Below, in pieces: positions 1-64,000 of a stretch of 64,000 nt of DNA. A program made the translations under genes and the position numbers. Source of the DNA: a virus. Within the stretch, counting starts at the first letter, position 1. Each line of letters starts with the position of its first letter. Location of the stretch: the IMG/VR virus record IMGVR_UViG_3300033994_001756, positions 1 to 64,000 of that record; one strand, 5' to 3'. The notes under the pieces were generated by a model. It made no database searches. It had not been told where the DNA came from and was given only the letters and a program-made list of their open reading frames with translations.

Positions 1-2
1 AC

Positions 3-188
3 AGACGCACTTGGAGAAGTGCTTTTGATTGTTGGTATATTCTAATGTTCCCTGAAAGATATTATACAAAATGGGTGTGTCAGCATAGATTGATTGATGT
101 TGAAGAAGATGCTTGGTGGTTTTATCAAGTACTCAACAATTATGATAACTTATTTGATGGGGATTATTTTGACTGCGATGATGAATAA
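3..188 (+). CDS. Trp/Tyr-rich small protein, 5'-truncated by window edge
   Basis: Open from the first base in this frame to a TAA at 186-188. The visible C-terminal 61 residues are rich in Trp, Tyr, Phe and Asp (CWYILMFPERYY, DAWWFYQVLNNYDNLFDGDYF). The block WWFYQVLNNYDN resembles blocks in the genes at 518, 747 and 1230, so this is probably the first visible member of a small tandem family. The stop overlaps the start of the next gene, as elsewhere in this operon. Function unknown; the start lies outside the window. Confidence 0.6.
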   Translation, partial: RRTWRSAFDCWYILMFPERYYTKWVCQHRLIDVEEDAWWFYQVLNNYDNLFDGDYFDCDDE

Positions 189-360
189 AGAAGTAAAAAC
201 TGCTGATGATTTGAGAGCACTTGGATGGACTGATTGGTATCATCCAAATTATTGGGTTCATCCTGATTTAACTGATAGTAGTGGTAAGATTGATTACACC
301 TATCTTGGAATGTCTTTGGAACAAGCAATCATTTATGAAAACTCTGGTAAAAGAAAATGA
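178..360 (+). CDS. hypothetical small protein
   Basis: A 60-residue ORF. The frame opens further upstream, but ATG ATG at 178-183 is preferred because it overlaps the upstream stop by a few bases, the normal spacing in this operon, and avoids a long overlap. The N-terminus (KTADDLRALGWTDWYHPNYW) is acidic-aromatic. It could be a small soluble helical protein. Not recognised; function unknown. Confidence 0.55.
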   Translation: MMNKEVKTADDLRALGWTDWYHPNYWVHPDLTDSSGKIDYTYLGMSLEQAIIYENSGKRK

Positions 361-363
361 CAT

Positions 364-543
364 ATGAATGAAAATCTTACATATAAAGAAGTTGCTGATT
401 GGATTAGAAAGACACATCGCAAATGTAATAGATATTGCGATGTTGGTTTATGGCATCCCATTTACGGTGAAATGAATACTGTTTGGGATATTATTAGAGT
501 TCTTGAAAAAAAGCACAATGAAACTCACGAAATTGATTTTTGA
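364..543 (+). CDS. hypothetical 59-residue protein
   Basis: ATG at 364 to TGA at 541, 59 codons. It begins MNENLTYKEVADWIRKTHRK and continues CNRYCDVGLWHPIYGE, with two closely spaced Cys residues. It fills the gap between its neighbours and its 3' end overlaps the next start at 518, fitting the dense operon. No family recognised. The evidence is operon packing and sensible composition only. Confidence 0.5.
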   Translation: MNENLTYKEVADWIRKTHRKCNRYCDVGLWHPIYGEMNTVWDIIRVLEKKHNETHEIDF

Positions 544-754
544 TTATTGGAAAATCTGGATGAGAGTTCCAGAAGAAACTAATGTCTGGGGTTCTTATGA
601 TGAGGGTCTCGGATTTTATGATTGGTATTGTATGACCTTCTGGTATGCTCTCAATCACGATTGGTATAAGATGAACAATAAGATGTATGCTTATACTGGT
701 TGTGAAGACCCTTATGTAGAACCCAGAGATTTTGAGGATATGCTAAATGATTGA
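518..754 (+). CDS. Trp/Tyr-rich small protein (tandem family)
   Basis: 78 residues from ATG 518; an in-frame TTG at 503 is less likely. Aromatic-rich throughout, with FYDWYCMTFWYALNHDWY in the middle, closely resembling FWYELNNGWW of the gene at 1230 and WWFYQVLNNYDN of the first gene. The C-terminus is acidic (EPRDFEDMLND). The density of Trp and Tyr is unusual for so small a protein. The family looks like local duplication; role unknown, probably early and host-directed. Confidence 0.6.
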   Translation: MKLTKLIFDYWKIWMRVPEETNVWGSYDEGLGFYDWYCMTFWYALNHDWYKMNNKMYAYTGCEDPYVEPRDFEDMLND

Positions 755-929
755 CACCTTCCGCAGATGGACTATTTGGACTTCTATTTCACTATTTGAG
801 TTTTGTGTGTGGTCTTGGAGAAATCATATGTGGAACCACCTTGACGAATACCCAGATGAAGATAGAATGAGGGAACTATTCTGGCATTACCTAAACTTCG
901 GAAACACTACAACTTATTATGACTTCTAA
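747..929 (+). CDS. Trp/Tyr-rich small protein (tandem family)
   Basis: 60 residues from ATG 747, overlapping the upstream TGA. Aromatic-rich (RRWTIWTSISLFEFCVWSW; FWHYLNFGNTTTYYDF). The FWHYLN block lines up with FWYALN and FWYELN of the neighbours at 518 and 1230. Probably a diverged member of the same family. Function unknown. Confidence 0.55.
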   Translation: MIDTFRRWTIWTSISLFEFCVWSWRNHMWNHLDEYPDEDRMRELFWHYLNFGNTTTYYDF

Positions 930-1221
930 TCCTCTTATAGCAAAATACGAAGAACTTTACAAACCAAAAAAAGAAGAACCTAAACCAGTTTCAAAACCTT
1001 ATACAAGACACGACGGCACAATCGCAACTTTTGAAGCACTACTTGAAGACCTCAAATCTGGTAGAGCAATTATGACTGATTGTAAGACAGAACTTAATTG
1101 CAATCATCTTAGTATAAATCATTTTGATTATTTCTCCTCACCTTCTTCATCGAATTTTATGCCCCTCCCAGTTGATAGAGGTGAAAGAATTACATTAGAA
1201 ATTTTTAGAAAATATGTCTAA
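919..1221 (+). CDS. hypothetical 100-residue protein
   Basis: ATG 919 overlaps the upstream TAA at 927. A charged N-terminus (KYEELYKPKKEEPKPVSKPY) looks disordered and is followed by a more ordered half containing HDGTIATFEALLEDLKSG. A short similar string (SGTIATFEQLAAD) occurs in the unrelated-looking gene at 20351; this may be chance. Unknown function. Confidence 0.6.
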   Translation: MTSNPLIAKYEELYKPKKEEPKPVSKPYTRHDGTIATFEALLEDLKSGRAIMTDCKTELNCNHLSINHFDYFSSPSSSNFMPLPVDRGERITLEIFRKYV

Positions 1222-1229
1222 TTTACTCT

Positions 1230-1589
1230 ATGATTACTCTTATAAACAAATGGATAATCGGATTTAAACCGATTAAGTATAAACCTTTCTGGTATTGGTA
1301 TCGTCTATACTGTCATCAAGGTTATCGTCTTGATGACCGACATTTATATGCAGATTTTTGGTATGAATTAAACAATGGCTGGTGGACTATGGAGTATGAT
1401 GCTTTCATCAATGACCCAGGTACAGAAGAAGCTATGATGAGTATAAGTTCTCCTGATGACCTCCCAGAGACCATCTACTTGACAGAAGAAGCTTTTGACT
1501 CTATGATGGAGAAGATCAATAATCCAGATCCACCCACACCATTTCTACGACAATTACTCTCTCGACCTGCACCTTGGGACAATGACTGA
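1230..1589 (+). CDS. Trp/Tyr-rich small protein (tandem family)
   Basis: 119 residues. The N-terminal half is aromatic (KPFWYWYRLYCHQGYRLDDR, then ADFWYELNNGWWTMEYDAF) and shares the FWYxLN block with the genes at 518 and 747. The C-terminal half is Pro- and acid-rich and ends PFLRQLLSRPAPWDND. It is the longest visible member of the family and overlaps the next start at 1582. Unknown function. Confidence 0.6.
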   Translation: MITLINKWIIGFKPIKYKPFWYWYRLYCHQGYRLDDRHLYADFWYELNNGWWTMEYDAFINDPGTEEAMMSISSPDDLPETIYLTEEAFDSMMEKINNPDPPTPFLRQLLSRPAPWDND

Positions 1590-1779
1590 TCTTGAACGAC
1601 TCAAAGCTTATGATGATGAGCTTTCCAAAGTAATGCCACCTGACTTCAAAGATTGGTGGCAGAATAGCAAAGATGAGTGGCCTGAGATTGCTGCTGCTGT
1701 CATTACAAGTTTGCGTGAGCGTGAAGAGCTTGCATGGTTGCACTTTGAACAATGTCGGAGGGAATTCGATGAAAGTTAA
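1582..1779 (+). CDS. hypothetical 65-residue acidic protein
   Basis: ATG 1582 overlaps the upstream stop. It is predicted mostly helical (MTDLERLKAYDDELSKVMPP; ITSLREREELAWLHFEQC). No family recognised. It lies directly in the operon leading to the RNA ligase gene. Confidence 0.6.
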   Translation: MTDLERLKAYDDELSKVMPPDFKDWWQNSKDEWPEIAAAVITSLREREELAWLHFEQCRREFDES

Positions 1780-1954
1780 AACTCGTGTTATTCTAGAACA
1801 AGCAATTGAAGAAGGTGTCCTTCGTGGTTGGCGTCTTGCACACAAGCATGTAGAAAACCCTGAAGAACATGCAATCATTGAACGTATCAATGATGCTGTC
1901 ATGTCTCAAATCTACGAATACTTTACTTTTGATGATGAACTACACATTTCCTGA
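1769..1954 (+). CDS. hypothetical 61-residue protein
   Basis: Start chosen at ATG 1769 (MKVKTRVILEQAIEEGVLRG), which overlaps the upstream stop by 11 bases; the longer upstream reading would overlap the previous gene entirely. Helical and acidic, ending YEYFTFDDELHIS. Its 3' end overlaps the RNA ligase start. Unknown function, possibly co-translated with the ligase. Confidence 0.6.
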   Translation: MKVKTRVILEQAIEEGVLRGWRLAHKHVENPEEHAIIERINDAVMSQIYEYFTFDDELHIS

Positions 1955-3098
1955 CATCAATCACATTGATGATGTGATTCCTCACATTGAGGATCGTCCA
2001 GAGTTTAAAGTGATGGACAAAGGTTGGTACACTGTTATCAACTATATGGTTGCATTTGAAGATACGTTCTCACTCATTCGTGAACGTTCTCATTACAACA
2101 TGAAGATGCGTCGTGAGTGTCGTGGTCTCATCTTTGATAATGATACTGGCAATATCATTTCTCGTCCATATCACAAATTCTTCAATGTAGGTGAACGTGA
2201 AGAAACTCAGATTGATAAACTCAACTTGAGTGCTTCACATGTAGTTCTGGAGAAGCTAGATGGTTCGATGATTCGTCCTATTCCAACTCCAGAAGGATTC
2301 CGTTTAGGTACGAAGGCTGGTATTACTGATGTTGCAATGAATGCAGAAGTGTTCATTGGTGATAAGCCACAGTACAATACTTTCATTCGTGCCATGATTG
2401 AAGGTGGAATGACACCTATCTTTGAATGGTGTTCTCGTAAAAATCGTATTGTAGTTGATTATCCTAAAGACCAACTCATTCTCACTGGTATTCGTAACCT
2501 TACCAAAGGTAACTATCTACCATATTTCAACATGGTAGAACTTGCATCACATTATGATATTCCTTATGTGATTGCATTCTCTGGAAGTGTTCCTATTGAT
2601 GAAGACTTAATCACTACTATTCGTAAATGGGATGATGGTGAGGGTGTAGTAATTCGCTTTGATGATGGTCACATGGTCAAAGTTAAAGCTGATGAATATA
2701 TTCTTCGCCATCGCTCAAAGGAACAAATCAACTCAGAAAAGAATATTATTCAAGTTATCATTAATGATGCAGTAGATGATATGATTCCACTGCTTACTGA
2801 AGATGATGCAACTCGACTACGAAAGTTCCAGTCTGACTTCTGGGGTGCAGTTGATGAAGTGGCACAAGACCTTACTACCATCTTTGAAGGTGGTGATAAG
2901 ATGTATCCAGACAAAAAGGAGTTCGCCGTTGAGTTTGTAAATCGAATGCTTCTTCCCATTCATCGCCCATTCATGTTCGGCATGAAACAAGGCAAAGAAT
3001 GTAAACAACTCTTGATTGATTCAATCGAGAAATCTCTCACTTCTCAAACCAAACTAAACGATTCCCGCTGGATGTTCGGAGGTATTTCATGGAACTGA
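1935..3098 (+). CDS. rnlA: RNA ligase, T4 Rnl1 family
   Basis: ATP-dependent RNA ligase that seals 5'-phosphate and 3'-OH ends; in T4 it repairs tRNA cut by host anticodon nucleases. From ATG 1935 (ATG 1932 is equally possible) it is 387 residues, close to T4 Rnl1 (374). The adenylation motif is EKLDGS with nucleophile Lys107. ECRGLIFD and SRPYHKFFN upstream, FEWCSRKNRIV in the middle and EGVVIRF...MVKVKADEY downstream match Rnl1 motifs in order. It is followed by overlapping kinase, deaminase and phosphatase genes, so this is an RNA-repair operon. The family call is firm; the exact substrate is inferred from T4. Confidence 0.93.
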   Translation: MNYTFPDINHIDDVIPHIEDRPEFKVMDKGWYTVINYMVAFEDTFSLIRERSHYNMKMRRECRGLIFDNDTGNIISRPYHKFFNVGEREETQIDKLNLSASHVVLEKLDGSMIRPIPTPEGFRLGTKAGITDVAMNAEVFIGDKPQYNTFIRAMIEGGMTPIFEWCSRKNRIVVDYPKDQLILTGIRNLTKGNYLPYFNMVELASHYDIPYVIAFSGSVPIDEDLITTIRKWDDGEGVVIRFDDGHMVKVKADEYILRHRSKEQINSEKNIIQVIINDAVDDMIPLLTEDDATRLRKFQSDFWGAVDEVAQDLTTIFEGGDKMYPDKKEFAVEFVNRMLLPIHRPFMFGMKQGKECKQLLIDSIEKSLTSQTKLNDSRWMFGGISWN

Positions 3099-3589
3099 TT
3101 ATGATGTGTGGTATTCCTTGTGCAGGTAAATCATCCTACATTCGCAGAGGAATTGACAACACTGATGTGTTTGATGAATATGTAATCATTTCCACTGATG
3201 ATTACATTGAAAAAATTGCAAGAGAAAACAATTCAACTTACAATGAAGTCTTTGACGATGTTATCTCTGAGGCTACTGCTAAGATGTATGAAGAGCTAGA
3301 ACTTGCAATTCAACGAGGCAAGTCTATCATCTGGGATCAGACTAATGTTTCTAGAAAGTCTCGTAGACAGAAACTAAAGAAGATTCCAGATACTTATACC
3401 AAAACTGCAGTGGTTCTTCCTATCACTCTTGAAGAAGCTATCATTCGCAATTCGCAAAGAGCAAACAAATTCATTCCACGCTCTGTTATTACTCGCATGT
3501 ATCACCAATTTGAAATGCCAACTGAAGACGAAGGTTTTGATGTTATTATGACTCATGATGGGTCGCATCTGAAATTGCAGGTAGCCTGA
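3089..3589 (+). CDS. pseT: polynucleotide 5'-kinase (kinase half of Pnkp)
   Basis: P-loop kinase of 166 residues. Walker A is GIPCAGKSS (residues 8-16), followed by ISTDDYIE and WDQTNVSRKSRR, the order seen in the T4 Pnkp kinase domain. In T4 this domain is fused to a C-terminal 3'-phosphatase; here the protein ends after the kinase and the phosphatase is a separate gene at 3941. It would phosphorylate 5'-OH RNA ends for the ligase encoded just upstream, with which it overlaps by 10 bases. The split is visible in the sequence; the RNA-repair role is by family. Confidence 0.85.
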   Translation: MELIMMCGIPCAGKSSYIRRGIDNTDVFDEYVIISTDDYIEKIARENNSTYNEVFDDVISEATAKMYEELELAIQRGKSIIWDQTNVSRKSRRQKLKKIPDTYTKTAVVLPITLEEAIIRNSQRANKFIPRSVITRMYHQFEMPTEDEGFDVIMTHDGSHLKLQVA

Positions 3590-3966
3590 TGATCTCTGAC
3601 TCGGTATTTGAACACGCAATCGCAACTGCAAAATCTTCTCCATCAAAGAAACAAGTTGGCGCTTTGCTACTCAATAAAAACAAAGTAATTGTCTCAGCTA
3701 CTAATTTAGAAACTAAGTCTCATCCAATTCAAGCTAAGTTTGCAGAACGAGTTGGATTGAAAGAAAAGATCTATCTCCATGCAGAGATCGCAGCCCTAGT
3801 TAAGTGTCGTGAAGATGTAGATACTATTATTGTTGCAAGGATCAATCCACAGGGTAAACTACGAATGGCTCGACCATGCCCCATTTGCCAGCTAGCACTC
3901 AAAGAAGCTGGCATCACTCATGTTCACTATACCACAAACCATGGATTCCTCTACGAATACTCCTAA
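3589..3966 (+). CDS. zinc-dependent cytidine deaminase-like protein
   Basis: 125 residues with the deaminase zinc signature: HAEIAAL (His64, Glu66) and PCPICQLAL (Cys97, Cys100). It could act on a free nucleotide (dCMP/cytidine type) or on a base in RNA. It is smaller than T4 dCMP deaminase. The context is striking: it sits between the kinase and phosphatase halves of Pnkp and overlaps both (ATG within the kinase stop; 26-base overlap with the phosphatase). The fold is well supported; substrate unknown, and an RNA-editing role is speculation from context. Confidence 0.8.
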   Translation: MISDSVFEHAIATAKSSPSKKQVGALLLNKNKVIVSATNLETKSHPIQAKFAERVGLKEKIYLHAEIAALVKCREDVDTIIVARINPQGKLRMARPCPICQLALKEAGITHVHYTTNHGFLYEYS

Positions 3967-4414
3967 ACTTAAGTGCATCATTTTTGACCTCGATGGTACT
4001 CTCTGTGATGTGACTCATCGCAGACAATTTGTTGCAACCAAGCCTCGTAACTGGGATGCATGGAATCGTGGAATCAGTAATGATAAACCTGTAGAGCAGG
4101 TACTTGAAATGTTTTGTGCATTGAAGTACCTATATCCTATTTTCTTTGTAAGTGGTCGCTCTGATGATTATCGTGATGTGACTGTAAAATGGCTTGAGAA
4201 ACATGGTATCACACCATATGATCATAATGGCTTATACATGAGAAAGTATCAAGACCATCGTGATGATGCTATTGTGAAGGCAGAGATTGCTGATCAGATC
4301 GAAGAGCAATATCAAATCTTTGCAGTGTTTGATGATCGCAAAAGGGTCTTGACAATGTGGCAGGATCGTGGTATATTTACCTTTGATGTCTCCCAAGGTA
4401 AAGGTGATTTCTAA
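3941..4414 (+). CDS. pseT: HAD phosphatase (3'-phosphatase half of Pnkp)
   Basis: 157 residues from ATG 3941; an ATG at 3920 in frame would lengthen the overlap. HAD motif I is IIFDLDGTL (Asp16, Asp18), then FFVSGRSDDYRD (motif II), KAEI (motif III Lys region) and AVFDDRKRVLTMW (motif IV). The order and the C-terminal ending in GDF match the phosphatase domain of T4 Pnkp, which removes 2',3'-cyclic or 3' phosphates from cut tRNA. With the kinase at 3089 it rebuilds Pnkp as two polypeptides. Confidence 0.85.
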   Translation: MDSSTNTPKLKCIIFDLDGTLCDVTHRRQFVATKPRNWDAWNRGISNDKPVEQVLEMFCALKYLYPIFFVSGRSDDYRDVTVKWLEKHGITPYDHNGLYMRKYQDHRDDAIVKAEIADQIEEQYQIFAVFDDRKRVLTMWQDRGIFTFDVSQGKGDF

Positions 4415-4779
4415 TGGGAATGTTTGATCGAGTTCGTTGTTCATATCCAATCAACGAACATTTCAATAATCATACATTACAAACCAAAGGACTCAAGTGT
4501 ATTATGACTGATTATTGGATCAGTCCTTCTGGTGAGTTGTATGAGATTGATGATTGCATGGCTGCAGACTTTGTAGAAGTCGATGATGAATCACTTCCAC
4601 CTTGGGCAAGATTTCAATGGATTCCAAATGGCAATCATGGTGTGATTCGTCCACAATATGTAACTGATTGCATTGAAGTATATCCAGAACAAAACCCAAA
4701 TGCAAAATGGGAATGCTGGCCAAGATGTAGTATATGTTTTAAACTAGGTAAGATTACCCACATTGAAATACTTAGATGA
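4414..4779 (+). CDS. conserved phage protein of unknown function
   Basis: 121 residues beginning MGMFDRVRCSYPI, an N-terminus common in conserved small proteins of T4-like and other phages, then LQTKGLKCIMTDYWISPSGE and several Cys and Trp residues. ATG overlaps the phosphatase stop (TAATG). Possibly a metal-binding small protein because of CWPRCSIC near the C-terminus. Function unknown. Confidence 0.7.
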   Translation: MGMFDRVRCSYPINEHFNNHTLQTKGLKCIMTDYWISPSGELYEIDDCMAADFVEVDDESLPPWARFQWIPNGNHGVIRPQYVTDCIEVYPEQNPNAKWECWPRCSICFKLGKITHIEILR

Positions 4780-5057
4780 GTGATTTTCCATACGAAGGAT
4801 TTCCATACAGGCTAGAATACACTGATGGAAAGGATGAACGAGTTTGTTGGTTTATGTGTGAAGAGCATCTTCAGAAACATATTGAGAGATACAAACCAAC
4901 CAATGCAAGTATTCAAACAGTCAAACGAAAACCAAAAGAAAAGAAACCTGAACTGTTCTCAACACTAGACACATTCTTTACACCAGATGAAACACCTGTG
5001 GCACCTGTGGGCACTCGCACTAGGAGAAAAAGCACACAAAAAAGATCAAGTAGCTGA
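4776..5057 (+). CDS. hypothetical protein with basic tail
   Basis: 93 residues, ATG overlapping the previous TGA (ATGA). The N-terminal half is compact and Cys-containing (CWFMCEEHLQKHIERY). The C-terminal half is Lys/Arg/Ser/Pro-rich (KRKPKEKKPE...TRTRRKSTQKRSSS) and likely disordered or nucleic-acid-binding. Function unknown. Confidence 0.65.
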   Translation: MSDFPYEGFPYRLEYTDGKDERVCWFMCEEHLQKHIERYKPTNASIQTVKRKPKEKKPELFSTLDTFFTPDETPVAPVGTRTRRKSTQKRSSS

Positions 5058-5307
5058 TAAGGTTGCTATTGTAAGGACAGTTATCTTTACTACGTATCTC
5101 ATTACAAACTGCTTTATTGTTGCTGGTGTTATTCGACACTGGAATGATAGAGAAATTAAAGTTGAAGTTGAAATCTATGAAAATTCAAACTATGCAGAAA
5201 AACTTTACTCAGAAGGACGGGACTATCTGGGAATGGATGGAGACTCCCGAATTGAGGGAGTATATCGCTCAGGCACAGTCAAAAACCGTACTGGAGAATT
5301 TGAATGA
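4987..5307 (+). CDS. small membrane protein
   Basis: 106 residues with one hydrophobic segment (about residues 27-48, AIVRTVIFTTYLITNCFIVAG) and a charged C-terminal domain. It overlaps the previous gene by 71 bases in another frame. Its TGA overlaps the ATG of the next gene (ATGA at 5304), which supports translation. The first 15 residues may not be used; no better start was found. Confidence 0.5.
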   Translation: MKHLWHLWALALGEKAHKKDQVADKVAIVRTVIFTTYLITNCFIVAGVIRHWNDREIKVEVEIYENSNYAEKLYSEGRDYLGMDGDSRIEGVYRSGTVKNRTGEFE

Positions 5308-5329
5308 CAAACCCAAACGAGCATCCTGA
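5177..5329 (+). CDS. possible overlapping small ORF
   Basis: 50 residues from ATG 5177 (MKIQTMQKNFTQKDGTIWEW, then METPELREYIAQAQ). It overlaps the membrane-protein gene almost completely in another frame, yet its sequence looks protein-like. Either both frames are used or one is a shadow. Low confidence. Confidence 0.3.
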   Translation: MKIQTMQKNFTQKDGTIWEWMETPELREYIAQAQSKTVLENLNDKPKRAS

Positions 5330-5540
5330 AATTGCAGAGGTAGATTGGATTGATGATACATTCCGTGTTGAACAATCTCGTTGGAAAACTTGGAAGAGTT
5401 TTCATAAGAATGGGGACCCGCTTATTACTTCTCTCACACGGGAATCTTGCATCAATGCAACAAGATTCATCCTTAAAGGAAGACAAGAAGGTTTTCCCGA
5501 AAGTAAACTTTACGAAGGGGTGGTAGGTGGAAAACTCTAA
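5304..5540 (+). CDS. hypothetical 78-residue protein
   Basis: ATG 5304 overlaps the TGA of the membrane gene. Contains WIDDTFRVEQSRWKTWKSFH and a helical RFILKGRQEGF segment. No family recognised. Confidence 0.6.
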   Translation: MTNPNEHPEIAEVDWIDDTFRVEQSRWKTWKSFHKNGDPLITSLTRESCINATRFILKGRQEGFPESKLYEGVVGGKL

Positions 5541-5694
5541 TGATGTGCCAGTTCACGTACTGGACCCAACCACTCCCTGGTATGAGTTTTTATCCTATAC
5601 TGAATGCTGTTGGAGCCTAAATCCACCAGGACATCCATCACTCACCCGCTTCATGCGTTACCACGATTATCTCAAGGAGATTGGTCTCAAATGA
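5527..5694 (+). CDS. hypothetical 55-residue protein, GTG start
   Basis: Reads from GTG 5527 (or GTG 5545) to TGA 5692. It encodes VPVHVLDPTTPWYEFLSYTE, then CCWSLNPPGHPSLTRFMRYH. It overlaps the previous stop by 14 bases and the next ATG as ATGA, so the frame fills the gap exactly. A competing ATG frame at 5541 stops after 27 codons. Function unknown. Confidence 0.55.
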   Translation: MENSNDVPVHVLDPTTPWYEFLSYTECCWSLNPPGHPSLTRFMRYHDYLKEIGLK

Positions 5695-5879
5695 ATGATT
5701 TTTCAATTTCAGGCACAGCAAACAAATATACAGATGCAGAACTTGATGCAATGTGTCTGTATTCCGAAAATCTTGATCTGAAACGTAGGATTGGGATTCT
5801 TGAAGAAGAAAATCTAAAACTCAAGAATGAACTTCTTGAACTCTCTGCACAAATGGAAGGAATGATTTATGAAAACTAG
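5691..5879 (+). CDS. coiled-coil small protein
   Basis: 62 residues from ATG 5691, overlapping the upstream TGA. The second half is a clear coiled coil (LKRRIGILEEENLKLKNELL). The frame is open further upstream, but that part would duplicate the gene at 5527. Unknown role. Confidence 0.6.
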   Translation: MNDFSISGTANKYTDAELDAMCLYSENLDLKRRIGILEEENLKLKNELLELSAQMEGMIYEN

Positions 5880-6186
5880 TATTCTTGTTTTTGGTAGTTT
5901 TGTGGGTCTGGTTGCTTCTATTTGGGGGATTGCCTACCACGACCTTCTGTTCACCGCATTTTTTGCACCAAAGTACGAGAATGTTCGCAGGAACACCTTT
6001 GAACAATCAAAGTCCTTCCGAACTGGTGCTGTCCAAGAACTGCAGAATATGCAATTTGAGTATATCAAAGCAACACCTGAACATAAAGCAGCACTGGCAG
6101 ATGTAATTCGGCATCGTGCTGCTGAAGTTCCTGCTGATGCTATGCCTTCTGACCTCCAATCCTTCATCTCTAATCTTCCTAACTGA
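5869..6186 (+). CDS. membrane-anchored conserved protein
   Basis: 105 residues. One N-terminal transmembrane helix (about residues 4-24, LVFGSFVGLVASIWGIAY) is followed by a soluble domain with FFAPKYENVRRNTFEQSKSF and a long helix (GAVQELQNMQFEYIKATPEH). It is followed two bases later by a lipoprotein gene and then an SPFH-like gene, suggesting a shared envelope function. I recall similar adjacent pairs in other phages but cannot name a function. Confidence 0.7.
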   Translation: MKTSILVFGSFVGLVASIWGIAYHDLLFTAFFAPKYENVRRNTFEQSKSFRTGAVQELQNMQFEYIKATPEHKAALADVIRHRAAEVPADAMPSDLQSFISNLPN

Positions 6187-6188
6187 TA

Positions 6189-6674
6189 ATGAAATCCATT
6201 GCTTCTGTTGCTGTCATCACACTTCTGGGTGTAACTCTTGTTGGTTGTGATGATTTCAGTAATTCTGACCAAAAACAACGTGATCAGCAAGAACGTATTC
6301 TTCAAGAAGGTACTGCTCAAACTGGTATGCCTGCCATCAAGAACTTCCGTGAACGCAAACTGATGAAACAAATCATTGAGATGCGTGACCAAGATGGTTT
6401 AGTGACTTATACTTACACTGTTCCTGAAACTACTGGTCGTCCAGTGTTCCTGTGTAATTCTATTGGTTATGGTTTGCCTGCTGCTACTCAATATACTAAT
6501 CCTGAAAAGTATGAGTACACTGGAACAACTCTACCACAAGCAGACCCTAATGGTCTTTTTTCTCCTGATAGTGCAGAAGGAACTTGGGTGATGTGTTCTG
6601 ATCCCAGTGGTAGTGGTAAGACCCGTCCTGTGTATGTTGAACCTCGTATTATTGTTTCTCCCTTTAAACTCTGA
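6189..6674 (+). CDS. lipoprotein
   Basis: 161 residues. N-terminal signal peptide with lipobox LVGC (Cys20): MKSIASVAVITLLGVTLVGC. The mature part begins Asp-Asp, is charged and Gln-rich (RDQQERILQEGTAQTGMPAI), and continues into a domain with LVTYTYTVPETTGRPVFLC. It is expected to be exported and lipid-anchored. Its neighbours are a membrane protein and an SPFH-like protein. A phage lipoprotein of this kind could alter the host envelope or block superinfection; that is inference. Confidence 0.75.
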   Translation: MKSIASVAVITLLGVTLVGCDDFSNSDQKQRDQQERILQEGTAQTGMPAIKNFRERKLMKQIIEMRDQDGLVTYTYTVPETTGRPVFLCNSIGYGLPAATQYTNPEKYEYTGTTLPQADPNGLFSPDSAEGTWVMCSDPSGSGKTRPVYVEPRIIVSPFKL

Positions 6675-6676
6675 TT

Positions 6677-7099
6677 ATGACTAAAGTTGTTTATAATGCC
6701 TGCTACGGTGGGTTTGGTCTGTCTAAAGAAGCAGTCCAACGATACTGGGAACTCAAAGAACAACAAGTTTGGATTGAGGATGAACGATGGGGATATAATG
6801 TTTGGCTGGTTCCACCTGAAGAGCGAATCAAAGCAAAAAACACAGAAGAGTTTCAGGCTATGAGTTTTGATGAGCGTATGGCTTACAACAAAGCATATTC
6901 AGCACAAAATTGGTATCACCGTGATGTTGATCGTCATGACCCTATTCTGGTTCAAGTTGTAGAAGAACTGGGTGACAAAGCAAATGGTGAGTGTGCTAAA
7001 CTTGCTATTGTTGAAATCAGTGGTCCTTATCATATTGATGAATATGATGGATTTGAGAGTGTAGAAACTCCTAATAGTTATGATTGGATTACTCCCTGA
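6677..7099 (+). CDS. conserved phage protein of unknown function
   Basis: 140 residues starting MTKVVYNACYGGFGLSKEAV, an N-terminus I recognise as common to a conserved phage protein family without assigned function. Later segments include ERMAYNKAYSAQNWYHRDVD and RHDPILVQVVEELGDKANGE. It sits between the lipoprotein and SPFH-like genes, two bases after the former. Confidence 0.7.
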   Translation: MTKVVYNACYGGFGLSKEAVQRYWELKEQQVWIEDERWGYNVWLVPPEERIKAKNTEEFQAMSFDERMAYNKAYSAQNWYHRDVDRHDPILVQVVEELGDKANGECAKLAIVEISGPYHIDEYDGFESVETPNSYDWITP

Positions 7100-7121
7100 A
7101 CTTTATTTGAGGTAAATTACT

Positions 7122-7529
7122 ATGACTAAACAAAACGGATTTATTGACCCTGTTATTGCTATTGGTGCTGTTGGTGCCATTGCTGTTCTTGGTCTCATCT
7201 TCATTGGTGGTCCACAGTATAATGTGTGGCAGCAATCACTTGCTGGTAAAGCGGAACTGCAAAAGGCAGAGTTTACTCGTCAGGTAGCAGTTCTGGAAGC
7301 ACAAGCAAAGAAAGATTCTGCTTCGCAACTTGCTGATGCTGAAATCATCCGTGCTCAAGGTGTTGCCAAGGCAAACCAAATCATTGGTGATTCGCTGAAA
7401 GATAATCGTGAGTATCTTCAGTATCTGTACATTACTGGTATTGAAGATGGTGCCAAAAATGGTAATGTAACCATCTATGTGCCCACTGAAGGTGGGATGC
7501 CTGTTCCTACACTCCAAATGAACAAATGA
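7122..7529 (+). CDS. SPFH/prohibitin-like membrane protein
   Basis: 135 residues preceded by a GAGGT ribosome site. An N-terminal hydrophobic segment (about residues 9-28, AIGAVGAIAVLGLIFIGG) is followed by an Ala/Gln/Lys-rich helical coiled segment (ARQ-type, QAKKDSASQLADAEIIRAQG) like the C-terminal stalk of prohibitin/stomatin proteins, and a short domain ending VPTEGGMPVPTLQ. It lacks a full SPFH domain, so it is a minimal version. The role is not established. Confidence 0.65.
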   Translation: MTKQNGFIDPVIAIGAVGAIAVLGLIFIGGPQYNVWQQSLAGKAELQKAEFTRQVAVLEAQAKKDSASQLADAEIIRAQGVAKANQIIGDSLKDNREYLQYLYITGIEDGAKNGNVTIYVPTEGGMPVPTLQMNK

Positions 7530-8128
7530 TTGAAAAGCAAATCCAGTCTGAAGTTTATGGTGTTCCAAGTGTATTCACACTAAGGTTTTACACTGAGGAT
7601 GATACTCCATGGCTCAAGAATACTTTTGAAGCCTGGAAACTATTGCATGAATGCCTTCGTGAAGAAGCAGCTGGAGACCAGGGACTGTTTCATGATGAGA
7701 GAGCTACAAACATTCCAGAAGCAATCTCTGAAGTAACATATTGTATTTTGACTACAGCTGGTAGGTATCACAAATCATCAAATGAAAAGCTAAAAGATCG
7801 TTCGTTTGATGCATTTGATATTATTGACGGCAAGGCAGTACAGATCAAAGCTACACAAATGAAGTATGATTGTACATCATTTGGACCCAAGTCCAAGCAA
7901 GATAAAATTATCTTTATGGATTTCTACAATGGTGGCAACATTGATGGTACTGTAGATGTTTATGAGATTCCATATGATCTTGTATCAAATGTAATCGTCA
8001 AACAAAAAGAACAAGTCACATTTGAAGAACGCAAGAAAGAGGGAAAGCGTCCTAGGTTCTCTGTAAAGAAATACGTAATCGAACCCAACGATCTCCAGCC
8101 CCTTTACAAGGGAATCAAACTGTGGTAA
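7526..8128 (+). CDS. type II restriction endonuclease, Bsp6I-like
   Basis: 200 residues, ATG overlapping the previous TGA. It has ERATNIPEAISE, then SFDAFDIIDGKAVQIKATQ, a PD-(D/E)XK-type core (Asp95 or Asp98, Gln106-x-Lys108), SFGPKSKQDKIIFMDFYNGG and KRPRFSVKKYVIE. From memory these blocks and spacing are those of the Bsp6I family (GC^NGC cutters), but I could not search. A C5-cytosine methyltransferase follows 24 bases later, the expected partner. With it this forms a phage-borne restriction-modification pair, probably used against other DNA in the infected cell. Alternatively it is an orphan nuclease protected by the methylase. Confidence 0.72.
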   Translation: MIEKQIQSEVYGVPSVFTLRFYTEDDTPWLKNTFEAWKLLHECLREEAAGDQGLFHDERATNIPEAISEVTYCILTTAGRYHKSSNEKLKDRSFDAFDIIDGKAVQIKATQMKYDCTSFGPKSKQDKIIFMDFYNGGNIDGTVDVYEIPYDLVSNVIVKQKEQVTFEERKKEGKRPRFSVKKYVIEPNDLQPLYKGIKLW

Positions 8129-8152
8129 CATATCAGAACTTATACGAAGGCT

Positions 8153-9091
8153 ATGCTAAAAACTATTGATCTCTTTGCTGGAATTGGTGGGATGCGTATT
8201 GGATTTGAGAATGCTGGATTCCAAACAGTATTCTCAAATGACTTTGAACCCAAGTGCAAAGCAACTTATGATCTAAACTTCCAAGAGTCTAAACTTCACA
8301 TTCAGGATATTCGTGAGATCAATCCTGCAACACTCCCTGACTTTAACTTCCTATTAGGTGGTTTTCCTTGCCAGCCATTCTCTATTGCTGGCAACCGTCA
8401 GGGATTTGATGATCAAAAGGATCGTGGCAATCTATTCTTTTGCATTGCCAACATTATTAAACAGAAATCTCCCGATGGATTTCTTCTTGAGAATGTAAAG
8501 AATCTAGTTGGTCATGATGGTGGTAATACTATGAAAACCATCAGTGCAATTATTAATAGCCTTGGCTATAGTTTCAAGTATAAAGTTCTGAATACTATGG
8601 AATATGGTAATGTTCCGCAGAATCGTGAACGTATCTATATTGTAGGGTTCAAAGATCCAGTTCACAACTTTAAGTTTAGTTTCCCAGATCGAGTTGCACT
8701 TACCAAAACTGTACGTGAGTATCTTGAACCAGTTGTAGATCGTAAATATTATTATAATGGTAAGCCACTCTATGACAGAATCAAAGATGATGTCATAGAT
8801 GAGAATGAAGTATATCAGTGGAGGCGTAAGTATGTACGTCAAAACAAACGAGGTGTATGTCCTACACTAACTGCTAATATGGGATCAGGTGGACATAATG
8901 TTCCTATTATTAAAGTCTCAGATGGTATTCGTAAACTAACTCCTCTTGAATGTGTACGACTTCAAGGATTCCCTGATTGGTATCAACTACCAAAAGCATC
9001 TGATTCATCATTGTATATGCAAGCTGGTAACTCAGTGAGTGTTCCTGTTATTGAAGCCATAGCAAAACGAGTTGTATTTGCTATGCAATAA
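8153..9091 (+). CDS. C5-cytosine DNA methyltransferase
   Basis: 312 residues with the m5C motifs in order: I DLFAGIGGMRIGFENAGF, IV GGFPCQPFS (catalytic Cys73), VI LLENVKNL (Glu113), VIII QNRERIYIVGF, and IX/X IRKLTPLECVRLQGFP and MQAGNSVSVPVIEAI. The recognition region between VIII and IX is short, as in methylases of small palindromic sites. It transfers methyl from AdoMet to cytosine in DNA. It is the last gene of the operon, directly after the Bsp6I-like nuclease whose site it should protect; a strong terminator follows at once. Confidence 0.95.
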   Translation: MLKTIDLFAGIGGMRIGFENAGFQTVFSNDFEPKCKATYDLNFQESKLHIQDIREINPATLPDFNFLLGGFPCQPFSIAGNRQGFDDQKDRGNLFFCIANIIKQKSPDGFLLENVKNLVGHDGGNTMKTISAIINSLGYSFKYKVLNTMEYGNVPQNRERIYIVGFKDPVHNFKFSFPDRVALTKTVREYLEPVVDRKYYYNGKPLYDRIKDDVIDENEVYQWRRKYVRQNKRGVCPTLTANMGSGGHNVPIIKVSDGIRKLTPLECVRLQGFPDWYQLPKASDSSLYMQAGNSVSVPVIEAIAKRVVFAMQ

Positions 9092-9096
9092 TAATC

Positions 9097-9120
9097 AGAG
9101 GGCTATATGCCCTCTTTTTT
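9097..9120 (+). terminator. Rho-independent terminator after the methyltransferase
   Basis: Perfect 7-bp stem AGAGGGC / GCCCTCT with loop TATAT, followed by a T-run. It closes the long polycistronic operon that fills 1-9091. Confidence 0.9.
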
Positions 9121-9128
9121 GTGTCTGC

Positions 9129-9157
9129 TTGACATGGTTGTGGCTCCATGGTACGAT
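9129..9157 (+). promoter_or_regulatory. sigma70-type promoter of the helicase gene
   Basis: TTGACA, 17-bp spacer, TACGAT. It lies just after the terminator and 22 bases before ATG 9179, supporting that start over the upstream in-frame ATG. Confidence 0.75.
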
Positions 9158-9178
9158 AGATCCATTCGTTCATCACCC

Positions 9179-10420
9179 ATGAAGCTCCGTCCCCACCAAG
9201 CCCGAAGCCTCACCAAGATGGAACTGGTTCGCCTTGGCCAAATTTATGTTCCGACTGGTGGTGGCAAAACTCTGATTATGATTCGTGATCTCATGCGTAG
9301 ATTAGAAGAATCAGACAAACCATTTACTGCACTGATTGTTGCTCCTCGCATCCTGCTTGCGAATCAATTGTGTGCAGAGTTTACACAAGAAATCAAGAAT
9401 GCTGTTGTCGCCCATGTTCACTCTGGCGAAACCAAACATTTCTCTACAACTAATCCTGATCATATTACCATGTTCCACAACATGGTTAAATCTAACAATG
9501 AACACCAATTACTTTTTACTACTTATCATTCTCTTCACCGTGTTATTGACAGTGGAATACACATTGATACAGTCTACTTCGATGAGGCTCACAATGCCTG
9601 TAAGCGAGACTTCTTTGTTTCTACTGCAATGATGTCTCAACATGCAGAGTCTGCATACTATTTTACTGCTACACCTAAACTGTCACAGAATCCAAAAGGT
9701 CGTGGCATGAATAACTCTATTGTGTTTGGTCAAATTATTGAGAATGTACCTGCACCTGAACTGATTGAGAACGGTAGCATCATTCCTCCCATGGTGCAAG
9801 TGTATGAGGTTGATGGTGAGCGTGATAAAGATAATGCAGCAAAACATGATGCTAAAACTCTATTAGCTATCCTTGATGGCCTAGATGCAAATAAAGCTCA
9901 AAAAGTGCTAGTTGCTGCACCTAGTACCAAGGTTTTATGTCAGATGCTGTTCCGAACTGATGTCATGAATCAATTCAAACAACGTGGCTATGAGATCCTA
10001 CATATTACATCTAAGGAAGGTGCATATGTCAATGACCAGAAGGTGAATCGTGAAGTATTCTTTGATACCATGACTAAATGGGGTCAAGACAAGCAAAAGA
10101 AGTTTGTATTGTTTCACTATTCGATTTTGAGTGAAGGGATCAACTGCCCAGGGCTTACGCACTCTGTGCTCTTGCGAAATCTCAACGTCATTGAAATGTG
10201 TCAAACTATTGGACGAGTTATTCGTGTTGATAGAGAAGATGCACAAGATATGGCTGATGGTGTGCTCACTCCTGGTGATTACATGTCTTATCGTAAATCT
10301 CATGGTTTTGTGACTGTACCAGTTCACAAGAACTATGGTAAGAATACTCAACAACGTCTGCAATCTGTTGTAGACTTTGTATTCAGGCAGGGAATCCCTC
10401 CAGAATACTATGTGGACTGA
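9179..10420 (+). CDS. superfamily II helicase
   Basis: 413 residues from ATG 9179; the frame opens at 9107, but that part contains the promoter. Motif Q region LRPHQ, Walker A PTGGGKT (25-31), motif Ia VAPRILLANQL, DEAH box at about 135, motif III TATPK at about 163, and motif VI QTIGRVIR at about 342. It is of the UvsW/type-III-restriction-like helicase group and would unwind or remodel DNA or RNA with ATP. T4-like cyanophages usually carry UvsW near uvsY, which lies at the window end, so this may be a second helicase. The adjacency to restriction-modification genes is suggestive, but it has its own promoter. Confidence 0.85.
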   Translation: MKLRPHQARSLTKMELVRLGQIYVPTGGGKTLIMIRDLMRRLEESDKPFTALIVAPRILLANQLCAEFTQEIKNAVVAHVHSGETKHFSTTNPDHITMFHNMVKSNNEHQLLFTTYHSLHRVIDSGIHIDTVYFDEAHNACKRDFFVSTAMMSQHAESAYYFTATPKLSQNPKGRGMNNSIVFGQIIENVPAPELIENGSIIPPMVQVYEVDGERDKDNAAKHDAKTLLAILDGLDANKAQKVLVAAPSTKVLCQMLFRTDVMNQFKQRGYEILHITSKEGAYVNDQKVNREVFFDTMTKWGQDKQKKFVLFHYSILSEGINCPGLTHSVLLRNLNVIEMCQTIGRVIRVDREDAQDMADGVLTPGDYMSYRKSHGFVTVPVHKNYGKNTQQRLQSVVDFVFRQGIPPEYYVD

Positions 10421-10430
10421 GCCAGTTCAC

Positions 10431-10476
10431 GGGCTGTCACAGACCACTTGACAGCCCTGCCAATCTGCCCTATTGT
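10431..10476 (+). promoter_or_regulatory. promoter with -35 inside a perfect inverted repeat
   Basis: TTGACA (10448) - 17 bp - TATTGT (10471) drives the small-gene operon at 10527. The -35 box is part of a perfect 9-bp inverted repeat, GGGCTGTCA (10431) / TGACAGCCC (10449). This could be the helicase terminator stem or an operator; it lacks a T-run. Confidence 0.7.
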
Positions 10477-10526
10477 GTCTTTGTTGACACGGAGGACTTC
10501 TGACCTACTCACCTCGACGCAAACGC

Positions 10527-10763
10527 ATGAACAACAAAGAATATACCTGGGCGGAAGCTCTAGGTGCTCTCACAGGACTTGCAATCATTGTAGTATTTGC
10601 ATTCATTCTGAGTGCTTTACTCATGATTCCTGTAGCATGGATTGTTCACTGGATTCTAGTGAATCTCTTTAGCTACACTGTTCTCACTTTTTGGCAAGTC
10701 TGGGGTATCATTCTTGGTATTCGACTTGTATTCTCTGGCCTCGTTACTGTAAACAAAAACTGA
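10527..10763 (+). CDS. small membrane protein, two TM helices
   Basis: 78 residues with two hydrophobic helices (about 15-44 and 50-72: GLAIIVVFAFILSALLMIPV; LTFWQVWGIILGIRLVFSG). First gene of an operon running to 13387 from the promoter at 10448. Unknown function. Confidence 0.7.
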   Translation: MNNKEYTWAEALGALTGLAIIVVFAFILSALLMIPVAWIVHWILVNLFSYTVLTFWQVWGIILGIRLVFSGLVTVNKN

Positions 10764-10769
10764 TTTATC

Positions 10770-11003
10770 ATGGAAACTGGTGACATCACGGTTACACTCA
10801 CTGAATCTCAGCATGAGATGATGATGGACATTATCTTGAATGCTCTCGATTCATTTCAGCTTGTAGCTCCCTATGATGATGGTATGCACGAGCTTCCGCT
10901 TGACAATGCCATCGTTCAACGGTATGATACGCTGGATACACTCCGACAGACATTCGCAAGTCTCTGGAGTGATCGCTTCAATCCTTATTCTGAGGAAAAC
11001 TGA
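10770..11003 (+). CDS. hypothetical acidic protein
   Basis: 77 residues, ATG 10770, six bases after the membrane gene. The first part resembles the small phage segment ITVTLTESQHEMMMDIILNA, followed by acidic helices. Its TGA overlaps the next ATG. Unknown function. Confidence 0.65.
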   Translation: METGDITVTLTESQHEMMMDIILNALDSFQLVAPYDDGMHELPLDNAIVQRYDTLDTLRQTFASLWSDRFNPYSEEN

Positions 11004-11179
11004 TGCTTCCCTTTCTCTTGGCTACAATCGTTCAGTATGATTTCCTATCGACTCCTGTTCCTGAAAGTGTTGCAAGGCAATGTGCCTCTGATGTTGGCAT
11101 TCCTTATGCTAGCGACAATTTTAGTGATACTGAATGGCAAGAGTTCAAGCGTTGTATCATCTATCGCATGAGTCGCTGA
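11003..11179 (+). CDS. hypothetical 58-residue protein
   Basis: ATG overlaps the upstream TGA (TGATG). Sequence MLPFLLATIVQYDFLSTPVP, then ESVARQCASDVGIPYASDNF and a basic C-terminus. The hydrophobic first 10 residues are too short for a firm signal peptide. Stop TGA at 11177, one base before the next gene. Unknown. Confidence 0.55.
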   Translation: MLPFLLATIVQYDFLSTPVPESVARQCASDVGIPYASDNFSDTEWQEFKRCIIYRMSR

Positions 11180-11180
11180 C

Positions 11181-11510
11181 ATGACACAACGCTGGAGAGC
11201 AACAATCCGAACCCAATCCAATGTTCTACAGAATGTTGAGATTGAAACCCCTGGTATTGTACGACAAGATGCTATTGCACAAGTTAAATCAACCTATGGT
11301 GCAAAGGAGGTTATTACCTGCAATCCTATAAGTTCACCTTCTTCATCATCCAGTTCTGGATCCAGTTATTCTTCTGGCTCATCTGATGGTGGACTGTTCT
11401 GGATCTTGCTCTTCGGTGCAATGATGGCAGTTTATGTATTTCGATATGTAATTCTTGTTGCTGTCATTCTGTTTGCTATCTATTGTATCTACAAATGGCT
11501 TAAGAAATGA
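11181..11510 (+). CDS. membrane protein with Ser-rich linker
   Basis: 109 residues: a small N-terminal domain (TQRWRATIRTQSNVLQNVEI), a Ser/Gly low-complexity linker (about 52-71), then one or two transmembrane helices and a basic tail (YKWLKK). The layout suggests a cytoplasmic domain tethered to the membrane. Its TGA overlaps the phosphoesterase ATG. Confidence 0.65.
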   Translation: MTQRWRATIRTQSNVLQNVEIETPGIVRQDAIAQVKSTYGAKEVITCNPISSPSSSSSSGSSYSSGSSDGGLFWILLFGAMMAVYVFRYVILVAVILFAIYCIYKWLKK

Positions 11511-12139
11511 AAACTATTCGCTTCATTGGTGATGTTCATGGTAAATGGAAACGATACAAGAAGATCATCAATGAATGCGATGTTTCTATTCAAGTTGGTG
11601 ATTTCGGTGTAGGCTTTATCAGTAAAATTACTGAGCAAGTACATTCCAATCCTCCATATGATTCCATGAAGAAAGGTGATCACCGATTCATTCGTGGCAA
11701 CCATGATAATCCAAATGTATGCAAAAAGCATCCATTCTGGATACCAGATGGCACACTGATTCATGATAAGATCTTTTGTGTTGGTGGTGCAAAGTCTATT
11801 GACCAAGCATACCGAACAGAAGGATACAACTGGTGGCCTGATGAAGAATTATCATATTCAAAATTATTAAATGTGTATGATGAGTATGAAAAGCTCAAGC
11901 CATCTGTCATTGTTGCACATGAAATGCCAGAAAGCCTAACATACATAGTCTGTGCGAAACATAATATGACAAAACTTAACGATGTATCAGTAACTCGTCA
12001 GTTTTTTGATAATATAATAGACATACACAAACCAGACTTGTTTATTCATGGCCATTGGCATGTCAACCATCATACTATACACAATGGTGTTGAATACATT
12101 GGTCTGGGTGAGTTAGACTACGTAGACCTGGAACTATGA
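11507..12139 (+). CDS. calcineurin-like metallophosphoesterase
   Basis: 210 residues with the dinuclear-metal motifs in order: GDVHG (8-12), VGDFG, RGNHDN, VAHEMP and HGHWHVNHH. It would hydrolyse a phosphoester of a nucleotide, protein or nucleic acid. Phage members include serine/threonine phosphatases and Ap4A-type hydrolases; the substrate cannot be told here. It is in an operon of small early genes and overlaps genes on both sides. Confidence 0.85.
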   Translation: MKTIRFIGDVHGKWKRYKKIINECDVSIQVGDFGVGFISKITEQVHSNPPYDSMKKGDHRFIRGNHDNPNVCKKHPFWIPDGTLIHDKIFCVGGAKSIDQAYRTEGYNWWPDEELSYSKLLNVYDEYEKLKPSVIVAHEMPESLTYIVCAKHNMTKLNDVSVTRQFFDNIIDIHKPDLFIHGHWHVNHHTIHNGVEYIGLGELDYVDLEL

Positions 12140-12294
12140 ACGATGAAGACTGGACCAATCTCAGCAACATGCACAAGGAGTTGACAAAAAACCATCTAGC
12201 AGCCTATGATACAGCATATCTTGAAAAGTATGCTGAATTACTTGCCAAATCACTTGAAGGAAAAGGAGATCCATCACACAATGGACGAAGCTGA
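12136..12294 (+). CDS. hypothetical 52-residue protein
   Basis: ATG overlaps the phosphoesterase TGA. Helical: MNDEDWTNLSNMHKELTKNH, then AAYDTAYLEKYAELLAKSL. It overlaps the next gene by 14 bases. Unknown. Confidence 0.55.
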   Translation: MNDEDWTNLSNMHKELTKNHLAAYDTAYLEKYAELLAKSLEGKGDPSHNGRS

Positions 12295-12502
12295 TTATTC
12301 AATCTATCTCTCACATACTAATGCTATGGAGAGAATGGAGAAGTTCAACAATCGTGCAGTAAATGCTAAAACCTACAAAACAATGCACAAGAACTTCCGA
12401 ATTGCTGATGCTCTCTATGCAGAGTATCGTGAACTGATCGAAGAAGATCAAAACTATGTTACACTCTGTCTCGACCACCTTGAAGGTATTCTCAATGATT
12501 GA
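12281..12502 (+). CDS. hypothetical helical protein
   Basis: 73 residues from ATG 12281 (MDEADYSIYLSHTNAMERME). The frame is open to 12206, but that would duplicate the upstream gene. Its TGA overlaps the following ATG region. All-helical; unknown. Confidence 0.6.
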   Translation: MDEADYSIYLSHTNAMERMEKFNNRAVNAKTYKTMHKNFRIADALYAEYRELIEEDQNYVTLCLDHLEGILND

Positions 12503-12680
12503 AACCACTACTTTCCCAACTGAAGTTAATGCTATCGCTGCAGTTGCAGGATTAGCTGGAGCACTTGTTGTGATTCTTTACGCATTCACACGGAACCATC
12601 AGTATGAAATGCGGAAACGTTCCGCACGCATCAGCAAAGCTAATCAATCAGAGGTTGACATGCCTCCACAGATCGGTTAA
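12495..12680 (+). CDS. small single-pass membrane protein
   Basis: 61 residues from ATG 12495: short acidic lead, transmembrane helix (about 11-30, AIAAVAGLAGALVVILYAFT), then a basic cytoplasmic tail (RNHQYEMRKRSARISKANQ). Unknown function. Confidence 0.6.
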   Translation: MIETTTFPTEVNAIAAVAGLAGALVVILYAFTRNHQYEMRKRSARISKANQSEVDMPPQIG

Positions 12681-12706
12681 TCTGTAAAGGTAGTCAAGGG
12701 ACTTCA

Positions 12707-12883
12707 ATGAAACCCTATCCACTCGGCATCGACAATCCTTACAAGATTATGCAAGAGATTGGTTCTACCAAATGGTCTATTTACAGAATGGAACCATTCC
12801 AAAAGGTAGCAACATTCAGATCACAGTTTGATGCCTATGATGCTCGCCGTATCCTACTCCAAGTAGAAGGCTACAACGCATGA
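12707..12883 (+). CDS. hypothetical 58-residue protein
   Basis: ATG 12707 to TGA 12881. Sequence MKPYPLGIDNPYKIMQEIGS, then TKWSIYRMEPFQKVATFRSQ. It resembles small phage proteins with a beta-hairpin WSIYR motif. Ends overlapping the next ATG (ATGA). Confidence 0.6.
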   Translation: MKPYPLGIDNPYKIMQEIGSTKWSIYRMEPFQKVATFRSQFDAYDARRILLQVEGYNA

Positions 12884-13038
12884 GATATGTACCAGCAATC
12901 ATCTGTGGTTTTAGTATTATCATTGGTTGGAATGTTCTCATGGCCCTCCGTGATAATGGTAAACTCATTGATGTAGAATACCGAGCAGTACATCAAATGT
13001 ATTGCATCAAATACCCCAATCATCATCACTGCAAATGA
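12880..13038 (+). CDS. small membrane protein
   Basis: 52 residues, ATG overlapping the upstream TGA. N-terminal transmembrane helix (MRYVPAIICGFSIIIGWNVL) and a short exposed tail with His/Cys (HHHCK). Unknown. Confidence 0.55.
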   Translation: MRYVPAIICGFSIIIGWNVLMALRDNGKLIDVEYRAVHQMYCIKYPNHHHCK

Positions 13039-13301
13039 ACTTCACTGAACTGAACTTTGAGCAACACAAGATTCAAGATGGCATTCAAGCCAAACATTTC
13101 TTCCCTAATGGTTATGGTGTATCTGTAGTTCGCTTTCCTGGTAGTTATGGTTTTGAAGATGATTTGTATGAAGTAGCTATTCTCAAAGGCACCCAAGATA
13201 ATTGGGAAATCACCTATGATACACCAATCACTGATGATGTATTAGGTCATCGTGATGAACAAGACATTAACAACATTCTAGAAGAGGTACAAGCACTATG
13301 A
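13035..13301 (+). CDS. hypothetical 88-residue protein
   Basis: From ATG 13035, overlapping the upstream TGA. Beta-rich appearance (GYGVSVVRFPGSYGFEDDLY, then EVAILKGTQDNWEITYDTPI) resembling a conserved small cyanophage protein. Acidic. Unknown. Confidence 0.65.
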   Translation: MNFTELNFEQHKIQDGIQAKHFFPNGYGVSVVRFPGSYGFEDDLYEVAILKGTQDNWEITYDTPITDDVLGHRDEQDINNILEEVQAL

Positions 13302-13387
13302 GCAAGAAACCCTACAACAAACAACCCAAGCCTAAGACTGTAAAGATCTTTGGCACCTATCATACCTATACCAAGCCAGTTCAATAA
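13298..13387 (+). CDS. basic 29-residue peptide
   Basis: ATG overlaps the upstream TGA; MSKKPYNKQPKPKTVKIFGT, ending TKPVQ. Very basic. It is the last ORF before the terminator at 13401. Short, so supported mainly by the translational coupling. Confidence 0.4.
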   Translation: MSKKPYNKQPKPKTVKIFGTYHTYTKPVQ

Positions 13388-13400
13388 CTGTCACACTCAT

Positions 13401-13422
13401 GCCCCACTCCTGGGGCATTTTC
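13401..13422 (+). terminator. terminator of the 10.5-13.4 kb operon
   Basis: GCCCC / GGGGC stem with loop ACTCCT, followed by ATTTTC. Confidence 0.7.
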
Positions 13423-13426
13423 GGTC

Positions 13427-13444
13427 TATACTGATTCCAGTTCA
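13427..13444 (+). promoter_or_regulatory. probable promoter -10 and start region
   Basis: TATACTGATTCCAGTTCA immediately after the terminator. The same TATACTGAT-(2)-CAGTTCA block occurs at 18813, and a near relative (CATACTGAACTCGTTCA) at 15434 and 15675. No good -35 was found. Confidence 0.5.
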
Positions 13445-13457
13445 ACCACACCACACC

Positions 13458-13739
13458 ATGGTCACCGAACAGTTCTCCGCAGTCTTCCCTACCTGCTTCC
13501 GCATTCAGAATGATGATGAGTTGTTCTGGGTATATCCTGACCGCCTCATGGCCAACCTCCCACTGCCAGAAACTGAAGAAGATGCCATCCTAGATGGTTT
13601 CCCCACCATCACGTCATACGGTGCCCTCACTCCTACCTATTATCTGCAAGTAGAAAACCAAGAGTATATCAGCACATCACTTCAAGAACTGGAGCAAATC
13701 CTGTATACCTGGACATCTGAAGAAGGCTATGTGTGGTAG
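13458..13739 (+). CDS. hypothetical acidic protein
   Basis: 93 residues from ATG 13458. The open frame begins at 13350, but the upstream part spans the terminator. Contains VFPTCFRIQNDDELFWVYPD and DGFPTITSYGALTPTYYLQV. Single-gene unit between its own promoter and the late promoter at 13812. Unknown. Confidence 0.65.
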   Translation: MVTEQFSAVFPTCFRIQNDDELFWVYPDRLMANLPLPETEEDAILDGFPTITSYGALTPTYYLQVENQEYISTSLQELEQILYTWTSEEGYVW

Positions 13740-13811
13740 TATTCACGTCAGAAAAACACCACATATTCACCCTAAAACACACCACGCCACCCAACTCAAC
13801 CTTCAACTCAA

Positions 13812-13819
13812 AATAAATA
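13812..13819 (+). promoter_or_regulatory. late promoter (AATAAATA)
   Basis: T4-type late promoter octamer (consensus TATAAATA) upstream of the capsid-targeted gene at 13844; its neighbours use sigma70-type promoters instead. Confidence 0.6.
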
Positions 13820-13843
13820 GAATTAACCATGTTTAGATCAATC

Positions 13844-14191
13844 ATGATTACTTTCAAACAGTTCCTAGAAGAAGCAAAGAAGAAGGATAAGAAACCAAAG
13901 CCACTGTACTCTGAAAAGCATATCAAGGATCTTATAAAGAAACAAGGAGGGCATGGTCGTGAAGCAATCGAAAGGTATAATAGAGAGAATCCAAACCAAG
14001 GCCCAAGAGAATATAAACTAGGTGAAGATATACAACAAAAACAACAACAATTAAATCAAACACAAAGAGAAAGACTACAAGCAGAAAGAGATAGAGTAGA
14101 GAATTATAAAAAGAAAAGAAGAGAAGATGCAGATAGAGAGGATGAACAAGCAGAAATCATCCGAAGAATCGAAAAGATGAACAAAAACTGA
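13844..14191 (+). CDS. putative internal head protein with capsid-targeting sequence
   Basis: 115 residues from ATG 13844; an in-frame ATG at 13829 would add MFRSI. It begins MITFKQFLEEA, matching the T4 internal protein signal MKTYQEFIAEA with the cleavage Glu at the same position (Glu10, then Ala11). The rest is highly charged, Lys/Glu/Gln-rich and helical (QQKQQQLNQTQRERLQAERD). It is preceded by a late-promoter octamer. Expected to be packaged in the prohead, trimmed by the gp21 protease and injected with DNA. The signal is seen; the injection role is inferred from T4. Confidence 0.6.
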   Translation: MITFKQFLEEAKKKDKKPKPLYSEKHIKDLIKKQGGHGREAIERYNRENPNQGPREYKLGEDIQQKQQQLNQTQRERLQAERDRVENYKKKRREDADREDEQAEIIRRIEKMNKN

Positions 14192-14200
14192 TTGATTATT

Positions 14201-14815
14201 ATGACTAAACTAGTTTATGGTGTAGGAATTAATGATGCAGGTTACATCGTTATTCCTAAAGTTAATGGAAAGAACAAACACTGTAAAGTGTATGCTAATT
14301 GGAATGGAATGCTTAGACGTTGTTATTGTGAAAAATATCACTTAAGGTATCCCACATATAAAGGTTGTACTGTAGCACCAGTATGGCATAGATTCTCTAA
14401 CTTCAAAGCCTGGCATGATCAACAAGCATACACTCAAGGAATGCACTTAGATAAAGACATTATCTATCCAGGTAATAAAGTCTATGGACCAGAAACATGT
14501 GTGTATGTAAGTTCTAACTTGAATAAACTCTTGAATAAGGGAAGTGCTAGAAGAGGGAAGTATCCTATTGGAGTAGTTAAACAAGCTGATATAAGTGATA
14601 AAGGTAGACCTTTCATATCACGTATCAAAATCAATAGTAAATACATTCTTGTAGGTTGTTATCATACACAAGAAGAAGCACATGAAGCATATGTACAAGC
14701 AAAGATAAAATATATTCAAGATTATTATCTAATAAAAGAAGAAGATCAAAGGATTATAGATGGATTGAATAGGTGGATTGATGTGTTGCGGAATGGTATG
14801 TATGATTTAGTGTAA
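14201..14815 (+). CDS. HNH/AP2-like putative homing endonuclease
   Basis: 204 residues from ATG 14201. The N-terminal half follows the pattern W-x-x-ML-x-RCY ... YPTYKGCTVAPVWHRFSNFK ... LDKDIIYPGNKVYGPETC, seen in many phage HNH-like or AP2-associated proteins. The C-terminal half (KYPIGVVKQ... RPFISRIKINSKYILVGCYH, then TQEEAHEAYVQAKIKY) is AP2/ERF-like DNA-binding. Such genes are usually mobile. It sits between a late gene and the regulatory gap at 14.8-15.2 kb. The HNH catalytic residues are not fully clear, so it may be a DNA-binding remnant. Confidence 0.65.
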   Translation: MTKLVYGVGINDAGYIVIPKVNGKNKHCKVYANWNGMLRRCYCEKYHLRYPTYKGCTVAPVWHRFSNFKAWHDQQAYTQGMHLDKDIIYPGNKVYGPETCVYVSSNLNKLLNKGSARRGKYPIGVVKQADISDKGRPFISRIKINSKYILVGCYHTQEEAHEAYVQAKIKYIQDYYLIKEEDQRIIDGLNRWIDVLRNGMYDLV

Positions 14816-14871
14816 ATTATTAAGGTTATATTAAATGTAATAAAAAACATATATGAGTGATGTGTGTAGAG

Positions 14872-14930
14872 AGAATTATTAACCATATACTGTATACCTC
14901 TAGAATTATTAACCATATACTGTATACCTC
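14872..14930 (+). repeat. tandem 29-bp repeat with palindromic core
   Basis: Two identical 29-bp copies (14872-14900, 14902-14930), one base apart, each starting AGAATTATTAACC and containing ATATACTGTATAC, an inverted repeat. The AATTATTAAC part recurs at 16312, 18659 and 18678. It could be paired operator sites or tandem -10 regions. Part of the 376-base gene-free stretch 14816-15191. Confidence 0.7.
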
Positions 14931-14965
14931 CGAGTGTGTTTGTTTGTCTCAGAAACCTTCGGAGG
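14927..14965 (+). other. inverted repeat in the 14.8-15.2 kb gap
   Basis: CCTCCGA (14927) pairs with TCGGAGG (14959) across a 25-base loop. No T-run. The rest of 14966-15040 shows nothing recognisable. Confidence 0.4.
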
Positions 14966-15040
14966 TTCAGCAGTCTTGGCCCGCAGTATATCACAACTCG
15001 CCGAATTTGTCAAGCCCCCAGCCCCAAAAAACTCATAGGA

Positions 15041-15126
15041 ATTCCAAATCATTCCGAGGCCACCGATAAGTATTACTAATATAAGCATTCCGAATCACTC
15101 CGAGCCCATCCATTAGTATTACTAAT
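15041..15126 (+). repeat. tandem 40-bp repeat ending in palindrome
   Basis: Units 15041-15080 and 15087-15126 are 34/40 identical. Each starts ATTCC(A/G)AATCA(T/C)TCCGAG and ends (A/T)AGTATTACTAAT. The second unit ends in the perfect palindrome ATTAGTATTACTAAT (15112-15126), which recurs before later promoters. Likely operator DNA for the promoter at 15137. Confidence 0.7.
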
Positions 15127-15136
15127 CACCTACCAC

Positions 15137-15165
15137 TTGACAGGCCACCCAGGATGGTGTATATT
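15137..15165 (+). promoter_or_regulatory. sigma70-type promoter
   Basis: TTGACA, exact 17-bp spacer, TATATT. It lies 10 bases after the palindrome ATTAGTATTACTAAT and upstream of the gene at 15192. Confidence 0.8.
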
Positions 15166-15191
15166 ACATATGTCACTGAGACACCCCACCC

Positions 15192-15389
15192 ATGAACTAC
15201 ACAGACGTGGTACAGTTCTTCCAGACTAAATCCATGAAACAGGACGAGATGATTGAAGCTCTCAAAGAACAGCTGTATAGCAACGAATATGTATTCATGG
15301 AACAAATCATTGAGGAATATGTGCTAGGCTTGAATGAAACTGAATTAGAGACATTAGAACATTCTATCAATGCTAATCTTATTGATTAG
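15192..15389 (+). CDS. hypothetical acidic helical protein
   Basis: 65 residues, ATG 15192, about 27 bases after the -10 box. MNYTDVVQFFQTKSMKQDEM, then helices rich in Glu ending INANLID. Its stop codon TAG is embedded in the palindrome at 15384. Single-gene unit. Unknown function. Confidence 0.65.
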   Translation: MNYTDVVQFFQTKSMKQDEMIEALKEQLYSNEYVFMEQIIEEYVLGLNETELETLEHSINANLID

Positions 15390-15400
15390 TAATACTAATC
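15384..15400. promoter_or_regulatory. 17-bp palindromic operator-like site
   Basis: Perfect palindrome GATTAGTAATACTAATC, 10 bases before the -35 box at 15411. Same site type as 15112 and 16261. Confidence 0.65.
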
Positions 15401-15410
15401 ACCCAGGGGG

Positions 15411-15439
15411 TTGACTTCCCACCACATCTCTGTCATACT
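15411..15439 (+). promoter_or_regulatory. sigma70-type promoter, extended -10
   Basis: CAGGGGG then TTGACT, 17-bp spacer, TGT-CATACT. The -10 and leader (CATACTGAACTCGTTCA, then CTACT) are repeated at 15675. Confidence 0.8.
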
Positions 15440-15461
15440 GAACTCGTTCACTACTGAACCC

Positions 15462-15638
15462 ATGAAGTTCTCACTTGATTCCAAACTCTTCTATATTGGT
15501 GCTAACACCAAGGCTAAGCAAGGTGACGAACAGTTTGGTATTAGTATTGGCAAGTATTATTTTGGATTTTATGACAACAAGCCTTGTGCAGGCAAACTCA
15601 ACAAGTATGGTGCCCTGATCACCGATAAGAAACTCTAA
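15462..15638 (+). CDS. hypothetical 58-residue protein
   Basis: ATG 15462 chosen because it follows the promoter and the conserved leader; the upstream open frame runs through the promoter. MKFSLDSKLFYIGANTKAKQ, then GDEQFGISIGKYYFGFYDNK. Beta-rich and basic at the C-terminus. Single-gene unit flanked by two copies of the same promoter-leader sequence. Unknown. Confidence 0.65.
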   Translation: MKFSLDSKLFYIGANTKAKQGDEQFGISIGKYYFGFYDNKPCAGKLNKYGALITDKKL

Positions 15639-15650
15639 TCAGTCAGGGGG

Positions 15651-15680
15651 TTGACACCAGCCCCCAACCCATGCCATACT
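15651..15680 (+). promoter_or_regulatory. sigma70-type promoter, extended -10
   Basis: CAGGGGG, TTGACA, 18-bp spacer, TGC-CATACT. GGGGG (15646) and CCCCC (15661) can pair with the -35 in the loop. The leader is nearly identical to that at 15434. Confidence 0.8.
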
Positions 15681-15702
15681 GAACTCGTTCACTACTAAAC
15701 CA

Positions 15703-15981
15703 ATGGACATCACCACTCAACAAGTTTCTGAACTCCTGCAGGCTCACTGCTATCGAGTTATTGATAACATGAGTTCAGATGATTTGTTTAGCTATGCTAT
15801 GCAAATGATGATTCAATCCTTTGATCAGAATCCTGGCCAAGGTGACACAGATGTTGACATGTTAATTGAAGACATCTGGGTTGCAGAAGGTGAAGACGAA
15901 GACTCTGTGCAAGAGTTCATTGCTGGTGTTTTTGGTGATGCACTGCTCGCAGAAGAGATTGTAAAGTCTACCCAATTCTGA
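15703..15981 (+). CDS. very acidic protein of unknown function
   Basis: 92 residues, ATG 15703. Strongly acidic with only a couple of basic residues. Contains VIDNMSSDDLFSYAMQMMIQ and DVDMLIEDIWVAEGEDEDSV. First of three consecutive small genes from the 15651 promoter. Such acidity can reflect DNA mimicry or protein binding, but nothing specific is visible. Confidence 0.7.
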   Translation: MDITTQQVSELLQAHCYRVIDNMSSDDLFSYAMQMMIQSFDQNPGQGDTDVDMLIEDIWVAEGEDEDSVQEFIAGVFGDALLAEEIVKSTQF

Positions 15982-15990
15982 TTATTAACA

Positions 15991-16119
15991 ATGGAAACCA
16001 CCTACGACTTTGTTGATCTTGAAACTGAGTGGCAGGATGATTTACTAATCCCTGCAGCTGATGATGATGAAAGTGAAACAAACTTTCGTCATTTTATTAA
16101 CTCTAACATTGATTACTGA
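15991..16119 (+). CDS. acidic 42-residue protein
   Basis: ATG 15991 to TGA 16117, nine bases after the previous stop. METTYDFVDLETEWQDDLLI, then PAADDDESETNFRHFINSN. About a third of residues are acidic. Unknown. Confidence 0.5.
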   Translation: METTYDFVDLETEWQDDLLIPAADDDESETNFRHFINSNIDY

Positions 16120-16127
16120 GAATTATT

Positions 16128-16262
16128 ATGTCTAAAGAACTGCTAATTTCAATGCTTCGCAAGGGTCAAACGGGCAATGAGATTCTTAGTATTCTCAACA
16201 TGCTCACAGATGAGTCTGATGATACTATGTCAGAACCCACACCAGACGAGATTAAGTTCTGA
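16128..16262 (+). CDS. acidic 44-residue protein
   Basis: ATG 16128 to TGA 16260. MSKELLISMLRKGQTGNEIL, then SILNMLTDESDDTMSEPTPD. The N-terminal half resembles a helix motif followed by an acidic tail. The TGA merges into the palindrome that starts at 16261. Confidence 0.5.
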   Translation: MSKELLISMLRKGQTGNEILSILNMLTDESDDTMSEPTPDEIKF

Positions 16263-16277
16263 TTAGTATTACTAATC
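16261..16277. promoter_or_regulatory. 17-bp palindromic operator-like site
   Basis: Perfect palindrome GATTAGTATTACTAATC, overlapping the stop codon of the upstream gene and 10 bases before the -35 at 16288; same spacing as at 15384. Confidence 0.65.
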
Positions 16278-16287
16278 AATCAGGGGG

Positions 16288-16316
16288 TTGACATCCCAGC
16301 CCCCACCTGTTAAATT
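16288..16316 (+). promoter_or_regulatory. sigma70-type promoter, extended -10
   Basis: CAGGGGG, TTGACA, 17-bp spacer, TGT-TAAATT. GGGGG (16283) and CCCCC (16300) flank the -35 as a possible hairpin. The -10 overlaps an AATTATTAAC repeat element. Confidence 0.8.
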
Positions 16317-16345
16317 ATTAACTGTACACCCACCACACAAACATC

Positions 16346-16603
16346 ATGGCAACTGTAATCGCTCCTGTGCATCGTTCATTTACCAAAGAACAGTCCAGTG
16401 CTATTAACTCTATCACTGTAGACAACACTGATGTTATTATTACATATCACAGCAATGTAGACAAAGCATATACCTTTACTGCAAGTGAGTCTTATGCTCA
16501 GTTCCTGAGTGATCTTATGACTAATGATGAGATCCTGAAGAATGTAAGCATTGGTTCTACTATTGCTGATGCACGTAAGACTGAAGAACTGAAGGCGGTG
16601 TGA
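16346..16603 (+). CDS. KTSC-like small protein
   Basis: 85 residues, ATG 16346. INSITVDNTDVIITYHSNVD, then KAYTFTASESYAQFLSDLM, resembles the beta-hairpin plus helix of KTSC-domain proteins, which occur as small phage and bacterial proteins of uncertain role. Single-gene unit with its own promoter and a following hairpin. Confidence 0.6.
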   Translation: MATVIAPVHRSFTKEQSSAINSITVDNTDVIITYHSNVDKAYTFTASESYAQFLSDLMTNDEILKNVSIGSTIADARKTEELKAV

Positions 16604-16612
16604 TAGGATTCT

Positions 16613-16631
16613 GGGGGGTGCGATTCCCCCC
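16613..16631 (+). terminator. G/C hairpin after the 16346 gene
   Basis: GGGGGG / CCCCCC with loop TGCGATT; no T-run follows, so efficiency is uncertain. Confidence 0.5.
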
Positions 16632-16685
16632 TCCCACTACATTATTACACATTGTGACAGCTGAACTCCTTGCACTGCTGGTTAT

Positions 16686-16694
16686 TGTTAAACT
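16686..16694 (+). promoter_or_regulatory. extended -10 promoter element
   Basis: TGT-TAAACT upstream of the gene at 16725; no clear -35. Confidence 0.45.
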
Positions 16695-16724
16695 GTTGAA
16701 CGTAGCCAATCGCAAACTAACGTC

Positions 16725-16916
16725 ATGGCTCCGATGATCACTGTCAAACCTATCTCAAAGAAGGCAAAGAACAGGTTCGCTAATCTAATGGATTCTTGCG
16801 AGCATTGTGTTGTTGAACAACACAAAGGTGATAAAGTATTCTTGCGTTCACTAAATTGCAAGAACTTCTTCTGGGTTAATGTACACCACGATCAGGATTG
16901 GGAGCTGGAAATGTAA
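16725..16916 (+). CDS. conserved small phage protein
   Basis: 63 residues, ATG 16725 (ATG 16734 also possible). Contains SKKAKNRFANLMDSCEHCVV, then EQHKGDKVFLRSLNCKNFFW, a pattern I recognise from small T4-like cyanophage proteins without function. Its stop lies in the first copy of a 22-bp repeat that recurs after the next gene. Confidence 0.65.
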   Translation: MAPMITVKPISKKAKNRFANLMDSCEHCVVEQHKGDKVFLRSLNCKNFFWVNVHHDQDWELEM

Positions 16917-16933
16917 TTATTTCGATTTGTAAC
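16912..16933 (+). repeat. 22-bp direct repeat, copy 1
   Basis: TGTAATTATTTCGA then TTTGTAAC; 20/22 identical to 17748-17769. Contains the stop codon of the upstream gene. Together the copies flank the GP88 gene cassette. Confidence 0.7.
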
Positions 16934-16970
16934 GCCAGCCCACACCAAGGCTCGGCTGGCGTGCTACTAT
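16933..16970 (+). terminator. terminator hairpin followed by extended -10
   Basis: CGCCAGCC (16933) / GGCTGGCG (16954), 8-bp perfect stem. It is followed immediately by TGC-TACTAT (16962-16970), an extended -10 that would transcribe the GP88 gene, so termination and initiation are adjacent. Confidence 0.7.
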
Positions 16971-16993
16971 TACTTCAGTCGCAACCCAATCCA

Positions 16994-17752
16994 GTGACCG
17001 ACCTTCTGACCTTCTCTCACGGTAACGCCAAGCTTGGCAAGGGCACGCTGATTTTCTCTTTACCAGCTGGCAAGACTTGTCCCGGTGCTCTATTCTGTCT
17101 CTCGTTTGCTGTTGTTAATGAAGACGGCAAGCGTAAGGTTCAGGATGGCCCACATACTGAGTTTCGTTGCTTTGCTGCAACTAGCGAGGCACAATACGAT
17201 GGCCCATTCTTTGCTCGTGCTCGCAATCTCCAGCTGATTGCTGATGCTATTAAAGAGAGCACTGCAGTGGAATTGTTGAACACTAGCCTGCAGAATGCTC
17301 GCAAGAAGAATAGCAAGCTGGTGAGAATTCACGAGTCTGGAGACTTCTTCAGTGGAGCATATTTGGATGCTTGGATTGAAGTAGCCAAGCTGAACCCTGA
17401 TCTTAAGTTCTACTGCTACAGCAAAAACCTGCCACTGTTTGTAGGTTTGGAACTACCTGCTAATTTCTACATGACGGCAAGCTATGGTGGCAAATTCGAT
17501 CACTACATCGACGCAGGTGTGTTCCCTCGCTATAGTAAAGTCGTCCACAATGACGAGGAAGCTGAGGCTATGGGTCTGGAAGTAGATCACGATGATAGCC
17601 ACTGTTTTGGTGACAAGCCTTTCGCTTTGCTGGTGCATTCAACCCAGCCTAAAGGTTCAACCTACGGCAAAGCTGTTCATGCTCGCCGTCGTGCTGGTAA
17701 GTTTAGCGGTTACAAAAAGGAACGGCAAGCTATTCTGGCCAGCAAAGTGTAA
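16994..17752 (+). CDS. GP88-domain protein
   Basis: 252 residues from GTG 16994. An in-frame ATG at 16898 is rejected because it lies upstream of the terminator hairpin and the predicted -10. The sequence LLTFSHGNAKLGKGTLIFSL, then PAGKTCPGALFC (Cys29, Cys35), is the start of the gene-88 (GP88) family known from mycobacteriophages and other phages; function unknown, possibly metal-binding through its Cys residues. HESGDFFSGAYLDAWIEVAK and FYMTASYGGKFDHYI are further conserved-looking blocks. It is GC-richer than the virion genes. It is flanked by 22-bp direct repeats, as if inserted as a unit. Confidence 0.75.
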   Translation: MTDLLTFSHGNAKLGKGTLIFSLPAGKTCPGALFCLSFAVVNEDGKRKVQDGPHTEFRCFAATSEAQYDGPFFARARNLQLIADAIKESTAVELLNTSLQNARKKNSKLVRIHESGDFFSGAYLDAWIEVAKLNPDLKFYCYSKNLPLFVGLELPANFYMTASYGGKFDHYIDAGVFPRYSKVVHNDEEAEAMGLEVDHDDSHCFGDKPFALLVHSTQPKGSTYGKAVHARRRAGKFSGYKKERQAILASKV

Positions 17753-17769
17753 TTATTTCACTTTGTAAC
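17748..17769 (+). repeat. 22-bp direct repeat, copy 2
   Basis: TGTAATTATTTCAC then TTTGTAAC, overlapping the GP88 stop codon; see copy 1 at 16912. Confidence 0.7.
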
Positions 17770-17770
17770 A

Positions 17771-17815
17771 ATCAGGGTCTGACCCATAGCCAGGGTCCCC
17801 CTGATACCCTATACT
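17771..17815 (+). promoter_or_regulatory. hairpin overlapping promoter
   Basis: ATCAGGG (17771) / CCCTGAT (17799) can pair. Within it TAGCCA (17787) - 17 bp - TATACT (17810) forms a promoter for the gene at 17858, with the -35 in the loop. Confidence 0.6.
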
Positions 17816-17857
17816 TAGATCACGGGGACAGAGATCCCCCACACACCCCACAAGACA

Positions 17858-18172
17858 ATGACCCGCAACGATCGTCTTACCAGCACCAGCATTCCCAAGG
17901 TCGTGGCTGTTGCCCTTGCTAAGGTTACCGTGGCACGGCCCCACGTTATCGGTCGCCATCGTGCCCAATGGCTGTTCGATCTGGCCACTAGCGACACAGC
18001 ACTACAGGCCGAGCGCAAGCTAGCACGTAAGGCCCTGCAGGCCGCAGCAGACTCTGCAGGGCGTAACATCAGCGCCAAGGCTGATGGCACCCCTATCACC
18101 AACCGTGTCTACTCTAAGGCCAGCAACAAAAGGCTAGTTCGCTGGAGCCAGGATCGTCCTAGCCCAGTCTGA
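17858..18172 (+). CDS. hypothetical basic protein, GC-rich gene
   Basis: 104 residues, ATG 17858. Ala/Arg/Lys-rich and helical (SDTALQAERKLARKALQAAA). The N-terminus is Thr/Val-rich (TSTSIPKVVAVALAKVTVAR). The codons end mostly in G or C, unlike the AT-rich phage core. Possibly nucleic-acid-binding from its charge. Own promoter and terminator. Unknown. Confidence 0.65.
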   Translation: MTRNDRLTSTSIPKVVAVALAKVTVARPHVIGRHRAQWLFDLATSDTALQAERKLARKALQAAADSAGRNISAKADGTPITNRVYSKASNKRLVRWSQDRPSPV

Positions 18173-18186
18173 CAAGTGGCACACCG

Positions 18187-18210
18187 GGGCTTGACAGCAA
18201 GCCCTTTTTT
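18187..18210 (+). terminator. strong terminator containing TTGACA
   Basis: GGGCTTG / CAAGCCC with loop ACAG, then six T. The stem-loop junction spells TTGACA, but no -10 lies at the correct distance. Confidence 0.85.
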
Positions 18211-18443
18211 GTGCTGTTTTTTCTAGATTATTTCATGGCAGGCGGCGTGGCGACCATTTCATCAGCAGGCTTACCCCAGCCCTCGTTCGCTTGTGAACAT
18301 AGTCTAGCACACCGCCAGCCCCAAACCGAGCCCAGCTGTGACCAGTTCACAAATCGTCACACAGAAAAAGAGAGTCTACCTTCAGTCTAGCACACCGTCC
18401 GAGCACCCGTCAAGTCCTAAAACCAGTTCAACCACTGGCACAA
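18211..18443. other. gene-free stretch with short repeats
   Basis: No convincing gene in 18173-18503. AGTCTAGCACACCG occurs twice (18301, 18384). CCAGTTCA blocks occur at 18345 and 18422, like the start regions of promoters elsewhere. It may be the remains of lost cassettes. Confidence 0.4.
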
Positions 18444-18488
18444 GACCCCCTAGACTCTGGCCAGGATCTGTGCGATTCTATGGGGGTC
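18444..18488 (+). promoter_or_regulatory. promoter enclosed in an inverted repeat
   Basis: GACCCCC (18444) / GGGGGTC (18482) enclose TAGACT (18451) - 17 bp - GATTCT (18474, preceded by TGC). Upstream of the 49-residue gene at 18504. Confidence 0.5.
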
Positions 18489-18503
18489 AAACAAAGGCAC
18501 CCC

Positions 18504-18653
18504 ATGAATCCCTTCCTCACTGATTCTCAAGTAGAAGAACTGAACACTATGGGTTATATTGAATTGACTGAAGAATTATTAAGCGTTATATTTAATACTA
18601 CCAATGTAGTTTGGGAGAATGATATTCTGGTAGACAAGAATTATTATCAGTAA
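18504..18653 (+). CDS. hypothetical 49-residue protein
   Basis: ATG 18504 to TAA 18651. MNPFLTDSQVEELNTMGYIE, then LTEELLSVIFNTTNVVWEND. Acidic, helical. Unlike its neighbours it is AT-rich. Preceded by a promoter-like element. Unknown. Confidence 0.5.
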   Translation: MNPFLTDSQVEELNTMGYIELTEELLSVIFNTTNVVWENDILVDKNYYQ

Positions 18654-18716
18654 TATAAAATTATTAACAGTATTACAAATTATTAACCGTAATAGGTAAT
18701 ACTTAACCATACATCC

Positions 18717-18734
18717 CCCCCACACACGTGGGGG
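18717..18734 (+). terminator. hairpin terminator
   Basis: CCCCCAC / GTGGGGG perfect stem with ACAC loop. The preceding 18654-18716 is AT-rich with two AATTATTAAC elements. Confidence 0.6.
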
Positions 18735-18735
18735 C

Positions 18736-18760
18736 ACAATGTATATACATTTTACATTGT
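18736..18760. promoter_or_regulatory. nested palindrome, possible operator
   Basis: ACAATGTA (18736) / TACATTGT (18753), with the perfect palindrome ATGTATATACAT (18739-18750) overlapping the left arm. Located between a terminator and the next promoter. Confidence 0.5.
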
Positions 18761-18810
18761 GACAATCCAAGGGCTGGCCACCAACTGGCCCACACCACGC
18801 CAGCCCACCT

Positions 18811-18831
18811 GCTATACTGATCTCAGTTCAG
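18811..18831 (+). promoter_or_regulatory. extended -10 promoter
   Basis: TGC just before TATACT (18813-18818), followed by GATCTCAGTTCA, matching the block at 13427. No clear -35. Gene start at 18841. Confidence 0.6.
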
Positions 18832-18840
18832 CCAAAGGCT

Positions 18841-19050
18841 ATGATCGCCAACCACGCCACCGCACAAGACTTCGCCAACTGGGAGGCCAAAGCCAAGGCC
18901 ATGACTATGGCTGGGCTGGTATGGTCAGCACAAGATGCTCGCAAGGCCCAACAGGCGATGCGAGGCTGGAACCCCATCGCTGAGGGTCGCTACAGCGATG
19001 AGGCGAGCACCTATGAGGATGAGATCAGGCGTCGCAGGGCCAGGGCCTGA
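18841..19050 (+). CDS. hypothetical protein, GC-rich cassette
   Basis: 69 residues, ATG 18841. MIANHATAQDFANWEAKAKA, then a helical stretch and an Arg-rich end (EDEIRRRRARA). GC-rich codons. Not recognised. Confidence 0.6.
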   Translation: MIANHATAQDFANWEAKAKAMTMAGLVWSAQDARKAQQAMRGWNPIAEGRYSDEASTYEDEIRRRRARA

Positions 19051-19153
19051 GCTGGCACAAGGCCAGCTGGCCTGCTGGCACACGCTAAACCCCAGTGGGC
19101 CAGTTCTAGAACTGCCACAGCTGTGCCACTTCTAAAGGCTGCACAAGCCCCTG

Positions 19154-19183
19154 TTGCCAGCTGCCGCTTGGGCCTGCTAGTGT
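19154..19183 (+). promoter_or_regulatory. promoter of the 19209 gene
   Basis: TTGCCA - 18 bp - TAGTGT, with TGC directly before the -10. The upstream 19051-19150 contains several GGCCAGCTGGCC-type inverted repeats. Confidence 0.5.
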
Positions 19184-19208
19184 TCCTTACGTACACCGCA
19201 CTACAGCG

Positions 19209-19463
19209 ATGACCACCACTGAAACCCGCCTCACCGTTGAACAGGCCACCTACGCTGTGGAGAGGTTGCTGAGCTGGGCTGACAGCGAGGATGATCGCAA
19301 GCCGAGCACGTTTGCCCTGTGGCTGAGCCTTACCGGAAACGGCGGCACACTATGGGCTTTCGACAGAGGCTACCTAGAGTGCTCGATGCTCGCCGATGCC
19401 CTGCAGGCATGGGCCACCTACCCGAACGAGATCCGAGATTGGCTGGCTGACAACTGCATCTGA
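19209..19463 (+). CDS. hypothetical protein, GC-rich cassette
   Basis: 84 residues, ATG 19209. TRLTVEQATYAVERLLSWAD, then LWLSLTGNGGTLWAFDRGYL. Acidic. Its stop begins the repeated post-stop block TGAGCCCAGCCGGGG. Not recognised. Confidence 0.65.
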   Translation: MTTTETRLTVEQATYAVERLLSWADSEDDRKPSTFALWLSLTGNGGTLWAFDRGYLECSMLADALQAWATYPNEIRDWLADNCI

Positions 19464-19471
19464 GCCCAGCC

Positions 19472-19505
19472 GGGGACCCTACGGGGTCCCCCCATCTGCT
19501 AAGAT
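19472..19505 (+). terminator. cUACGg-loop terminator plus extended -10
   Basis: GGGGACCC-TACG-GGGTCCCC stem-loop (19472-19491) followed by TGC-TAAGAT (19497-19505). The C(UACG)G loop is the extra-stable UNCG type. Confidence 0.75.
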
Positions 19506-19510
19506 TCTCA

Positions 19511-19533
19511 AGTCCAACCGACACAGACCAATG
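19511..19533 (+). repeat. leader A, copy 1
   Basis: AGTCCAACCGACACAGACCA directly followed by the ATG; identical copy at 19816-19838 in front of a different gene. No Shine-Dalgarno sequence. Confidence 0.75.
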
Positions 19534-19761
19534 TCCCGCACCATCTCCACCGATTGCATCCGTTACACTGTTAGTGGCTATGAGTACGATTACGAGCCCA
19601 AAAACTACATGGGCACCCTTGACTGGTTCAACGTCGCCCGTTGTGCCCGTGAGCGCATGACTGAGAATTGCGGCGAAATTAACCGCTGGCGGGGTGAGCG
19701 TCGCTCTTTCTATACGTCCATTGTCAAGATGGACGCCGACACCAAGCATTTGATGGACTGA
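19531..19761 (+). CDS. hypothetical protein, GC-rich cassette
   Basis: 76 residues from ATG 19531, placed exactly at the end of leader A; the longer open frame runs through the terminator. MSRTISTDCIRYTVSGYEYD, then WFNVARCARERMTENCGEIN. Unlike its neighbours it is basic in the centre. Unknown. Confidence 0.65.
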   Translation: MSRTISTDCIRYTVSGYEYDYEPKNYMGTLDWFNVARCARERMTENCGEINRWRGERRSFYTSIVKMDADTKHLMD

Positions 19762-19775
19762 CAGCGAGCCCAGCC

Positions 19776-19810
19776 GGGGACCCTACGGGGTCCCCCTTCC
19801 GTGGTACACT
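19776..19810 (+). terminator. cUACGg-loop terminator plus extended -10
   Basis: GGGGACCC-TACG-GGGTCCCC (19776-19795), identical to 19472, then TGG-TACACT (19802-19810). Confidence 0.75.
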
Positions 19811-19815
19811 TTACG

Positions 19816-19838
19816 AGTCCAACCGACACAGACCAATG
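19816..19838 (+). repeat. leader A, copy 2
   Basis: Identical to 19511-19533, including the ATG. Confidence 0.75.
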
Positions 19839-20021
19839 GCCACGATCAGCCCCATTGAAGCCGACTTTCTGACCCATTGCATTGACGTATGGTGCAATGA
19901 GACTCCCCAGGTCGCCGGCAGGCCCGTGATGTTTACCACGCAAGAGGGTGGAACTGAAAGGGTCCTGCTGACCCACGATCAAATCGAATCCCTGTTCCTG
20001 CGCCTGCAGGCATTGAAGTGA
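19836..20021 (+). CDS. hypothetical protein, GC-rich cassette
   Basis: 61 residues, ATG 19836 at the end of leader A copy 2. MATISPIEADFLTHCIDVWC, ending HDQIESLFLRLQALK. Helical, acidic. Not similar to the gene behind leader A copy 1, so only the control DNA is shared. Confidence 0.65.
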   Translation: MATISPIEADFLTHCIDVWCNETPQVAGRPVMFTTQEGGTERVLLTHDQIESLFLRLQALK

Positions 20022-20029
20022 GCCCAGCT

Positions 20030-20049
20030 GGGGAGCCTACGGGCTCCCC
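20030..20049 (+). terminator. cUACGg-loop terminator
   Basis: GGGGAGCC-TACG-GGCTCCCC, a compensated variant of the 19472 terminator (bases changed on both arms). No clear -10 before the next gene. Confidence 0.75.
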
Positions 20050-20080
20050 TTCCTACCCACAAACCAACCCACCTAAGGCC

Positions 20081-20281
20081 ATGGTCAGCACTATCAGCAC
20101 TCACACGGCTTACGATCGCCCGGAAGGGCTGCCCCTTTCCACCGGTAGGTGGGAGATGTGGTGGTGTCTTGCCTGTAACGCTGGCTACCGGGGCGACCGG
20201 CAAGCCAAGCGGCTGGCGCTCGCCCAATACAGGCGAGCAGTCGAGCTGGAGATCGGCTCCCAACTCCTATTCGACGCCTGA
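20081..20281 (+). CDS. hypothetical protein, GC-rich cassette
   Basis: 66 residues from ATG 20081. MVSTISTHTAYDRPEGLPLS, then WEMWWCLACNAGYRGDRQAK with a CxxC pair, and a basic helix at the end. Possible zinc-binding fragment; unknown. Confidence 0.6.
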   Translation: MVSTISTHTAYDRPEGLPLSTGRWEMWWCLACNAGYRGDRQAKRLALAQYRRAVELEIGSQLLFDA

Positions 20282-20289
20282 GGCCAGCC

Positions 20290-20323
20290 GGGGCCAGCTA
20301 CTGGCCCCATCCTGTGGTAGAGT
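20290..20323 (+). terminator. terminator plus extended -10
   Basis: GGGGCCAG-CTA-CTGGCCCC (20290-20308), then TGG-TAGAGT (20315-20323). Confidence 0.7.
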
Positions 20324-20350
20324 TTGCAAGCAAACCAAGGGAGAACCCCC

Positions 20351-20548
20351 ATGGCTTTCTATCTGCAGGCACCCTCCGGCACCATCGCCACCTTTGAACA
20401 GCTGGCGGCTGATCGGATGGTGTTCGCTTGCGGCCCTGACGTTGTGGAGCTGTCCCTAGAGGATGCTCGCAAGGTCTGGCAGGCCCTGCTGATCTGCCAG
20501 TATCAGCCCACTGATAGGGAGGCTGCACTCCTACATCAGGGCTGGTGA
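20351..20548 (+). CDS. hypothetical protein, GC-rich cassette
   Basis: 65 residues from ATG 20351. MAFYLQAPSGTIATFEQLAA, then DRMVFACGPDVVELSLEDAR. Looks like a small alpha/beta domain. A GGGAGAA sequence upstream may be a ribosome site, unusual for this array. Unknown. Confidence 0.65.
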   Translation: MAFYLQAPSGTIATFEQLAADRMVFACGPDVVELSLEDARKVWQALLICQYQPTDREAALLHQGW

Positions 20549-20556
20549 GCCCAGCC

Positions 20557-20595
20557 GGGGCAAGCTTGACGGCTTGCCCCTTCATCCTCTATACT
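20557..20595 (+). promoter_or_regulatory. fused terminator-promoter
   Basis: Terminator stem GGGGCAAGC (20557) / GCTTGCCCC (20572) has TTGACG as its loop. TTGACG - 18 bp - TATACT (20590) is a good sigma70-type promoter. The -35 hexamer is therefore the loop of the upstream terminator. Confidence 0.8.
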
Positions 20596-20597
20596 TA

Positions 20598-20626
20598 ATC
20601 TCAAGCGGGCCGATCGGTGCCCGCAC
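20598..20626 (+). repeat. leader B hairpin, copy 1
   Basis: 29 bases identical to 21228-21256: ATCTCAA, then GCGGGC-CGATCGGT-GCCCGC hairpin, then AC. It lies in the 5' untranslated leader. Confidence 0.75.
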
Positions 20627-20639
20627 CGCTTCTCAGACC

Positions 20640-20924
20640 ATGGAATACAGCGACCTTTTCACCCCCTGCTCGGTAGGCGACCTGCGCCTACCGCCTAAGT
20701 TCCAGACGATACTTCACGTGCTGTACGTAGATACAGCAGCAAACCAGCCCACACGTGGCTGGCTGTATTTGCCAGCTGGGTTGGTTCTGAGCTGGGCTTG
20801 TGAGCCCGAGCACGGCGAGGAAGTGGAACTGTGGGCATGTGGCCCGCTCAGCCTCACCCGGCCCATGACAGATGAGGAGCGTGAGGATTGGCGCTGCGAT
20901 CAGTACGATCCCGCCGACTGGTGA
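20640..20924 (+). CDS. hypothetical acidic protein, GC-rich cassette
   Basis: 94 residues from ATG 20640 after leader B. MEYSDLFTPCSVGDLRLPPK, then a beta-rich part (GWLYLPAGLVLSWACEPEHG) and an acidic end. Unknown. Confidence 0.65.
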   Translation: MEYSDLFTPCSVGDLRLPPKFQTILHVLYVDTAANQPTRGWLYLPAGLVLSWACEPEHGEEVELWACGPLSLTRPMTDEEREDWRCDQYDPADW

Positions 20925-20932
20925 GCCCAGCC

Positions 20933-20952
20933 GGGGACCCTACTGGGTCCCC
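20933..20952 (+). terminator. terminator
   Basis: GGGGACCC-TACT-GGGTCCCC; one loop base differs from the TACG copies. No clear -10 before the next gene. Confidence 0.7.
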
Positions 20953-20984
20953 CTTCCTACCTACACCCCACAAGCACAAGCACC

Positions 20985-21173
20985 ATGTACGAAACCCTTA
21001 GGGAAGCCACCGAAGCCCGCATGAACGAGCAGGGCTGCATCCCCTATCAGGATGCTTTCAGTGAATCGATCAGCCACGGTGTCGGGCAAGAGTTTTTGGC
21101 CCTGTATGGCTCAGCCATAGGCTGGCCCAATGGGGTTGACGCCGGGGAGTGGCTGGTCTGGCTAGGTTACTGA
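20985..21173 (+). CDS. hypothetical protein, GC-rich cassette
   Basis: 62 residues, ATG 20985. MYETLREATEARMNEQGCIP, ending DAGEWLVWLGY. Acidic, helical. Unknown. Confidence 0.6.
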   Translation: MYETLREATEARMNEQGCIPYQDAFSESISHGVGQEFLALYGSAIGWPNGVDAGEWLVWLGY

Positions 21174-21185
21174 ATATGAACTTTA

Positions 21186-21210
21186 GGGCCAGCTCAGCCA
21201 CGGCTGGCCC
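21186..21210 (+). terminator. terminator
   Basis: GGGCCAGC / GCTGGCCC with a 9-base loop; the possible -10 TAGGAT lies at 21221. Confidence 0.65.
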
Positions 21211-21227
21211 GCCCATCCTGTAGGATT

Positions 21228-21256
21228 ATCTCAAGCGGGCCGATCGGTGCCCGCAC
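21228..21256 (+). repeat. leader B hairpin, copy 2
   Basis: Identical to 20598-20626, in front of a different gene. Confidence 0.75.
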
Positions 21257-21268
21257 TGCCTGAAGACC

Positions 21269-21562
21269 ATGAATCGCCAACTGCTGACCATCGCCGACGC
21301 CTACATCTCGAACATGTTCGAGTGGGCACGCCGTGCCGACTGCGAGTTTGGCACCGCTTGTGCCGAGCTCGAAACCTACGTCTGCTCGATCACCACGTAC
21401 CGGGAGGATGGCCACGCTTTTGAGAATTGCCCCCACGATCTCTACCAGACCGTGGCGATGCCTGACGGGTTCGCTGAGCTGGAGGATGACGAGGCAGATC
21501 TGGTGATCGAATACCTCGGCGACGTGTGGCCCAGCCTCTGGCGGGACGCCATGGCCTGGTGA
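21269..21562 (+). CDS. hypothetical acidic protein, GC-rich cassette
   Basis: 97 residues, ATG 21269. MNRQLLTIADAYISNMFEWA, then a Cys-containing acidic C-terminal half (LEDDEADLVIEYLGDVWPSL). Last gene of the cassette array. Unknown. Confidence 0.65.
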   Translation: MNRQLLTIADAYISNMFEWARRADCEFGTACAELETYVCSITTYREDGHAFENCPHDLYQTVAMPDGFAELEDDEADLVIEYLGDVWPSLWRDAMAW

Positions 21563-21570
21563 GCCCAGCC

Positions 21571-21590
21571 GGGAGCCCTACGGGGCTCCC
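21571..21590 (+). terminator. cUACGg-loop terminator
   Basis: GGGAGCCC-TACG-GGGCTCCC; last terminator of the array. Confidence 0.75.
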
Positions 21591-21952
21591 CCATTGATCA
21601 GCAATCCTAATCGATCAGCAGTCCTTATCAGTGGGCAGGGGCAGTATAAACGGCCCTTATCGGTCGCCGCCCGCCGTACCCGTGAAAAACCTCTAACTAC
21701 CCTAAGCTATAACGTACCCAGAAAGCCAGAGAGATACTCAACCAACTCAAAAATTTTCCACCAACCTCCAAGCCCATCCAAGGTTTCCCCATATGCCCCT
21801 CCCAACCCGCACAACATATTCCGAGCAATTCACATATATCGCCCTTTGTCTTACCGAGTGTATCAAAATAATCTCGGAAAAAATTTTCAACAAAAAAAAT
21901 TCCGAGAACCGTTTAGATCCTCGGAAAAAATAATTTATTTGAGTTTGTAGAT
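21591..21952. other. gene-free junction between convergent modules
   Basis: About 360 bases without a gene. The left part still resembles array DNA (GATCAGCA repeated near 21596 and 21614). The right part is AT-rich with TTCCGAG/CTCGGAA motifs at 21819, 21872, 21900 and 21920. TCTCGGAA (21872) / TTCCGAGA (21900) forms an 8-bp hairpin flanked by A/T runs, a likely terminator for the leftward genes. Confidence 0.5.
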
Positions 21953-22558
21953 TTAATGATTAGGATCAATAAATGTCCCAGTATGTTTCACTGGATCTAA
22001 AGGCTTTGCACCTCTCGCCTTTTGTTTTGGTGAACGATTTCTTGTAATTCCTGCTTGTACTCCCTTTTCATTTGGTTCACTCATTCCCTGGGATCTTGTA
22101 TTCAATGATGCCCTACGATCTCCTACTGGTTGTGATACTAATGTAGTTCCAGGTCTTGCTGAAGATGATACTTTCTTTTTAATATCCTGCATTGCTTTAC
22201 CTGCACCAATTCTATCAGTTGTTTCTCCAGTTTTAGTTGTATTCTGAATAAATGTATTTGGTTTATCTCCTGGGGTATAGGTTACTTGAATTGGATGTTT
22301 TTTGTGTGTGAATGTATGAGTTCCTGTCTTATCATCCTTTTTATAATCAATATCAGGATGCCTTGGATTGTTGATTGGTTCTGCGAATTTTCCAACTGAT
22401 GCTCTTACTTTATTAACATCCGTTCCCTTCTTTCTTGCAAGACTTAATGGACTTTCTGTTCCAGCTCTCAATTTCTTTGATGCAGGTGGAATCCAAGCAT
22501 CATCTAAAAGTTGAGTATGTTGCTTTGCTTCTTCTAGGAACTGAGCAAATGTTTTCAT
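21953..22558 (-). CDS. putative internal head protein with capsid-targeting sequence
   Basis: 201 residues, leftward. N-terminus MKTFAQFLEEAKQ matches the T4 IPIII signal MKTYQEFIAEA with Glu10/Ala11 at the same position (gp21 site L-x-E). The remainder is basic, Lys/Thr/Pro/Gly-rich and probably mostly disordered (KKDDKTGTHTFTHKKHPIQV; RSPKQKARGAKPLDPVKHTG). It follows the gene at 22561 by two bases and shares its late promoter. Expected to be packaged with DNA and injected; its target is unknown. Confidence 0.65.
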   Translation of the reverse strand: MKTFAQFLEEAKQHTQLLDDAWIPPASKKLRAGTESPLSLARKKGTDVNKVRASVGKFAEPINNPRHPDIDYKKDDKTGTHTFTHKKHPIQVTYTPGDKPNTFIQNTTKTGETTDRIGAGKAMQDIKKKVSSSARPGTTLVSQPVGDRRASLNTRSQGMSEPNEKGVQAGITRNRSPKQKARGAKPLDPVKHTGTFIDPNH

Positions 22559-22560
22559 GC

Positions 22561-23196
22561 TTAACCTCTTTTGAATTGATATCGAGTAGTTTTATCTTGT
22601 CTAGTCATTTTAAGTTTATCACGATATAACTTCTCACGACTTGGAGAGTGTCTTCCAGTATTCATATCTGTTGGAACTCCACCAAAAGATTTTCCACCTA
22701 CAGACCTAACATCCTTTGGAACATTTTTCACTGCCTTCATAAACTTTCTACCACTTGTCATCTTAGAGTCATCTTTGTTTGTATTGTAGATATCAACATC
22801 AGAAAATGGTTTTCTGTGGTTTCTTCCTAAGTGTTTTGTAATACTCTTAACAACTTGATGTTGATCTTTCTTTGGTGACTTAAACATTTGCATAGTACGA
22901 AGTCTTTCGTTTGCAAAGTGTCCAGAGTTTTTATGGGTTGTAACTTTCGTTTCCATTCCATCATTTTTGATGGATTTGGTTTCGGGAGTTTTTAAGTTTG
23001 CAGATCCTTTTGGAAGTCCATGCCTTCTGAGCATAGCTCTTCGTTGAGTTCTTTGTTGTGTTGGAGGAGTATTATCATATTCACCATAAGTTCTATTACG
23101 AGCCATAAACCCTCTGGTCGAAGAGGGTCCTCTAGGGCTTAATGCTCTTCCGATTCTTCTTTCAGACTCTAATAGAAATTCAGAATATGTCTTCAT
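22561..23196 (-). CDS. putative internal head protein with capsid-targeting sequence
   Basis: 211 residues, strongly basic. Starts MKTYSEFLLESERR: the MKTY..F..E pattern of T4 IPIII, with L-L-E then Ser11 as the cleavage site. The body is Arg/Lys/Thr/Ser-rich (GLPKGSANLKTPETKSIKND; KKDQHQVVKSITKHLGRNHR). Such charge suits DNA co-packaging. Its ATG overlaps the stop of the gene at 23193. Role after injection unknown. Confidence 0.65.
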   Translation of the reverse strand: MKTYSEFLLESERRIGRALSPRGPSSTRGFMARNRTYGEYDNTPPTQQRTQRRAMLRRHGLPKGSANLKTPETKSIKNDGMETKVTTHKNSGHFANERLRTMQMFKSPKKDQHQVVKSITKHLGRNHRKPFSDVDIYNTNKDDSKMTSGRKFMKAVKNVPKDVRSVGGKSFGGVPTDMNTGRHSPSREKLYRDKLKMTRQDKTTRYQFKRG

Positions 23197-23807
23197 GCCT
23201 GACCTCTTTGCTTTGATGCAACTTGTGATCTTCTGGAAGATTCTACAATAACTTCACCTAAGATTGAATCCACCCAAGCATCAGACATAGACTCACAAAT
23301 TCCTACAGCACTTTCATAGGAGTTTGCATATCCTTCATTTACAAGATAATCTAGAATATACTCAATATCTTCTCTACGGAATCTCTTGATTGTATTTGAT
23401 GCATTCACCTTTTTATTTGATGGCCTATTCCAATTCCTTGGACCAGGAGCAATGACACTTTGTGGTTTATTGAGATTGTGAATCCTAACTCCTAGTTCAT
23501 GTGCTTTTTGTCTGATATGATCAATTTTACTATCATGTACTTTTTTTCTAGCTTCTATATCACCTTGCTTCATTCTAAGTGAATGAGTAATATTTCTAAG
23601 TTGATTATTCTTATTCTTTACGTCTTTTCTAATACCAGGACGAAATCTTGCTAATGGTCTTGCTTTTTGGGTTTTAATATCTGACTGTAGCTGTTTAGCT
23701 TTCTTTGCAACCTTAGGAATACTTTTATCTGGCATTGATCTAAAATTTCTTTCCTTCCAATCTTGATCTTCATACATAGATTGGTAGGCTTCTAATAGAT
23801 TAGTCAT
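23193..23807 (-). CDS. conserved cyanophage late protein, probably virion-associated
   Basis: 204 residues, first gene of the leftward late operon. The N-terminus MTNLLEAYQSMYED is shared with many cyanophage structural proteins. The middle is very basic and helical. The C-terminal part DIEYILDYLVNEGYANSYES, then CESMSDAWVDSILGE, is a motif I recognise from T4-like cyanophages. It lacks the MKTY-type signal but may also be packaged. Confidence 0.65.
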   Translation of the reverse strand: MTNLLEAYQSMYEDQDWKERNFRSMPDKSIPKVAKKAKQLQSDIKTQKARPLARFRPGIRKDVKNKNNQLRNITHSLRMKQGDIEARKKVHDSKIDHIRQKAHELGVRIHNLNKPQSVIAPGPRNWNRPSNKKVNASNTIKRFRREDIEYILDYLVNEGYANSYESAVGICESMSDAWVDSILGEVIVESSRRSQVASKQRGQA

Positions 23808-23827
23808 TAGGTTAAAAAATTTTTAAT

Positions 23828-23835
23828 TATTTATT
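23828..23835 (-). promoter_or_regulatory. late promoter for the leftward genes
   Basis: AATAAATA on the minus strand, about 20 bases before the start of the 23807 gene. Confidence 0.65.
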
Positions 23836-23842
23836 TCGGCTA

Positions 23843-23848
23843 TATACT
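23843..23848 (+). promoter_or_regulatory. possible -10 for the 23870 gene
   Basis: TATACT in the divergent intergenic region; no clear -35. Confidence 0.35.
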
Positions 23849-23869
23849 GTAGTTTTTAATACACACTAC

Positions 23870-24052
23870 ATGTCAACATTTTCTTCGTTTACAACAGAAG
23901 TGCAGTATGATGATAAGTCTGGCGAATACTTTATTACATTTCCAGATGAGATCGTTGATGAGATGCAATGGCAAGAGGGCGATACTTTAGAGTTTGAATA
24001 CTTTGATCACCATGATACTCCAGGTATTCGCATACATAAAGTAGGAGACTGA
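23870..24052 (+). CDS. AbrB/MazE-like small protein
   Basis: 60 residues, ATG 23870. VQYDDKSGEYFITFPDEIVD, then EMQWQEGDTLEFEYF, has the swapped-hairpin pattern of SpoVT-AbrB/MazE proteins (a PxEIxxxxxWxxGDxLxxE signature). It could bind DNA as a regulator of the divergent late genes or be a conserved cyanophage accessory protein. No toxin partner is next to it. Confidence 0.65.
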   Translation: MSTFSSFTTEVQYDDKSGEYFITFPDEIVDEMQWQEGDTLEFEYFDHHDTPGIRIHKVGD

Positions 24053-24062
24053 TTTAAATAAT

Positions 24063-27000
24063 ATGTCTAATTGTAGTCCAAAGAAAGATCCAGTAGATGC
24101 TAAGTTAACGTTTACATACCCACAGTGCCCTGCACCACAAGAAGGTCCAGCAGCTCAGATTACCATAGAATTTCCTTATATTGAGAAATATTGGTATGAA
24201 GTAAGACCTCCTAGCTTAGCAAATAAAACCATACGGAATGGAAGCAAACAGGAAAAACTTCGTCGCACTGTAATTCAAGTACCTGCTGTTGATGCAGAGA
24301 ATTCAGATGGTGACAATGTAAACTTTGTTGATCAAGTATTTTATCAGCCAGAGTATGAGATTACTGGTTCTGGTGATAATATCAAAAGTAAGCCAGTCTA
24401 TGAAAGATTCTGCAAGGCAGATAAAGTATATGATGAGCAATACTTCTATCATATCTTTGAGTGGCCACTAACACATACTCTCCCTGCACGTCCAGTGGGA
24501 GGTATTACTGTAACTACTCCCCCACCACCTCCACCAGGATCTGAAGGGGGAGCTGAAAGTTGCCCAATCTATGCAGTATCCAGTACAAGTGTTAGCGGTA
24601 CATTTACACTTAATAGAGTAGACAGTCAAGTAATTGGCCTACCTGAGGGTAGCGTTGCTTACCATGGAGGTACACTCGATAATAAGATATTCTTCTACTA
24701 TGAGAATACCTCCAATAAAGATATGATTGCTGTTGGTGATGTCATCAATGGATGGACAGTCAACAAAGTAGTCAACTATAACTCTGAGCACCTTAACGAA
24801 AAATCTTTGAGGACTACAGAATCTGTTAGAAGAAGAGTTTCTAAGTTTTCTGAGAGAAACAAGACTCCTGGGTTTATCTTCATCAACAAGAATGATGGAG
24901 CAGAGGATAGAATTATCAACCTTGGGGACTTAGTGACTGGCTACGGTATTCAGAAGGATACTTATGTAGATAGTATCCAGGGGCTTAAGATCTTTCTTAC
25001 TAAACCCTTAAAGTACAAGAGCAAGCAAAAAGTTAGAAACGTTAAATTCACCAATACTGGTCTAGCAAACAACATCTCAAACCAGATTCTTTGCTATGCT
25101 GAGATTAGTGGCGGTAGTGCTCCCTTTGTGAAGGACCAGTACTATTCAAAAGCAACCCCCTCAACTCCCCAGTATACAAGCACTGTTTACCATGTTTTTG
25201 ACAATAAAAAGAACAAAGACATACAATTGACCACAACTAAAGATATTAAAGTACAAGTTATTAATAAAAACGATGAAGGTGGTTCAAATGACAGTGAAAG
25301 TAGAAAATATTACCTAGTTACCTTTTTAGATAATACCACAATTACTTCTAAAAATGATATTCAAATTTCTATTACAGATGATCAAAGTGCATCTGGAGCA
25401 GAAAACTCATTTGTGTTTGTATCCAAAGTTGAAGTTGTAAACACTAAAAGCTTTAAAGTATGGTTTAAAACTAACGATAATAAAATCAATACATATGTTC
25501 GTGGGTGGTCTGTCACCAGAGTTCAAGGTCAAGCACTGATTCCAGTCAACAGAATTCAAGTTATTGCTGGTAGAGGTATCACAGACAGGTCTGCAGTCTG
25601 TGGTGTTTATGTTAGTAACGATAAAAAGTTCTATACTTATACTCCTCTATTCTATTCTAGAGATGGATTCTGCGAATCTACTTACCTAGAAGATGATTTA
25701 GGCAAGTTTGCACTTGGCAATGTCATTCTAAATGATGGGTCTACCTACATTCAACAGCAGTTTTTATGTGCTTCACCTGCAACTGACACTGCATATCAAA
25801 TAAACAACGTATTTTGGACATATTTCAACAGACCTGCAGAGATTAATGAGTTAAAAACTTGGATAGATCGTCTAGCTTCCTCTGATTTTCTTACTATTCA
25901 AACCAAAATTGTTGAATCTGAAAAACTTAACCTTGGTGGAAAGACTGTATTGGCAGTCAAAGACTCTGAATGTGATAGTAATATCACACCAGACTACTCA
26001 AAAGTCTATTATCCACATAGTGAATTCAATACTTTTAATGAATATATTGCCCCAATACAGAATGATACTGCATATGACCCATGTATTGATACAAAAACAC
26101 CTAAAAGTTACAGCAAAGAAGAGTTAGATAGTATCGTCACTACAAATCTAGGAGGCAGTTTTAACTTCTCTAGCATTAATTTGCCTGAAGAGATGTATAA
26201 ACAAGTGATTTCAAATGAAAATTCTCTTCAAAATACACTTTTGAAAGCTATTTCTGCTATTGGTGCTTCAGTTCCCAAGCAAACTACCATTCCAAATCTA
26301 CCTCCATTGATTGAAGGTGAGAATAAATCCAGTCAAGTGTTTAAAACTGAGGGTGCTTATCGTATTCCACCAAGATTTAAGTCACTTGAATACATCATTG
26401 AAGACTTTAGTTTCGTCAGTGATTCAAGTTTGTTGCCAGATTCAGATGAAAACAATATTGAAATTCAAATTAAGTCTATTCCAAGATGGACTGGAACTGT
26501 AAGTCCAGCAAGTGGAGCTGGATGGCAAGCAAATGTCAATACTACAAATGGATTCATTTCTACAGTAACTATTTCTGCAGTACCTTTCCCCGCTCCACCA
26601 TTAGGTGGAAGTACTACATCATGGGCAACTGGACCCGCACCTACCACATTCTGGCATGGGGATGATACTAACTATCAAGTTACATTTAAAAAGATCTTAA
26701 ACTTCCGAGTTAATGAGGTCAGCGAAAATATTTCCAATGCAGTAAAGAATAAAGGTAATCCATATATGGATGAACCTCCATATGCAAAACTAACCCAGGA
26801 ACTAAAAACAACTGATACTACCATTATAGTTGATAGCACAAGTCAATTTATTTCTGCAGGCTATTTAATTATTCCAAAATTTATTGTCAAAAAAGAAATA
26901 AACCCAGAAACTAGAAATGAGACCTTACATCATTACTACCTAGGTGAAGAGATTATCTACTATAAAGATAAAACTGAAACAGAGTTCTTACAATGCACAC

Positions 27001-27314
27001 GAGAAATGTTCGATACCACATCTTCTTTTGTGAAAACTGCAAACTCTGGAGATATTGAAACTGATGTAACCTATATAATTAAGACACTTGGATCTGTGAA
27101 TTGGAAAGATTATGGTGCTCCAGATGGCTATAAAGTTGGAACTATTTTTACTGCCACATCTGATGGTTCTGGAGCTGTAGAAAGTGGTGAAGTGTACTTG
27201 TTTGAAAGTACAATGACCCCATTTGAAAATAGTAACTATTCTTACCATAGTTACGAAAAGAATAATTATCTGTCTCAATTCTGGCCAATCTCAATTCAAA
27301 ATAAAAACGTATGA
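24063..27314 (+). CDS. large tail-associated structural protein
   Basis: 1083 residues, directly before the PAAR gene. N-terminal part with aromatic pattern (FPYIEKYWYEVRPP), a Pro/Gly linker near 155-165, beta-rich middle, a DUF4214-like segment (VFWTYFNRPAEINELKTWI), and a C-terminal module IIYYKDKTETEFLQCTRE and GTIFTATSDGSGA. These last two modules also occur in the gp7-like protein. Position and modular beta content suggest a baseplate or tail-spike component; T4 has no obvious counterpart. Confidence 0.65.
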   Translation: MSNCSPKKDPVDAKLTFTYPQCPAPQEGPAAQITIEFPYIEKYWYEVRPPSLANKTIRNGSKQEKLRRTVIQVPAVDAENSDGDNVNFVDQVFYQPEYEITGSGDNIKSKPVYERFCKADKVYDEQYFYHIFEWPLTHTLPARPVGGITVTTPPPPPPGSEGGAESCPIYAVSSTSVSGTFTLNRVDSQVIGLPEGSVAYHGGTLDNKIFFYYENTSNKDMIAVGDVINGWTVNKVVNYNSEHLNEKSLRTTESVRRRVSKFSERNKTPGFIFINKNDGAEDRIINLGDLVTGYGIQKDTYVDSIQGLKIFLTKPLKYKSKQKVRNVKFTNTGLANNISNQILCYAEISGGSAPFVKDQYYSKATPSTPQYTSTVYHVFDNKKNKDIQLTTTKDIKVQVINKNDEGGSNDSESRKYYLVTFLDNTTITSKNDIQISITDDQSASGAENSFVFVSKVEVVNTKSFKVWFKTNDNKINTYVRGWSVTRVQGQALIPVNRIQVIAGRGITDRSAVCGVYVSNDKKFYTYTPLFYSRDGFCESTYLEDDLGKFALGNVILNDGSTYIQQQFLCASPATDTAYQINNVFWTYFNRPAEINELKTWIDRLASSDFLTIQTKIVESEKLNLGGKTVLAVKDSECDSNITPDYSKVYYPHSEFNTFNEYIAPIQNDTAYDPCIDTKTPKSYSKEELDSIVTTNLGGSFNFSSINLPEEMYKQVISNENSLQNTLLKAISAIGASVPKQTTIPNLPPLIEGENKSSQVFKTEGAYRIPPRFKSLEYIIEDFSFVSDSSLLPDSDENNIEIQIKSIPRWTGTVSPASGAGWQANVNTTNGFISTVTISAVPFPAPPLGGSTTSWATGPAPTTFWHGDDTNYQVTFKKILNFRVNEVSENISNAVKNKGNPYMDEPPYAKLTQELKTTDTTIIVDSTSQFISAGYLIIPKFIVKKEINPETRNETLHHYYLGEEIIYYKDKTETEFLQCTREMFDTTSSFVKTANSGDIETDVTYIIKTLGSVNWKDYGAPDGYKVGTIFTATSDGSGAVESGEVYLFESTMTPFENSNYSYHSYEKNNYLSQFWPISIQNKNV

Positions 27315-27634
27315 CAAGACCCATAGCAGGACTTGGAAATCCAGATTCTATTTCATTTAGACCCTGTTGCGTTTACCCTCCCAATGCAGTGATACCTACT
27401 GTATCAACTGTATTTGCAAATGGTCGCCCCAGAAGCACAGGAGGGGACGTTCTGACTCCTGCACCAGGCTTCCCAGTATGCCCTGATACTACATGCACAC
27501 CTATTGCTAGGGTTATCATTGCTCCTAGTAAGGTTTTTGTGAATGGTCGGCCATCCGCACATGTGGGGGACTTGACAAATACCGTTTCTCCACGTACAAT
27601 ACTACCTGTACCCACCAACGTTTTCGTGAACTAA
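27311..27634 (+). CDS. gp5.4: PAAR-motif spike-tip protein (gp5.4-like)
   Basis: 107 residues with two repeats of the PAAR pattern (PTVSTVFANGRPRSTGGDVL; IIAPSKVFVNGRPSAHVGD) and Cys residues near the centre. PAAR proteins form the metal-bound tip of the contractile tail spike; T4 gp5.4 has 97 residues. ATG overlaps the upstream TGA. Sits just before the baseplate genes. Confidence 0.85.
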   Translation: MTRPIAGLGNPDSISFRPCCVYPPNAVIPTVSTVFANGRPRSTGGDVLTPAPGFPVCPDTTCTPIARVIIAPSKVFVNGRPSAHVGDLTNTVSPRTILPVPTNVFVN

Positions 27635-27635
27635 C

Positions 27636-27779
27636 ATGGCAAAAGCACCTAGTTTCAATAAGTCTGGTTATACTCCAGGAAAACCTAAAATGACCCGTCA
27701 GGGACAATCAAAAAATACTCGCCTTTCTGCTTCAAGTCGCAATGGACGCAAGAAAGCCTACCGAGGACAAGGACGATAA
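27636..27779 (+). CDS. very basic 47-residue protein
   Basis: ATG 27636 to TAA 27777, one base after the PAAR stop. MAKAPSFNKSGYTPGKPKMT, then SRNGRKKAYRGQGR. I recall this as a conserved short cyanophage protein, likely nucleic-acid- or virion-associated because of its charge. Followed by a terminator. Confidence 0.65.
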   Translation: MAKAPSFNKSGYTPGKPKMTRQGQSKNTRLSASSRNGRKKAYRGQGR

Positions 27780-27786
27780 TAGTTTA

Positions 27787-27810
27787 GGGGGTCATTTGAC
27801 CCCCTTTTTT
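27787..27810 (+). terminator. Rho-independent terminator
   Basis: GGGGGTC / GACCCCC with loop ATTT and a T-run. Confidence 0.9.
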
Positions 27811-27814
27811 TATT

Positions 27815-27822
27815 CATAAATA
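27815..27822 (+). promoter_or_regulatory. late promoter (CATAAATA)
   Basis: Directly after the terminator and ahead of the gp25-gp6-gp7 group. Confidence 0.65.
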
Positions 27823-27883
27823 TTACCGAAGGGATAGCAACCCCTTTAAAAGTTCTGTTAGACCCATTTTTTGGAGAAGACAG

Positions 27884-28039
27884 ATGGCGATCCACCCAAA
27901 TCCCGATAGGGATACCACATATATGAAGCAAATGTGGGGAACTACAAAATTAATTACAGATTATGCTTCGTTACCAATAAAAAAGAAGAAAATCTATTCC
28001 GTAGATTACTGTGAATACTTTGAAGATGCATCTAAATAG
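27884..28039 (+). CDS. hypothetical 51-residue protein
   Basis: ATG 27884 preceded by GGAGAA. MAIHPNPDRDTTYMKQMWGT, then TKLITDYASLPIKKKKIYSV. Basic centre, acidic end. First gene of the baseplate late operon. Unknown. Confidence 0.6.
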   Translation: MAIHPNPDRDTTYMKQMWGTTKLITDYASLPIKKKKIYSVDYCEYFEDASK

Positions 28040-28064
28040 TTTATAATTACAGTATTTTATTTAA

Positions 28065-28481
28065 ATGTCAACTGTTTCGCAAGAATTAGGCAAAATTTCT
28101 AGGTCATTTAAGGACATTAGTTTAAATTTTGGACTAAATCCTGTGACTAAGGACATCGTAGTATTAAAAAATGAAGAAGCAATTAAACAGTCTGTTAAAA
28201 ATTTAGTTTTAACTAAATTAGGTGAAAGACTATTCAACCCTCTGATTGGAACTGATACTACAAGTTATTTGTTTGAATTAACTAGTACATTTTCAGCTAA
28301 TTCATTAATTGAAGAAATTGAAAATGTTCTTAATATCTATGAATCTAGAATTACATTAAACAATATTACAGTTAATGTTGAAGACGATTCTAATGAATTT
28401 GAAGTAATAATAGATTATTTTATTGTTGGATTACCTCCTATAGTACAAACCGTAGATTTTATCCTCGTAAGAGAAAGTTAA
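28065..28481 (+). CDS. gp25: baseplate wedge subunit gp25
   Basis: 138 residues (T4: 132). FKDISLNFGLNPVTKDIVVL, NEEAIKQSVKNLVLTKLGER and LFNPLIGT are the hallmarks of the gp25/GPW family, the wedge protein that contacts the first sheath layer. Followed three bases later by gp6, the usual order in T4-like phages. Confidence 0.92.
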   Translation: MSTVSQELGKISRSFKDISLNFGLNPVTKDIVVLKNEEAIKQSVKNLVLTKLGERLFNPLIGTDTTSYLFELTSTFSANSLIEEIENVLNIYESRITLNNITVNVEDDSNEFEVIIDYFIVGLPPIVQTVDFILVRES

Positions 28482-28484
28482 TAA

Positions 28485-30653
28485 ATGGAACTACCTACTA
28501 TCTCTGCTTTAGAGTTTAATCAAATCAGAGAATCCATTAAAAATTTCATCAAAAGTAAAACTGATTTCCAGGATTACGATTTTGAAGGATCTAACTTATC
28601 CATGCTAGTGGATATTTTAGCATACAATACCATGTATTCGTCATATAACATCAATATGGCGGCCAATGAACTTAACCTGGATACTGCAGTTCTTCGTGAC
28701 AATGTAGTTTCACATGCAAAAAGACTAGGATATACTCCAACTTCATATACTTCAGCAAAAGTAAATTATAATATCACTGTAAATAATGTAGGCAACTATC
28801 AATCCGTAAATATTGGCGTTGGTCCTATATTTTCTACTACTCAAAATAACAAAGTATATACATTTTTGCTTAGAAATGCACTTAGTGTAAATACTCAAGG
28901 AAATTCTTCAGTAACTTTTGAAAATGTAGAGTTAGTTGAAGGATCAGAATTCAGTATTAGGTATACTGTAAACGATGCCAATGAAAATCAAAGATTTTTT
29001 GTTCCAAATAATTTTGTAGATGCAGATTCTATTAAAGTTTTTATAATTTCAGATCCTTCAACCAATTTAGAAGTTGAGTATGAAAGAAAACTTGGTGTTG
29101 TAGGTGTAACTGCATCGGATAGAGTATTTTTTGTCGAAGAGGTTCAAGATCAAAAATATGAAATTATCTTTGGAGATAATATAATTGGTAGAAAACTACA
29201 GAATGGAGAAATAGTTATAATAAGGTATATTGTATCAAGTGGGTCAGATGCAAATCAAATTGCAACATCACAGTTAAAGTTTATTGGTACTGTAACTGGA
29301 GATTCAACAAATATTTCAGGAACAAATGTTTCCACTACTCCGTTAAGTGCAAAAACTGATGGTGGTTCTGAATTTGAATCAATCAAGTCAATAAAATATA
29401 GAGCCCCTAGGTACTATGCATCTCAGCAAAGGGCAGTAGTAAATAGTGACTATGAAAGTATTTTACAAAATATTTACACTAATGCAGATTTAATTCGAGT
29501 TGTTGGTGGAGAAACTAAATCTCCTCCCGAATTTGGTAAAGTTTTTATTTCAATAAAGCCAAAAATTGGATCTACAATTTCAGTAGTAGAAAAAACTAAA
29601 ATTACTAATGAATTAAAGAAATATGCAGTAGGATCTATAACTCCAGTCATAGAAGATGCTATTCCATTTTTTATTGATTTATACATCGATGTTATTTACA
29701 ACCAAAGTAAAACTAATAAAGATAAATTAACTCTAATAAATTTAACTAGACAAATTATATCAGACTATAATTTGGATGATGAGTTTAAAAATTTCAACGG
29801 GCTATTTTCATCATCTAAATTAATTTGTCTGATCAGAGATATTGAACCCGCTGTGAAATTTGTTGTTGTAAAATCAATATTTAAAAGAATTGTTCAATTA
29901 TTCGAGAATGTACGCTATAAGTACAAATTAAATTTTTATACTAAACTAAAGAATAATATTGAAACTAAGTATACTTTAATTAGTGAGCCATTTTGTATTA
30001 AGGGGTATAATGCTCCACTATTTTTAGTGGCATTTTCCAATAACTTTGCTGGGTGTGAAAGAGACGGAACAATTTACTTAATGACTGAAAATGAAAGAGT
30101 TATAGCATCTGTAGGATTTATAAATTATGAAACTGGAATGGTAGAATTTACTTTAACTGCATGTCAGACCTCTCCGATAAATATCTATGTTATTCCAGAC
30201 AATCCAGATATAACAACAGGAGCTGACACATATCCAGTAATTACTCCAATTGAAGTAGACTATATTGATATCGGATCTTCTAGTGGATCTCAAACTACAA
30301 ATATCCAGCCATTACCGACTCCAGGTACATTAGTTCCAGCTCCAAAACCAATTGGAGATCCATTAGGAATTCCTCCAGTTTCTAACATTCCAGGAACTAC
30401 AGTAGGTAACCCAGATGGTAGTGTTACCACAGTTAATCCTGATGGAACTGCAATAACATCAAATCCAGATGGTAGCCAAACTATAGAACAGCCAACAAAT
30501 CCAGTAGATCCTTGCATTGCTCTATATGATAAAATTAAGGCTCAAAACTATATGGACAATGATACTAAGCAAAAGCTAAATGAATATGGTTGTCCCCCAC
30601 CAGATGAAACTATTGAAGACTTCAAACCAGTTACCCCAGATATCTGCTCATGA
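28485..30653 (+). CDS. gp6: baseplate wedge subunit gp6
   Basis: 722 residues (T4: 660). The start has ESIKNFIKSKTDFQDYDFEG, then LVDILAYNTMYSSYNINMAA, the conserved gp6 N-terminus. The J-like baseplate part follows (AQQRAVVNSDYESIL). A Pro/Gly-rich low-complexity tail (about residues 605-675) with NPDGSVTTVNPDGTA-type repeats is not in T4. gp6 forms the inner iris of the baseplate. TGA overlaps the next ATG. Confidence 0.92.
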   Translation: MELPTISALEFNQIRESIKNFIKSKTDFQDYDFEGSNLSMLVDILAYNTMYSSYNINMAANELNLDTAVLRDNVVSHAKRLGYTPTSYTSAKVNYNITVNNVGNYQSVNIGVGPIFSTTQNNKVYTFLLRNALSVNTQGNSSVTFENVELVEGSEFSIRYTVNDANENQRFFVPNNFVDADSIKVFIISDPSTNLEVEYERKLGVVGVTASDRVFFVEEVQDQKYEIIFGDNIIGRKLQNGEIVIIRYIVSSGSDANQIATSQLKFIGTVTGDSTNISGTNVSTTPLSAKTDGGSEFESIKSIKYRAPRYYASQQRAVVNSDYESILQNIYTNADLIRVVGGETKSPPEFGKVFISIKPKIGSTISVVEKTKITNELKKYAVGSITPVIEDAIPFFIDLYIDVIYNQSKTNKDKLTLINLTRQIISDYNLDDEFKNFNGLFSSSKLICLIRDIEPAVKFVVVKSIFKRIVQLFENVRYKYKLNFYTKLKNNIETKYTLISEPFCIKGYNAPLFLVAFSNNFAGCERDGTIYLMTENERVIASVGFINYETGMVEFTLTACQTSPINIYVIPDNPDITTGADTYPVITPIEVDYIDIGSSSGSQTTNIQPLPTPGTLVPAPKPIGDPLGIPPVSNIPGTTVGNPDGSVTTVNPDGTAITSNPDGSQTIEQPTNPVDPCIALYDKIKAQNYMDNDTKQKLNEYGCPPPDETIEDFKPVTPDICS

Positions 30654-33600
30654 ACAATCTAAAGGAAAAGATTATCAATATTTCTTCACTGATTGAAAAG
30701 CAGTTACCGAACTTTGTTTCTGAAAGCAACCCAAAGTTTATTTCATTTTTAAATTCATATTATGAATCTCAGGAAACTAAGTATAGCTCATTAGATTTAG
30801 TTAATAACTTAATTGATTATTATAATATCGGTAGTTATACTATTAATAGTTTAGTACAACATACCAATTTACAGTCTTCTATAACAAATAATTCTAACAC
30901 TATTACTGTAGTATCAACTAATGGATTTCCAGATAAAAATGGATATGTTAGCATTGATGGGGAGATAATTTTCTACAGAGAAAAAACCCCAACACAATTT
31001 TTAAATTGTGTTCGTGGGACTTCTGCGTTTGTATTTGAAAGTATTCCATATAGTCAAGTAGTATATAAACAGGGTGCAGTAGCATCTTCTCATGAAACAT
31101 CTTCTCAAGTTGTTAATATTGCATATTACTTTACTCAAGAATTCTTAAAGAGAATAAAGTCTGAAATTTCTCCTAACTTACCAGAAGTATTATCAAAAGA
31201 CTTAAATTTAATTACGTTTTTAAAAAATATTAAATCATTCTACTCATCAAAGGGTAGCGAAGAATCTCATAAAATTTTATTCCGAATTTTATTTAATGAT
31301 AAAAAGGTAAAAGTCCGTTTGACTCCTGGAGGTTCAGGTGCAGTTATTAATATCTTAAATTATACCGGAAAAATTGATACATTTAATCTAGTTTCAGGTG
31401 GAAGTAATTATTACTATGAACTGAACAATGGAACTCTAGTATCTGAACCATTAATTGAAATTATTGGTTCTGGTACAGGCAAAAAACTTCCAGGAGAGGT
31501 AGTTGTTCCAACTTCAGCACAAATGAAAGTAACTCAGATGTCAGCTGGGGGTGTCATCCAACAAGTTTCAGTTGTTAATGAAGGAGCAAATTATGTTGGT
31601 CCAATTACAGCAAAAGTAAGACCTAGAACCTTTATTCAAGACCAAAAAATTTATAGTGTAGATGCTAATGGTGTAACTAATGGAACTGCAAAGGTAGATA
31701 CGTGGGATTCAGGAACAAGTGAATTAATTTTATATGATGTAGTTGGATACTTTAGAGTTGATGATAAAATTATTGGTGAAGGAGGAGAATCTCCAAGAGG
31801 AATTATTTCAAAGGCATATCCAGTAACTGATATCAATAGAGAGGGAAACCCTGCAATTGAAATTATTTCCACTGATCCAACTATAGAATACCCAAAAAAT
31901 TATGTATTTAGACCATCTTCTGCAGTATTCTATGAAAAAATAGCTATACGCTGTGAATTGTTACCTAGTTATAGTTCGGTATCAAATTTAGACAACGTAA
32001 AGTTAATTGAATTAGTGCAAGCTAAAGATTCTGCTAATAATATCCCAGGAACATCTTTAGTTGTATCCGAAATTTCAAAGGTAAGTAATACACTATATGA
32101 GTTTGAACTACAAAAATCATTAAACTATAAAGATTTATACATTCCATCTTCCACTATAGTTACATCTACAGTATCTAATATTACATCATCATCAAATTCT
32201 ACTATTACAGTAGCATCAACTTTTAACTTCCCCACAACAAATGGAAAGTTATTTGTAAATAATGCAGTCATAAATTATCAATCTAAAACTAATACTCAAT
32301 TTTTAAATTGTACTCTAGTTGGAACTGGATCTGTTAATGTTACTACGAATAATGTTGTTCATCTATATGGAAGAAACTGTTTAACATCTGGAAATCTTAC
32401 ATATTTTATAAAAGGTTATATTGATGGGGATAGAAATTCTACTCCCATTCTATTCCGACTACATGCATTGCCATCAGCTCCAATAATTGAAAACGGAGGA
32501 GCATTATACACTAAAAATGTTTTTGAACTAGAATCGCCTACATTAAAATTAAATAAAACTATATTAAATGCAAAACAATATAGTGGCGGTGAAATTGATG
32601 AAGTAATTATAGAAAATCCTGGAAATAACTATAAAGTAAATGATAAACTAATTGTAAATAATGCAGGAAATCTAGGAAGTGGCTTTTCTGCACAAATATC
32701 TAGTATAGTAGGTAAGCAATTAACTGCTATTAATTTTGATGTAATTGATGAGCAAAAGTGCATCATATTTACAACTAATCAGGATCATGATTTAGAAGTT
32801 GGTAATAAATTAAAATTTAGTAATATCTTAGGTAATCAAGTAATTTTTAATGTACTATCTCGTACTAAATTTGCAATAGAAAATACTTTAAATTTAACTA
32901 CTTTAAATTTGACTAATCTAACTTATATTACAAACTCACTTACTGCATCTGGCCCTATTAGTGCTATCAATATTTCAAATTATGGGAAAAATTATTCCAA
33001 ATTACCAGAGGTGATTGGATTTAACTCCCAAAATGGTGCGGGAGCACTCATTCAATTAAATTCATCAAAAGTAGGTAAGCTTACAAAATTTACATATGAT
33101 TCAGTTGGAGATGAATTAATTGGCAATCGAAATACTGAATATAAAATAAAAATTCCTAATAGTGCAAAAATTGTTAATAATTTTGAAGTAAATTCAATTC
33201 AAGTTTTAACTGGAGGAAATAATTATAATTCTACACTAGATAAAATACTAGTGAATGGTGTGGTAGATCCTGGATATGAATTTCGTATAGTAGCTGAATC
33301 TGGCATTATAAAGGAAATCATTGTACTAAAAAGTAAATATAATTTAAATTCTATCCCTGCGATTACCATTCAAAGTCAGTTTGGTTCGGGTGCGACTTTT
33401 CGTGCGGTGTTAAAAAGAAAGCAAATTAAACAAGGCGATATTTTAACATTCGGAACTTCCACTTCTTCTGTAAAATGTGAGGTTGTAAGTTTTGATCCTT
33501 TAACATCTACTCTAGAATATTATGTAATATCTGGAAATATTTTATCCGGAGACGTAATTTATGATTCTCTTGGTTTTGCATATGGAAAAATTCAAAATAT

Positions 33601-36600
33601 AAACAAAGCATCAGTTTACTGCAAGAGATCTCCTTATATTAGATATTCTCCAAAATTTTTAGATAATCTTGGATTTATTAGTGATGCAAGTCAAAAAATT
33701 ATCAATAGTGACTATATTCAAGATTGGTCATATACTATAGCATCTACTAGAAATACATCAGAGTGGAAAAATCAAGTACTCAATAATACCCATGTATCTG
33801 GGTACAAAGTATTTGGCAGACATAAAATTGAAAATAAAAAGGAATTTTTTGAAGCCAAAGAAGAAGTATTTAATAGCTCAGTTATTTTTAAGTCTACATT
33901 AAGTAACTTAGCTAAATTAAATTTAGATTTATCAAAGTCAATTTTACAAAAAATTGCTATAACAGATGTATCTACATTTGCAGTATCTGATGTCATTTAC
34001 GGTAGCTTTAGTGAGTCATATGGAATTATTACAGCAATAAATGAAAATTACATTACAATCAATACAGTAAGTGATACTCAATTTCAATTTGGTGAATATG
34101 TATTCAAGGTGCCTGTTGAGTTCATTCTTGAAAATAGTAATACTACCAAATATGGTATGTCTTTTTATAATGGAATTTTTCAAGAACCATTCCAATCATA
34201 TTATTTAACTCAAACTGATTACATCCCAAGATTTTTGGTATCGTCTGCTGATGCTATAGTATTGCAACAACTACAAACCCCATTTGAAGTTGTAGATACT
34301 ACTTTAATTGGAAATCAAGTAACACTTACTAAAAATTTAACCCCAATAGTTCCTACATCTAAAGAACAACTTATAGTTTCAATTGACGGTGTTGTTCAAT
34401 CACAATCATCATATACGCTTTCCCAAAATATTTTAAACTTTAATTCAGTCACAATAACACCAGAAGATAATTTGATTGTACTATATCATCCAAAATTAAA
34501 ATCACTAACATTTACTGGTTCTGGTGTAAATTATACAATTAATTACACTCCCACATCTACATCTAATTTGATGATATTTGCCAATGGCGTATATCAAACT
34601 CACTTAGCACCAATCTCAAACTATTCATCAAATACTAATCAATTAACATTTAGTAGTTCAATTGTTGACCCAACAACAAATTTAGTAGGTTGGTATATTG
34701 ATGAAACTGTAACCTGTTCTATTGTAGATATTGGAAATATTAATAGTAGAAGAATTATTGATCTCAAAGCAGTAGACCTTCAAAAATTAACTGAATATCT
34801 TGAAACTAATTCAGTTAAGTCTCCTAAGTCTTCATATGAAATAACTAAAGATTTACTTGAAGGTACTGTATACACTGACAATATAGACACAGTATATGGA
34901 TTTGATACTAAATTTATGTATTCTAGTCCACAATACTCATCAAGCTATGTTGAAGTTTTAGATCCAATTATATTTAATGGCACTTCATATACATACACAT
35001 TGAAGTATATGGATGGAAATACTTATACCCCATTCAATGGAAAAAGTAATCTAATAGTTAACATAGGTGGAAATGTTTTAGATCCTAAAAAATATACTAT
35101 TACTGGCTCAAATATAACATTTGAAAATTTATACATCGGAACAAGTAGTTGCACAATAATTGATTTTCGTAGTAATTTTGTTGCAAATACACCCTCCAAC
35201 AGCAAAGGTTTAATTCTAGATGATCTAAATGTAGTTCAAAATGGAAGTAGAAAAACTTTTAATTTATCTGATAGAGGTGTGCCTCAATATGTTAGACATA
35301 CTGCAGATATATTTGCAGTAAAAAATCAAACGTTGTTGGTTCCTAATTCGCAGTCACAAACAGTATCCGCAAATAAAATTACATTACAACAAGCACCAGT
35401 TGCATCTGATATTACACAGTTATTCTATTTTAATAGGCAATTAAGTCCAGCAAAAACAAAGAATGTGGTTTTGGATACATGGCAATGCATGAATGGGGTA
35501 CAAAAAACTTGGCCATTAACACGAAATGGAATTTTATTTGCACCGATAAATGTCAATAATTTACTTGTCTGCAGAAACGGAGTATTTCAACTTCCTGGTG
35601 TAGATTATACTGTTTCGGGTGCTTATGTAACCTTTGATGAAGCTCCTGAAATTATAGAAGATATTGTAATCATATATTCATATAATAATATAAATCAAAA
35701 CAGTTATATCACTAGTTTTACTGCAATTGCTCAAGTAAGTACTGTAAACTTAGGTTTGACTCCTCCAAATGTATATGATTTACTAGTTTCCAGAAATGGA
35801 GTTATTCAAAATCCTACTGAAGATTTTACTGTATCTGGAAGTACTTTAACATTTACTTCACCTGTTCAAGCACTTGAAAGTGTGTTTATAGTATATGCTC
35901 ATGCATCTGAAGAGATTGGCATTTCTAGTATTACTAATTCTACAATAATTCTATCAACTGCAATAACTTCTGGGCAAGAAGATGGTTTGGTGATTTATGT
36001 CAATGGTACTCCAAAATTTAATAATAAAGATTATACAATTTCCAATGGAAATACAGTAACTCTTCTTAATGGAGTTACTGTAGATCCTGGAACATTTCCG
36101 TTTGCTATAAAATATGTTACATCATTTATTGTAGATGAACTTGGAGATTGTCAAAATGGAACTAATCAAAAATTTAGATTATTCTATAATCAACAAAATT
36201 TAGTAGCTGCCGATGTAGCAAGTAATGCAGACATTTTAGTTTCAAAGAATGGAGTTATTTTATATCCTGGAGTTCAATATACAATAAACTCTGAAAGAGG
36301 TATGATAATATTTTCTACACCATTGAATTCTACAGATGTAGTGTTTATGATTAGAATGTATAATAATCAACTGATTACTTTATCTGGAACTGGGACACAA
36401 TATAATTTAAGTGATTCTATATTACCATCAGAAGAAAACCAGTTAGTTATCTTTGCAGCTAAGCAATGGTGTACTAAAGAAGCTAATGATTTTACATTAC
36501 AAACCATAAATACTATAAATTTAAGTAGTACTACTGCAGGTTCAAATTTATTTGCTATAAAATTTGATATATCATTTAAACTATTAGATCAAATTCATAC

Positions 36601-38116
36601 TCCATTTAATGGAGTAAATTCTAGATTTACTTTATTTGCATCCCAAGAAAATTTCTTGCCTACAGGAACTATTGAAAATAACCAATATCCAAGTGAATCA
36701 AGTTTAATTGTAATTAAAGATGGAAAATTATTAGATCCTGGAGTAGATTACACTTTGCAAGGTGATATCAAGAATCAGATTGAATTTGCAGTTGCTCCTC
36801 TTTCAACTAGTGAAATTTCAGTTAGATCAGTTGGTGCTTTCTTGAAATTAAAAACTATTAATTCTGCTATTGGAACTTCATTTAACCTCCAAAAAGTTGA
36901 CAATACAGATTATTATCCAAACAAAGACATTGATAGACCTAGAAAATTTGAGAACCAAATCTTAGTCTTTAGAGATGGAACAATTCAAAGTCCTCTTTAT
37001 AACTATTATATTGATAATAACAAATTAATTTTTACGTCCAGTATTTCATCAAGCAAATTAGTTATACTAGATTTTAGAGGAGCTTCTTCTGATGTTAGCA
37101 TAGATGATATTGCATATCAAGTTTCGGTAGGTGACAAAATATTACTAGGTGGAGATCCTGATTTAAAAGTTGTCTCTTCTATATTGTCCCCAACTGTATT
37201 GACCGTGACTGCTTATATTGAAGCTGGTAAAACATATACTATTACCAAAGCAGGAACTAACTTTACTACATTTGGAGCTTCAAACAACAATGTAGGAACT
37301 ACATTTACTGCTACTGCTTCTGGAACTTCTAACGGAAATGCATATACTGTAAATACTAAAAGAGCATCTGGACTTGCGGTTACTAGTACTACGTCAAATG
37401 GAAAAGTTACTAATTTTTCCATTACAAATGGCGGAAGTAATTATGAAGATCCAGTTATCATCCGAACTAAAGGAATTGGTTATAATGCAACAGGAAGTGC
37501 TACGGTTGATATTACTGCTGGAAGCAAAGTAGTTGGTCCAGTAGAAATTGAATCTCAGGGATATAATCAATATTCCGCTCCTGTAGTAATACCTACTTCA
37601 TACTCATATTTGTATAAGCAAGTTCCGTTTAGTAACTCTGGAATTATGATAGCTACTAAACTAAATTCTGCAATAAATTCTGTTGATGAAATTATTACTA
37701 TTTCAAATTCAAATAGATTTGCATCTAGTGATATTCAAGTTGTTGCAACTTCTTCTACTGGTTCTGGAGCTTCATTTAGACCTTTCGTTAGCAACGGAAA
37801 GATAACTAAAGTAGAATTACTAAGTGGTGGTAGTAATTACAATGAATTAGATATATCTATTGATGTGATTAATGGAGGGGGATCGGGTTGTGTAATTGAA
37901 CCTGTACTAAACTCTTCTGGAAATATTATCTCAATAAATTTAAAAAATACAGGTGAAGGATATGATAGCTATAAAGTTATTATAAATTCTGAAATAATAG
38001 AATATACAACTGTTGACAATACTCAAACATACCCACGTTTATTGGGATGTACTAGAGGACCAAATTCAACATCACATGTTCAAAATTCCCTAGTATATTT
38101 TGATTCTGTTATCTAA
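30650..38116 (+). CDS. gp7: very large baseplate wedge protein (gp7-like)
   Basis: 2488 residues, against 1032 for T4 gp7. The call rests on position between gp6 and gp8 and a conserved-looking N-terminus (IEKQLPNFVSESNPKFISFL). The rest is modular beta structure. Modules near residues 105 and 540 (FYREKTPTQFLNC; NYQSKTNTQFLNC) recur at the end. From about 1240 to 2140 there are at least eight copies of a NGVxQxPxxDYTxSG-type repeat (for example RNGVFQLPGVDYTVSG). A late module GTTFTATASGTSNG is shared with the 24063 protein. Could combine wedge and host-contact functions. Confidence 0.65.
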   Translation: MNNLKEKIINISSLIEKQLPNFVSESNPKFISFLNSYYESQETKYSSLDLVNNLIDYYNIGSYTINSLVQHTNLQSSITNNSNTITVVSTNGFPDKNGYVSIDGEIIFYREKTPTQFLNCVRGTSAFVFESIPYSQVVYKQGAVASSHETSSQVVNIAYYFTQEFLKRIKSEISPNLPEVLSKDLNLITFLKNIKSFYSSKGSEESHKILFRILFNDKKVKVRLTPGGSGAVINILNYTGKIDTFNLVSGGSNYYYELNNGTLVSEPLIEIIGSGTGKKLPGEVVVPTSAQMKVTQMSAGGVIQQVSVVNEGANYVGPITAKVRPRTFIQDQKIYSVDANGVTNGTAKVDTWDSGTSELILYDVVGYFRVDDKIIGEGGESPRGIISKAYPVTDINREGNPAIEIISTDPTIEYPKNYVFRPSSAVFYEKIAIRCELLPSYSSVSNLDNVKLIELVQAKDSANNIPGTSLVVSEISKVSNTLYEFELQKSLNYKDLYIPSSTIVTSTVSNITSSSNSTITVASTFNFPTTNGKLFVNNAVINYQSKTNTQFLNCTLVGTGSVNVTTNNVVHLYGRNCLTSGNLTYFIKGYIDGDRNSTPILFRLHALPSAPIIENGGALYTKNVFELESPTLKLNKTILNAKQYSGGEIDEVIIENPGNNYKVNDKLIVNNAGNLGSGFSAQISSIVGKQLTAINFDVIDEQKCIIFTTNQDHDLEVGNKLKFSNILGNQVIFNVLSRTKFAIENTLNLTTLNLTNLTYITNSLTASGPISAINISNYGKNYSKLPEVIGFNSQNGAGALIQLNSSKVGKLTKFTYDSVGDELIGNRNTEYKIKIPNSAKIVNNFEVNSIQVLTGGNNYNSTLDKILVNGVVDPGYEFRIVAESGIIKEIIVLKSKYNLNSIPAITIQSQFGSGATFRAVLKRKQIKQGDILTFGTSTSSVKCEVVSFDPLTSTLEYYVISGNILSGDVIYDSLGFAYGKIQNINKASVYCKRSPYIRYSPKFLDNLGFISDASQKIINSDYIQDWSYTIASTRNTSEWKNQVLNNTHVSGYKVFGRHKIENKKEFFEAKEEVFNSSVIFKSTLSNLAKLNLDLSKSILQKIAITDVSTFAVSDVIYGSFSESYGIITAINENYITINTVSDTQFQFGEYVFKVPVEFILENSNTTKYGMSFYNGIFQEPFQSYYLTQTDYIPRFLVSSADAIVLQQLQTPFEVVDTTLIGNQVTLTKNLTPIVPTSKEQLIVSIDGVVQSQSSYTLSQNILNFNSVTITPEDNLIVLYHPKLKSLTFTGSGVNYTINYTPTSTSNLMIFANGVYQTHLAPISNYSSNTNQLTFSSSIVDPTTNLVGWYIDETVTCSIVDIGNINSRRIIDLKAVDLQKLTEYLETNSVKSPKSSYEITKDLLEGTVYTDNIDTVYGFDTKFMYSSPQYSSSYVEVLDPIIFNGTSYTYTLKYMDGNTYTPFNGKSNLIVNIGGNVLDPKKYTITGSNITFENLYIGTSSCTIIDFRSNFVANTPSNSKGLILDDLNVVQNGSRKTFNLSDRGVPQYVRHTADIFAVKNQTLLVPNSQSQTVSANKITLQQAPVASDITQLFYFNRQLSPAKTKNVVLDTWQCMNGVQKTWPLTRNGILFAPINVNNLLVCRNGVFQLPGVDYTVSGAYVTFDEAPEIIEDIVIIYSYNNINQNSYITSFTAIAQVSTVNLGLTPPNVYDLLVSRNGVIQNPTEDFTVSGSTLTFTSPVQALESVFIVYAHASEEIGISSITNSTIILSTAITSGQEDGLVIYVNGTPKFNNKDYTISNGNTVTLLNGVTVDPGTFPFAIKYVTSFIVDELGDCQNGTNQKFRLFYNQQNLVAADVASNADILVSKNGVILYPGVQYTINSERGMIIFSTPLNSTDVVFMIRMYNNQLITLSGTGTQYNLSDSILPSEENQLVIFAAKQWCTKEANDFTLQTINTINLSSTTAGSNLFAIKFDISFKLLDQIHTPFNGVNSRFTLFASQENFLPTGTIENNQYPSESSLIVIKDGKLLDPGVDYTLQGDIKNQIEFAVAPLSTSEISVRSVGAFLKLKTINSAIGTSFNLQKVDNTDYYPNKDIDRPRKFENQILVFRDGTIQSPLYNYYIDNNKLIFTSSISSSKLVILDFRGASSDVSIDDIAYQVSVGDKILLGGDPDLKVVSSILSPTVLTVTAYIEAGKTYTITKAGTNFTTFGASNNNVGTTFTATASGTSNGNAYTVNTKRASGLAVTSTTSNGKVTNFSITNGGSNYEDPVIIRTKGIGYNATGSATVDITAGSKVVGPVEIESQGYNQYSAPVVIPTSYSYLYKQVPFSNSGIMIATKLNSAINSVDEIITISNSNRFASSDIQVVATSSTGSGASFRPFVSNGKITKVELLSGGSNYNELDISIDVINGGGSGCVIEPVLNSSGNIISINLKNTGEGYDSYKVIINSEIIEYTTVDNTQTYPRLLGCTRGPNSTSHVQNSLVYFDSVI

Positions 38117-38123
38117 ATAAATA
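38116..38123 (+). promoter_or_regulatory. late promoter (AATAAATA)
   Basis: Just after the gp7-like stop and before gp8. Confidence 0.6.
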
Positions 38124-38157
38124 ATCATACAAAAGACTAACTACAAGGATAAAACTA

Positions 38158-39759
38158 ATGCCTTCTTTAGTAACTGATAATTTTAGAGTGTTCGCAGCAC
38201 AGCAGTTCATAGAATCTCTTGATGAGCCTTACACTGGTGCATCTAAAGATGTAGATTCGTCTGCTAGTGCTCAAGCATATAGAAGTAAAATATATTTGTT
38301 TATTGGAAGATCTTATAACTGGAATGATGTAAACGGTACGATAAAAGAAAGGTATGGATTAGTTCCATCAGTAAGTGATCAAACACCACCAAATCCAGTT
38401 GATAATTTGGATGAATTGAATGAAATTTACGATGACATGATTGCAATTAAAAGAATTGAACGAGGTGATGTATCTGAAGTAATTCGTAAGCGAATTTGGC
38501 AATCTGGAATTGTATATGACATGTATAGGCATGATTATAGTCCTGCAAATCCAGCAAAAGCTTCATTGCAATCAAAATTATATGATTCAAATTTTTACGT
38601 GATGACCGATGATTTTCGTGTATATAAGTGCATTTATAATGGTCAAACTGCGCCTGGAGGAGCATATCCAAATGGAAAGCCATCAACGACAAAACCAACC
38701 GCAACTACTCCCACTATACAAACCACTAGTGATGGATATAGATGGAAGTACATGTATACTATAACTATCACAGATTATATTAAATTTGTTTCTACCGATT
38801 TTATTCCAGTCAAAATAGAGTCTGCTGTCACAAACGCTGCGGTCAATGGATCAATAGATCAAGTACTTGTTCAAAATGCAGGTTCAGGATTAACTATAAA
38901 TGGTAGTACCACTTCAGGAACTGTATATGCTAGCATTGATGGTAATGGTACTGGAGGAATTCTTGCAATTACTATTTCTGGTGGAGCGGTGACTTCAGCA
39001 GAAATTTCTGCAGTTGGTTCTGGGTATACATTTGGATATGTCGATCTATCAAAGTGTTACTCACAAAGTAATTTAAGTGGTTCTATAGTTGGACTAGGTG
39101 TAAATTCAAGTAGTGCTAAGATTCTTCCAATTATTTCACCTGCAGGTGGCCATGGTAAAAATGCAATATATGAATTAGGTGGATATAGAGTGATGATTAA
39201 TAAAAATATTGAATTTTTAGATGGCAATGGTGATATTCCAGTTAACATGGAATTTAGAAGATTTGGATTGATTGAAGATCCTCAAATTAGCAATTTAGAT
39301 TTTATTGAAACTACCGGAACAGTTTGCAAAGCAGTTAAATTTTTAAATACTACTCCTGAAACAACTACATTTTTAAACGGTCAAATTATAACTCAAACTA
39401 GAACAGTTGGAGGAATTACATATGAAGCAAAGGGAAGAGTTATTCATTGGGATCCAATAAATAAAGTTCTTAGATATTATCAAAATGAATATATTTCAGA
39501 AACTCAATCCACAACAAGTAAAAATAAATTAATTCAATTTACTGGAAATTCTATTATTTCTAGTGCGACTGCATCAGCTACTCCAGATTCTACATATACG
39601 GGATCCATCGCAGGACTCCCAGCTGTGCAATTTACAGATGGATATTTTACTTCTGAAATAACTCCATATAGTGGTAATATTCTGTATGTTGAAAATAGAA
39701 AACCAGTGTTTAGATCCAATGATCAAATTGAAGATGTAAAATTAGTTATTGAATTTTAA
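38158..39759 (+). CDS. gp8: baseplate wedge subunit gp8
   Basis: 533 residues (T4: 334). N-terminus MPSLVTDNFRVFAAQQFIES and YLFIGRSYNWND are conserved in cyanophage gp8, followed by FYVMTDDFRVYKCIYNG and WKYMYTITITDYIKF. An inserted Gly/Ser-rich beta region (about 235-300) accounts for the extra length. gp8 dimerises in the wedge. Confidence 0.85.
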   Translation: MPSLVTDNFRVFAAQQFIESLDEPYTGASKDVDSSASAQAYRSKIYLFIGRSYNWNDVNGTIKERYGLVPSVSDQTPPNPVDNLDELNEIYDDMIAIKRIERGDVSEVIRKRIWQSGIVYDMYRHDYSPANPAKASLQSKLYDSNFYVMTDDFRVYKCIYNGQTAPGGAYPNGKPSTTKPTATTPTIQTTSDGYRWKYMYTITITDYIKFVSTDFIPVKIESAVTNAAVNGSIDQVLVQNAGSGLTINGSTTSGTVYASIDGNGTGGILAITISGGAVTSAEISAVGSGYTFGYVDLSKCYSQSNLSGSIVGLGVNSSSAKILPIISPAGGHGKNAIYELGGYRVMINKNIEFLDGNGDIPVNMEFRRFGLIEDPQISNLDFIETTGTVCKAVKFLNTTPETTTFLNGQIITQTRTVGGITYEAKGRVIHWDPINKVLRYYQNEYISETQSTTSKNKLIQFTGNSIISSATASATPDSTYTGSIAGLPAVQFTDGYFTSEITPYSGNILYVENRKPVFRSNDQIEDVKLVIEF

Positions 39760-39767
39760 AATAAATA
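39760..39767 (+). promoter_or_regulatory. late promoter (AATAAATA)
   Basis: Between gp8 and the gp10-like gene. Confidence 0.6.
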
Positions 39768-39801
39768 ATAAGAAGCACAAAAAAACTTGAAGGTTAAATA
39801 G

Positions 39802-42800
39802 ATGCAAAATACAGATCTTAGTTTGCAACCATACTTTGATGATTTTACTGAAGATAAAAAATTTTATAAGGTATTATTTAAGCCAAACTATCCTGTACAG
39901 GCTAGAGAGTTAACCACACTCCAGTCAATGCTACAATACCAAATTGAGAAATTTGGTCAGCATGTTTTTAAAGAAGGTTCAGTAGTTATTCCTGGTCAAA
40001 CAGGTTATAACACTCAATATAATGCAGTTTTAGTACAGCCAACTGTAAACTCTATTAGCTTTGAAACTATCAGGCAAAATTTAACTGAAAAAACTATTAG
40101 AGGATTGACTAGTAATGTAGTTGCTACAGTAGTTAATAGTATTAGTGCTCAGCAATCTGAAAAATTAACTCCTACATTATACATTAAATATATTTCTTCT
40201 GGAAATATTGTAAATGGAACACAGTTCACTAAATTTGCAAATGGTGAAACTTTAGTTGATGAATTTAATAACCCAGTGGCAGTTACAGTATCCCAAAATG
40301 CAACTGATTATGTTGGAAGTGCTGCGTATATCACCGAAGGAGTATATTTCATTAGGGGATTTTTTGTAACTGTTCCACAACAAACTATAATATTAGATCA
40401 GTATTCAAATTTTCCGTCATATAAAATTGGGTTATCAGTACAAGAATCTATTGTAACTGCAGAAACAGATTCTAGCTTATATGATAATGCTGTTGGATCT
40501 TCAAATTATACTGCACCGGGAGCAGATAGACTTAAAATTGATGCAGTATTAACAAAACAAGATATTAATTTTGGATCTGATTCATCATTCATTGAACTTC
40601 TTAGATTAGATAAGGGGAAATTAGTTGAACAAGTTCAAGCTTCAGTTTATGATGAATTAGAAAAGAATTTAGCCAGAAGAACTTATGATGAATCTGGAAA
40701 CTATACTATTAACGATATTAATCTAAAAATTCGTGAAACTTATAATGATGGAAAAAACAATGGGGTATATAAGTTAAATGATACTCTTTCAGATGGAAGA
40801 AAAGTATTAAACAGGCAACCAACTGCAGAAGACGGTAATGCAATCAATGGCTTAGACTATTATACAATTGAATTAGATCCATTAAAAGCATATGTAAAGG
40901 GATATGAGATTAATAATACTAGCAAAAAATATCTGACCGTAGAAAAACCTAGATCATCACTATCTTTAAATAATCAAGGTATTTCTTCAATTTTTGGTAA
41001 CTATTTTACATTAAAAGTTAGTACAATTACCGGTGGAGTAATTCCAACTGGGACTACAATTCAGTTATTAAATTCTGGAACTCAAATTGGGCAATGTAGA
41101 TCATTGTCATTAATTTCTGGAGGAAGGTTATTTGTATGTGATGTCAGTATGTTTTCTGTCATCACTACATCTGAAGCTACCCCAAACGTAATAGTAGGAG
41201 ACTTTATCTTTGGCTCAAATGGAAGTCAAGGAGTAGTTCATGGAGTAAATGGTAATGTTATTACTGTAAGGCAAACTACTGGAGATTTTTCAGCAGGGGT
41301 ATCTTTTACCAATAGTAATAATTCTAGCACCCATATTGTAGCTACTGCAGTAAATAATAAGATTGAAAACATAACTTCAATTCTTGCTTCCGGTGGTGCT
41401 ACTGCACAATTAGAACTTGAACAAGTTTCAATTTCTGGATCTTCATTTGTAGTAACAACTAATGTATTAACTGGAACTTCTACTCAATTTTCTAGAGATT
41501 TGAAAGCTGGAATGAAGCTTCAGATCGGAACTAATATTGCAACAATTCAATCAATTTCAGGAGAAAGCGTAACTTTATCCACTGGAAGTATTGCAAACGG
41601 AACTTACTATTCAGTAAAAAAATTAGTTCCAAAATTAAATACATTTGGAGCTAATTTTTTCTCTAGATTTCCAAACACAGTTAAATCAACTTCAGATTTA
41701 TCATATTATAAAACTATAAACGAAACTAAAACTGTTTCTAACGGAGCTGGTGGTTTAGGTAGCGTGACTATCTCAACTACATCCGATTATGCTATTTCCA
41801 CTGCAGATATAAGTGTATCAAATTCATCTGGAAGTGTTAGTTATACAATAAGTTCTTCATCTCAACCAAGTAGTATAAATTTAGTTGTAAGCAGTTCTTT
41901 AATTAACACTTCTGTTTTAGTTACATATAAAGTAAAAGTAAATAATCCAACATTAAAAACTAAAACCTCAAATAAATTTAGTTGTTTACTTGTAGATAAA
42001 CAACAAAATAGTACTAATACCAAATATGGTACTAGAATTTCAGATAAAGAAATTTCATTAAAATTTTCTGATGTTTATCAAATTCATGCCATTCATGAAG
42101 CAATATCATCATCTGATGCCAATACTAATTTATTTGATAGTGTAGTTGTAAATGATTCAAGCCTACTTCAACTTGGTGATATTATATACTATGAGTCGGT
42201 CAGTGCTAGAATTATTTCTATCAGTGGAAATACATTATACATTAAATACTTGTCTTCTGATAAATTCCCAACTACATTCTCCCAGGCACTTCAAATTGTA
42301 ATTGCAGGAGATTCTAATATACAAGGTAAATTTATTACTTCGGTTTCGAATGGAACCTACAGAGATATTACAAATAACTTTAACTTAGTAAAAAATGATT
42401 CTACTGAATTTTATAATATTTCTAAGTTAGTTAGAAATGAAGGAAGACCAGTACCTACAAATAAATTTATTGTAATATTTGATTATTATATTCATTCTAA
42501 CACTTCAAATGATTTCTATACTGCAAATTCATATAATTTTAGTGAGGAGCCATTTGCTACTATTCCGACAACTTATGACGGAATTCCATATACAGATATT
42601 GTAGATTTTAGATATGAAACTACAGCCTCTTCAGTTGCTGGAACTTCTGGCACATTAACATCTCCATTTGTGGAAACTAATTCTGCGTTTGATTTATTCA
42701 GTTCTACTTCTCTTGCAAATAGAGTAGTTTCTACCTTTACATATCCAGGAGAACTTATTAGTGCTGATTATGATTACTACCTTGGAAGGATTGATAAAAT

Positions 42801-45800
42801 TTTTATAGATGAAAACAATAATTTACTAGCACTAAAAGGATCTGAATCAAACTCACCACAAGAGCCTCAGGAAATTCAAAATTCGCTGTTATTGGCTACA
42901 GTGACAATTCCCCCATATATGAAAGATGTTTCCTTGGCTGGCATTAAAATTAGTCAGCAGAAACGTTATACGATGAAAGATATTTCGTCAATTGACAGGA
43001 GACTGGAGACTGTAGAAAATTTAACTTCATTAAATTTATTAGAAGTTGGAACTAACAGTTTACTAATACTTGATGAGTTCGGTAATAATAGATTTAAAAC
43101 AGGATTTGTTGCTGATAATTTTAAAACTACTGATTTCGCAGACTTAAACAACGTCAGATATACTGCTTCTATTGATACTGAAAATGCAATATTGAGACCT
43201 TATCCATATGCAACCAAACTTGGAGTAAACTACGATAGTACTTCAACTACAACTAAGACCGGATCAATTGTAACTTTACCATATACAGAAACTGAGTATA
43301 TTAAACAGCAGTATGCAAGTAGAGTAGAAAATTTACAGCCATTTGAAGTCATTTCTTGGAATGGAGAAATTACTCTTCAACCAAATAAAGATGTGTGGTT
43401 TGATACGGTTAGAACCGAAACAAATACTCAACAAATAGATTTAACTACTCCATTTAGAGCATTATTTGATCGTACCACTGCATTAGCTGATCAATGGAAC
43501 ACTTGGAATACAACTATTGCCCCAAGACTTCAAGTTGCTGGTGGAACTTTAGCTGCGAGTAATACTGGATCTGTAGATAACACATTTACAACATTTACCC
43601 AAGATATTGAAGTCGGAGATAGTATTAATAGTATTGAAGTTAATAGATTTGTTCGTTCTAGATTGGTTTATTTAAAAGCTTCTAAGCTAAAAGCCAATAC
43701 TGTAATGCATTTCTTTGTAGATGAAGTATTGCATGATGAGATGATATTCCCACTTGATATGACTGGCATGACTGAAAGAACGGGTGCCTTTGTGGTTGGC
43801 GAAAAAGTATTTTTATCAAATACTAGTACTGTAACTTCACCTCCTGCATCATCTACTATAGAAGCTACCGTAGTTGAATCTTCACTTGGAAATTATACTT
43901 CATCCAGTACATATTTGTCAATAGATCCGCCAACTACTTCAGATAGAACTCAACTAAATCCCACTCTATTAAATTCTACGTATTATGTGATTGGAGAAAC
44001 CTCCAAAGCTGTTGGCAAAGTAACTTTAGTTAATTCAGCTAGAGTTAAAACTGATGCTTTTGGAAATTTACTCACATTTTTAATTATCAAACCAGACACA
44101 TTTGAAACTGGCAATTTATCATTTAAAGTTTGCGATCAAATTACAGGAACTTCAATTTATGGTATCTCTGAAACTAGTGCGGTAACTACATATGATACTC
44201 TTGGAACTACTGTAAATCTAACAAGCAACGTTATGTCGCTTGATTTACCAAACATTTCTTCTGGACCGATTAGAGGAACTACAGTAACATTTATTCCATT
44301 CCCACCACCACCACCTCCAGCTGGAGGAGGAGATCCAGTAGCTCAATCATTTTATGTAGATTCTCAAGGTGGAGTATTCCTGTCTTCAATTGATCTATAT
44401 TTCCAGTCAAAAGATTCCACAACTCCAGTTTCAATCGAAATTAGAACTATGGAAAATGGAACTCTCACCAGCACAGTAGTTCCAAATTCAGTTGCTGTAG
44501 TTCAAGCATCAGATGTTAAGATTTCTTCTGATGCATCACTAGCTACAAAATTTACTTTCCCATCTTTAGTATATTTAAATCAAGATACTTATTATGCATT
44601 CATGGTAAGAAGTGATTCAAAATTATATAAAATTTGGATTTCTAGGTTGAATGGTACTGATGTTACTACTTCTTATGCTATTGATAAGCAACCATATTCT
44701 GGATCACTATTCAAGTCACAGAATATGTCCACTTGGACTCCAGATCAATTTGAAGATGTCAAGTTTACCATTAATCGAGCAAAATTTGCCACCAATTCAA
44801 CATATACCTGTGTATTAAATAATGATCCAATTTCAGATGCATATTTAATTCAAAGTCCATTGAAACTGACTTCAAACTCAAGTGTAATTGAGGTATTCCA
44901 ACCAAACCACTGTATGAATACTAATCAAAATTATGTTAAACTTTCTGGAATAACTTCAGATGCACCACCAACAGTATTAACTAGTTCTGGAGGAATTACA
45001 ATAACATATATTGGAAATATTTCAGTAGGAAATGCATCTTCAGCTACTTGGCAAACAATTAATGGATCTCCAGTTAGCGAATCTAATCCTGGATATGTAA
45101 TGATAGATAATGAAATTATGAAATATACTTTGGTATCAGGAAATACGTTACGTATATCAGAAAGAGGTCTTGCAGGAACTACTGCAACTGCACATTCATC
45201 AAATTCACCAGTAATGTGTTATAATTTAAATGGCATTCCACTCATTGAAATAAACAGAGTTCATAAAATAACAGAAGTAATTGATTTCGATAATTATAAA
45301 ATTTCTACTGCAAGTAAAGCATCCTCAAACTTAAGGAGTGGTGGCGATACTGCAAAAGCATCTAGAAATATTCAATATGAGGAATTGTATCCAAATTTAA
45401 ATAATTTGGTTCTTCCTTCTACAGATATGACAGTAACATTTTCTAGTATAAGTGGAAGTTCATTATATGGACCTGCAAATTCATTTGCTCAATTAAATGA
45501 AGAGTCTATAGAAAATAAACAATATTCTAAAATGAATTCTTCTAGATTGATTGCATCTGCACAAAATACTGCAGTATATTATCCTGGATATCCATATACT
45601 TTAAAATTAAATGTTAAAATGTCTTCTGAATTGGATAATGTAAGTCCACTATTAGAATTATATGGCTCCTCATTGACTACCGTATCAAATAGATTGAGCA
45701 AAAAAGTTATAGATAATGTTATTGATGTATCTGCAGAGTTAACTCCATCTTCTGGTTTCTATTCATCATATATAACTAAAAAAGTGACATTACAAGGAGT

Positions 45801-46113
45801 ATCTACTTCAATCAAAGTATTTTTTGATGCAGTCAGAACTCAAGGTTTAAATGGAACTTATTCTGATATAAAGGTATTTGTTAGAACAGTAGGGGATGGA
45901 AATTTAGGGTCATTTAATGAAGCTGGTTATGTAGAGGTTCCCGCAGTATCATATCCAACATCCTCAAATTTTAATGACTATAAAGCATTTGAATTTGAGT
46001 TAAAGAATCTCTCAGAATTTAAACAATATGCTATAAAAGTTTGCATGATTGGTGACGATCAAACTAATAATATTAAAATCAGAAACCTTAGAGCTATTTC
46101 TCTCGCAGTTTAA
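39802..46113 (+). CDS. gp10: large baseplate/tail-pin protein (gp10-like, DUF4815)
   Basis: 2103 residues. N-terminal domain LQPYFDDFTEDKKFYKVLFK, then YPVQARELTTLQSMLQYQIE and FGQHVFKEGSVVIPG, is the DUF4815-type start common in cyanophage baseplate proteins. Middle part is beta-rich and Ser/Thr-rich; MKDISSIDRRLETVENLTSL is a helical oligomerisation stretch near 1055; a polyproline segment (FPPPPPPAGGG) lies near 1500. Position after gp8 fits T4 gp9/gp10. Likely homotrimeric and virion-exposed. Confidence 0.65.
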   Translation: MQNTDLSLQPYFDDFTEDKKFYKVLFKPNYPVQARELTTLQSMLQYQIEKFGQHVFKEGSVVIPGQTGYNTQYNAVLVQPTVNSISFETIRQNLTEKTIRGLTSNVVATVVNSISAQQSEKLTPTLYIKYISSGNIVNGTQFTKFANGETLVDEFNNPVAVTVSQNATDYVGSAAYITEGVYFIRGFFVTVPQQTIILDQYSNFPSYKIGLSVQESIVTAETDSSLYDNAVGSSNYTAPGADRLKIDAVLTKQDINFGSDSSFIELLRLDKGKLVEQVQASVYDELEKNLARRTYDESGNYTINDINLKIRETYNDGKNNGVYKLNDTLSDGRKVLNRQPTAEDGNAINGLDYYTIELDPLKAYVKGYEINNTSKKYLTVEKPRSSLSLNNQGISSIFGNYFTLKVSTITGGVIPTGTTIQLLNSGTQIGQCRSLSLISGGRLFVCDVSMFSVITTSEATPNVIVGDFIFGSNGSQGVVHGVNGNVITVRQTTGDFSAGVSFTNSNNSSTHIVATAVNNKIENITSILASGGATAQLELEQVSISGSSFVVTTNVLTGTSTQFSRDLKAGMKLQIGTNIATIQSISGESVTLSTGSIANGTYYSVKKLVPKLNTFGANFFSRFPNTVKSTSDLSYYKTINETKTVSNGAGGLGSVTISTTSDYAISTADISVSNSSGSVSYTISSSSQPSSINLVVSSSLINTSVLVTYKVKVNNPTLKTKTSNKFSCLLVDKQQNSTNTKYGTRISDKEISLKFSDVYQIHAIHEAISSSDANTNLFDSVVVNDSSLLQLGDIIYYESVSARIISISGNTLYIKYLSSDKFPTTFSQALQIVIAGDSNIQGKFITSVSNGTYRDITNNFNLVKNDSTEFYNISKLVRNEGRPVPTNKFIVIFDYYIHSNTSNDFYTANSYNFSEEPFATIPTTYDGIPYTDIVDFRYETTASSVAGTSGTLTSPFVETNSAFDLFSSTSLANRVVSTFTYPGELISADYDYYLGRIDKIFIDENNNLLALKGSESNSPQEPQEIQNSLLLATVTIPPYMKDVSLAGIKISQQKRYTMKDISSIDRRLETVENLTSLNLLEVGTNSLLILDEFGNNRFKTGFVADNFKTTDFADLNNVRYTASIDTENAILRPYPYATKLGVNYDSTSTTTKTGSIVTLPYTETEYIKQQYASRVENLQPFEVISWNGEITLQPNKDVWFDTVRTETNTQQIDLTTPFRALFDRTTALADQWNTWNTTIAPRLQVAGGTLAASNTGSVDNTFTTFTQDIEVGDSINSIEVNRFVRSRLVYLKASKLKANTVMHFFVDEVLHDEMIFPLDMTGMTERTGAFVVGEKVFLSNTSTVTSPPASSTIEATVVESSLGNYTSSSTYLSIDPPTTSDRTQLNPTLLNSTYYVIGETSKAVGKVTLVNSARVKTDAFGNLLTFLIIKPDTFETGNLSFKVCDQITGTSIYGISETSAVTTYDTLGTTVNLTSNVMSLDLPNISSGPIRGTTVTFIPFPPPPPPAGGGDPVAQSFYVDSQGGVFLSSIDLYFQSKDSTTPVSIEIRTMENGTLTSTVVPNSVAVVQASDVKISSDASLATKFTFPSLVYLNQDTYYAFMVRSDSKLYKIWISRLNGTDVTTSYAIDKQPYSGSLFKSQNMSTWTPDQFEDVKFTINRAKFATNSTYTCVLNNDPISDAYLIQSPLKLTSNSSVIEVFQPNHCMNTNQNYVKLSGITSDAPPTVLTSSGGITITYIGNISVGNASSATWQTINGSPVSESNPGYVMIDNEIMKYTLVSGNTLRISERGLAGTTATAHSSNSPVMCYNLNGIPLIEINRVHKITEVIDFDNYKISTASKASSNLRSGGDTAKASRNIQYEELYPNLNNLVLPSTDMTVTFSSISGSSLYGPANSFAQLNEESIENKQYSKMNSSRLIASAQNTAVYYPGYPYTLKLNVKMSSELDNVSPLLELYGSSLTTVSNRLSKKVIDNVIDVSAELTPSSGFYSSYITKKVTLQGVSTSIKVFFDAVRTQGLNGTYSDIKVFVRTVGDGNLGSFNEAGYVEVPAVSYPTSSNFNDYKAFEFELKNLSEFKQYAIKVCMIGDDQTNNIKIRNLRAISLAV

Positions 46114-46117
46114 AATT

Positions 46118-46351
46118 ATGAAAAAATTAATGGTAGATGGGCATCCAGGTCTTTATAGAGATACCGAAAGTGGTGCTATAATAAATGATAACTTATATGA
46201 ATATGAATCATATATGAAAAGTTATGAAAATCGAAAAAATAAATTCGATAAAATTAATCAAATTGAGAATGATCTACATGATTTAAAATCTGAAATGACT
46301 CAAATTAAAAATTTACTATTAGAATTAAATGAACGATCTACCATTAACTAA
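46118..46351 (+). CDS. coiled-coil small structural protein
   Basis: 77 residues from ATG 46118, five bases after the large gene. MKKLMVDGHPGLYRDTESGA, then a long coiled coil (IENDLHDLKSEMTQIKNLLL). Resembles small cyanophage proteins next to fibre genes. It overlaps the next ORF. Confidence 0.65.
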   Translation: MKKLMVDGHPGLYRDTESGAIINDNLYEYESYMKSYENRKNKFDKINQIENDLHDLKSEMTQIKNLLLELNERSTIN

Positions 46352-46487
46352 ACAGTTTACTCTTCAAAAAATTTATAATGATATAGATACTTTGAATGAA
46401 GAAGAAGCCAAAAAAATAGCGAAGGAATTTGCTAAATTATATCATATGCAACAGCATGTAGTGGCAAATTTATTAATTAAGAAATAG
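46329..46487 (+). CDS. NblA-like small protein (tentative)
   Basis: 52 residues, ATG 46329 to TAG 46485. LPLTKQFTLQKIYNDIDTLN, then EEEAKKIAKEFAKLYHMQQH and VVANLLIKK. The layout (LxLxxQFxL, a helix with EEA, and a second helix ending VVxNLLxK) resembles NblA, the phycobilisome-degradation adaptor of cyanobacteria, also reported in some cyanophages. The match is from memory and weak in the C-terminal contact residues. Alternatively a small helical-hairpin virion chaperone. Confidence 0.5.
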   Translation: MNDLPLTKQFTLQKIYNDIDTLNEEEAKKIAKEFAKLYHMQQHVVANLLIKK

Positions 46488-46495
46488 TCTATTAT

Positions 46496-46503
46496 TATAA
46501 ATA
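46496..46503 (+). promoter_or_regulatory. late promoter (exact TATAAATA)
   Basis: Exact T4 late consensus upstream of the 46535 gene. Confidence 0.8.
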
Positions 46504-46534
46504 ATATTGAAATCTATATTCTAGTGGCTTTTTC

Positions 46535-46867
46535 ATGGCAGCGGTAAAAAATTTATCGGTTGATCAGGGAACTGATTTCAATGCACAGCTCACGGTATAT
46601 GATGATAACAATGCGCCCTGGAATTTAACTGGGTACACGGCTTCTGCTAAAATAAAAAAATCATATTATAGTTCTACTTCTGTTGCATTTAATGTAACTT
46701 TTAACTCGAATAGAACTACTGGTATTATTATCATTGCTCTTACTTCTGCACAAACTTCTTCTATGGAGCAAGGAAGATATTTATATGATATAGTAATCGA
46801 AGATTCTTCCGGAAAAAAAGTTAGAGTAATAGAAGGAATCATTACCATTAATCCAGGAGTAACATGA
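46535..46867 (+). CDS. Ig-like/fibre-associated structural protein
   Basis: 110 residues. VDQGTDFNAQLTVYDDNNAP, then WNLTGYTASAKIKKSYYSST, is the BppU-like or Ig-like N-terminal domain frequent in phage receptor-binding modules. Precedes two fibre-like genes and overlaps the next ATG. Confidence 0.7.
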   Translation: MAAVKNLSVDQGTDFNAQLTVYDDNNAPWNLTGYTASAKIKKSYYSSTSVAFNVTFNSNRTTGIIIIALTSAQTSSMEQGRYLYDIVIEDSSGKKVRVIEGIITINPGVT

Positions 46868-47070
46868 GAGCCCAAATAGAAGTTTTAAATCAACCACAAG
46901 TTATCACTATTGCAACTAATACCACTCAAAGATTGTATTTTTTGGGTGATGTTAATGCAAGTAATGCTCAAAGTGGAGCGTTACTACAATATGATGCAAC
47001 TACTCAAACTTGGAATGCAACTAATAAACTAGATGCATCTGGTCTTACTATTGATGCAGGAAACTATTAA
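46864..47070 (+). CDS. small fibre-associated protein
   Basis: 68 residues, ATG overlapping the upstream TGA. RLYFLGDVNASNAQSGALLQ, then YDATTQTWNATNKLDASG, the typical GDVNxSN...LxYDxxTxxW repeat of cyanophage fibre proteins. Perhaps a split-off fibre domain. Confidence 0.65.
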   Translation: MRAQIEVLNQPQVITIATNTTQRLYFLGDVNASNAQSGALLQYDATTQTWNATNKLDASGLTIDAGNY

Positions 47071-47089
47071 TTTACCATAGGTACAAACC

Positions 47090-48877
47090 ATGTCAACTCT
47101 CATCAAAATAAAAAGATCCAGTACTTCAAATGTTCCAAATTTGGGGCAAGGAGAATTAGGATATTCTTGGGGAACTTCTACTTATACTGATGCACAGAGC
47201 GCATCAGTGACATCCTATGGAAAATTGTTTCTTGGAACTGGAACAGAAACTGGAGGATTAGCAGCAAATATTGAAGCTATTGGAGGAAAATATTTTACTG
47301 ATTTACTAGATCATGGTCATGGAACACTAACTGCAAATTCTGCTGTGATTGTAGATTCCGCAAATAAAATTAATGTTTGGAATGTTGATAATCTTAGACT
47401 AGACGGAAATATTATATCATCTACTAATTCAGATGGAGATATTACAATTTCTCCAAATGGAAATGGGGAAATTGTAATACCAGATAATACATTTTTAACT
47501 TTTGGTACAAGTAAAGATACCAAAATTACATATGATGAATCTACTGATGATAGATTGGAAATTACAGGTGCAGATTGGAATTTTGCAAATGGTGTTGCAA
47601 TTAAAGTCACAGATACCACAACATCAACATCATCTACTACAGGTGCATTAACTGTAACTGGAGGAGTTGGAATTGCAGAAAATTTACATGTAGGTGGAAC
47701 TGCAACTGTTAATACTTTAAGTGTTCTTAATACATTTTCGGTTTCAGATTTAACTGTAACTGCAGATTTAACTGTTCAAGGTGGAGATATTACAGTCTCC
47801 AACTCTGCAACTAATGTAAATATAAGAGATAATACTTCAAATTCATTTTCAATTAAAGAAGGTAATAATAGATACCTTAATATTATCACAACTGATAATT
47901 CAGAACTTATTCAGTTTTCCACTGGAAATGTGGATATCGATAATAATTTAAATGTTGATGGAGGAAGTTTAACTACCGGATCCAATTCATTTAATCTATT
48001 AAATACCACTGCAACTACTATTAATGCATTTGGTGCAGCCACAACAGTAAATTTAGGTACATCATCAACTACTGTAGATTTTGGTGACCTTAGAATAAGA
48101 GGAGCTACTATTTCTGGAGATGCGAATGGACAAACTATTGTAATTGATCCATTTCCGGCTGGAGGTGCATCTGGAGGAGATGTTGTAGTACGAGGAAATT
48201 TAAAAATTAGTGGAACTACAACTACAGTAAATTCAAATTCAATTACTATAAATGATCCAACTATTACATTAGGAGATTCAGTTAGTGACAAAGTACTCGT
48301 AAGTGATGCTTCAAATGGGGCTACAACTTTAACTTTAGATAATACAACTGGATTAAATACTGGTGATTTAATTAGTGGAAATTCAAATATTGTAAATGGA
48401 ACCACTATTACAGTAAATTCAGCAACACAAATTACATTAAGTTCAGCAATTACTGGAGCTATTTCAAGCGGAACTGAGTTTACATTTACTCAGGCAACAG
48501 ATGATAATATGGATCGTGGTATTGAATTCAAATACTACAATCAAAGTTTAAAAACTGGATTTTTTGGATACGATGAATCCGGAGAATCTGAAGACGTTAC
48601 TACATATTATTTTACATACATTCCAGACGCTACAAATAATAGCAGTGTGTTTACTGGAACAAAAGGAAGTGCATATTTCAAGACAGTCAAATTAGATGAT
48701 GGAGTAAATAAAGGAATTCCATTTTTCGATTCATACAAACGACTGACCTCAACTGCAGCCGCAAATATGGCAAGTCCAGGTACTGGGTCTGATGCTACTA
48801 CATCATATCAACTTTTAACCGTAAATAGTTCTGGAGTTCCAGTTTGGACTACAGCTATTGATGGGGGAAGCTACTAG
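47090..48877 (+). CDS. tail-fibre-like structural protein
   Basis: 595 residues. N-terminus TLIKIKRSSTSNVPNLGQGE, then LGYSWG, is the conserved attachment part of cyanophage fibre proteins. Repeated stretches follow (GDITISPNGNGEIVIPDNTF; TTTVNSNSITINDPTITLGD). The C-terminus is short and lacks a recognisable chaperone domain. Probably a trimeric fibre or whisker. Confidence 0.75.
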   Translation: MSTLIKIKRSSTSNVPNLGQGELGYSWGTSTYTDAQSASVTSYGKLFLGTGTETGGLAANIEAIGGKYFTDLLDHGHGTLTANSAVIVDSANKINVWNVDNLRLDGNIISSTNSDGDITISPNGNGEIVIPDNTFLTFGTSKDTKITYDESTDDRLEITGADWNFANGVAIKVTDTTTSTSSTTGALTVTGGVGIAENLHVGGTATVNTLSVLNTFSVSDLTVTADLTVQGGDITVSNSATNVNIRDNTSNSFSIKEGNNRYLNIITTDNSELIQFSTGNVDIDNNLNVDGGSLTTGSNSFNLLNTTATTINAFGAATTVNLGTSSTTVDFGDLRIRGATISGDANGQTIVIDPFPAGGASGGDVVVRGNLKISGTTTTVNSNSITINDPTITLGDSVSDKVLVSDASNGATTLTLDNTTGLNTGDLISGNSNIVNGTTITVNSATQITLSSAITGAISSGTEFTFTQATDDNMDRGIEFKYYNQSLKTGFFGYDESGESEDVTTYYFTYIPDATNNSSVFTGTKGSAYFKTVKLDDGVNKGIPFFDSYKRLTSTAAANMASPGTGSDATTSYQLLTVNSSGVPVWTTAIDGGSY

Positions 48878-48887
48878 GAGATAAATC

Positions 48888-49100
48888 ATGAATCAAGATG
48901 AATTAAACAATTTATTATCAGTGATGCAAAAGAAAATTAATGAACTGACATCACAAAATATTATGTTTGAGGCTAAAATAATTTACCTCACTAATGTGAT
49001 TAGTAATATGTCTAAACAATCTAACGTTTCAGATGGGGGTTCATTTGATGAACCTTCAGAAACTCAAAAAGAACCAACTAAATCTAGAAGGTCAGCATAA
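48888..49100 (+). CDS. coiled-coil small protein
   Basis: 70 residues, preceded by AGGAGATAA ribosome site. A coiled coil (ELNNLLSVMQKKINELTSQN) and a disordered charged tail. Found at this position before gp13 in cyanophages. Unknown role. Confidence 0.65.
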   Translation: MNQDELNNLLSVMQKKINELTSQNIMFEAKIIYLTNVISNMSKQSNVSDGGSFDEPSETQKEPTKSRRSA

Positions 49101-49921
49101 TGGCAAAACCAAGTAGTAGAGTGCAATTAAAAGAATATTGTCTTCGTAAACTTGGCAAGCCAGTTGTTGAAATCAATGTAGATGATGATCAAGTTGAAGA
49201 TTTAATTGATGATGCCATTCAAATGTTCAATAACAGAGCATTTGATGGTATGGAAAGAATGTACTTAAAGTACAAACTCACTCAAGAAGATATTGATAAT
49301 GGAAAAAAGAGAAATCTTACTACCACTCAAACTGATACCAACGACTCAGATAATTCAAGGACTTTAAGTTTTGAAGAAGGTAGAGGATATTTAACAGTTC
49401 CCGATCACGTTATTGGTGTTCAGGGAATTTTTAAAGTATCTAATGCCTTTGTCAATAACATGTTTGGCTTTAGGTATCAGTTCTTCCTAAATGACTTTTA
49501 TAATTTTTATTCATATGATATTATGAATTATTATATGGTTTTGACATATCTTGAGACATTAGATTTTATGTTAGAAGGAAACAAAGATATTAGATATACT
49601 AAAGTTCAAAATAGACTATATATTGATCTAGATTGGGGTATGCAAACCAAAGATGATTTTATTGTAATAGATTGCTATCGTGCATTAAATCCAAATGATT
49701 TTACTAAAATGTATGATGATATTTGGGTTAAGAAATATACAACTGCATTGATAAAGAAACAGTGGGGACAAAATTTATCAAAGTTTGAAGGCATTCAAAT
49801 GCCAGGTGGAGTAACATTCAATGGTCGCCAGTTATATGATGATGCAGTGCAAGAAATAGATAAATTAGAAGAGAGTTTGATGACGACTTATTCATTACCA
49901 CCACTTGATATGATAGGATAA
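49100..49921 (+). CDS. gp13: neck protein gp13
   Basis: 273 residues (T4: 309). LKEYCLRKLGKPVVEINVDD, then DQVEDLIDDAIQMFNNRAFD, and FLNDFYNFYSYDIMNYYM are conserved gp13 blocks. gp13 with gp14 completes the filled head and docks the tail. TAA overlaps the gp14 ATG by one base. Confidence 0.9.
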   Translation: MAKPSSRVQLKEYCLRKLGKPVVEINVDDDQVEDLIDDAIQMFNNRAFDGMERMYLKYKLTQEDIDNGKKRNLTTTQTDTNDSDNSRTLSFEEGRGYLTVPDHVIGVQGIFKVSNAFVNNMFGFRYQFFLNDFYNFYSYDIMNYYMVLTYLETLDFMLEGNKDIRYTKVQNRLYIDLDWGMQTKDDFIVIDCYRALNPNDFTKMYDDIWVKKYTTALIKKQWGQNLSKFEGIQMPGGVTFNGRQLYDDAVQEIDKLEESLMTTYSLPPLDMIG

Positions 49922-51018
49922 TGAAAAACGTTTACTTTTCCCACGGAACTTCTTCAGAACAAAGACTCTATGAGGATTTGATCATAGAGTCTTTGAAAAT
50001 ATATGGATTTGATGTTTACTATTTGCCAAGAGAGGTTGAAATATCAGATCACTTATTTGGAGAAGATACTTTAGTTAAATTTGATGAAAATTATATGATT
50101 GAAATGTATCTATCAAATTATGAAGGGTTTGCTGGGGAAGGAACATTATTAACTAGATTTGGAGTTAGAATTGCAGAAGAAGCTACATTTATAATCTCAA
50201 AAAGAAGATGGGAAGATTTGACAGATAATTCAAATAATTTAATTACTAATAAAAGACCTAATGAAGGCGATGTAATTTATTTTCCATTGACTAATCAATT
50301 ATTTCAGATTAAATTTGTAGAACACAATAAACCATTTAGGCAATTAGGACAAATTGCAACATATCAGTTGGTTTGTGAAGTCATGGAAGATTCTAGCGAA
50401 AGGCTAGATACTGGAGTATCTGAAATAGATAAAATTAGAAGGTCGGAAGGATACTCAATTACATTCCAGCTTAGCGATGGAATTAAACAGATTAATGTTA
50501 CAAATCAAGGAAATAATTATATTCCAGCGTCCACTATAGTAGCTTTCGGCTCAGTAGGACAAACTGTTATCGCTACTGCATCTGCGACTGTATCTGCTGG
50601 AAAAGTTGTTGCTATAACTGTTACCAATCCTGGACTGGGATATACTACAGTGCCGGGAGTTGCAATTAATGGAGCAGGAACTGGGGCAACTGCACAAGCA
50701 ATATTGGTATCAAAGGGAAATTATTTATATAAAGAAACCGTAATTGGTTCGGTTAGTGGTGCAACTGCAGAAGTAGTACGTTATGATGTTAGTACTAAAC
50801 AACTTGAGCTTATAGATATAATAGGAACATTTGTTGATAATGATTTGTTAATTGGACAATCCAGTGGAGCTGAATGGGCAATTTATTCATTCAGTTCTAT
50901 AGAAAATCAAAATGATGATTTTAATGAAAACAAATGGTTTGAAGACGAAGCAAATGAAATTATTGATTGGTCTGAAAAAAATCCATTCGGTGAATATTCA
51001 AATATGGGAGACTTTTAA
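49921..51018 (+). CDS. gp14: neck protein gp14
   Basis: 365 residues, against 256 in T4. YFSHGTSSEQRLYEDLIIES, then LKIYGFDVYYLPREV, and ISKRRWEDLTD are conserved. A Gly/Ala/Val-rich beta insertion (about residues 185-285: AVGQTVIA-like repeats, NPGLGYTTVPGVAINGAGTG) resembles modules in the fibre proteins and explains the extra length. Confidence 0.9.
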   Translation: MKNVYFSHGTSSEQRLYEDLIIESLKIYGFDVYYLPREVEISDHLFGEDTLVKFDENYMIEMYLSNYEGFAGEGTLLTRFGVRIAEEATFIISKRRWEDLTDNSNNLITNKRPNEGDVIYFPLTNQLFQIKFVEHNKPFRQLGQIATYQLVCEVMEDSSERLDTGVSEIDKIRRSEGYSITFQLSDGIKQINVTNQGNNYIPASTIVAFGSVGQTVIATASATVSAGKVVAITVTNPGLGYTTVPGVAINGAGTGATAQAILVSKGNYLYKETVIGSVSGATAEVVRYDVSTKQLELIDIIGTFVDNDLLIGQSSGAEWAIYSFSSIENQNDDFNENKWFEDEANEIIDWSEKNPFGEYSNMGDF

Positions 51019-51815
51019 TGTTAGGCACACATTTTTATAACGAATCTATTCGTAAAACTATTGTTGGATTTGGCACATTATTCAATAATATAGAACTTCG
51101 TCGCAAAGATAAAGATGGAGTTGTTAAACAAACAATTAAGGTTCCTCTTGCATACGGACCCTCAGAAAAATTTATTGCTAGGGTAGAAGCAGAACCAGAT
51201 CTAGACAAAAGAAGACCAACTCAAATTCAATTGCCTAGAATTTCTTTTGAAATGAGATCAATTTCATATGATGCAGGAAGAAAACTCGGTCCAACTCAAA
51301 TATGCAGAACTCCAAAATCTGGAGATACAGAGAAAACATATTCCCATTATTTACCAGTACCATATAATTTAGATTTTGAAGTTGCAATCATCAGCAAAAA
51401 TAATGATGATGCGGTTCAAATTTTAGAACAAATTTTACCATTCTTTCAGCCATATTTTTCAATCACTATCAATATGGTGGCTGAGACAAATGAAAAAAGA
51501 GATATTCCAATTTTATTGAATAATGTTTCTATTCAAGATGACTATGAAGGAGATTTTACACAAAGAAGAACAATCATTTATACTTTAACATTTACTGCTA
51601 AAAGTTATATTTACGGTCCTGTTACTACTTCTGAAGTTATTAAAAAAGTTAACGTTGATATTGGAACTGCCATTGAAGCTAATAGATACGTTACTTATAG
51701 TGTATCGCCAAAAGCTCTTGAAGATTTAAATGATGATGGTCAAATTAATTCTGCAGACGATTTGTTAGTTGAAGCAGATGACAATTTTGGATTTAATGAA
51801 ATTTGGACTCAATAA
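51018..51815 (+). CDS. gp15: tail terminator/sheath stabiliser gp15
   Basis: 265 residues (T4: 272). YNESIRKTIVGFGTLFNNIE, then RISFEMRSISYDAGRKLGPT and DYEGDFTQRRTIIYTLTFTA are conserved gp15 segments. It forms the hexameric ring at the head-proximal tail end. Confidence 0.9.
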   Translation: MLGTHFYNESIRKTIVGFGTLFNNIELRRKDKDGVVKQTIKVPLAYGPSEKFIARVEAEPDLDKRRPTQIQLPRISFEMRSISYDAGRKLGPTQICRTPKSGDTEKTYSHYLPVPYNLDFEVAIISKNNDDAVQILEQILPFFQPYFSITINMVAETNEKRDIPILLNNVSIQDDYEGDFTQRRTIIYTLTFTAKSYIYGPVTTSEVIKKVNVDIGTAIEANRYVTYSVSPKALEDLNDDGQINSADDLLVEADDNFGFNEIWTQ

Positions 51816-51817
51816 TT

Positions 51818-52231
51818 ATGCCAACATACGATAACTTAGACGATACTTTTAATATTATTCCTAAAAATTTTGAGGAATCAACTGAAATAGTTGAAGTAGA
51901 TTCTGATTTGGATCATATTGAAGCTGACTATCAGTATAGTAGAAATCAATTATACAAATTAATCCAAAAAGGTCAAAAGGCTATTGATGGCATTATAGAT
52001 GTAGCTTCAGGCAGTGATCATCCAAGAGCCTATGAAGTTGCTTTCCAGGGCATGAAGCATGTCTCAGATATGACTGATAAATTGATTGACCTACAAAAGA
52101 AAATGAAAGCAATTGAAGAAGATGCTCCGCAAAGAGGTCCATCTACGATTAATAATACCATGTTTGTTGGATCTACTGCAGAATTGCAAAAGTTTCTAAA
52201 ACAATCAAAAATAAATAATACAGAAGAATAG
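51818..52231 (+). CDS. gp16: small terminase subunit gp16
   Basis: 137 residues from ATG 51818, right after the gp15 stop (T4: 164). DYQYSRNQLYKLIQKGQKAI, then DGIIDVASGSDHPRAYEVAF and MTDKLIDLQKKMKAIEED show the coiled-coil core of gp16. It regulates gp17 and recognises DNA for packaging. Two other genes separate it from gp17. Confidence 0.85.
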   Translation: MPTYDNLDDTFNIIPKNFEESTEIVEVDSDLDHIEADYQYSRNQLYKLIQKGQKAIDGIIDVASGSDHPRAYEVAFQGMKHVSDMTDKLIDLQKKMKAIEEDAPQRGPSTINNTMFVGSTAELQKFLKQSKINNTEE

Positions 52232-52241
52232 GAGTATTTTA

Positions 52242-52793
52242 ATGTCTGTACTTAAGGTTGTCCAAAATATTGCTGCGGTGGCGTGTACTGGTGGTAACGC
52301 TACACAGTCCGCTGCAGTAATTGTACGAAGTGGAATTTATCGTTTTACTGCTGATGCTAGTGATGCAATTCATGTAGCATGGGGTGGCAATCCAACTGCG
52401 GTAGATGGGAATGATTTTCATATTCCAAAAGAAAGTTCTGAAATCGTAAAGTGTGCTACTCCAAAAAGAGTAAGAATTACTTCAATCACTAAAGGTGCAA
52501 CCAACACAGTGATGAATATTCCTCTTGATACTGGTACTCCTGGACATCCTTTTGCAGTTGGTGATTATGTAACTCTTACTGGATCTTCCGTTGCTGCATA
52601 CAATACTGGCATTGCACACTTAGCAGTTACAGCAGTTACTGATACTTCAATCACTGTTGCATTAAATTCATCTTCATATGCAGATTTTACTGGAACTGCG
52701 ACTCTTTCAAATTCAATTAAATTTTCCGTAAAGCCTGATGGTAATGGCGCTGCTACAGGACATATCACTGAAGTTCAGATTGTAGGTGGATAA
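52242..52793 (+). CDS. virion structural protein, conserved in cyanophages
   Basis: 183 residues preceded by AGGAGT. Beta-rich, Thr/Ala/Gly-rich (GIYRFTADASDAIHVAWGGN; GYVTLTGSSVAAYNTGIAHL-like segments). Typical of small decoration or head-associated proteins. It stands between the two terminase genes. Function not assigned. Confidence 0.65.
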   Translation: MSVLKVVQNIAAVACTGGNATQSAAVIVRSGIYRFTADASDAIHVAWGGNPTAVDGNDFHIPKESSEIVKCATPKRVRITSITKGATNTVMNIPLDTGTPGHPFAVGDYVTLTGSSVAAYNTGIAHLAVTAVTDTSITVALNSSSYADFTGTATLSNSIKFSVKPDGNGAATGHITEVQIVGG

Positions 52794-53551
52794 TGGCACA
52801 CAAAAAAGTTCCAACTGAAAAAGAAATTGCCAAAAAACATGGTGTATCAGTAGATTACGTTATCCGACAAGCTGAAGTCGGATCTACTGTAGAAAGAGAA
52901 CATGTCACAAAGCATGACGAAGCTTACAATATTGCACTTCAGCACATTGCAGAATTTCCAGATTACTACAAGCACTTACTCAAAATGGAAAAGAAACTAA
53001 AAGGGGAATGGAGAAACGGCAAAAAAGCTGTTAAGGAAGAAAAGGAAGAGGTACGTTATTGCCATCTTTGTGAAAAAGAAGAAACTAAATCTCAGTGTTC
53101 ATATGGTCCAAGTGCATGGGAAATGAATTCCAGAAGGATTCTTACCATGAAGGAGGATCATAAAGAAATTGCTTCTGGAAAAATCAAAGATCATGAAGGT
53201 TATATGGCAAAACTTGAGCTAGATCAAATGGAAAGATCTATCGCTATGCTTCGTAAAGTTATTCGTAAATCAGATCAGCAACTACCTGCATGGGTTCAGT
53301 CCAAAATTACCAGAGCTGCCGACTTTGTAGATACTGCTGCAGAGTATCTTGCATCAGATGAAAAAATTAGTGAGGGAAAATCATTTTCACAGTTCATGAA
53401 AGAGGCAAGCTTTGAGATTGGTGTTGGACACAAATCTGCTCAGAAGCAAGCAAAAATTGGAAAACTTGCAGATAAAACTGATAATCCTAACGAAAGGAAG
53501 GTGGCAAACACAATGAGAAAAGGTCCAGAATGGAAAAAACCAACGTTATAA
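52793..53551 (+). CDS. conserved cyanophage protein (DUF5661-like)
   Basis: 252 residues, ATG overlapping the upstream TAA. N-terminal KKVPTEKEIAKKHGVSVDYV, then TKHDEAYNIALQHIAEFPDY resembles DUF5661. CHLCEKEETKSQC is a Cys cluster. QQLPAWVQSKITRAADFVDT, then AAEYLASDEK is a helical part. Near the C-terminus FSQFMKEAS resembles the internal-protein signal, but internally. Basic tail. Possibly head-packaged. Confidence 0.65.
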   Translation: MAHKKVPTEKEIAKKHGVSVDYVIRQAEVGSTVEREHVTKHDEAYNIALQHIAEFPDYYKHLLKMEKKLKGEWRNGKKAVKEEKEEVRYCHLCEKEETKSQCSYGPSAWEMNSRRILTMKEDHKEIASGKIKDHEGYMAKLELDQMERSIAMLRKVIRKSDQQLPAWVQSKITRAADFVDTAAEYLASDEKISEGKSFSQFMKEASFEIGVGHKSAQKQAKIGKLADKTDNPNERKVANTMRKGPEWKKPTL

Positions 53552-53560
53552 TAACATATT

Positions 53561-55237
53561 ATGAGTGAAAGATCTAGTTATAAAGGTAATCCTAACCTAA
53601 AACCTTCTAACGTACAAATACAATTTACTTCTGAACAATTAGAAGAGTATTTAAAGTGTCAAGAGGATCCAATTTATTTTGCTAAAAAATATATCAAAAT
53701 TGTTTCTCTTGACGAAGGTTTGGTCCCATTTAAAATGTGGGACTTTCAGGAAAAATTAATTGATAATTTCCATAAGCATAGATTCAATATTGCGAAGCTT
53801 CCTAGACAAACTGGTAAGTCAACAACTGTTGTATCTTACCTGCTTCACTATGCTCTTTTTAACCCAAACGTAAAAATAGCGATTCTTGCAAACAAAGCGG
53901 AGACCTCAAGGGAACTTCTATCCAGATTGCAGTTATCATATGAAAATCTACCTAAATGGCTACAGCAGGGCGTGGGTTCTTGGAACCGTGGCTCACTGGA
54001 GCTAGAGAACGGATCTAAGATTATTGCTGCCTCTACCTCCTCATCTGCTGTCCGAGGGAACTCATTTAACATCATTTTCTTGGACGAATTTGCGTTCATT
54101 CCAAACCACATTGCAGAGCAGTTCTTCAGTTCTGTATACCCAACCATTTCATCTGGTAAGACAACCAAAGTTATTATCATTTCCACTCCAAATGGAATGA
54201 ACATGTTCTACAAATTCTGGCATGATGCAGAACGAGGAAAGAACAGTTACACCCCTCTTGAAGTTAACTGGTGGGATGTCCCAGGTAGAGATCAGAAGTG
54301 GAAAGAAGAAACTATTGCAAACACTTCTCAAAGACAGTTTGAGCAGGAGTTTGAATGTACCTTCCTAGGATCTGTTGACACTCTTATCAATCCAAATAAA
54401 CTTCGTTCCATGGTGTACGAAGATCCACTAAAGAGAAGTGGAGGATTGGATATCTATGAAGAAGTTATTGAAGGTCATGATTATGTAATGACTGTTGACG
54501 TTGCCAGAGGAGTTGGCAATGATTACTCTGCGTTTGCTGTTGTAGATGTTACTACTATCCCATATAAATTAGTAGCCAAATATAAGAACAATGAGATTAA
54601 ACCAATCTTATTCCCAAACATTATTGATACTGTAGGACGTAATTATAACAACGCTAATGTGTTAGTGGAAGTGAATGATATTGGTGGACAAGTAGCAGAT
54701 ATTCTACAGTTTGATTTGGAATATGATAACTTATTAATGTGTGCAATGAAAGGTCGTGCTGGCCAGATAGTTGGGACTGGATTTTCAAATAAAGCACAGC
54801 TGGGAGTCAAGATGACTAAAGCTGTTAAAAAATATGGCTGTGCTAACCTAAAAGCATTAATTGAAGATGATAAATTATTAATCCCAGATTATGATATTAT
54901 TAGTGAGTTGACCACGTTTATTCAAAAAAGTGATACATTCAATGCAGAAGAAGGTTGCAATGATGACCTTGCGATGTGCTTGGTTATTTTTTCTTGGTTA
55001 GCAACTCAACCTTACTTTAGGGAGCTTACTTCAAATGACGTTAGGAAAAGAATTTTTGAAGATCAAAGAGAGGCTATTGAACAGGATATGGCTCCATTTG
55101 GTTTTATACTGGATGGCTTAACTGATAATGAAACAACTTTTGTAGATACAAAGGGAGACTACTGGACTTCAGCTACAGATAACAAGTGGAATGTAGATGA
55201 ATATGGTGATATGGCTTATATGTGGGAATACAAGTAA
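53561..55237 (+). CDS. gp17: large terminase subunit gp17
   Basis: 558 residues (T4: 610). ATPase: Walker A RQTGKST, Walker B IIFLDEFAF, coupling motif IISTPNG. Nuclease: VDVARGVGNDYSAFAVV, EVNDIGGQVADIL and CNDDLAMCLVIF. It packages DNA headfully and cuts concatemers. ATP-dependent motor docked on gp20. Confidence 0.96.
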   Translation: MSERSSYKGNPNLKPSNVQIQFTSEQLEEYLKCQEDPIYFAKKYIKIVSLDEGLVPFKMWDFQEKLIDNFHKHRFNIAKLPRQTGKSTTVVSYLLHYALFNPNVKIAILANKAETSRELLSRLQLSYENLPKWLQQGVGSWNRGSLELENGSKIIAASTSSSAVRGNSFNIIFLDEFAFIPNHIAEQFFSSVYPTISSGKTTKVIIISTPNGMNMFYKFWHDAERGKNSYTPLEVNWWDVPGRDQKWKEETIANTSQRQFEQEFECTFLGSVDTLINPNKLRSMVYEDPLKRSGGLDIYEEVIEGHDYVMTVDVARGVGNDYSAFAVVDVTTIPYKLVAKYKNNEIKPILFPNIIDTVGRNYNNANVLVEVNDIGGQVADILQFDLEYDNLLMCAMKGRAGQIVGTGFSNKAQLGVKMTKAVKKYGCANLKALIEDDKLLIPDYDIISELTTFIQKSDTFNAEEGCNDDLAMCLVIFSWLATQPYFRELTSNDVRKRIFEDQREAIEQDMAPFGFILDGLTDNETTFVDTKGDYWTSATDNKWNVDEYGDMAYMWEYK

Positions 55238-55251
55238 GCTCAAAATGCAAA

Positions 55252-55259
55252 GATAAATA
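55252..55259 (+). promoter_or_regulatory. late promoter (GATAAATA)
   Basis: Upstream of gp18; an overlapping AATAAATA lies at 55256. Confidence 0.65.
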
Positions 55260-55298
55260 AATAGTTTTGAGAAAAAAAATCTCATAGAGGTAATAAAC

Positions 55299-57314
55299 AT
55301 GGCGTTTGCTTCACCTGGAGTATCTATCAAGGAAGTTGACTTAACTCCTACAATTAATGTATCCGACCAAAATGTTGGAGCAGTTGTAATTGCTGCTGAA
55401 ACTGGTCCTGTAGATACTGTAACTTTTGTTTCTAGTGAAAAAGAATTAATAGACACATTTGGCAAGCCAAATGACAACAATTATGAGTCTTGGTATGCTG
55501 CATCAACCATTATTCAGTATGGTGGCATTGTAGCAGTAGTAAGACCAACAAGTTCAAATATTGTACTAAGATCTGCATCTGATGCTGGTCTATCTAACTT
55601 TATCATCAAGAGTAAATTTGATTTCGATAATTATACTGGAACTGCATTCAAGTTTGCAGGAAGAAGTGCAGGTTCACTATTCAATTCAATCAAAGTAGTT
55701 GCAGTTGATCACGGTGCAGATCAGATAATTACTTACACTGGTACAGACCCTTCAGTAGTTGCTGGTGATGCAATTAGAATTCTAAATGGTGGAACTCTAC
55801 TTGGCACTGGATGGATTTATAAAGTAGATACTACTGCAAATACTCTTCACATTATCCTAAACGATAGCACTAAGAGAATTCCATCTTCTGGAATTACTAC
55901 TTATAGCATTACAGATAACGCTGGAACTCCTGTAGTATTAGTTGCAGCTGGCGAAATTGGATCTGTAAGCAATACTTACTACGATACTCTAGAATACGCT
56001 TCTGGATTAAAGTGGAGAGATGTAGCACCTCAACCAGGAACATCTTCATCAGTAGCTTCAAAGGGTGGTAGGTTTGATGAAATGCATATTCTTGTTCTCG
56101 ATGAGGACGGAATTATTACAGGTACTCCAAATACAATTCTAGAAAAATATCTATTTGTTTCAAAAGCAAAAGATGCAAGCACTCTAGATGGATCACTAGT
56201 GTACTTCCACACTGCAATTGCAGAAAGATCCAAGTATATATTCCCAGGTTATTCAACTGGTTTAGATTTTATTGGCACTTCTAAAATTGCCCTTGAAGGA
56301 GTAACCAATACAACAATTGGAGAAGCTAATAGTGCAAATAAAGTATTTTCACCAATTCTAAATTCAGGAGTTTCAGTTCTAGGTTTTAGCCTAACAGGTG
56401 GAACTGATTATGATTTTACAACTGATTCAGCTGATATTTCAGCTGCAGTAACTAACGGTTATGAACTCTTTAGAGATTCTGAAACTTTCAATGATATAGA
56501 TTTCTTAATTCCAGGAACCATTAGTGCTGATAGAGCAGCTAAAGTAATTGATATTGCAGAATCAAGAAGAGATTGCGTAGCAGTAATTTCTCCAAGAAGA
56601 TCAGATGTAATTAACAGTTCACCAAGTTCAGTTAAAACTGAAAACATTGTAGATTTCTTTAGTGGAATTGCAAGTAGTTCATTTGCGATGTTTGATTCTG
56701 GATACAAGTACATCTATGATAAGTTTAATGATACTTATCGTTATGTTCCTTGTGCAGCAGATGTTGCAGGTCTTTGTATTAACACCACTATCAACTCAGA
56801 AACTTGGTTCTCTCCAGCAGGTTACAACAGAGGTAACTTAAGAAATGCAACTAAACTTGCATACTCACCAAAGCAAAATGAAAGAGATAGACTTTACACA
56901 AATAGAATTAATCCTATCGTTTCTTTCCCAGGACAAGGAATCGTTTTATTCGGTGATAAGACTGCAATATCTTCTCCTAGTGCTTTTAACAGAATCAATG
57001 TTCGTAGACTCTTCATTGAACTTGAAAGAAACGTTGCTGGATTCTCTAAATTCCAACTGTTTGAAATGAATGATGAAGTAACTAGAAGTTCATTTAAGGC
57101 TGCAGTTGAACCTTACCTAAGAGGTGTCCAAGGTAGAAGAGGAATCTATGACTTCCTTGTAGTTTGTGATGAGACAAATAACACCGCAGATGTTATTGAC
57201 AGAAATGAATTTAATGCTGAAATTTATATTAAGCCTGCAAGAAGTATTAACTTTATCACAATCACCTTTGTTGCTACACGAACTGGCATTTCCTTTGGCG
57301 AACTAACTCAGTAA
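55299..57314 (+). CDS. gp18: tail sheath protein gp18
   Basis: 671 residues (T4: 659). ASPGVSIKEVDLTPTINVSD, then VGAVVIAAETGPVDTV at the N-terminus; NPIVSFPGQGIVLFGDKTAI, then NRINVRRLFIELERNVAGFS at the C-terminus are the sheath hallmarks. Strong AGAGGT ribosome site. Contractile sheath subunit. Confidence 0.95.
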   Translation: MAFASPGVSIKEVDLTPTINVSDQNVGAVVIAAETGPVDTVTFVSSEKELIDTFGKPNDNNYESWYAASTIIQYGGIVAVVRPTSSNIVLRSASDAGLSNFIIKSKFDFDNYTGTAFKFAGRSAGSLFNSIKVVAVDHGADQIITYTGTDPSVVAGDAIRILNGGTLLGTGWIYKVDTTANTLHIILNDSTKRIPSSGITTYSITDNAGTPVVLVAAGEIGSVSNTYYDTLEYASGLKWRDVAPQPGTSSSVASKGGRFDEMHILVLDEDGIITGTPNTILEKYLFVSKAKDASTLDGSLVYFHTAIAERSKYIFPGYSTGLDFIGTSKIALEGVTNTTIGEANSANKVFSPILNSGVSVLGFSLTGGTDYDFTTDSADISAAVTNGYELFRDSETFNDIDFLIPGTISADRAAKVIDIAESRRDCVAVISPRRSDVINSSPSSVKTENIVDFFSGIASSSFAMFDSGYKYIYDKFNDTYRYVPCAADVAGLCINTTINSETWFSPAGYNRGNLRNATKLAYSPKQNERDRLYTNRINPIVSFPGQGIVLFGDKTAISSPSAFNRINVRRLFIELERNVAGFSKFQLFEMNDEVTRSSFKAAVEPYLRGVQGRRGIYDFLVVCDETNNTADVIDRNEFNAEIYIKPARSINFITITFVATRTGISFGELTQ

Positions 57315-57346
57315 TTATTCTTTCGTAAACCATCTAGGAGAAAACA

Positions 57347-57979
57347 ATGGCTAAGAGTATTTCAGATTTCAAATCATATTTAAAGAAGGGTGGTGCAAGA
57401 CCTAATCTATTTTTGGTTAGATTAAATTTTCCATCTGACTTAGGGCAAGTTATAGATGTTGGTAACACTGGATCTTCATCTCCAAACTTAACCGCCCAAG
57501 CTGAATTTCTTGTAAAAACTGCACAAATTCCAGCATCAAATATTGGAACTATTGAAGTTCCTTTCCGTGGACGAATGTTGAAAGTTGCTGGAGACAGAAC
57601 TTTTGAACCATGGTCAGTTACAGTAGTAAATGATGGAAATTTTGAAATTCGTAAAGCATTTGAAACATGGTCAAGAGGAATTAATGCCCTAACTGAAAAC
57701 GTATCTCAGCTAGGATATGGTGCAAATGGTGGCGCATCTTACTGTGTTGATATGACAGTATATCAACTAAGCAGAGATGGCATAACACCAACTAGAGGAC
57801 CAGATTCAACTACAGCAGGAACAGATAATCTAGACACAGTTCGTGCGTATAGATTCTATGATGCATGGCCATCTGCAATTTCTTCAATCGATCTATCCTT
57901 TGAAGCAAATGACCAAATTGAAGAGTTCACTGTAGAATTCCAGTATAACTTCTTTGAAGTAACTAAGGATAGAATTTGA
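57347..57979 (+). CDS. gp19: tail tube protein gp19
   Basis: 210 residues (T4: 163). FLVKTAQIPASNIGTIEVPF, then RGRMLKVAGDRTFEPWSVTV and a C-terminal AYRFYDAWPSAISSIDLSFE, then DQIEEFTVEFQYNFFE are tube-fold hallmarks. AGGAGAA ribosome site. Confidence 0.93.
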   Translation: MAKSISDFKSYLKKGGARPNLFLVRLNFPSDLGQVIDVGNTGSSSPNLTAQAEFLVKTAQIPASNIGTIEVPFRGRMLKVAGDRTFEPWSVTVVNDGNFEIRKAFETWSRGINALTENVSQLGYGANGGASYCVDMTVYQLSRDGITPTRGPDSTTAGTDNLDTVRAYRFYDAWPSAISSIDLSFEANDQIEEFTVEFQYNFFEVTKDRI

Positions 57980-58011
57980 TACTAAATACATAAAAGAGTT
58001 TTAGGATTATT

Positions 58012-59697
58012 ATGACGCAACTATTTGGTTTCTCTATTGAAGACAGAAGGAAGAAACCAGCAAAGGCGTTTTCACCAGCGCCTCCTAATGATGATGATGG
58101 CACCTCAGTTGTAGCTGCAGGTGCCTATTTTGGTCAGTACCTAGACCTAGATGGTGTCGGTCAGCATAATAATGAATTTGAGCTGGTTAGAAAATATAGA
58201 GAAATTGCACTTCACCCAGAAATTGATAGCGCCATTGATGATATTATCAATGAAGCTATTAGTAGTGATTTGGATTATGCTCCGGTAGCAGTAGAGTTAT
58301 CTACTTTAGAGGCAAGTGATAAAATTAAAAAATCAATCAAAGAAGAATTTAGTAATATTTTAAGACTACTAAGCTTTGATAAAAAGTGTCATAATATTTT
58401 CCGTCGTTGGTATATTGATGGAAGATTATATTACCATAAAATTATTGACTTTGATAAGCCAAAGGAAGGCATCAAGGAATTAAGATATATTGATTCGCTT
58501 AAAATTAAAAGAGTTAGAGAAATTAAAAGGCAGAAGAATGTAGATTCTCTAACCACCATGGAAGGTCAAAAATATGACTATGGTGAGTTTATTGAATACT
58601 ACATTTATTTCCCACGAGGATATAAAGGTTCAGATGCTAATGGTATCAAAATTTCAAACGATGCCGTTACATACGTAACATCTGGACTGTTTGACCATAA
58701 CAGAAATATGGTTCTTAGCTATCTCTACAAAGCTATTAAGTCTGTAAACCAGCTAAGAATGATTGAAGATAGTCTCGTTATCTACAGACTATCTCGTGCT
58801 CCAGAACGTCGTATTTTCTATATTGATGTAGGCAATCTCCCAAAGATTAAAGCTGAGCAATACCTACGTGAAGTTATGGGTAGATATAGAAATAAAGTTG
58901 TATATGATTCTGCGACTGGTGAAATCAGAGATGATAGAAAGCATATGAGTATGCTTGAAGATTTCTGGCTACCTCGTCGTGAAGGTGGTCGTGGTACAGA
59001 AATTACCACACTTCCAGGTGGACAGAATCTCGGAGAACTTGAAGATGTCAAGTATTTCCAGAAGAAACTTTATAAGTCCCTAAATATTCCCCTCTCAAGA
59101 CTAGAGCAAGAAAGTTCATTTACCATTGGTAGAACTAACGAAATCACTAGAGATGAACTTAAGTTTGCTAAGTTTGTTGGTAGACTTCGTAAACGTTTCA
59201 GTGAACTATTCCATGATCTACTCAGAACTCAGTTAATTCTAAAAGGAATTATTACTACAGATGACTGGGAAGAAATGAAAGAATATATTCAGTATGATTA
59301 TATCTTTGATAATCATTTTACTGAACTTAAAAATACTGAACTTCTCAATGATCGCCTTAACATTGTCAATCAAGTAGAACCATACCTTGGTAAATATTTT
59401 TCTGTTGAATATGTTCGCAGACAAATTCTCAAGCAAACTGATGATGAGATTGAAGAAATTGATATGCAGATTGAGAAAGAAAAAGAACTTGGAATTATTC
59501 AAGATCCCAATGCAATGATGATGGATCAAGGCATGGGAGGTGGAGCACTACCTCCAGGCCAAGAGCAACCTATGCCAACTGATCAAGCAGCATCTGGTGA
59601 AGCTGGTCCTGCTGGAGGCGGAGCATCAGCTGGAGGACTTGATGCAGAATTTAAAAATTACATCTCTCCTTCGGATTACGGAAAAGGTAAATTTTAA
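58012..59697 (+). CDS. gp20: portal protein gp20
   Basis: 561 residues (T4: 524). YREIALHPEIDSAIDDIINE, RAPERRIFYIDVGNLPKIKA, EDFWLPRREGGRGTEITTLP and PLSRLEQESSFTIGRTNEIT are highly conserved portal blocks. A Gly/Pro-rich tail (about 505-545) precedes the last helix. Dodecameric portal and packaging channel. Confidence 0.97.
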   Translation: MTQLFGFSIEDRRKKPAKAFSPAPPNDDDGTSVVAAGAYFGQYLDLDGVGQHNNEFELVRKYREIALHPEIDSAIDDIINEAISSDLDYAPVAVELSTLEASDKIKKSIKEEFSNILRLLSFDKKCHNIFRRWYIDGRLYYHKIIDFDKPKEGIKELRYIDSLKIKRVREIKRQKNVDSLTTMEGQKYDYGEFIEYYIYFPRGYKGSDANGIKISNDAVTYVTSGLFDHNRNMVLSYLYKAIKSVNQLRMIEDSLVIYRLSRAPERRIFYIDVGNLPKIKAEQYLREVMGRYRNKVVYDSATGEIRDDRKHMSMLEDFWLPRREGGRGTEITTLPGGQNLGELEDVKYFQKKLYKSLNIPLSRLEQESSFTIGRTNEITRDELKFAKFVGRLRKRFSELFHDLLRTQLILKGIITTDDWEEMKEYIQYDYIFDNHFTELKNTELLNDRLNIVNQVEPYLGKYFSVEYVRRQILKQTDDEIEEIDMQIEKEKELGIIQDPNAMMMDQGMGGGALPPGQEQPMPTDQAASGEAGPAGGGASAGGLDAEFKNYISPSDYGKGKF

Positions 59698-59703
59698 TAA
59701 ATA
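59696..59703 (+). promoter_or_regulatory. late promoter (AATAAATA)
   Basis: Overlaps the gp20 stop region, ahead of the gp67-like gene. Confidence 0.6.
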
Positions 59704-59737
59704 GTTATTGTAATTTTTATACATTATTGAGGTTTTT

Positions 59738-59992
59738 ATGTCTTTGTCACAAGAAATTGTAGATAGCATTATTGCTAGAAACAATCTAAATGCAAATGAA
59801 AAAATTTACGATGCTCTATATGGAATAGCTTCTGAGAAAATCGGCATGAGACAAGTTGAGCTTGCTCAGAATATGTTTGCATCAGGAAACTATGAGGATG
59901 AAGATGATTATTATGAAGAAGGTGAATCTGTAGACGAATATGACGATGAGGATGACGACGACCAAGTACCAGAAGACGAGTACGAACAATGA
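59738..59992 (+). CDS. gp67: acidic prohead core protein (gp67-like)
   Basis: 84 residues (T4 gp67: 80). Helical N-terminal half (LSQEIVDSIIARNNLNANEK) and an extremely acidic C-terminal half (EDEDDYYEEG ... DDEDDDDQVPEDEYEQ). Position between gp20 and gp21 is that of T4 gp67. Cleaved core component by analogy. Confidence 0.75.
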   Translation: MSLSQEIVDSIIARNNLNANEKIYDALYGIASEKIGMRQVELAQNMFASGNYEDEDDYYEEGESVDEYDDEDDDDQVPEDEYEQ

Positions 59993-60642
59993 AACTAATC
60001 ACAGAAACTATCGAAGATATTAGAGTTATCACCGAAGAACGAGGTGGTAAAAAGAACCTATATATTGAAGGAGTATTTCTTCAAGCGGAATTAAAAAACC
60101 GCAATGGCCGTATGTATCCAATGGAAACTCTCAATAGAGAAGTGGGTGCATATAATGAGAATTATGTTGCCAAGGGTCGTGCTCTCGGTGAACTTGGTCA
60201 TCCAGATAGTCCAACCATCAATCTAGATAGAGTATCTCATAAGATTGTTTCTCTTTGTGCAGAAGGGACTAATTTTATTGGTAAAGCTCAAATTCTAGAA
60301 ACCCCTATGGGTAAAATTGCTAAGTCTCTTCTTGAGTCTGGCGTTACACTCGGAGTTTCCTCAAGAGGCATTGGATCGATTGAGGAAAGAAACGGTGTTA
60401 ATGTAGTTAAAGATGACTTCATGTTATCTACTGCTGCCGATATCGTTGCAGATCCTTCTGCCCCAGATGCTTTCGTGCAAGGCATTATGGAAGGTAGAGA
60501 ATGGATTTGGAACAATGGAATGCTAGAAGAAAAAGTAATCAATAGCTATAGACGAGCAATTAATAACGCTTCTTCTAATAGTTTAACCGAAAGAAAACTA
60601 CAAGTTTTTGAAAGTTTTCTTCGTAATATCAAAATTTCATAA
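59989..60642 (+). CDS. gp21: prohead protease gp21
   Basis: 217 residues (T4: 212). GRALGELGHPDSPTINLDRV contains the catalytic His and SGVTLGVSSRGIGSIEE the catalytic Ser of the phage prohead protease fold. It matures the head proteins and would process the candidate internal proteins at (L/I)xE sites. ATG overlaps the gp67-like TGA. Confidence 0.93.
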   Translation: MKLITETIEDIRVITEERGGKKNLYIEGVFLQAELKNRNGRMYPMETLNREVGAYNENYVAKGRALGELGHPDSPTINLDRVSHKIVSLCAEGTNFIGKAQILETPMGKIAKSLLESGVTLGVSSRGIGSIEERNGVNVVKDDFMLSTAADIVADPSAPDAFVQGIMEGREWIWNNGMLEEKVINSYRRAINNASSNSLTERKLQVFESFLRNIKIS

Positions 60643-60645
60643 ATA
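60638..60645 (+). promoter_or_regulatory. late promoter (CATAAATA)
   Basis: Overlaps the gp21 stop, ahead of gp22. Confidence 0.6.
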
Positions 60646-60684
60646 ATAGTAGAAAATATCACATATTTCTAGAGGGTTTTTTCG

Positions 60685-61815
60685 ATGTCCAATGTATTAA
60701 ATACAGAATTTGACGAATTTCTAGAAGAAGGAAACGTTGTCACTGCTCACGCCAAACCAGGAGACCGTATGGAAAGATTACAACACAGCACTCCTGGCCA
60801 GGGTGCATCACCAGAAGAACTAGGTGGATCATCCACCACTAAACCAGAAGGTGATGAAATTGGTAAAAAGGCTTCTTCAAGAATGAGTAAGTCATCTTCT
60901 AAAGTAAATGCTGGTGCAAAGTCACCAGATGGTATGGCTCGTCTTCAAGGCTCAGCTCCTGGCCAATCAGGAATGAGAGAAGAAGAGGATCTAGATGATG
61001 AAGATCTACTTGCCGAAGGTGAGTGTGAGGATGATGAGTATAACAATAAAGAAGATGGGGAAAAGTCTTCTAAGAAGTCAAAGACTAAAATGAAGGCAGA
61101 AGAGATCGACATCGATGTAACCGATGATCTCAATGCTCTCTTCCACGGAGAAGAACTCTCCGAACACTTCATGCAAAAGGCTGCAACAATTTTTGAAGCT
61201 GCAGTCAAAGCTAAAGTAGTTGAAGAAGTTCAAAAGTTTGAGGCACTATACGAACAGCGTCTAATCGAGGAAATCGAAGAGATCGCTGAGTCCCTAGAGA
61301 CTCGTGTAGACGCTCACCTTGATTATGTTGCTGAGCAATGGATTGCCGAGAATCAGCTTTCCGTTGACAATGGCATCAAGACCGAGATTGCTGAAAATCT
61401 AATGCAAGGTCTTGCAAATCTCTTCCTAGAGAACAATATTGATCTCCCAGAAGAGCAACAAGATGTAGTTGCCGAAATGGCAGCTAGACTAGATGAGATG
61501 GAGGAAAAACTCAACGAACAGATTGAAGTCAATGTTGAGCTAAACCAAGAAATCGGATCCTATATTAAACATGGAATTATTGCAGAAGTATCCGAAGGTC
61601 TAGCAGAAACACAGAAAGAAAAACTGTTCAACCTTTCAGAAGGTGTTGAGTTTATTAGTGAAGAATCTTTCCGTGACAAGATTGAAACTATTAAGGAAAA
61701 CTATTTCCCAAGAGTTCAGTCCAATTATGTGGAAGACCTCGTTGAAAAGAATCAAGACTTCTATGAGGGACCAATGGCAGCATATGTAAATGCTGTTTCC
61801 AGATGGGCTCAGTGA
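60685..61815 (+). CDS. gp22: prohead scaffold protein gp22
   Basis: 376 residues, against 269 in T4. Acidic and strongly helical (EEEDLDDEDLLAEGECEDDE; VEEVQKFEALYEQRLIEEIE). The C-terminal part VEFISEESFRDKIETIKENY is conserved. The start contains EFDEFLEEG, a possible gp21 site related to the internal-protein signal. Main core scaffold, digested after assembly. Confidence 0.9.
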   Translation: MSNVLNTEFDEFLEEGNVVTAHAKPGDRMERLQHSTPGQGASPEELGGSSTTKPEGDEIGKKASSRMSKSSSKVNAGAKSPDGMARLQGSAPGQSGMREEEDLDDEDLLAEGECEDDEYNNKEDGEKSSKKSKTKMKAEEIDIDVTDDLNALFHGEELSEHFMQKAATIFEAAVKAKVVEEVQKFEALYEQRLIEEIEEIAESLETRVDAHLDYVAEQWIAENQLSVDNGIKTEIAENLMQGLANLFLENNIDLPEEQQDVVAEMAARLDEMEEKLNEQIEVNVELNQEIGSYIKHGIIAEVSEGLAETQKEKLFNLSEGVEFISEESFRDKIETIKENYFPRVQSNYVEDLVEKNQDFYEGPMAAYVNAVSRWAQ

Positions 61816-61828
61816 TAGTCTAGATTTT

Positions 61829-61836
61829 TATAAATA
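61829..61836 (+). promoter_or_regulatory. late promoter (exact TATAAATA)
   Basis: Exact T4 late consensus before the major capsid gene. Confidence 0.85.
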
Positions 61837-61884
61837 TTAATAGATTCCTAACAATAAATTTAACAACCAAGGAGTTTAACCCCG

Positions 61885-63276
61885 ATGTTTAATTCAGAAC
61901 AGCTACAAAGAAAATGGGCTCCTATCCTGGAGCATAACGATCTAAATCCAATTACAGATAGATATCGTAAGGCAGTAACCGCAGTTCTCCTTGAGAACCA
62001 AGAATCATTTCTCCGTGAAGAGCGTGGAGTTCTTTCAGAAGTTGCTGTTAACAGCACTGGTTCATTCACTGCAGGTGGTGCTGGTACAGGCGCACATGGC
62101 TTCTCAGGTGGCGCAGCCGCTGGCGGTCCTGTTGCTGGTTTCGATCCAGTTCTAATCAGCCTCATTCGCCGTTCAATGCCTAAGCTAATTGCTTATGACA
62201 TTTGCGGTGTTCAGCCAATGAGCGGTCCTACTGGACTAATCTTCGCAATGCGTGCTCATCGTGGTACTGACCGTAACGGTAACGGTGCTACTCCAAACGT
62301 ATTCGACAACGAGACCTTCTTCAACGAAGTTCCTTCTGGTTTCTCTGCTGCTGGTGGTGCATACTCTGCTGCAACTGGCGAAACTGCAACCAACCCAGGC
62401 GTACTAAACGCTGCTTCTCCTGGTGATTATGGTTACGTTGGTGGTATGAACACCAACGCTGCTGAAGCTCTAGGTGAGTCTGGTTCAGAGTTCCGTGAAA
62501 TGAGCTTCTCAATCGAGAAGGTAACTGTAACAGCAAAGAGCCGTGCTCTAAAAGCTGAGTACACCCTAGAACTAGCACAAGACCTCAAGGCTATTCATGG
62601 TCTTGATGCTGAGACTGAGCTTGCTAACATCCTAAGCTCAGAGATTCTAACTGAAATCAACCGTGAAGTTGTACGTACCATCTACGTAACCGCTAAGCCT
62701 GGTGCTCAGAACAACGTAGCTAACGCTGGTACTTTTGACCTCGACGTTGACTCCAATGGTCGTTGGTCAGTTGAGAAGTTCAAGGGTCTACTATTCCAGA
62801 TCGAGCGTGATGCAAACGCAATCGGTCATGAGACTCGTCGTGGAAAGGGCAACTTCATCGTCTGTTCAGCAGACGTTGCAAGTGCTCTAGCTGCAGCTAA
62901 GGTAATGGATTACACCCCACTACTCAATCCTAACGATACCCCAGACGACACCGTATCAACTCTAGCTGGTACAATCAATGGTCGTATCAAGGTTTATGTT
63001 GATCCTTATTCAGCAAACATCTCTAACGATCACTACTATGTGATGGGTTATAAGGGAACCAATGCATACGATGCAGGTCTCTTCTACTGCCCATACGTTC
63101 CTCTCCAAATGGTTCGTTCCATCGGTCAGGACACCTTCCAGCCTAAGATTGGCTTCAAGACCCGTTACGGCATGGTTGCAAACCCATTCGCAGGTGGTCT
63201 TACCCAGCGTTCTGGCGCTCTCCAAGCAAACGATAACGTTTACTACAGAAGAACCAGAGTTATCAACCTAATGTGA
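61885..63276 (+). CDS. gp23: major capsid protein gp23
   Basis: 463 residues (T4: 521). KWAPILEHNDLNPITDRYRK at the N-terminus, PVAGFDPVLISLIRRSMPKL, YDICGVQPMSGPTGLIFAMR and the C-terminal FQPKIGFKTRYGMVANPFAG are invariant gp23 blocks. A gp21 cleavage is expected in the N-terminal 60 residues. AAGGAG ribosome site. Its codons are more biased (C-ending) than those of the tail genes, as expected for the most abundant product. Followed by a strong terminator. Confidence 0.98.
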   Translation: MFNSEQLQRKWAPILEHNDLNPITDRYRKAVTAVLLENQESFLREERGVLSEVAVNSTGSFTAGGAGTGAHGFSGGAAAGGPVAGFDPVLISLIRRSMPKLIAYDICGVQPMSGPTGLIFAMRAHRGTDRNGNGATPNVFDNETFFNEVPSGFSAAGGAYSAATGETATNPGVLNAASPGDYGYVGGMNTNAAEALGESGSEFREMSFSIEKVTVTAKSRALKAEYTLELAQDLKAIHGLDAETELANILSSEILTEINREVVRTIYVTAKPGAQNNVANAGTFDLDVDSNGRWSVEKFKGLLFQIERDANAIGHETRRGKGNFIVCSADVASALAAAKVMDYTPLLNPNDTPDDTVSTLAGTINGRIKVYVDPYSANISNDHYYVMGYKGTNAYDAGLFYCPYVPLQMVRSIGQDTFQPKIGFKTRYGMVANPFAGGLTQRSGALQANDNVYYRRTRVINLM

Positions 63277-63297
63277 GTTATAGTTCACATACTTCAG

Positions 63298-63322
63298 GAG
63301 CCCCGAAAGGGGCTCTTTTTTT
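63298..63322 (+). terminator. Rho-independent terminator after gp23
   Basis: GAGCCCC-GAAA-GGGGCTC with GNRA loop and a T-run. Confidence 0.92.
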
Positions 63323-63344
63323 ATCTAAATAAAAATAAAAAGAT

Positions 63345-63881
63345 ATGTCAGCTAATTTTATAGCCAATTCTGCATGTCCAGCTAATTTTTTAACAGGTAT
63401 TGGTTTTCAATTTCAACTAATTAAATATCCAAAAGTATCTTTCTTTTGTCAGTCTGCAACTGTTCCTGGAATATCACTTTCTGTTGCAACCCAATCAACT
63501 AGATTTAATGCTATTCCTCATCCTGGAGATGAAATATCTTTTGATGATTTAAATATTCAATTTATAGTTGATGAAAATATGACCAACTATATTACTATGC
63601 ATAATTGGGTTAGAAAATTAGGTCATCCTTATTCTGGTGGAGATATTGCAGAACTTCCAGGAGACGATTTAGAAGATAAAACTTATAGTGATGGGGTATT
63701 GTTTGTTTTAGATTCTAACTTCAGAAAGAAATTTAAAATTGTATTTAAAGATTTGTTTCCAACTAACATTGGGGGATTGACATTCCAATCTACCGCTACT
63801 GATGTCCAATATTTTACAGTTGATGTCGGGTTCAAGTATACTATATACGATATCTACAACATTAATGACAAGAAACTATGA
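63345..63881 (+). CDS. tail-tube-fold structural protein (gp3- or gp54-like)
   Basis: 178 residues. QSATVPGISLSVATQSTRFN, then IPHPGDEISFDDLNIQFIVD and MHNWVRKLGHPYSGGD follow the gp19-type tube pattern. T4 relatives are gp54 (tube initiator, 320 residues) and gp3 (terminator, 176). The length and position after gp23 favour the cyanophage gene usually labelled gp3, but fold similarity alone cannot decide. TGA overlaps the next ATG. Confidence 0.65.
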   Translation: MSANFIANSACPANFLTGIGFQFQLIKYPKVSFFCQSATVPGISLSVATQSTRFNAIPHPGDEISFDDLNIQFIVDENMTNYITMHNWVRKLGHPYSGGDIAELPGDDLEDKTYSDGVLFVLDSNFRKKFKIVFKDLFPTNIGGLTFQSTATDVQYFTVDVGFKYTIYDIYNINDKKL

Positions 63882-64000
63882 TTGATATTGACTTTATTAA
63901 AGATCACTGGGCTCAAGATTCCAAGATGGATGAAGACCTACTTGATCATGAATCTATTAAAATTCCACAACTTCATAGCAAGTATTTAAACTGGCTGTCT
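63878..64000 (+). CDS. uvsY: recombination mediator UvsY, truncated by window end
   Basis: The first 41 codons are present. MIDIDFIKDHWAQDSKMDED, then LLDHESIKIPQLHSKYLNWL, resembles the UvsY N-terminus (ExxxIPxLHSKYLxxL). UvsY loads the UvsX recombinase on single-stranded DNA. ATGA overlap with the upstream gene indicates co-translation. Confidence 0.75.
   Translation, partial: MIDIDFIKDHWAQDSKMDEDLLDHESIKIPQLHSKYLNWLS

Follow-up and report, generated by a model that had tools for sequence, protein, structure and literature searches.

Restriction-modification (RM) is taught as a bacterial defence against phages. Among the type II endonucleases, Bsp6I cuts at GC^NGC. A Bsp6I-type methylase of Mycoplasma agalactiae 5632, 81.7% identical to M.Bsp6I, has been assigned the methylated motif GCNGC, and the mark appears as m4C in one table of that report and as predicted m5C in another (PMC9465063). 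The BisI family also recognizes GCNGC but needs multiply methylated sites. Two of its members have been described as carrying glutamine in the active site, Eco15I as QIK and NhoI as QVK, where it can be a metal ligand; according to the same account, Eco15I is active, every active-site change tested in it abolishes activity, and PvuII is the closest canonical relative of both enzymes (PMC11347163).

Here we describe a gene pair that shares its endonuclease family, a cytosine methylase partner and small size with the Bsp6I system and with MAGa4250/4260 of M. agalactiae. Those systems reside on a chromosome or a small plasmid, whereas this pair lies in a T4-like cyanophage, and its endonuclease is only about 24–30% identical to the Firmicutes branch, with QXK replacing EXK. 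That the two genes form a type II RM pair is close to certain. It is also highly probable that they constitute a complete, functional Bsp6I-type (type IIP-like) RM system resident in the phage, an estimate that does not extend to the target of the system. The enzymes belong to known families; the cyanophage carrier and the long retention are the unusual part.

The window, that is, the whole stretch of DNA analysed, comprises bases 1–64,000 of the 172,253-bp record IMGVR_UViG_3300033994_001756. A preliminary description made from the letters alone had assigned it to a T4-like phage, and several observations bear this out. Baseplate, tail sheath, terminase, portal, prohead and capsid genes of T4-like type were read among the long open reading frames of the window, and the matching structural-gene stretch of the freshwater Synechococcus phage S-SRM01 is annotated likewise. 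A UvsW-like helicase gene lies next to the pair, and psbA is found at 104694–105566 of the same record (298.6 bits). The phage records matched by the helicase (n = 418) are all named Synechococcus, Cyanophage, Prochlorococcus or “Marine”. With its T4-like structural genes, cyanophage helicase and psbA, the record shows the features of T4-like cyanophages (Kyanoviridae). Nucleotide similarity to S-SRM01 covers 5% of bases 1–16,000, at 84%. Phage genes border the RM pair on either side, and the GC content of the pair region matches its surroundings (Table 1).

Table 1 Features of the RM pair and its borders, in positions of the window.
Feature	Position	Strand	Basis or remark
Flanking phage gene, phrog_11227, “membrane protease subunit” in S-SRM01	7122..7529	+	Outside the RM pair, same gene run
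Bsp6I-family type II restriction endonuclease gene, 200 aa	7526..8128	+	PF09504, PADLOC, AlphaFold model, dN/dS
Codon of E69, core-helix glutamate	7730..7732	+	Invariant in 31 relatives; helix 65–75 of the model
Codon of D95, “PD” aspartate	7808..7810	+	Invariant in 31 relatives; directly before strand 96–98
Codons of Q106-I-K108, (D/E)XK position as QXK	7841..7849	+	Strand 103–110; K108 invariant in 31
Weak promoter-like site TTTACA-17-TAACAT with TG, at the endonuclease 3′ end, before the methylase	8103..8131	+	L005: TTTACA-17-TAAACT
C5-cytosine DNA methyltransferase gene, 312 aa, predicted cognate modification enzyme	8153..9091	+	PF00145, TIGR00675, M.HhaI
Codon of catalytic Cys73 in GFPCQPF	8369..8371	+	Invariant in 4 paired phage methylases
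Target-recognition stretch YQWRRKYVRQNKRGVCPTLTANMGSGGHNVPII	8813..8911	+	Common to the methylase partners of Bsp6I-type endonucleases
Intrinsic-terminator-like stem, 7 pairs, loop 5, then T run, closing the module	9097..9115	+	L005 equivalent 5943–5961
UvsW-type helicase, T4-like cyanophage type, phrog_16, conserved start 9182	9182..10420	+	Downstream border of the pair

The 200-residue and methylase reading frames reported earlier are present, 24 bases apart (8129–8152). The ATG of the endonuclease gene overlaps the stop codon of the preceding phage gene (ATGA), as it does in the related locus L005. Membership of the Bsp6I family had been proposed from sequence blocks, and the profile search suggested there supports it: the protein matches PF09504 (RE_Bsp6I) with 34.5 bits at a Pfam cut-off of 25, and thus does have a counterpart among endonuclease families. 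PADLOC assigned it to REase_II (2.2e-18). The L005 endonuclease reaches 44.4 bits against PF09504, that of L010 remains under the 25-bit cut-off with 22.5, and that of L006 has no Pfam match at E 0.01, so that the profile-based family assignment is modest at its edges. NCBIfam returned no endonuclease match for the window protein, PHROGs nothing better than E 0.13, and a single-protein phmmer search against the PDB unrelated weak matches only (a glucosyltransferase at 0.0076 and picornavirus capsid proteins).

The nuclease core “D..D...QxK” proposed from the letters corresponds to D95-AF-D98 ... Q106-I-K108. We aligned 31 sequences, for which 25 references had been proposed (L128 and L157 were not used, the start positions of L108 and L117 were chosen manually, and L010 as well as L018, near-identical to L017, were omitted). 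Sixteen columns are invariant, including E69, D95, K108, D115, S118-F-G-P121 and D126. Two positions ahead of the lysine, cyanophage and archaeal/Nitrospinota sequences have Q, Firmicutes sequences E. The AlphaFold2 model (pLDDT 90.8, pTM 0.87) has the PD-(D/E)XK layout, with the glutamate in the core helix, D95 immediately ahead of one strand and QXK on the following one, and keeps E69, D95 and K108, catalytic residues whose loss the preliminary description had held to speak against an endonuclease. Foldseek gave no significant fold match for the model (best E 0.4). A structural second look placed the Eco15I N-domain on top (Z 8.4, 3.7 Å over 116 residues), followed by PvuII (Z 7.4–7.5) and DpnI (Z 6.8); the comparison tool calls Z 7–8.4 middling. 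Eco15I was also the sole PDB match of the 31-sequence profile (E 0.012), aligned through D..QIK.

According to the model, the endonuclease has a PvuII/Eco15I-like PD-(D/E)XK core. It resembles the BisI-family enzymes Eco15I and NhoI as well as PvuII in predicted fold, and Eco15I in the QIK active site too; PvuII differs as a blunt cutter of another site. Since Eco15I is active with QIK, Q106 does not point to an inactive protein. The endonuclease is very likely catalytically active.

The adjoining gene was described as a full C5-cytosine methyltransferase, and so it is: PF00145 matches with 293.6 bits and TIGR00675 (dcm) with 323 bits, and M.HhaI is the nearest solved relative (E 5e-59). PCQ, ENV and QxRxR are motifs of C5-cytosine methyltransferases, and all are intact here (GFPCQPF, ENVKNL, QNRERIYIVG). 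No other PF00145 match occurs in the whole record. A recognition motif (YQWRR...GGHN) occurs in 48/48 full-length methylases adjoining a Bsp6I-type endonuclease and in 2/80 full-length viral methylases without the endonuclease (mostly the best 80 matches listed), a contrast that is inflated by the relatedness of the sequences. Judged by sequence, this motif ties the predicted specificity of the methylase to the Bsp6I-type endonuclease family.

The pairing itself, likewise claimed before, recurs widely. All ten non-duplicate phage or viral loci with a complete endonuclease (the window, L005, L006, L010 and L016–L021) have an adjoining methylase match, which lies on the opposite strand in L017 and L018 and runs off the contig end in L016. 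Six duplicates (L001, L002, L004, L012, L013, L015) were left out of the counts, and L003 and L014 stop inside the endonuclease, with the methylase side absent. A single scan covering 84,980 species genomes yielded 55 chromosomal loci. In 49 of these the flanking sequence fetched includes a C5 methylase, which in 41 lies on the endonuclease strand no more than 350 bp downstream, in 5 on the opposite strand at up to 350 bp, and in 3 farther away. Among the six without a flank methylase, L111, L120, L144 and L160 end no more than ~170 bp past the endonuclease, whereas L108 and L159 do not. A non-exhaustive title-pattern check found no cyanobacterium among the 55 titles. Separate, adjoining genes for endonuclease and methylase with a linkage that is stable across relatives are the layout of a type II RM system. 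The profile matches, the fold and the linkage together rule out an orphan methylase beside an unrelated reading frame.

It had further been argued that an endonuclease transcribed ahead of its methylase needs control or pre-methylated DNA. The order is real, but the concern is weaker than stated, as endonuclease-then-methylase on one strand is the usual arrangement in this family (41/55 chromosomal loci). No separate controller gene was seen at the pair.

The preliminary description also held that phages often carry orphan methylases and rarely paired endonucleases, which agrees with our counts. Relatives of the methylase are found in 300/50,697 phage records at E ≤ 1e-30, whereas tblastn with three cyanophage endonucleases and one from Blautia matched a single record of that collection, Blautia phage NatCom_2932. 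The three cyanophage queries found no cyanophage record among the 50,697; the neighbouring helicase, by contrast, accounts for its 418 records there. Nine plasmid records match the endonuclease, eight of them annotated as Bsp6I-family (small Firmicutes plasmids). In the literature searched we found no report of a Bsp6I-type pair in a cyanophage, and we do not claim that none has been published.

Within IMG/VR the pair recurs. IMGVR_UViG_3300047094_001651 holds an identical endonuclease in a near-identical region, with one residue differing in the upstream gene, and 3300044971_001079 a truncated but identical endonuclease. Diverged versions exist on at least three other contigs, with endonuclease and methylase identities to the window pair of 80% and 87% in L005 (3300009466_000014), 37% and 71% in L006 (3300000116_001661), and 46% and 70% in L021 (3300047550_004649). 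The neighbourhood of L005 is that of the window, whereas those of L006 and L021 differ, so that the pair must have moved or been acquired more than once. S-SRM01 is the best match for one pair-adjoining gene in L006 and for one in L021.

In the endonuclease tree, whose bootstrap had not settled and in which L006 is a long branch, the four cyanophage sequences fall into a single clade with a support of 100/98. This clade nests with sequences from archaea and Nitrospinota and is separate from the Firmicutes branch. Among the matches found, the closest non-cyanophage methylases are partners of archaeal endonucleases (59–61% identity for five, 55% for L107), and as these endonucleases belong to the neighbouring branch, both genes share the same kin. 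Between the window and L005, the comparison for which dN/dS (NG86) is usable because deeper pairs are saturated, the ratio is 0.099 for the endonuclease, 0.091 for the methylase, 0.086 for the upstream gene and 0.099 for the helicase. In each of the four cyanophage lineages whose loci are complete, the endonuclease frame is open and its active site intact. The cyanophage lineage has kept a conserved, selected pair for a long time. A decayed endonuclease is ruled out by dN/dS and the invariant residues.

As the Mycoplasma Bsp6I-type methylase was assigned GCNGC, the same motif is the likely target of the cyanophage pair; by family membership, we consider GCNGC its probable recognition site. The count of such sites suggested earlier gave 197 in the 172-kb record, one per about 870 bases. 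The Markov expectation for the whole record is 247, and a synonymous shuffle gave 158 observed against 186.5 (ratio 0.85), with the same ratio for GGNCC. This depletion is mild and no stronger than that of GGNCC, and is thus uninformative on specificity. With so many GCNGC sites left in the phage genome, an active endonuclease would be tolerable only together with the methylase.

Two signals of possible relevance for expression are a terminator-like stem behind the methylase and a weak promoter-like site before it (Table 1), where the total of promoter matches is not clearly above that in shuffles. The 3′ stretch of the endonuclease gene at the latter site is conserved, in an identity run that by rough arithmetic is not beyond chance and carries little weight. 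ATAAATA, which we take to be the core of T4-type late promoters, occurs 17 times in the window against a shuffle mean of 28, always within 13.8–61.8 kb, and several of these sites lie 30–55 bases before structural genes. It is absent from the first 13.8 kb of the window (chance about 0.016 by simple arithmetic). Since such late promoters are missing from the pair region, the pair probably works inside the cell, ahead of phage DNA replication or in the course of it. These sequence patterns suggest non-late (early or middle) expression and action in the cell rather than packaging.

In the mechanism we propose, the methylase would place 5-methylcytosine on the phage's own sites, most likely GCNGC, and the PvuII-like endonuclease, probably as a dimer, would cut the same sites when unmodified. 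At that probable stage of infection, the unmodified DNA that it would meet in the cell is that of the host chromosome and of competing phages. An inverse scheme, in which the endonuclease is modification-dependent like BisI or Eco15I, cuts methylated GCNGC and the methylase marks DNA for destruction, could draw on the common QIK and on Eco15I, which among solved proteins is both the top structural match and the sole profile match. It is nonetheless very improbable: the phage's own genome would be cut, the Pfam family is Bsp6I, and the stable linkage to a C5 methylase (49/55 chromosomal loci) is the layout of protective pairs. Moreover, a Bsp6I-type methylase of Mycoplasma is reported to modify GCNGC in the genome of a living organism that encodes the endonuclease as well (PMC9465063). 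An assembly chimera, or a recent bacterial cassette insertion without a role in the phage, might be read from the pair neighbourhoods of L006 and L021, which are unlike those of the window and L005. RM genes are mobile. Yet such an origin is barely conceivable given the phage genes on both sides, the GC content like that of the surroundings, the near-identical second IMG/VR contig, the three or more diverged versions and the cyanophage-only endonuclease clade; the independent contigs rule out the chimera.

With a conventional pair, the question becomes what it cuts. We tentatively favour breakdown of the host genome with nucleotide recycling, which may well be the main use, with rival exclusion close behind. 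Host (picocyanobacterial) DNA is probably GC-rich and hence richer in GCNGC sites than that of the phage. T4-like cyanophages may, in parallel to chloroviruses, have evolved the shredding of host DNA at GCNGC by a lineage-specific endonuclease, while the methylase covers the sparser phage sites, an arrangement that would feed replication and bar rivals. Retention would then have been long enough for endonuclease identity to reach 37% within one cyanophage clade. That the pair might instead be directed mainly against competing phages, keeping methylated progeny safe and cutting unmodified incoming genomes (superinfection exclusion), is possible, if on balance doubtful. Marseillevirus enzymes are described as sparing host DNA and cutting related viruses without the system, and a sample of S-SRM01 is not depleted in GCNGC (97 against 68 by Markov count, 73 against 74.6 by synonymous shuffle), so that such rival phages would be targets; host DNA is, however, equally unmodified unless the host has its own GCNGC methylase. 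It is rather unlikely that the methylase alone matters, shielding phage DNA from a host GCNGC enzyme, with the endonuclease as a passenger through which the methylase stays linked. The abundance of orphan phage methylases (again the 300 of 50,697 records at E ≤ 1e-30) would fit this, but the endonuclease has a dN/dS as low as its neighbours' and is open, with an intact active site, in four cyanophage lineages. Counter-restriction or selfish persistence takes up the remaining, minor share of probability as the main use.

The phage lineage described here keeps a complete, selected RM pair of its own. Its counterpart in Blautia phage NatCom_2932 (PV036415.1) has the same gene families and order (genes 2154–2696 and 2805–3776), but its enzymes, with the EFK motif of the Firmicutes branch, are 27% and 53% identical to the cyanophage pair; a Vsr-like endonuclease lies nearby, and this phage is classed as Ca. 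Heliusvirales and is not a T4-like cyanophage. A like logic, in which own DNA is modified and unmodified host or rival DNA attacked, has been proposed in one account of Mom-endonuclease fusions of jumbo phages (PMC7824862). Those involve adenine momylation and fused domains, whereas a separate C5 methylase and a Bsp6I-type enzyme are found here. By analogy, chloroviruses and marseilleviruses appear to be the nearest working counterparts. In chloroviruses (PBCV-1 and relatives), which likewise infect a photosynthetic cell and have methylase and endonuclease genes side by side, a packaged endonuclease is reportedly thought to degrade host DNA (PMC7019647); the host is eukaryotic, the enzymes are others, and the endonuclease is in the virion. 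The GATC system of marseilleviruses, as described, is also a complete virus-borne pair with the endonuclease transcribed first, and differs in its eukaryotic host, in its GATC site and in having been shown to spare host DNA and cut related viruses. If the cyanophage pair is active, GCNGC methylation would offer a handle for recognizing such phages in long-read metagenomes, and the pair would be a simple test case of whether prokaryotic viruses, like the algal giant viruses, direct site-specific restriction at host or rival DNA.

The tetramer CGCG is nearly missing from the whole 172,253-bp record (G000, assembled from the window plus the pieces L101-L106), in which it occurs only twice, against 39.5 occurrences expected under a Markov model and 47.0 in a synonymous shuffle. 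This near absence suggests that a CGCG-cutting enzyme of the host exerted strong selection on the phage in the past. In sampled sequence of the related freshwater Synechococcus phage S-SRM01, CGCG was counted 9 times versus 17.7.

AGCT was depleted in the S-SRM01 samples (L011 and L165; 16 versus 112.9 in the synonymous shuffle), but hardly so in the window's record (390 versus 461.2). The avoided tetramers thus differ between these related phages.

All 17 window matches to ATAAATA, which we take to be the core of the T4-type late promoter, fall within 13813-61836, many of them directly 5′ of structural genes, and the first 13.8 kb of the window contains none. A GC-rich island was observed at 18000-22000, with a GC content of 0.54-0.58 (37% for the genome as a whole). 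No ORF of at least 150 amino acids lies between 17752 and 21953, an Rfam search of the island gave no match, and its DNA matches are limited to short stretches, at 70-79%, in cyanophages (S-2L and DSL-LC07 among them).

Four viral methylases (L022-L025) carry YQWRR or YQYRR in their recognition region, and two of them match the full motif YQWRR...GGHN. No Bsp6I-type endonuclease was found in their fetched flanks; these methylases are possibly orphaned relics or partnered with another nuclease.

Companion gene at the Blautia phage NatCom_2932 locus (L010, PV036415.1)
Feature	Coordinates	Carrier	Evidence
Vsr-like mismatch endonuclease gene	L010 716-1171	Blautia phage	PF03852, 100 bits

Vsr-like mismatch endonucleases are the usual companions of 5mC methylation, and in the Blautia phage such a gene is located two genes ahead of the endonuclease/methylase pair, whose two gene families are those of the window's pair.

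Follow-up and report, generated by a model that had tools for sequence, protein, structure and literature searches.

Small genes of a T4-like cyanophage are held in a slot whose content differs from relative to relative, cassette by cassette. The slot lies in the window, by which the whole analysed stretch of 64,000 nucleotides is meant. With a probability of about three in four, the array found there is explained by a hyperplastic slot that undergoes recombination between shared stop-hairpin-leader units, in the manner of the promoter-early stem-loops (PeSLs) of T4-like phages.

Under this explanation, small genes would accumulate in a slot bounded on the left by g3 and on the right by a block of conserved non-coding DNA. 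Each unit would consist of an ORF and a hairpin right after its stop codon, and many would also supply the following ORF with a sigma70-type promoter and a leader. The stop-hairpin-leader stretch, being common to neighbouring units, would offer homology for recombination when two phages infect one cell, and occasionally for unequal recombination between adjacent units. Single ORFs would thereby be added, removed or replaced with the expression of their neighbours left intact, and selection for intact ORFs and a working promoter-leader-ATG would further confine surviving breakpoints to the units. The operation would resemble that of PeSLs, with hairpin and promoter often fused by placing the -35 in the loop. 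We infer that the shared units promote exchange and do not simply tolerate it.

The slot and its cassettes

The carrier of the window is a T4-like phage: gp23 is matched in its 172-kb record at E 2e-143, and terminase, sheath, portal, scaffold, and baseplate matches are also present. The lineage is that of the T4-like cyanophages, viruses of cyanobacteria, and the relatives are mostly freshwater. The genes and junctions described here for the window lie on the plus strand. To the left of the site and outside the variable array is its conserved neighbour g2 (16,994–17,752), which has a GTG start and encodes a Gp88-family protein (Pfam PF17338, E 8e-43); its relatives were considered as the best 80 of 171 related stretches in viral contigs. 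The left border of the slot is g3 (17,858–18,172), which encodes a conserved helical protein of 104 aa with 43 relatives in viral contigs (alignments A2 and A4); its AF2 model is fair (pLDDT 76), and comparison with the PDB gave no match. Among the gene ends of this region, only that of g3 has a site resembling a classical terminator, a hairpin followed by a T-run (18,186–18,205). It is followed by the AT-rich g4 (18,504–18,653; 49 aa). The right border is the conserved non-coding block (21,596–21,715; alignments A1 and A7), which is also present in DSL-LC03 and S-SRM01.

Between these borders, nine unrelated small ORFs of 61–97 aa, cassettes A to I, occupy 18,841–21,562 and are separated by stop-hairpin units. 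The GC content of this island is 59–61%. The initial annotation had extended an array of about ten small ORFs over 16,912–21,590. The uniform exchangeable part runs from about 18,654 to 21,592, and 16,912–18,172 is conserved g2-g3; besides the nine cassettes, the interval contains g4 and the longer conserved g2 and g3. That the ORFs lack mutual similarity was correct, since no window cassette protein matches any other window cassette by blastp (E<0.01). Similar hairpin junctions also separate the small genes of high AT content from 15.4 kb onwards. Scans of the region with Rfam and for tRNAs gave no match.

In order, the cassettes are A (18,841–19,050; 69 aa), with relatives in S-2L and S-SRM01; B (19,209–19,463; 84 aa); C (19,531–19,761; 76 aa), with a relative in podovirus DSL-LC07; D (19,836–20,021; 61 aa); E (20,081–20,281; 66 aa); F (20,351–20,548; 65 aa); G (20,640–20,924; 94 aa); H (20,985–21,173; 62 aa); and I (21,269–21,562; 97 aa). 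No cassette protein has a convincing match in Pfam, and none of those compared with PHROGs has a match there. Roles in host takeover or counter-defence had been suggested for such genes; the only hint in that direction is that the DSL-LC07 relative of C adjoins an annotated antirestriction gene. Cassette G has no relatives in the bacterial genomes or annotated phages searched, and because bacterial matches are lacking, a host origin is not supported despite the high GC content of the island. An AlphaFold model of G was too poor (pLDDT 42.6) and was set aside.

Junction units and a predicted fused hairpin-promoter

The sequence GAGCCCAGCCGGGG, with three mismatches or fewer, occurs eight times in 64 kb, always within the island; 0.61 occurrences are expected, and none of 100 shuffles reached eight. 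Seven of the eight matches are gene ends (19,461, 19,765, 20,019, 20,279, 20,546, 20,922, and 21,560), in agreement with the seven recurrences first reported; the one at 19,765 begins 6 nt past the start of the stop codon. A G/C hairpin is present at each window junction, as had been noted, and mostly begins 7–12 nt past the stop. Across arrays, all 61 distinct junctions contain a hairpin, with a perfect stem of at least 6 pairs in 55. The loops are UNCG, TTGAC or similar, and the stem sequence varies freely. Covariation supports the fold, with compensatory changes at five of eight pairs and 100% pairing.

Junction B→C (19,461–19,533) consists of the stop, the hairpin GGGGACCC-UACG-GGGUCCCC, an extended -10 (TGCTAAGAT), and the leader CTCAAGTCCAACCGACACAGACCA. 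C→D (19,759–19,838) repeats this hairpin and leader with the extended -10 TGGTACACT, and E→F (20,279–20,353) combines a hairpin with the extended -10 TGGTAGAGT. D→E (20,019–20,083) and G→H (20,922–20,987) possess a hairpin and no recognisable promoter. F→G (20,546–20,642) is a composite unit with its -35 within the hairpin loop: a predicted sigma70-like promoter, TTGACG-18-TATACT (20,566–20,595), begins in the loop of the hairpin at 20,557–20,580, and a leader hairpin, GCGGGC-N8-GCCCGC (20,605–20,624), follows near the expected mRNA 5′ end. A second copy of the leader hairpin (21,235–21,254) is found in H→I (21,171–21,271), where a hairpin and a TAGGAT -10-like element precede a leader that shares 97% identity with the F→G leader over 32 nt. 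The last junction (21,560–21,592) is formed by the stop and the hairpin GGGAGCCC-UACG-GGGCUCCC. The junctions had been called near-identical. This applies to the 31-bp copies around C, which are identical; several other junction types coexist with them.

The extended -10 was likewise thought to be present at most junctions and proves to be a feature of about half. Among relatives, TGnTAnnnT occurs in 15 of 46 non-anchor junctions (shuffles: mean 0.65, maximum 4), and a recognisable promoter is missing from about half of the units. The array hairpins have no U-run (mean 2.5 T in the following 8 nt) and are not among the sites of a consensus terminator scan; they are therefore better called putative terminators. 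Given the many promoterless junctions and the hairpins without a U-tract, a separate transcript for each gene is no more than a prediction. The units may serve as promoters and 3′ ends.

Of the 61 junction hairpins, 11 have TTGAC overlapping their loop (TTGAC in shuffles: mean 0.89, maximum 4). The best -10 is at a distance of exactly 18 nt in nine of these junctions, and a tenth has a tie at 18. The 18-nt spacing holds when the stem length shifts by one pair. Hairpin and promoter thus often appear to be fused in such junctions, with the -35 in the loop. Within the 172-kb record, F→G alone matches the fused pattern exactly; the same design is found in isolates DSL-LC03 and S-SRM01. The single match of the fused -35 pattern in bacterial genomes, in an uncultured Pelosinus bin, was taken as chance. 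A further proposal, possible rather than probable, is that the junction is bifunctional: the message-ending hairpin would carry the -35 of the next gene in its loop and also be the preferred point of crossover, making the slot an integrase-free platform for gene capture common to a group of cyanomyoviruses.

Allele series and the mode of exchange

In relatives, the slot from g3 to the non-coding block contains 0, 1, 2, 4, 5, 8 or 9 cassettes. Five contigs have empty sites, of 140 bp in L119 and L120 and about 110–150 bp in L108, L115 and L116; the g3-to-block distance in filled slots is approximately 380, 530, 755–770, 1,400, 2,200, or 3,000–3,500 bp. The accumulation site proposed initially is thus present as a defined slot with empty alleles. 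The cassette proteins form 25 families, 12 of which are confined to one array, and members of the same family are 58–100% identical between arrays. L010 and L011 were set aside, as they lie at another site and have only the right-flank gene in common.

Comparison with the relatives confirmed that gene content differs cassette by cassette, with breakpoints located within the repeated junctions or at their margins. The window and L016 are 100% identical from 17,500 to about 18,550, near the 3′ end of g4, and their arrays differ beyond. C is missing from L016; in the window it lies between identical 31-bp units, and L016 has a single unit at that place. An extra cassette, L, is inserted precisely at the ATG of B in L018, where the unrelated cassette N stands in place of F. 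The window and L018 are 97–100% identical over G-H and to the right of 21,710, with unrelated cassettes, I and K, between; K also takes the place of I in L016. Recent single-cassette swaps are therefore visible between phages that are 97–100% identical on both flanks. In L101 and L020, G is found immediately 3′ of g3. One junction of L114 combines parts of two different L101 junctions; in this chimera, the -10 of the TTGAC loop is lost. Junctions of 60–100 bp are common to non-homologous ORFs across arrays.

Only 15 of 238 alignment ends (6%) fall within ORF interiors, which make up 56–71% of the arrays; left ends lie on the stop codon in 29 of 127 cases and right ends at ATG +2/+3 in 22 of 111, and these ends are non-independent events, placed where BLAST stops as similarity drops. 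Random exchange with survival of intact genes alone would likewise put breakpoints at gene borders. It may be, then, that selection is sufficient: ordinary or illegitimate recombination would occur anywhere, recombinants broken in an ORF or deprived of the promoter-ATG connection would be lost, and the repeats would be kept for expression. In line with selection for intact ORFs, breakpoints often match start or stop codons to the base. Some new cassettes bring a junction unlike that of their neighbour (e.g., L→B in L018), and homogenisation of junctions within a genome, by concerted evolution of their ends, does not reach significance (p=0.08). However, the identical repeats around C and the two-junction chimera of L114 point to homology between non-allelic units, and the long junctions common to non-homologous ORFs also speak against selection as the sole cause, which we consider on balance unlikely. 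Conversion by homing endonucleases, where HNH genes by the slot would cut phages without them, repair would copy the array, and junctions would mark the ends of repair tracts, is improbable. Cyanophage mobile cassettes flanked by endonucleases are described (PMC3037559), and the slot resembles them in that HNH_3 genes adjoin the non-coding block on its right side in L104, L097 and L020 and, in S-SRM01, lie to the left of the cassettes. Yet the window's own record holds no HNH_3 gene, and none was recognised by the block in most other relatives examined, whose arrays also vary.

The order of shared cassettes shows no conflict in 68 pairs. This conserved order implies that whole-array allelic exchange accounts for part of the pattern, and allelic or nearby homologous recombination with indels is a better fit than a model in which cassettes enter at one fixed end. 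Exchange is thus by indel or replacement at homologous slots, rather than by the integron-like permutation implied in the initial annotation. An integron-like capture, whereby a phage- or host-borne recombinase would insert cassettes at hairpins folded as single-strand sites, is scarcely credible and was rejected on the conserved order and the form of the hairpins. The single orientation of the single-gene cassettes, the hairpin 3′ of every ORF and the empty sites are integron-like; in contrast, the stems are short, mostly perfect and free in sequence, they lack both the bulges and the two-arm arrangement of attC, and no recombinase, including an integrase, was recognised within the array. It is also very improbable that one ancestral gene was duplicated with its regulatory unit and diverged fast, with junctions conserved and ORFs not. 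Repeated junctions, the recurring TLTLT-like N-terminal stretches of families L, Q and X, and a weak L-Q match (E 8e-4) would agree with such an origin, but no two window cassettes match even though the same families are 58–100% identical between arrays, and A and C are related to proteins of the unrelated phages S-2L and DSL-LC07.

Known systems and significance

Recombination between shared units, the preferred explanation, has a precedent in PeSLs, which were reportedly described in T4-like myoviruses by Arbiol in 2010 and Comeau in 2014. PeSL promoters are reportedly active early, PeSL stem-loops reportedly terminate transcription, and recombination between PeSL units is reported to yield excised circles. 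As summarised in a later paper, PeSLs combine a promoter with a stem-loop, recur in the variable regions of T4-like phages and have a role in shuffling genes between close relatives, and they were judged an unlikely cause of the ORFanage of cyanophage S-PM2 (PMC4503421). The window resembles this system in its T4-like carrier, in promoter/stem-loop composites repeated between genes, though some units here are promoterless, and in close relatives whose differences are indels or replacements delimited by units. Relative to PeSLs as portrayed in citing papers, the array differs in that the -35 is often in the loop, the hairpin abuts the stop, stems lack a U-tract, about half of the units are promoterless, and the borders of the slot are defined and some of its alleles empty. 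PeSLs are the closest known kind, and the exchange mechanism is not new in kind.

A hypervariable region of cyanomyoviruses at gp17-gp18 was reportedly described by Millard in 2009. Variable gene content in T4-like cyanophages is common to both, but the array lies at 18.7–21.6 kb, upstream of baseplate genes, whereas the terminase end (55,237) and sheath start (55,299) are adjacent. Unlike that region and endonuclease-flanked cassettes, the array is composed of single tiny genes and not host metabolic genes. Morons are extra genes that lie, with a promoter and terminator of their own, between genes adjacent in relatives. The cassettes are clearly inserted by comparison with the empty sites; however, a promoter could be recognised for no more than about half of them, and their hairpins are putative terminators. 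In the haloarchaeal virus HGTV-1, a promoter-like box and inverted repeat precede many genes as a proposed aid to shuffling, though the motif is a different one and the virus belongs to another domain (PMC3950731). The SAS/ESAS of Cluster K mycobacteriophages are short repeats found where certain genes begin, half of them with inverted repeats, and differ as 13-bp repeats at the translation start with no hairpin tied to the upstream stop (PMC3203893). A search of the literature on hairpin-promoter overlap and cyanophage cassettes found nothing further.

Phage genes are mostly tiny, uncharacterised and variable, and their turnover one at a time, without disturbance of neighbours, is poorly documented beyond a few T4-like phages. 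The array extends to cyanophages a gene swapping known from T4-like phages of other bacteria, and its natural allele series, from empty to nine genes, displays the outcome base by base. The interval from g3 to the block is a fixed address for collecting new small cyanophage genes from metagenomes. In addition, the array predicts a compact fused hairpin-promoter that is directly testable. If the bifunctional reading of the junction is true, an ORF placed between leader and stop hairpin would be at once expressed and insulated.

Organization of the cassette array

The virus record comprises 172,253 bases, the first 64,000 of which form the window. The phage is T4-like, judging from gp23 and from genes of T4-like type for the terminase, sheath, portal, scaffold, and baseplate. 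Its relatives are cyanophages. Nine small ORFs, cassettes A to I, are arranged head to tail at 18,841-21,562, in an island whose core (19-21 kb) has a GC content of 59-61%, vs. ~35-42% in the surroundings. The initial annotation described unrelated ORFs separated by G/C hairpins and sharing a gene-end sequence, and this description holds in the window: the proteins of A-I show no resemblance to one another, a hairpin is found at every junction, and there are eight copies of GAGCCCAGCCGGGG in 64 kb (0.61 expected), all inside the island and seven of them at gene ends. A second recurrent gene-end motif, TAATTATTTCNNTTTGTAACA or ACATTGTGACAATC, precedes several hairpins around genes g1-g4 and A (16909-16933, 17745-17769, 16644-16659, and 18749-18764).

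The G/C hairpins mostly start 7-12 nt past the stop codon. Four-base loops are UNCG in 19 of 23 cases, and 11 variants of the 8-bp stem display compensatory change in five of its eight pairs. The hairpins had been read as terminators within stop-terminator-promoter units, but the array hairpins lack a U-tract (mean of 2.5 T in 8 nt) and are missed by a consensus terminator scan. Extended -10 boxes are enriched over all arrays (15/46 junctions vs. 0.65 in shuffles) without being the majority form originally described. In several units a leader hairpin follows, which from its position would lie at the 5′ end of the mRNA and may protect the message.

Fusion of hairpin and predicted promoter

Of the 61 distinct junctions, 11 have a TTGAC that overlaps the loop of the hairpin (TTGAC in shuffled junctions: mean 0.89, maximum 4). 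In nine of these 11 fused junctions, the distance from the loop TTGAC to the best -10 is exactly 18 nt; in a tenth, this spacing ties with another, and a chimeric junction in relative L114 has lost its -10. The 18-nt spacing is maintained where the stem is one pair shorter and the tail one base longer. Within the array, TTGACG-18-TATACT (20,566-20,595) is the best example. AT-rich small genes upstream of the array share the design, with a GGGGG-TTGAC hairpin and a -10 located 17-18 nt on (15405-15465, 15640-15706, and 16280-16348), as in GGGGGTTGACACCAGCCCCC near 15,647, where CATACT lies 18 nt past TTGACA. The right hairpin arm is decayed in unit 15405-15465, and two of the three units have the leader CATACTGAACTCGTTCACTACT in common. 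When all viral contigs were scanned for one form of this fusion, matches came from this phage group alone.

A variable slot with fixed borders

A junction scan recovered two metagenomic contigs whose flanks match those of the window but whose array differs (IMGVR_UViG_3300008110_000071 and 3300008113_000088), and scanning with g2 and g3, genes from the flank, provided many more relatives. The slot is bounded by g3 and a conserved non-coding block at 21,596-21,715 (ATCAGCAGTCCTTATCAG ... TATAAGCGGCCCTTATGGGT ... TAACTACCCTAAGCTATAA), which is kept in slot-bearing relatives, DSL-LC03, and S-SRM01. The last part of this block is weakly conserved in P-SSM2, Sf-FS3, and S-PRM1. The g3 relative in DSL-LC03 (L003 5257-5586), unannotated in GenBank record OR003938, shares 34% identity with the window protein. 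HNH_3 endonuclease genes adjoin the slot in S-SRM01 and three relatives, directly right of the non-coding block in the latter (L104 6763-7140; L097 8513-8968; L020 10954-11544); the window's own record has no HNH_3 gene.

As predicted, gene content varies cassette by cassette. The slot holds no cassettes in L108, L115, L116, L119, and L120; one in L102, L103, L104, L107, L109, L111, L114, and the isolate DSL-LC03; two in L106 and L113; four in L101 and L020; five in L097; eight in L016; and nine in L018 and the window (excluding g4, the AT-rich small gene before A). These arrays contain 25 protein families, and shared families always occur in the same order (0 conflicts in 68 pairs). This conserved order speaks against the proposed integron-like accumulation, and integrons serve as an analogy only.

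The predicted breakpoints at junctions were also recovered. Among all pairs of 15 arrays, only 15 of the 238 alignment ends within arrays (6%) fall inside ORFs, which occupy 56-71% of array length, a contrast that is still large given that these ends are non-independent events. Start codons are the commonest position for right ends (22/111 at +2/+3), and stop codons for left ends (29/127). Several single events are clear. Between H and the non-coding block, the window has I and L018 has K, with 97-100% identity on either side; F and N alternate between E and G; C+D, D, or M lies between B and E; and cassette L is inserted at the ATG of B. The window and L016 are 100% identical over ~1 kb up to g4, beyond which the arrays differ, with ~80% identity in matching stretches. 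Minus-strand genes right of the array (21953-23207) are 98% identical to L018, vs. only about 84-87% for g1-g3 on the left, a sign that the right half was exchanged recently.

Proposed exchange at the units and its precedent

The best-supported reading is that the slot is an exchange site resembling the promoter-early stem-loops (PeSLs) of T4-like phages, and the array itself is real and well supported and can be tested directly. Units that preserve expression would at the same time supply the matching sequence used in recombination. Exchange may be driven by this homology, or selection may act only as a filter on the products. A role for homology is favored by C, which is flanked by identical 31-bp units where L016, lacking C, has a single unit, and by the L114 junction before cassette R, in which the beginning of one L101 junction is followed by the end of a different one. 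A test for junction homogenization within genomes did not reach significance (p=0.08).

S-2L and S-SRM01 carry relatives of cassette A; that of S-2L is an unannotated ORF (L001 3994-4207) ~69% identical to A, with a similarly built stop-hairpin junction in front of it. The relative of C in podovirus DSL-LC07 lies in a tight gene row without hairpins, beside an annotated antirestriction gene; therefore, in the case of C, the hairpin units are a property of the site and not of the gene. Cassette G had no match in the bacterial genomes or annotated phages searched. The known gp17-gp18 hypervariable region was ruled out as the identity of the slot by its different location.

PeSLs, cited and described in PMC4503421, are the published precedent, and that paper judges them an unlikely cause of a marine cyanophage ORFanage. 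Given that judgment, finding such units densely arrayed in cyanophages represents a genuine extension.

Follow-up and report, generated by a model that had tools for sequence, protein, structure and literature searches.

The closest described relatives of the element reported here are the PeSL (promoter-early stem-loop) cassettes of T4-type phages (Arbiol et al. 2010; Comeau et al. 2014; both via PMC4503421). In those cassettes, as in ours, a sigma-70-like early promoter and a terminator hairpin lie between small non-essential genes in plastic regions of T4-like phages. The S-PM2 paper (PMC4503421) discusses PeSLs for cyanophages, few of which were found there, and its passages on PeSLs describe no nesting of the two signals. 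In the literature we found no promoter that overlaps a terminator or lies inside one; the original PeSL papers (Arbiol 2010, Comeau 2014) could contain a nested case. Another known arrangement is the "moron" of lambdoid phages, which is a gene with its own promoter and terminator (PMC1524935).

We analyzed a window of 64,000 nucleotides, which corresponds to bases 1-64000 of a 172,253-bp IMG/VR virus record. By its proteins the virus is a T4-like cyanophage, because its major capsid protein shares 72% identity with the counterpart from Synechococcus phage S-CREM1 and because its portal, sheath, and baseplate proteins are of the T4 type. The region at 18700-21600 is a GC-rich island of tandem ORFan genes, and the remainder of the phage is AT-richer. 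The small ORFs of this array all lie on the plus strand, and Pfam and PHROG searches with their proteins gave no matches. The gene content of the array varies among the related contigs L009, L011, L012, and L134, and the junction sequences are common to them. Past the array (21595-21720 in the window, and likewise in these four relatives) there are repeated GATCAGCAATCCTGATC-like units as well as a conserved block, GGCAGTATAAACGGCCCTTATCGGTCGCC. Elsewhere, attattaaccatatactgtatacct occurs in tandem, with two copies at 14879-14930 of the window and three in L134 (about 5900-5790); the copies sit in the gap adjoining a strong minus-strand promoter (15013-14985).

The initial annotation drew attention to one junction in the array, at 20557-20595, and overlooked that it belongs to a series: between 18.7 and 21.6 kb, almost every ORF has a hairpin 10-20 bases past its stop codon, usually followed 6-12 bases on by a -10-like box. 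The features at this junction are:

20351-20548, plus strand: upstream small ORF of 65 amino acids, with no Pfam or PHROG match; its 3' end bears the 20557 element
20540-20556, plus strand: small hairpin GGCTGG-TGAGC-CCAGCC from the predicted fold, abutting the main hairpin
20557-20580, plus strand: main hairpin, GGGGCAAGCT-TGAC-GGCTTGCCCC, terminator-like and without a U-run (from the sequence, the fold, and the tail score)
20566-20571, plus strand: -35 box TTGACG in the hairpin loop, its TTGAC invariant in 10 related elements
20590-20595, plus strand: -10 box TATACT, 18 bp from the -35 box and 9 bases past the hairpin
20605-20624, plus strand: 5' leader hairpin GCGGGC-CGATCGGT-GCCCGC just past the predicted transcript start; its arms vary and still pair in relatives
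20640-20924, plus strand: downstream small ORF of 94 amino acids, an ORFan, predicted to be driven by the nested promoter

When we re-read the positions, the layout given in the initial annotation (a stem, the loop TTGACG, 18 bp, and TATACT) proved to be exact. The arms are GGGGCAAGC (20557-20565) and GCTTGCCCC (20572-20580), and if a T-G pair is counted then the RNA stem is 10 bp with the loop UGAC. The hairpin is stable and GC-rich, as an intrinsic terminator would be: RNA from 20540-20605 folds with -31 kcal/mol (z = -4.0), and none of 200 shuffles was as stable. A U-run was sought right after the hairpin and is absent, with CTTCATCC in its place; the tail TTCATCCTC scores -3.27, versus -4.3 to -6.3 (mean -5.28) for relatives with a U-run. 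The -35 and -10 hexamers are near consensus and are kept 16-18 bp apart in relatives, as is typical of sigma-70 promoters, and they predict a start at about 20602 for the downstream transcript. The upstream ORF ends with a TGA stop codon that falls within the loop of the small hairpin at 20540-20556.

Hairpins directly at the transcript start are also seen in the relatives L009, L011, L145, and L159, with arms that vary yet pair (CAAGCGGGC..GCCCGC; GCGGGG..CCCCGC; CGGGGGC..TCCCCC). Since a leader hairpin follows each promoter, one-gene transcripts may carry a hairpin cap at each end.

The upstream 65-amino-acid ORF has an orthologue in L012, with the same gene order. The 94- and 104-amino-acid cassette proteins have no match among named phages, and a search of bacterial genomes gave no relative of the 94-amino-acid protein. 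Megablast of the window block against phages gave no match, and an Rfam search of 10-28.5 kb gave no hit. Relatives of the downstream gene, and of one further gene in the array, led us to about 20 contigs. Across 10 related elements, TTGAC is invariant and the -10 box is kept 18 bp on, and the arms differ yet pair (GGGGCAAGC/GCTTGCCCC, GGGGCAAGC/GTTTGCCCC, GGGGCAGC/GCTGCCCC, GGGCCAGCTG/CGGCTGGCCC, and GGCCAGCTG/CAGCTGGCC). A stem that varies and still pairs around a fixed loop implies that the structure is maintained and so is the sequence of the loop. (Pair counting on one fixed structure was dropped, as the stems vary in length and register; GAGCCCAGCCGGGG alone was too unspecific as a query against viral contigs.)

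We then scanned viral contigs with the pattern GGGGN{0,4}CTTGACRGN{0,4}CCCCTTTT, which describes a terminator with a CTTGACRG loop and a T-run, and which imposes a floor of TTTT and a fixed C-G pair at the loop. At least 120 stretches match, and those listed are all perfect hairpins of at least 7 bp; where the pattern leaves base pairs free, 133 of 136 are standard pairs. Among the matches listed there are 97 unique hairpins, and 93 of them have a -10 box (at least 4/6 matches at 16-18 bp, the criterion for both the viral and the bacterial scans), although these counts include orthologues (27 on one gene pair) and hence are not independent events. The best -10 box lies exactly 17 bp on in 79 of the 97. 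With a scrambled loop of the same composition (CTTCAGRG), we found just 13 stretches, and a -10 box in 0 of 8 hairpins (Fisher 2e-9). Bacterial and archaeal genomes, 257 Gb in total, had 62 stretches, with a -10 box in 10 of 55 hairpins (Fisher 5e-24). Furthermore, of the unique matches listed (99 when uniqueness is keyed slightly differently), 97 come after the stop codon of an ORF, at a median distance of about 12 bases, and 93 have codirectional ORFs on either side; the gene pairs make up 43 distinct contexts. A second form, GGGGGTTGACnCAGCCCCC, which is the type seen at 15646 and 16283 of the window, has 56 unique viral copies, with a -10 box in 39.

The element is also present in cultured Synechococcus phages. 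BLAST placed it in gene gaps of S-CREM1, S-RSM4 (after hsp20), S-MbCM7/ACG-2014h, S-CAM3, and S-H34 (before tRNA-Tyr), and the isolate behind one element-bearing contig is S-T4. At the end of hsp20, the nested element is conserved in the marine Synechococcus phages S-RSM4, S-WAM2, S-H9-1, and Sf-CH1b. A similar element precedes an HNH endonuclease gene in Enterococcus phage Toszka. These comparisons indicate that a promoter nested in a terminator-like hairpin is a real, conserved, and widespread element.

Within the phage itself, the arrangement is not due to chance. A search for a hairpin with TTGAC in its loop and a -10 box at 16-19 bp found 4 composites on the plus strand of the window, versus 0.03 in dinucleotide shuffles, and 9 in the whole 172-kb genome, versus a mean of 0.05 and a maximum of 1 in shuffles. 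(One of the nine, at 27796, could simply be a terminator that precedes a late promoter.) A version with a U-run, GGAGGGCT-TGAC-AGCCCTCC-TTTTTT...TATACT, precedes a glutaredoxin-like ORF at about 107.26 kb. Related composites in the window, and a promoter that stands alone, are:

10431-10476, plus strand: composite with TTGACA in the 3' arm, then 17 bp and the -10 box TATTGT
15137-15165, plus strand: promoter TTGACA-17-TATATT without a hairpin, at the head of an array
15646-15680, plus strand: composite GGGGGTTG-ACAC-CAGCCCCC, then 18 bp and the -10 box CATACT
16283-16316, plus strand: composite GGGGGTTG-ACATCC-CAGCCCCC, then 17 bp and the -10 box TAAATT

The three composites had been named in the initial annotation as related arrangements, and their -35/-10 pairs (at 17, 18, and 17 bp) are real. 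We do not accept two others that it named: at 17771 there is a hairpin and a TATACT with only TAGCCA (4/6) as the -35 box and no TTGAC, and at 18444 the arms GACCCCC...GGGGGTC enclose a loop of about 30 bases, also without TTGAC. A conserved U-run terminator at 18186-18205 has TTGACA across its loop and no -10 box at 16-19 bp, and it has counterparts at L145:8334, L146:8334, and L149:8334; perhaps it is a promoter that lost its -10 box, or perhaps the loop has another use. At L163:8325, the leader behind a TTGACG hairpin has no -10 box. That leader follows a different hairpin in L011 (about 1360-1410), so L163:8325 is likely a recombinant at the hairpin boundary. Because neither of these has a -10 box, a TTGAC loop alone is no proof of a promoter.

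Most hairpins of the 18.7-21.6 kb series lack TTGAC in the loop. Other members are:

19472-19505, plus strand: hairpin without TTGAC, with the loop TACG, then TGC-TAAGAT
19776-19810, plus strand: hairpin without TTGAC, then TGG-TACACT
20030-20049, plus strand: hairpin GGGGAGCC-TACG-GGCTCCCC, with no clear promoter
20290-20323, plus strand: hairpin GGGGCCAG-CTA-CTGGCCCC, then TGG-TAGAGT
20933-20952, plus strand: hairpin GGGGACCC..GGGTCCCC, 3' of the 94-amino-acid ORF
21186-21226, plus strand: hairpin GGGCCAGCT-CAGCCAC-GGCTGGCCC, then TG-TAGGAT
21571-21590, plus strand: final hairpin of the array, without TTGAC and without a promoter behind it, as in 9 of 9 arrays

At junctions inside the arrays, some hairpins have TTGAC and others do not, and among hairpins at the ends of arrays it was found in 0 of 9. 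Since array-end hairpins lack TTGAC and the promoter at 15137 has no hairpin, the terminator and promoter halves are separable. Those without TTGAC usually have a TG before the -10 box, as in extended -10 promoters. That TG appears where the -35 box is missing is clear by eye for the 20557 type. Across all deduplicated hairpins the trend is not significant (p = 0.11), because the GGGGGTTGAC type often has both, so that the idea is only suggestive.

We are fairly confident that the element is a nested terminator-promoter. The claim that one short element ends one gene and starts the next divides into two halves. The promoter half is strongly supported: the -35 box in the loop appears to belong to a real promoter, because a -10 box is present in 93 of the 97 viral elements listed versus 0 of 8 with the scrambled loop, TTGAC is invariant, the arms vary, and the flanking genes are codirectional. 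Sequence comparison shows the promoter itself, the conservation of the stem, and the intergenic location. The terminator half has strong backing at copies with a U-run, including the one in the phage's own genome, and termination of the upstream gene at 20557 itself is only probable (tail score -3.27), because there is no U-run and CTTCATCC follows. That hairpin may be a weak terminator or may only define or protect the 3' end.

We propose that the RNA of the upstream gene would fold at its 3' end into the GC-rich hairpin and would presumably be released there at the 20557 copy. The same DNA, as a double strand, would offer a -35 box from the middle of the palindrome and a -10 box 17-18 bp on, which would be read by RNA polymerase with, presumably, the host's main sigma factor. 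With a predicted start at about 20602, the hairpin would not be part of the downstream RNA. Each small gene in the array would then be its own transcription unit, and consecutive units would share about 40 bp where one ends and the other starts. The two functions may have been merged to save space, to make a portable junction cassette, or both.

The last of these possibilities could be the main one: short identical junctions might chiefly let small genes swap, which is the role of PeSLs. This is possible but less likely than not, and it is compatible with a nested terminator-promoter. The same element joins different gene pairs: the same junction precedes different genes at L009:5571 and 5919, upstream families are paired with several downstream families, and the TTGACG hairpin joined to a -10-less leader at L163:8325 is one likely recombinant. 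However, recombination leaves unexplained the fixed spacing between the -35 and -10 boxes and the varied arms, which lower the homology.

It is more doubtful that the element combines a promoter with a hairpin that stabilizes or processes the 3' end, so that it protects or defines the cleaved end of the upstream mRNA and polymerase does not stop at copies without a U-run. No hairpin of the 18.7-21.6 kb array, not even the last, has a U-run, and the phage has U-runs elsewhere (at 18186, 27786, and 107.26 kb). A 5' hairpin is also present in each leader, as in mRNAs that are protected at both ends. On the other hand, the same geometry with a U-run, in the phage's own genome and in most relatives, argues for a terminator elsewhere, and a promoter right behind each hairpin is sensible if transcription ends there.

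If the hairpin does act as a nested terminator-promoter, then the nesting might have been selected as a control device. If a polymerase stopped at the hairpin, its active site would lie over the -10 box, and therefore termination and initiation would exclude each other in time. A polymerase that pauses or terminates in the hairpin would cover the downstream promoter, and a waiting holoenzyme would block or help the release of the upstream polymerase. In many Kyanoviridae, polymerase traffic would then suffice to switch neighboring early genes one after another, with no regulator involved. We consider such selection unlikely. The mutual dependence of the two events, as raised in the initial annotation, is a conjecture whose sole basis is the unavoidable overlap of the sites.

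Mere crowding, in which the terminator and the promoter evolved separately and TTGAC fell in the loop as the gaps are short, seems quite improbable. Phage intergenic gaps are tiny and the halves are separable (the 15137 promoter without a hairpin and the array-end hairpins without a promoter), but compared with the scrambled loop, the loop position shows an enrichment of at least 9-fold, it is found again across 43 gene-pair contexts, and phage RB49, with similar gaps, keeps its terminators and promoters in series. Finally, an inverted repeat centered on the -35 box is a frequent site for dimeric regulators and the GGGGG/CCCCC arms of the 15646/16283 type are rather constant, but it is very unlikely that the palindrome acts as an operator, bound by a dimeric repressor or activator, instead of as an RNA hairpin, as the arms of the 20557 type are not conserved among copies as expected of an operator and vary with complementarity kept, which a protein operator would not allow, the U-runs are on the coding-strand side, the elements come directly after stop codons, and the arrays close with promoterless hairpins.

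A nested terminator-promoter gives a rule for locating early transcript starts and ends in T4-like cyanophages from sequence alone: a terminator with TTGAC in its loop and a -10 box 17 bp on. Annotation programs handle promoters and terminators as separate features. If the overlap is regulatory, then it would couple neighboring genes without a regulator. A two-function part of about 40 bp would also be useful for compact genetic circuits in cyanobacteria.

Compared to intrinsic (Rho-independent) terminators, the element likewise has a perfect, GC-rich hairpin that directly follows the stop codon and, in most relatives, a U-run; it differs in that the loop is a conserved -35 box and in that the 20557 copy lacks the U-run. 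The promoters of the N4 virion polymerase are single-stranded DNA hairpins that are read by the phage polymerase. In both systems a hairpin forms part of a promoter, but the cyanophage promoter has standard sigma-70 boxes that would be read as double strand, and its hairpin belongs to the upstream RNA. As with morons, the genes are single and small, have their own start and end signals, and have a GC content unlike the rest of the phage; in contrast to morons, the signals are common to neighbors, and the phages are lytic and T4-like and carry the genes as long tandem arrays.

Judging by sequence, PeSL cassettes are the nearest known kind. In both, a sigma-70-like promoter and a stem-loop share one short intergenic cassette between small genes, and the junctions are common to different genes. 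The order of the parts differs. We examined the geometry of PeSLs in 149 kb of RB49 sequence, where most terminators with a promoter behind them are serial: the hairpin and U-run are followed by the -35 and -10 boxes, with the -35 box 16-34 bases after the end of the hairpin, and the hairpin loops are UUCG/GAAA-like. The sole match to the nested kind in RB49 is inside a coding gene, as expected by chance. The cyanophage element does not follow this serial order. In the window and in S-CREM1, the -35 box is inside the hairpin and starts 9-12 bases before its end, and the -10 box is 9-14 bases past the hairpin, compared to about 40 in RB49. The cyanophage element would work likewise, nested rather than serial, and is a more compact and widely repeated version of the promoter-terminator cassettes of T4-type phages, found in many relatives.
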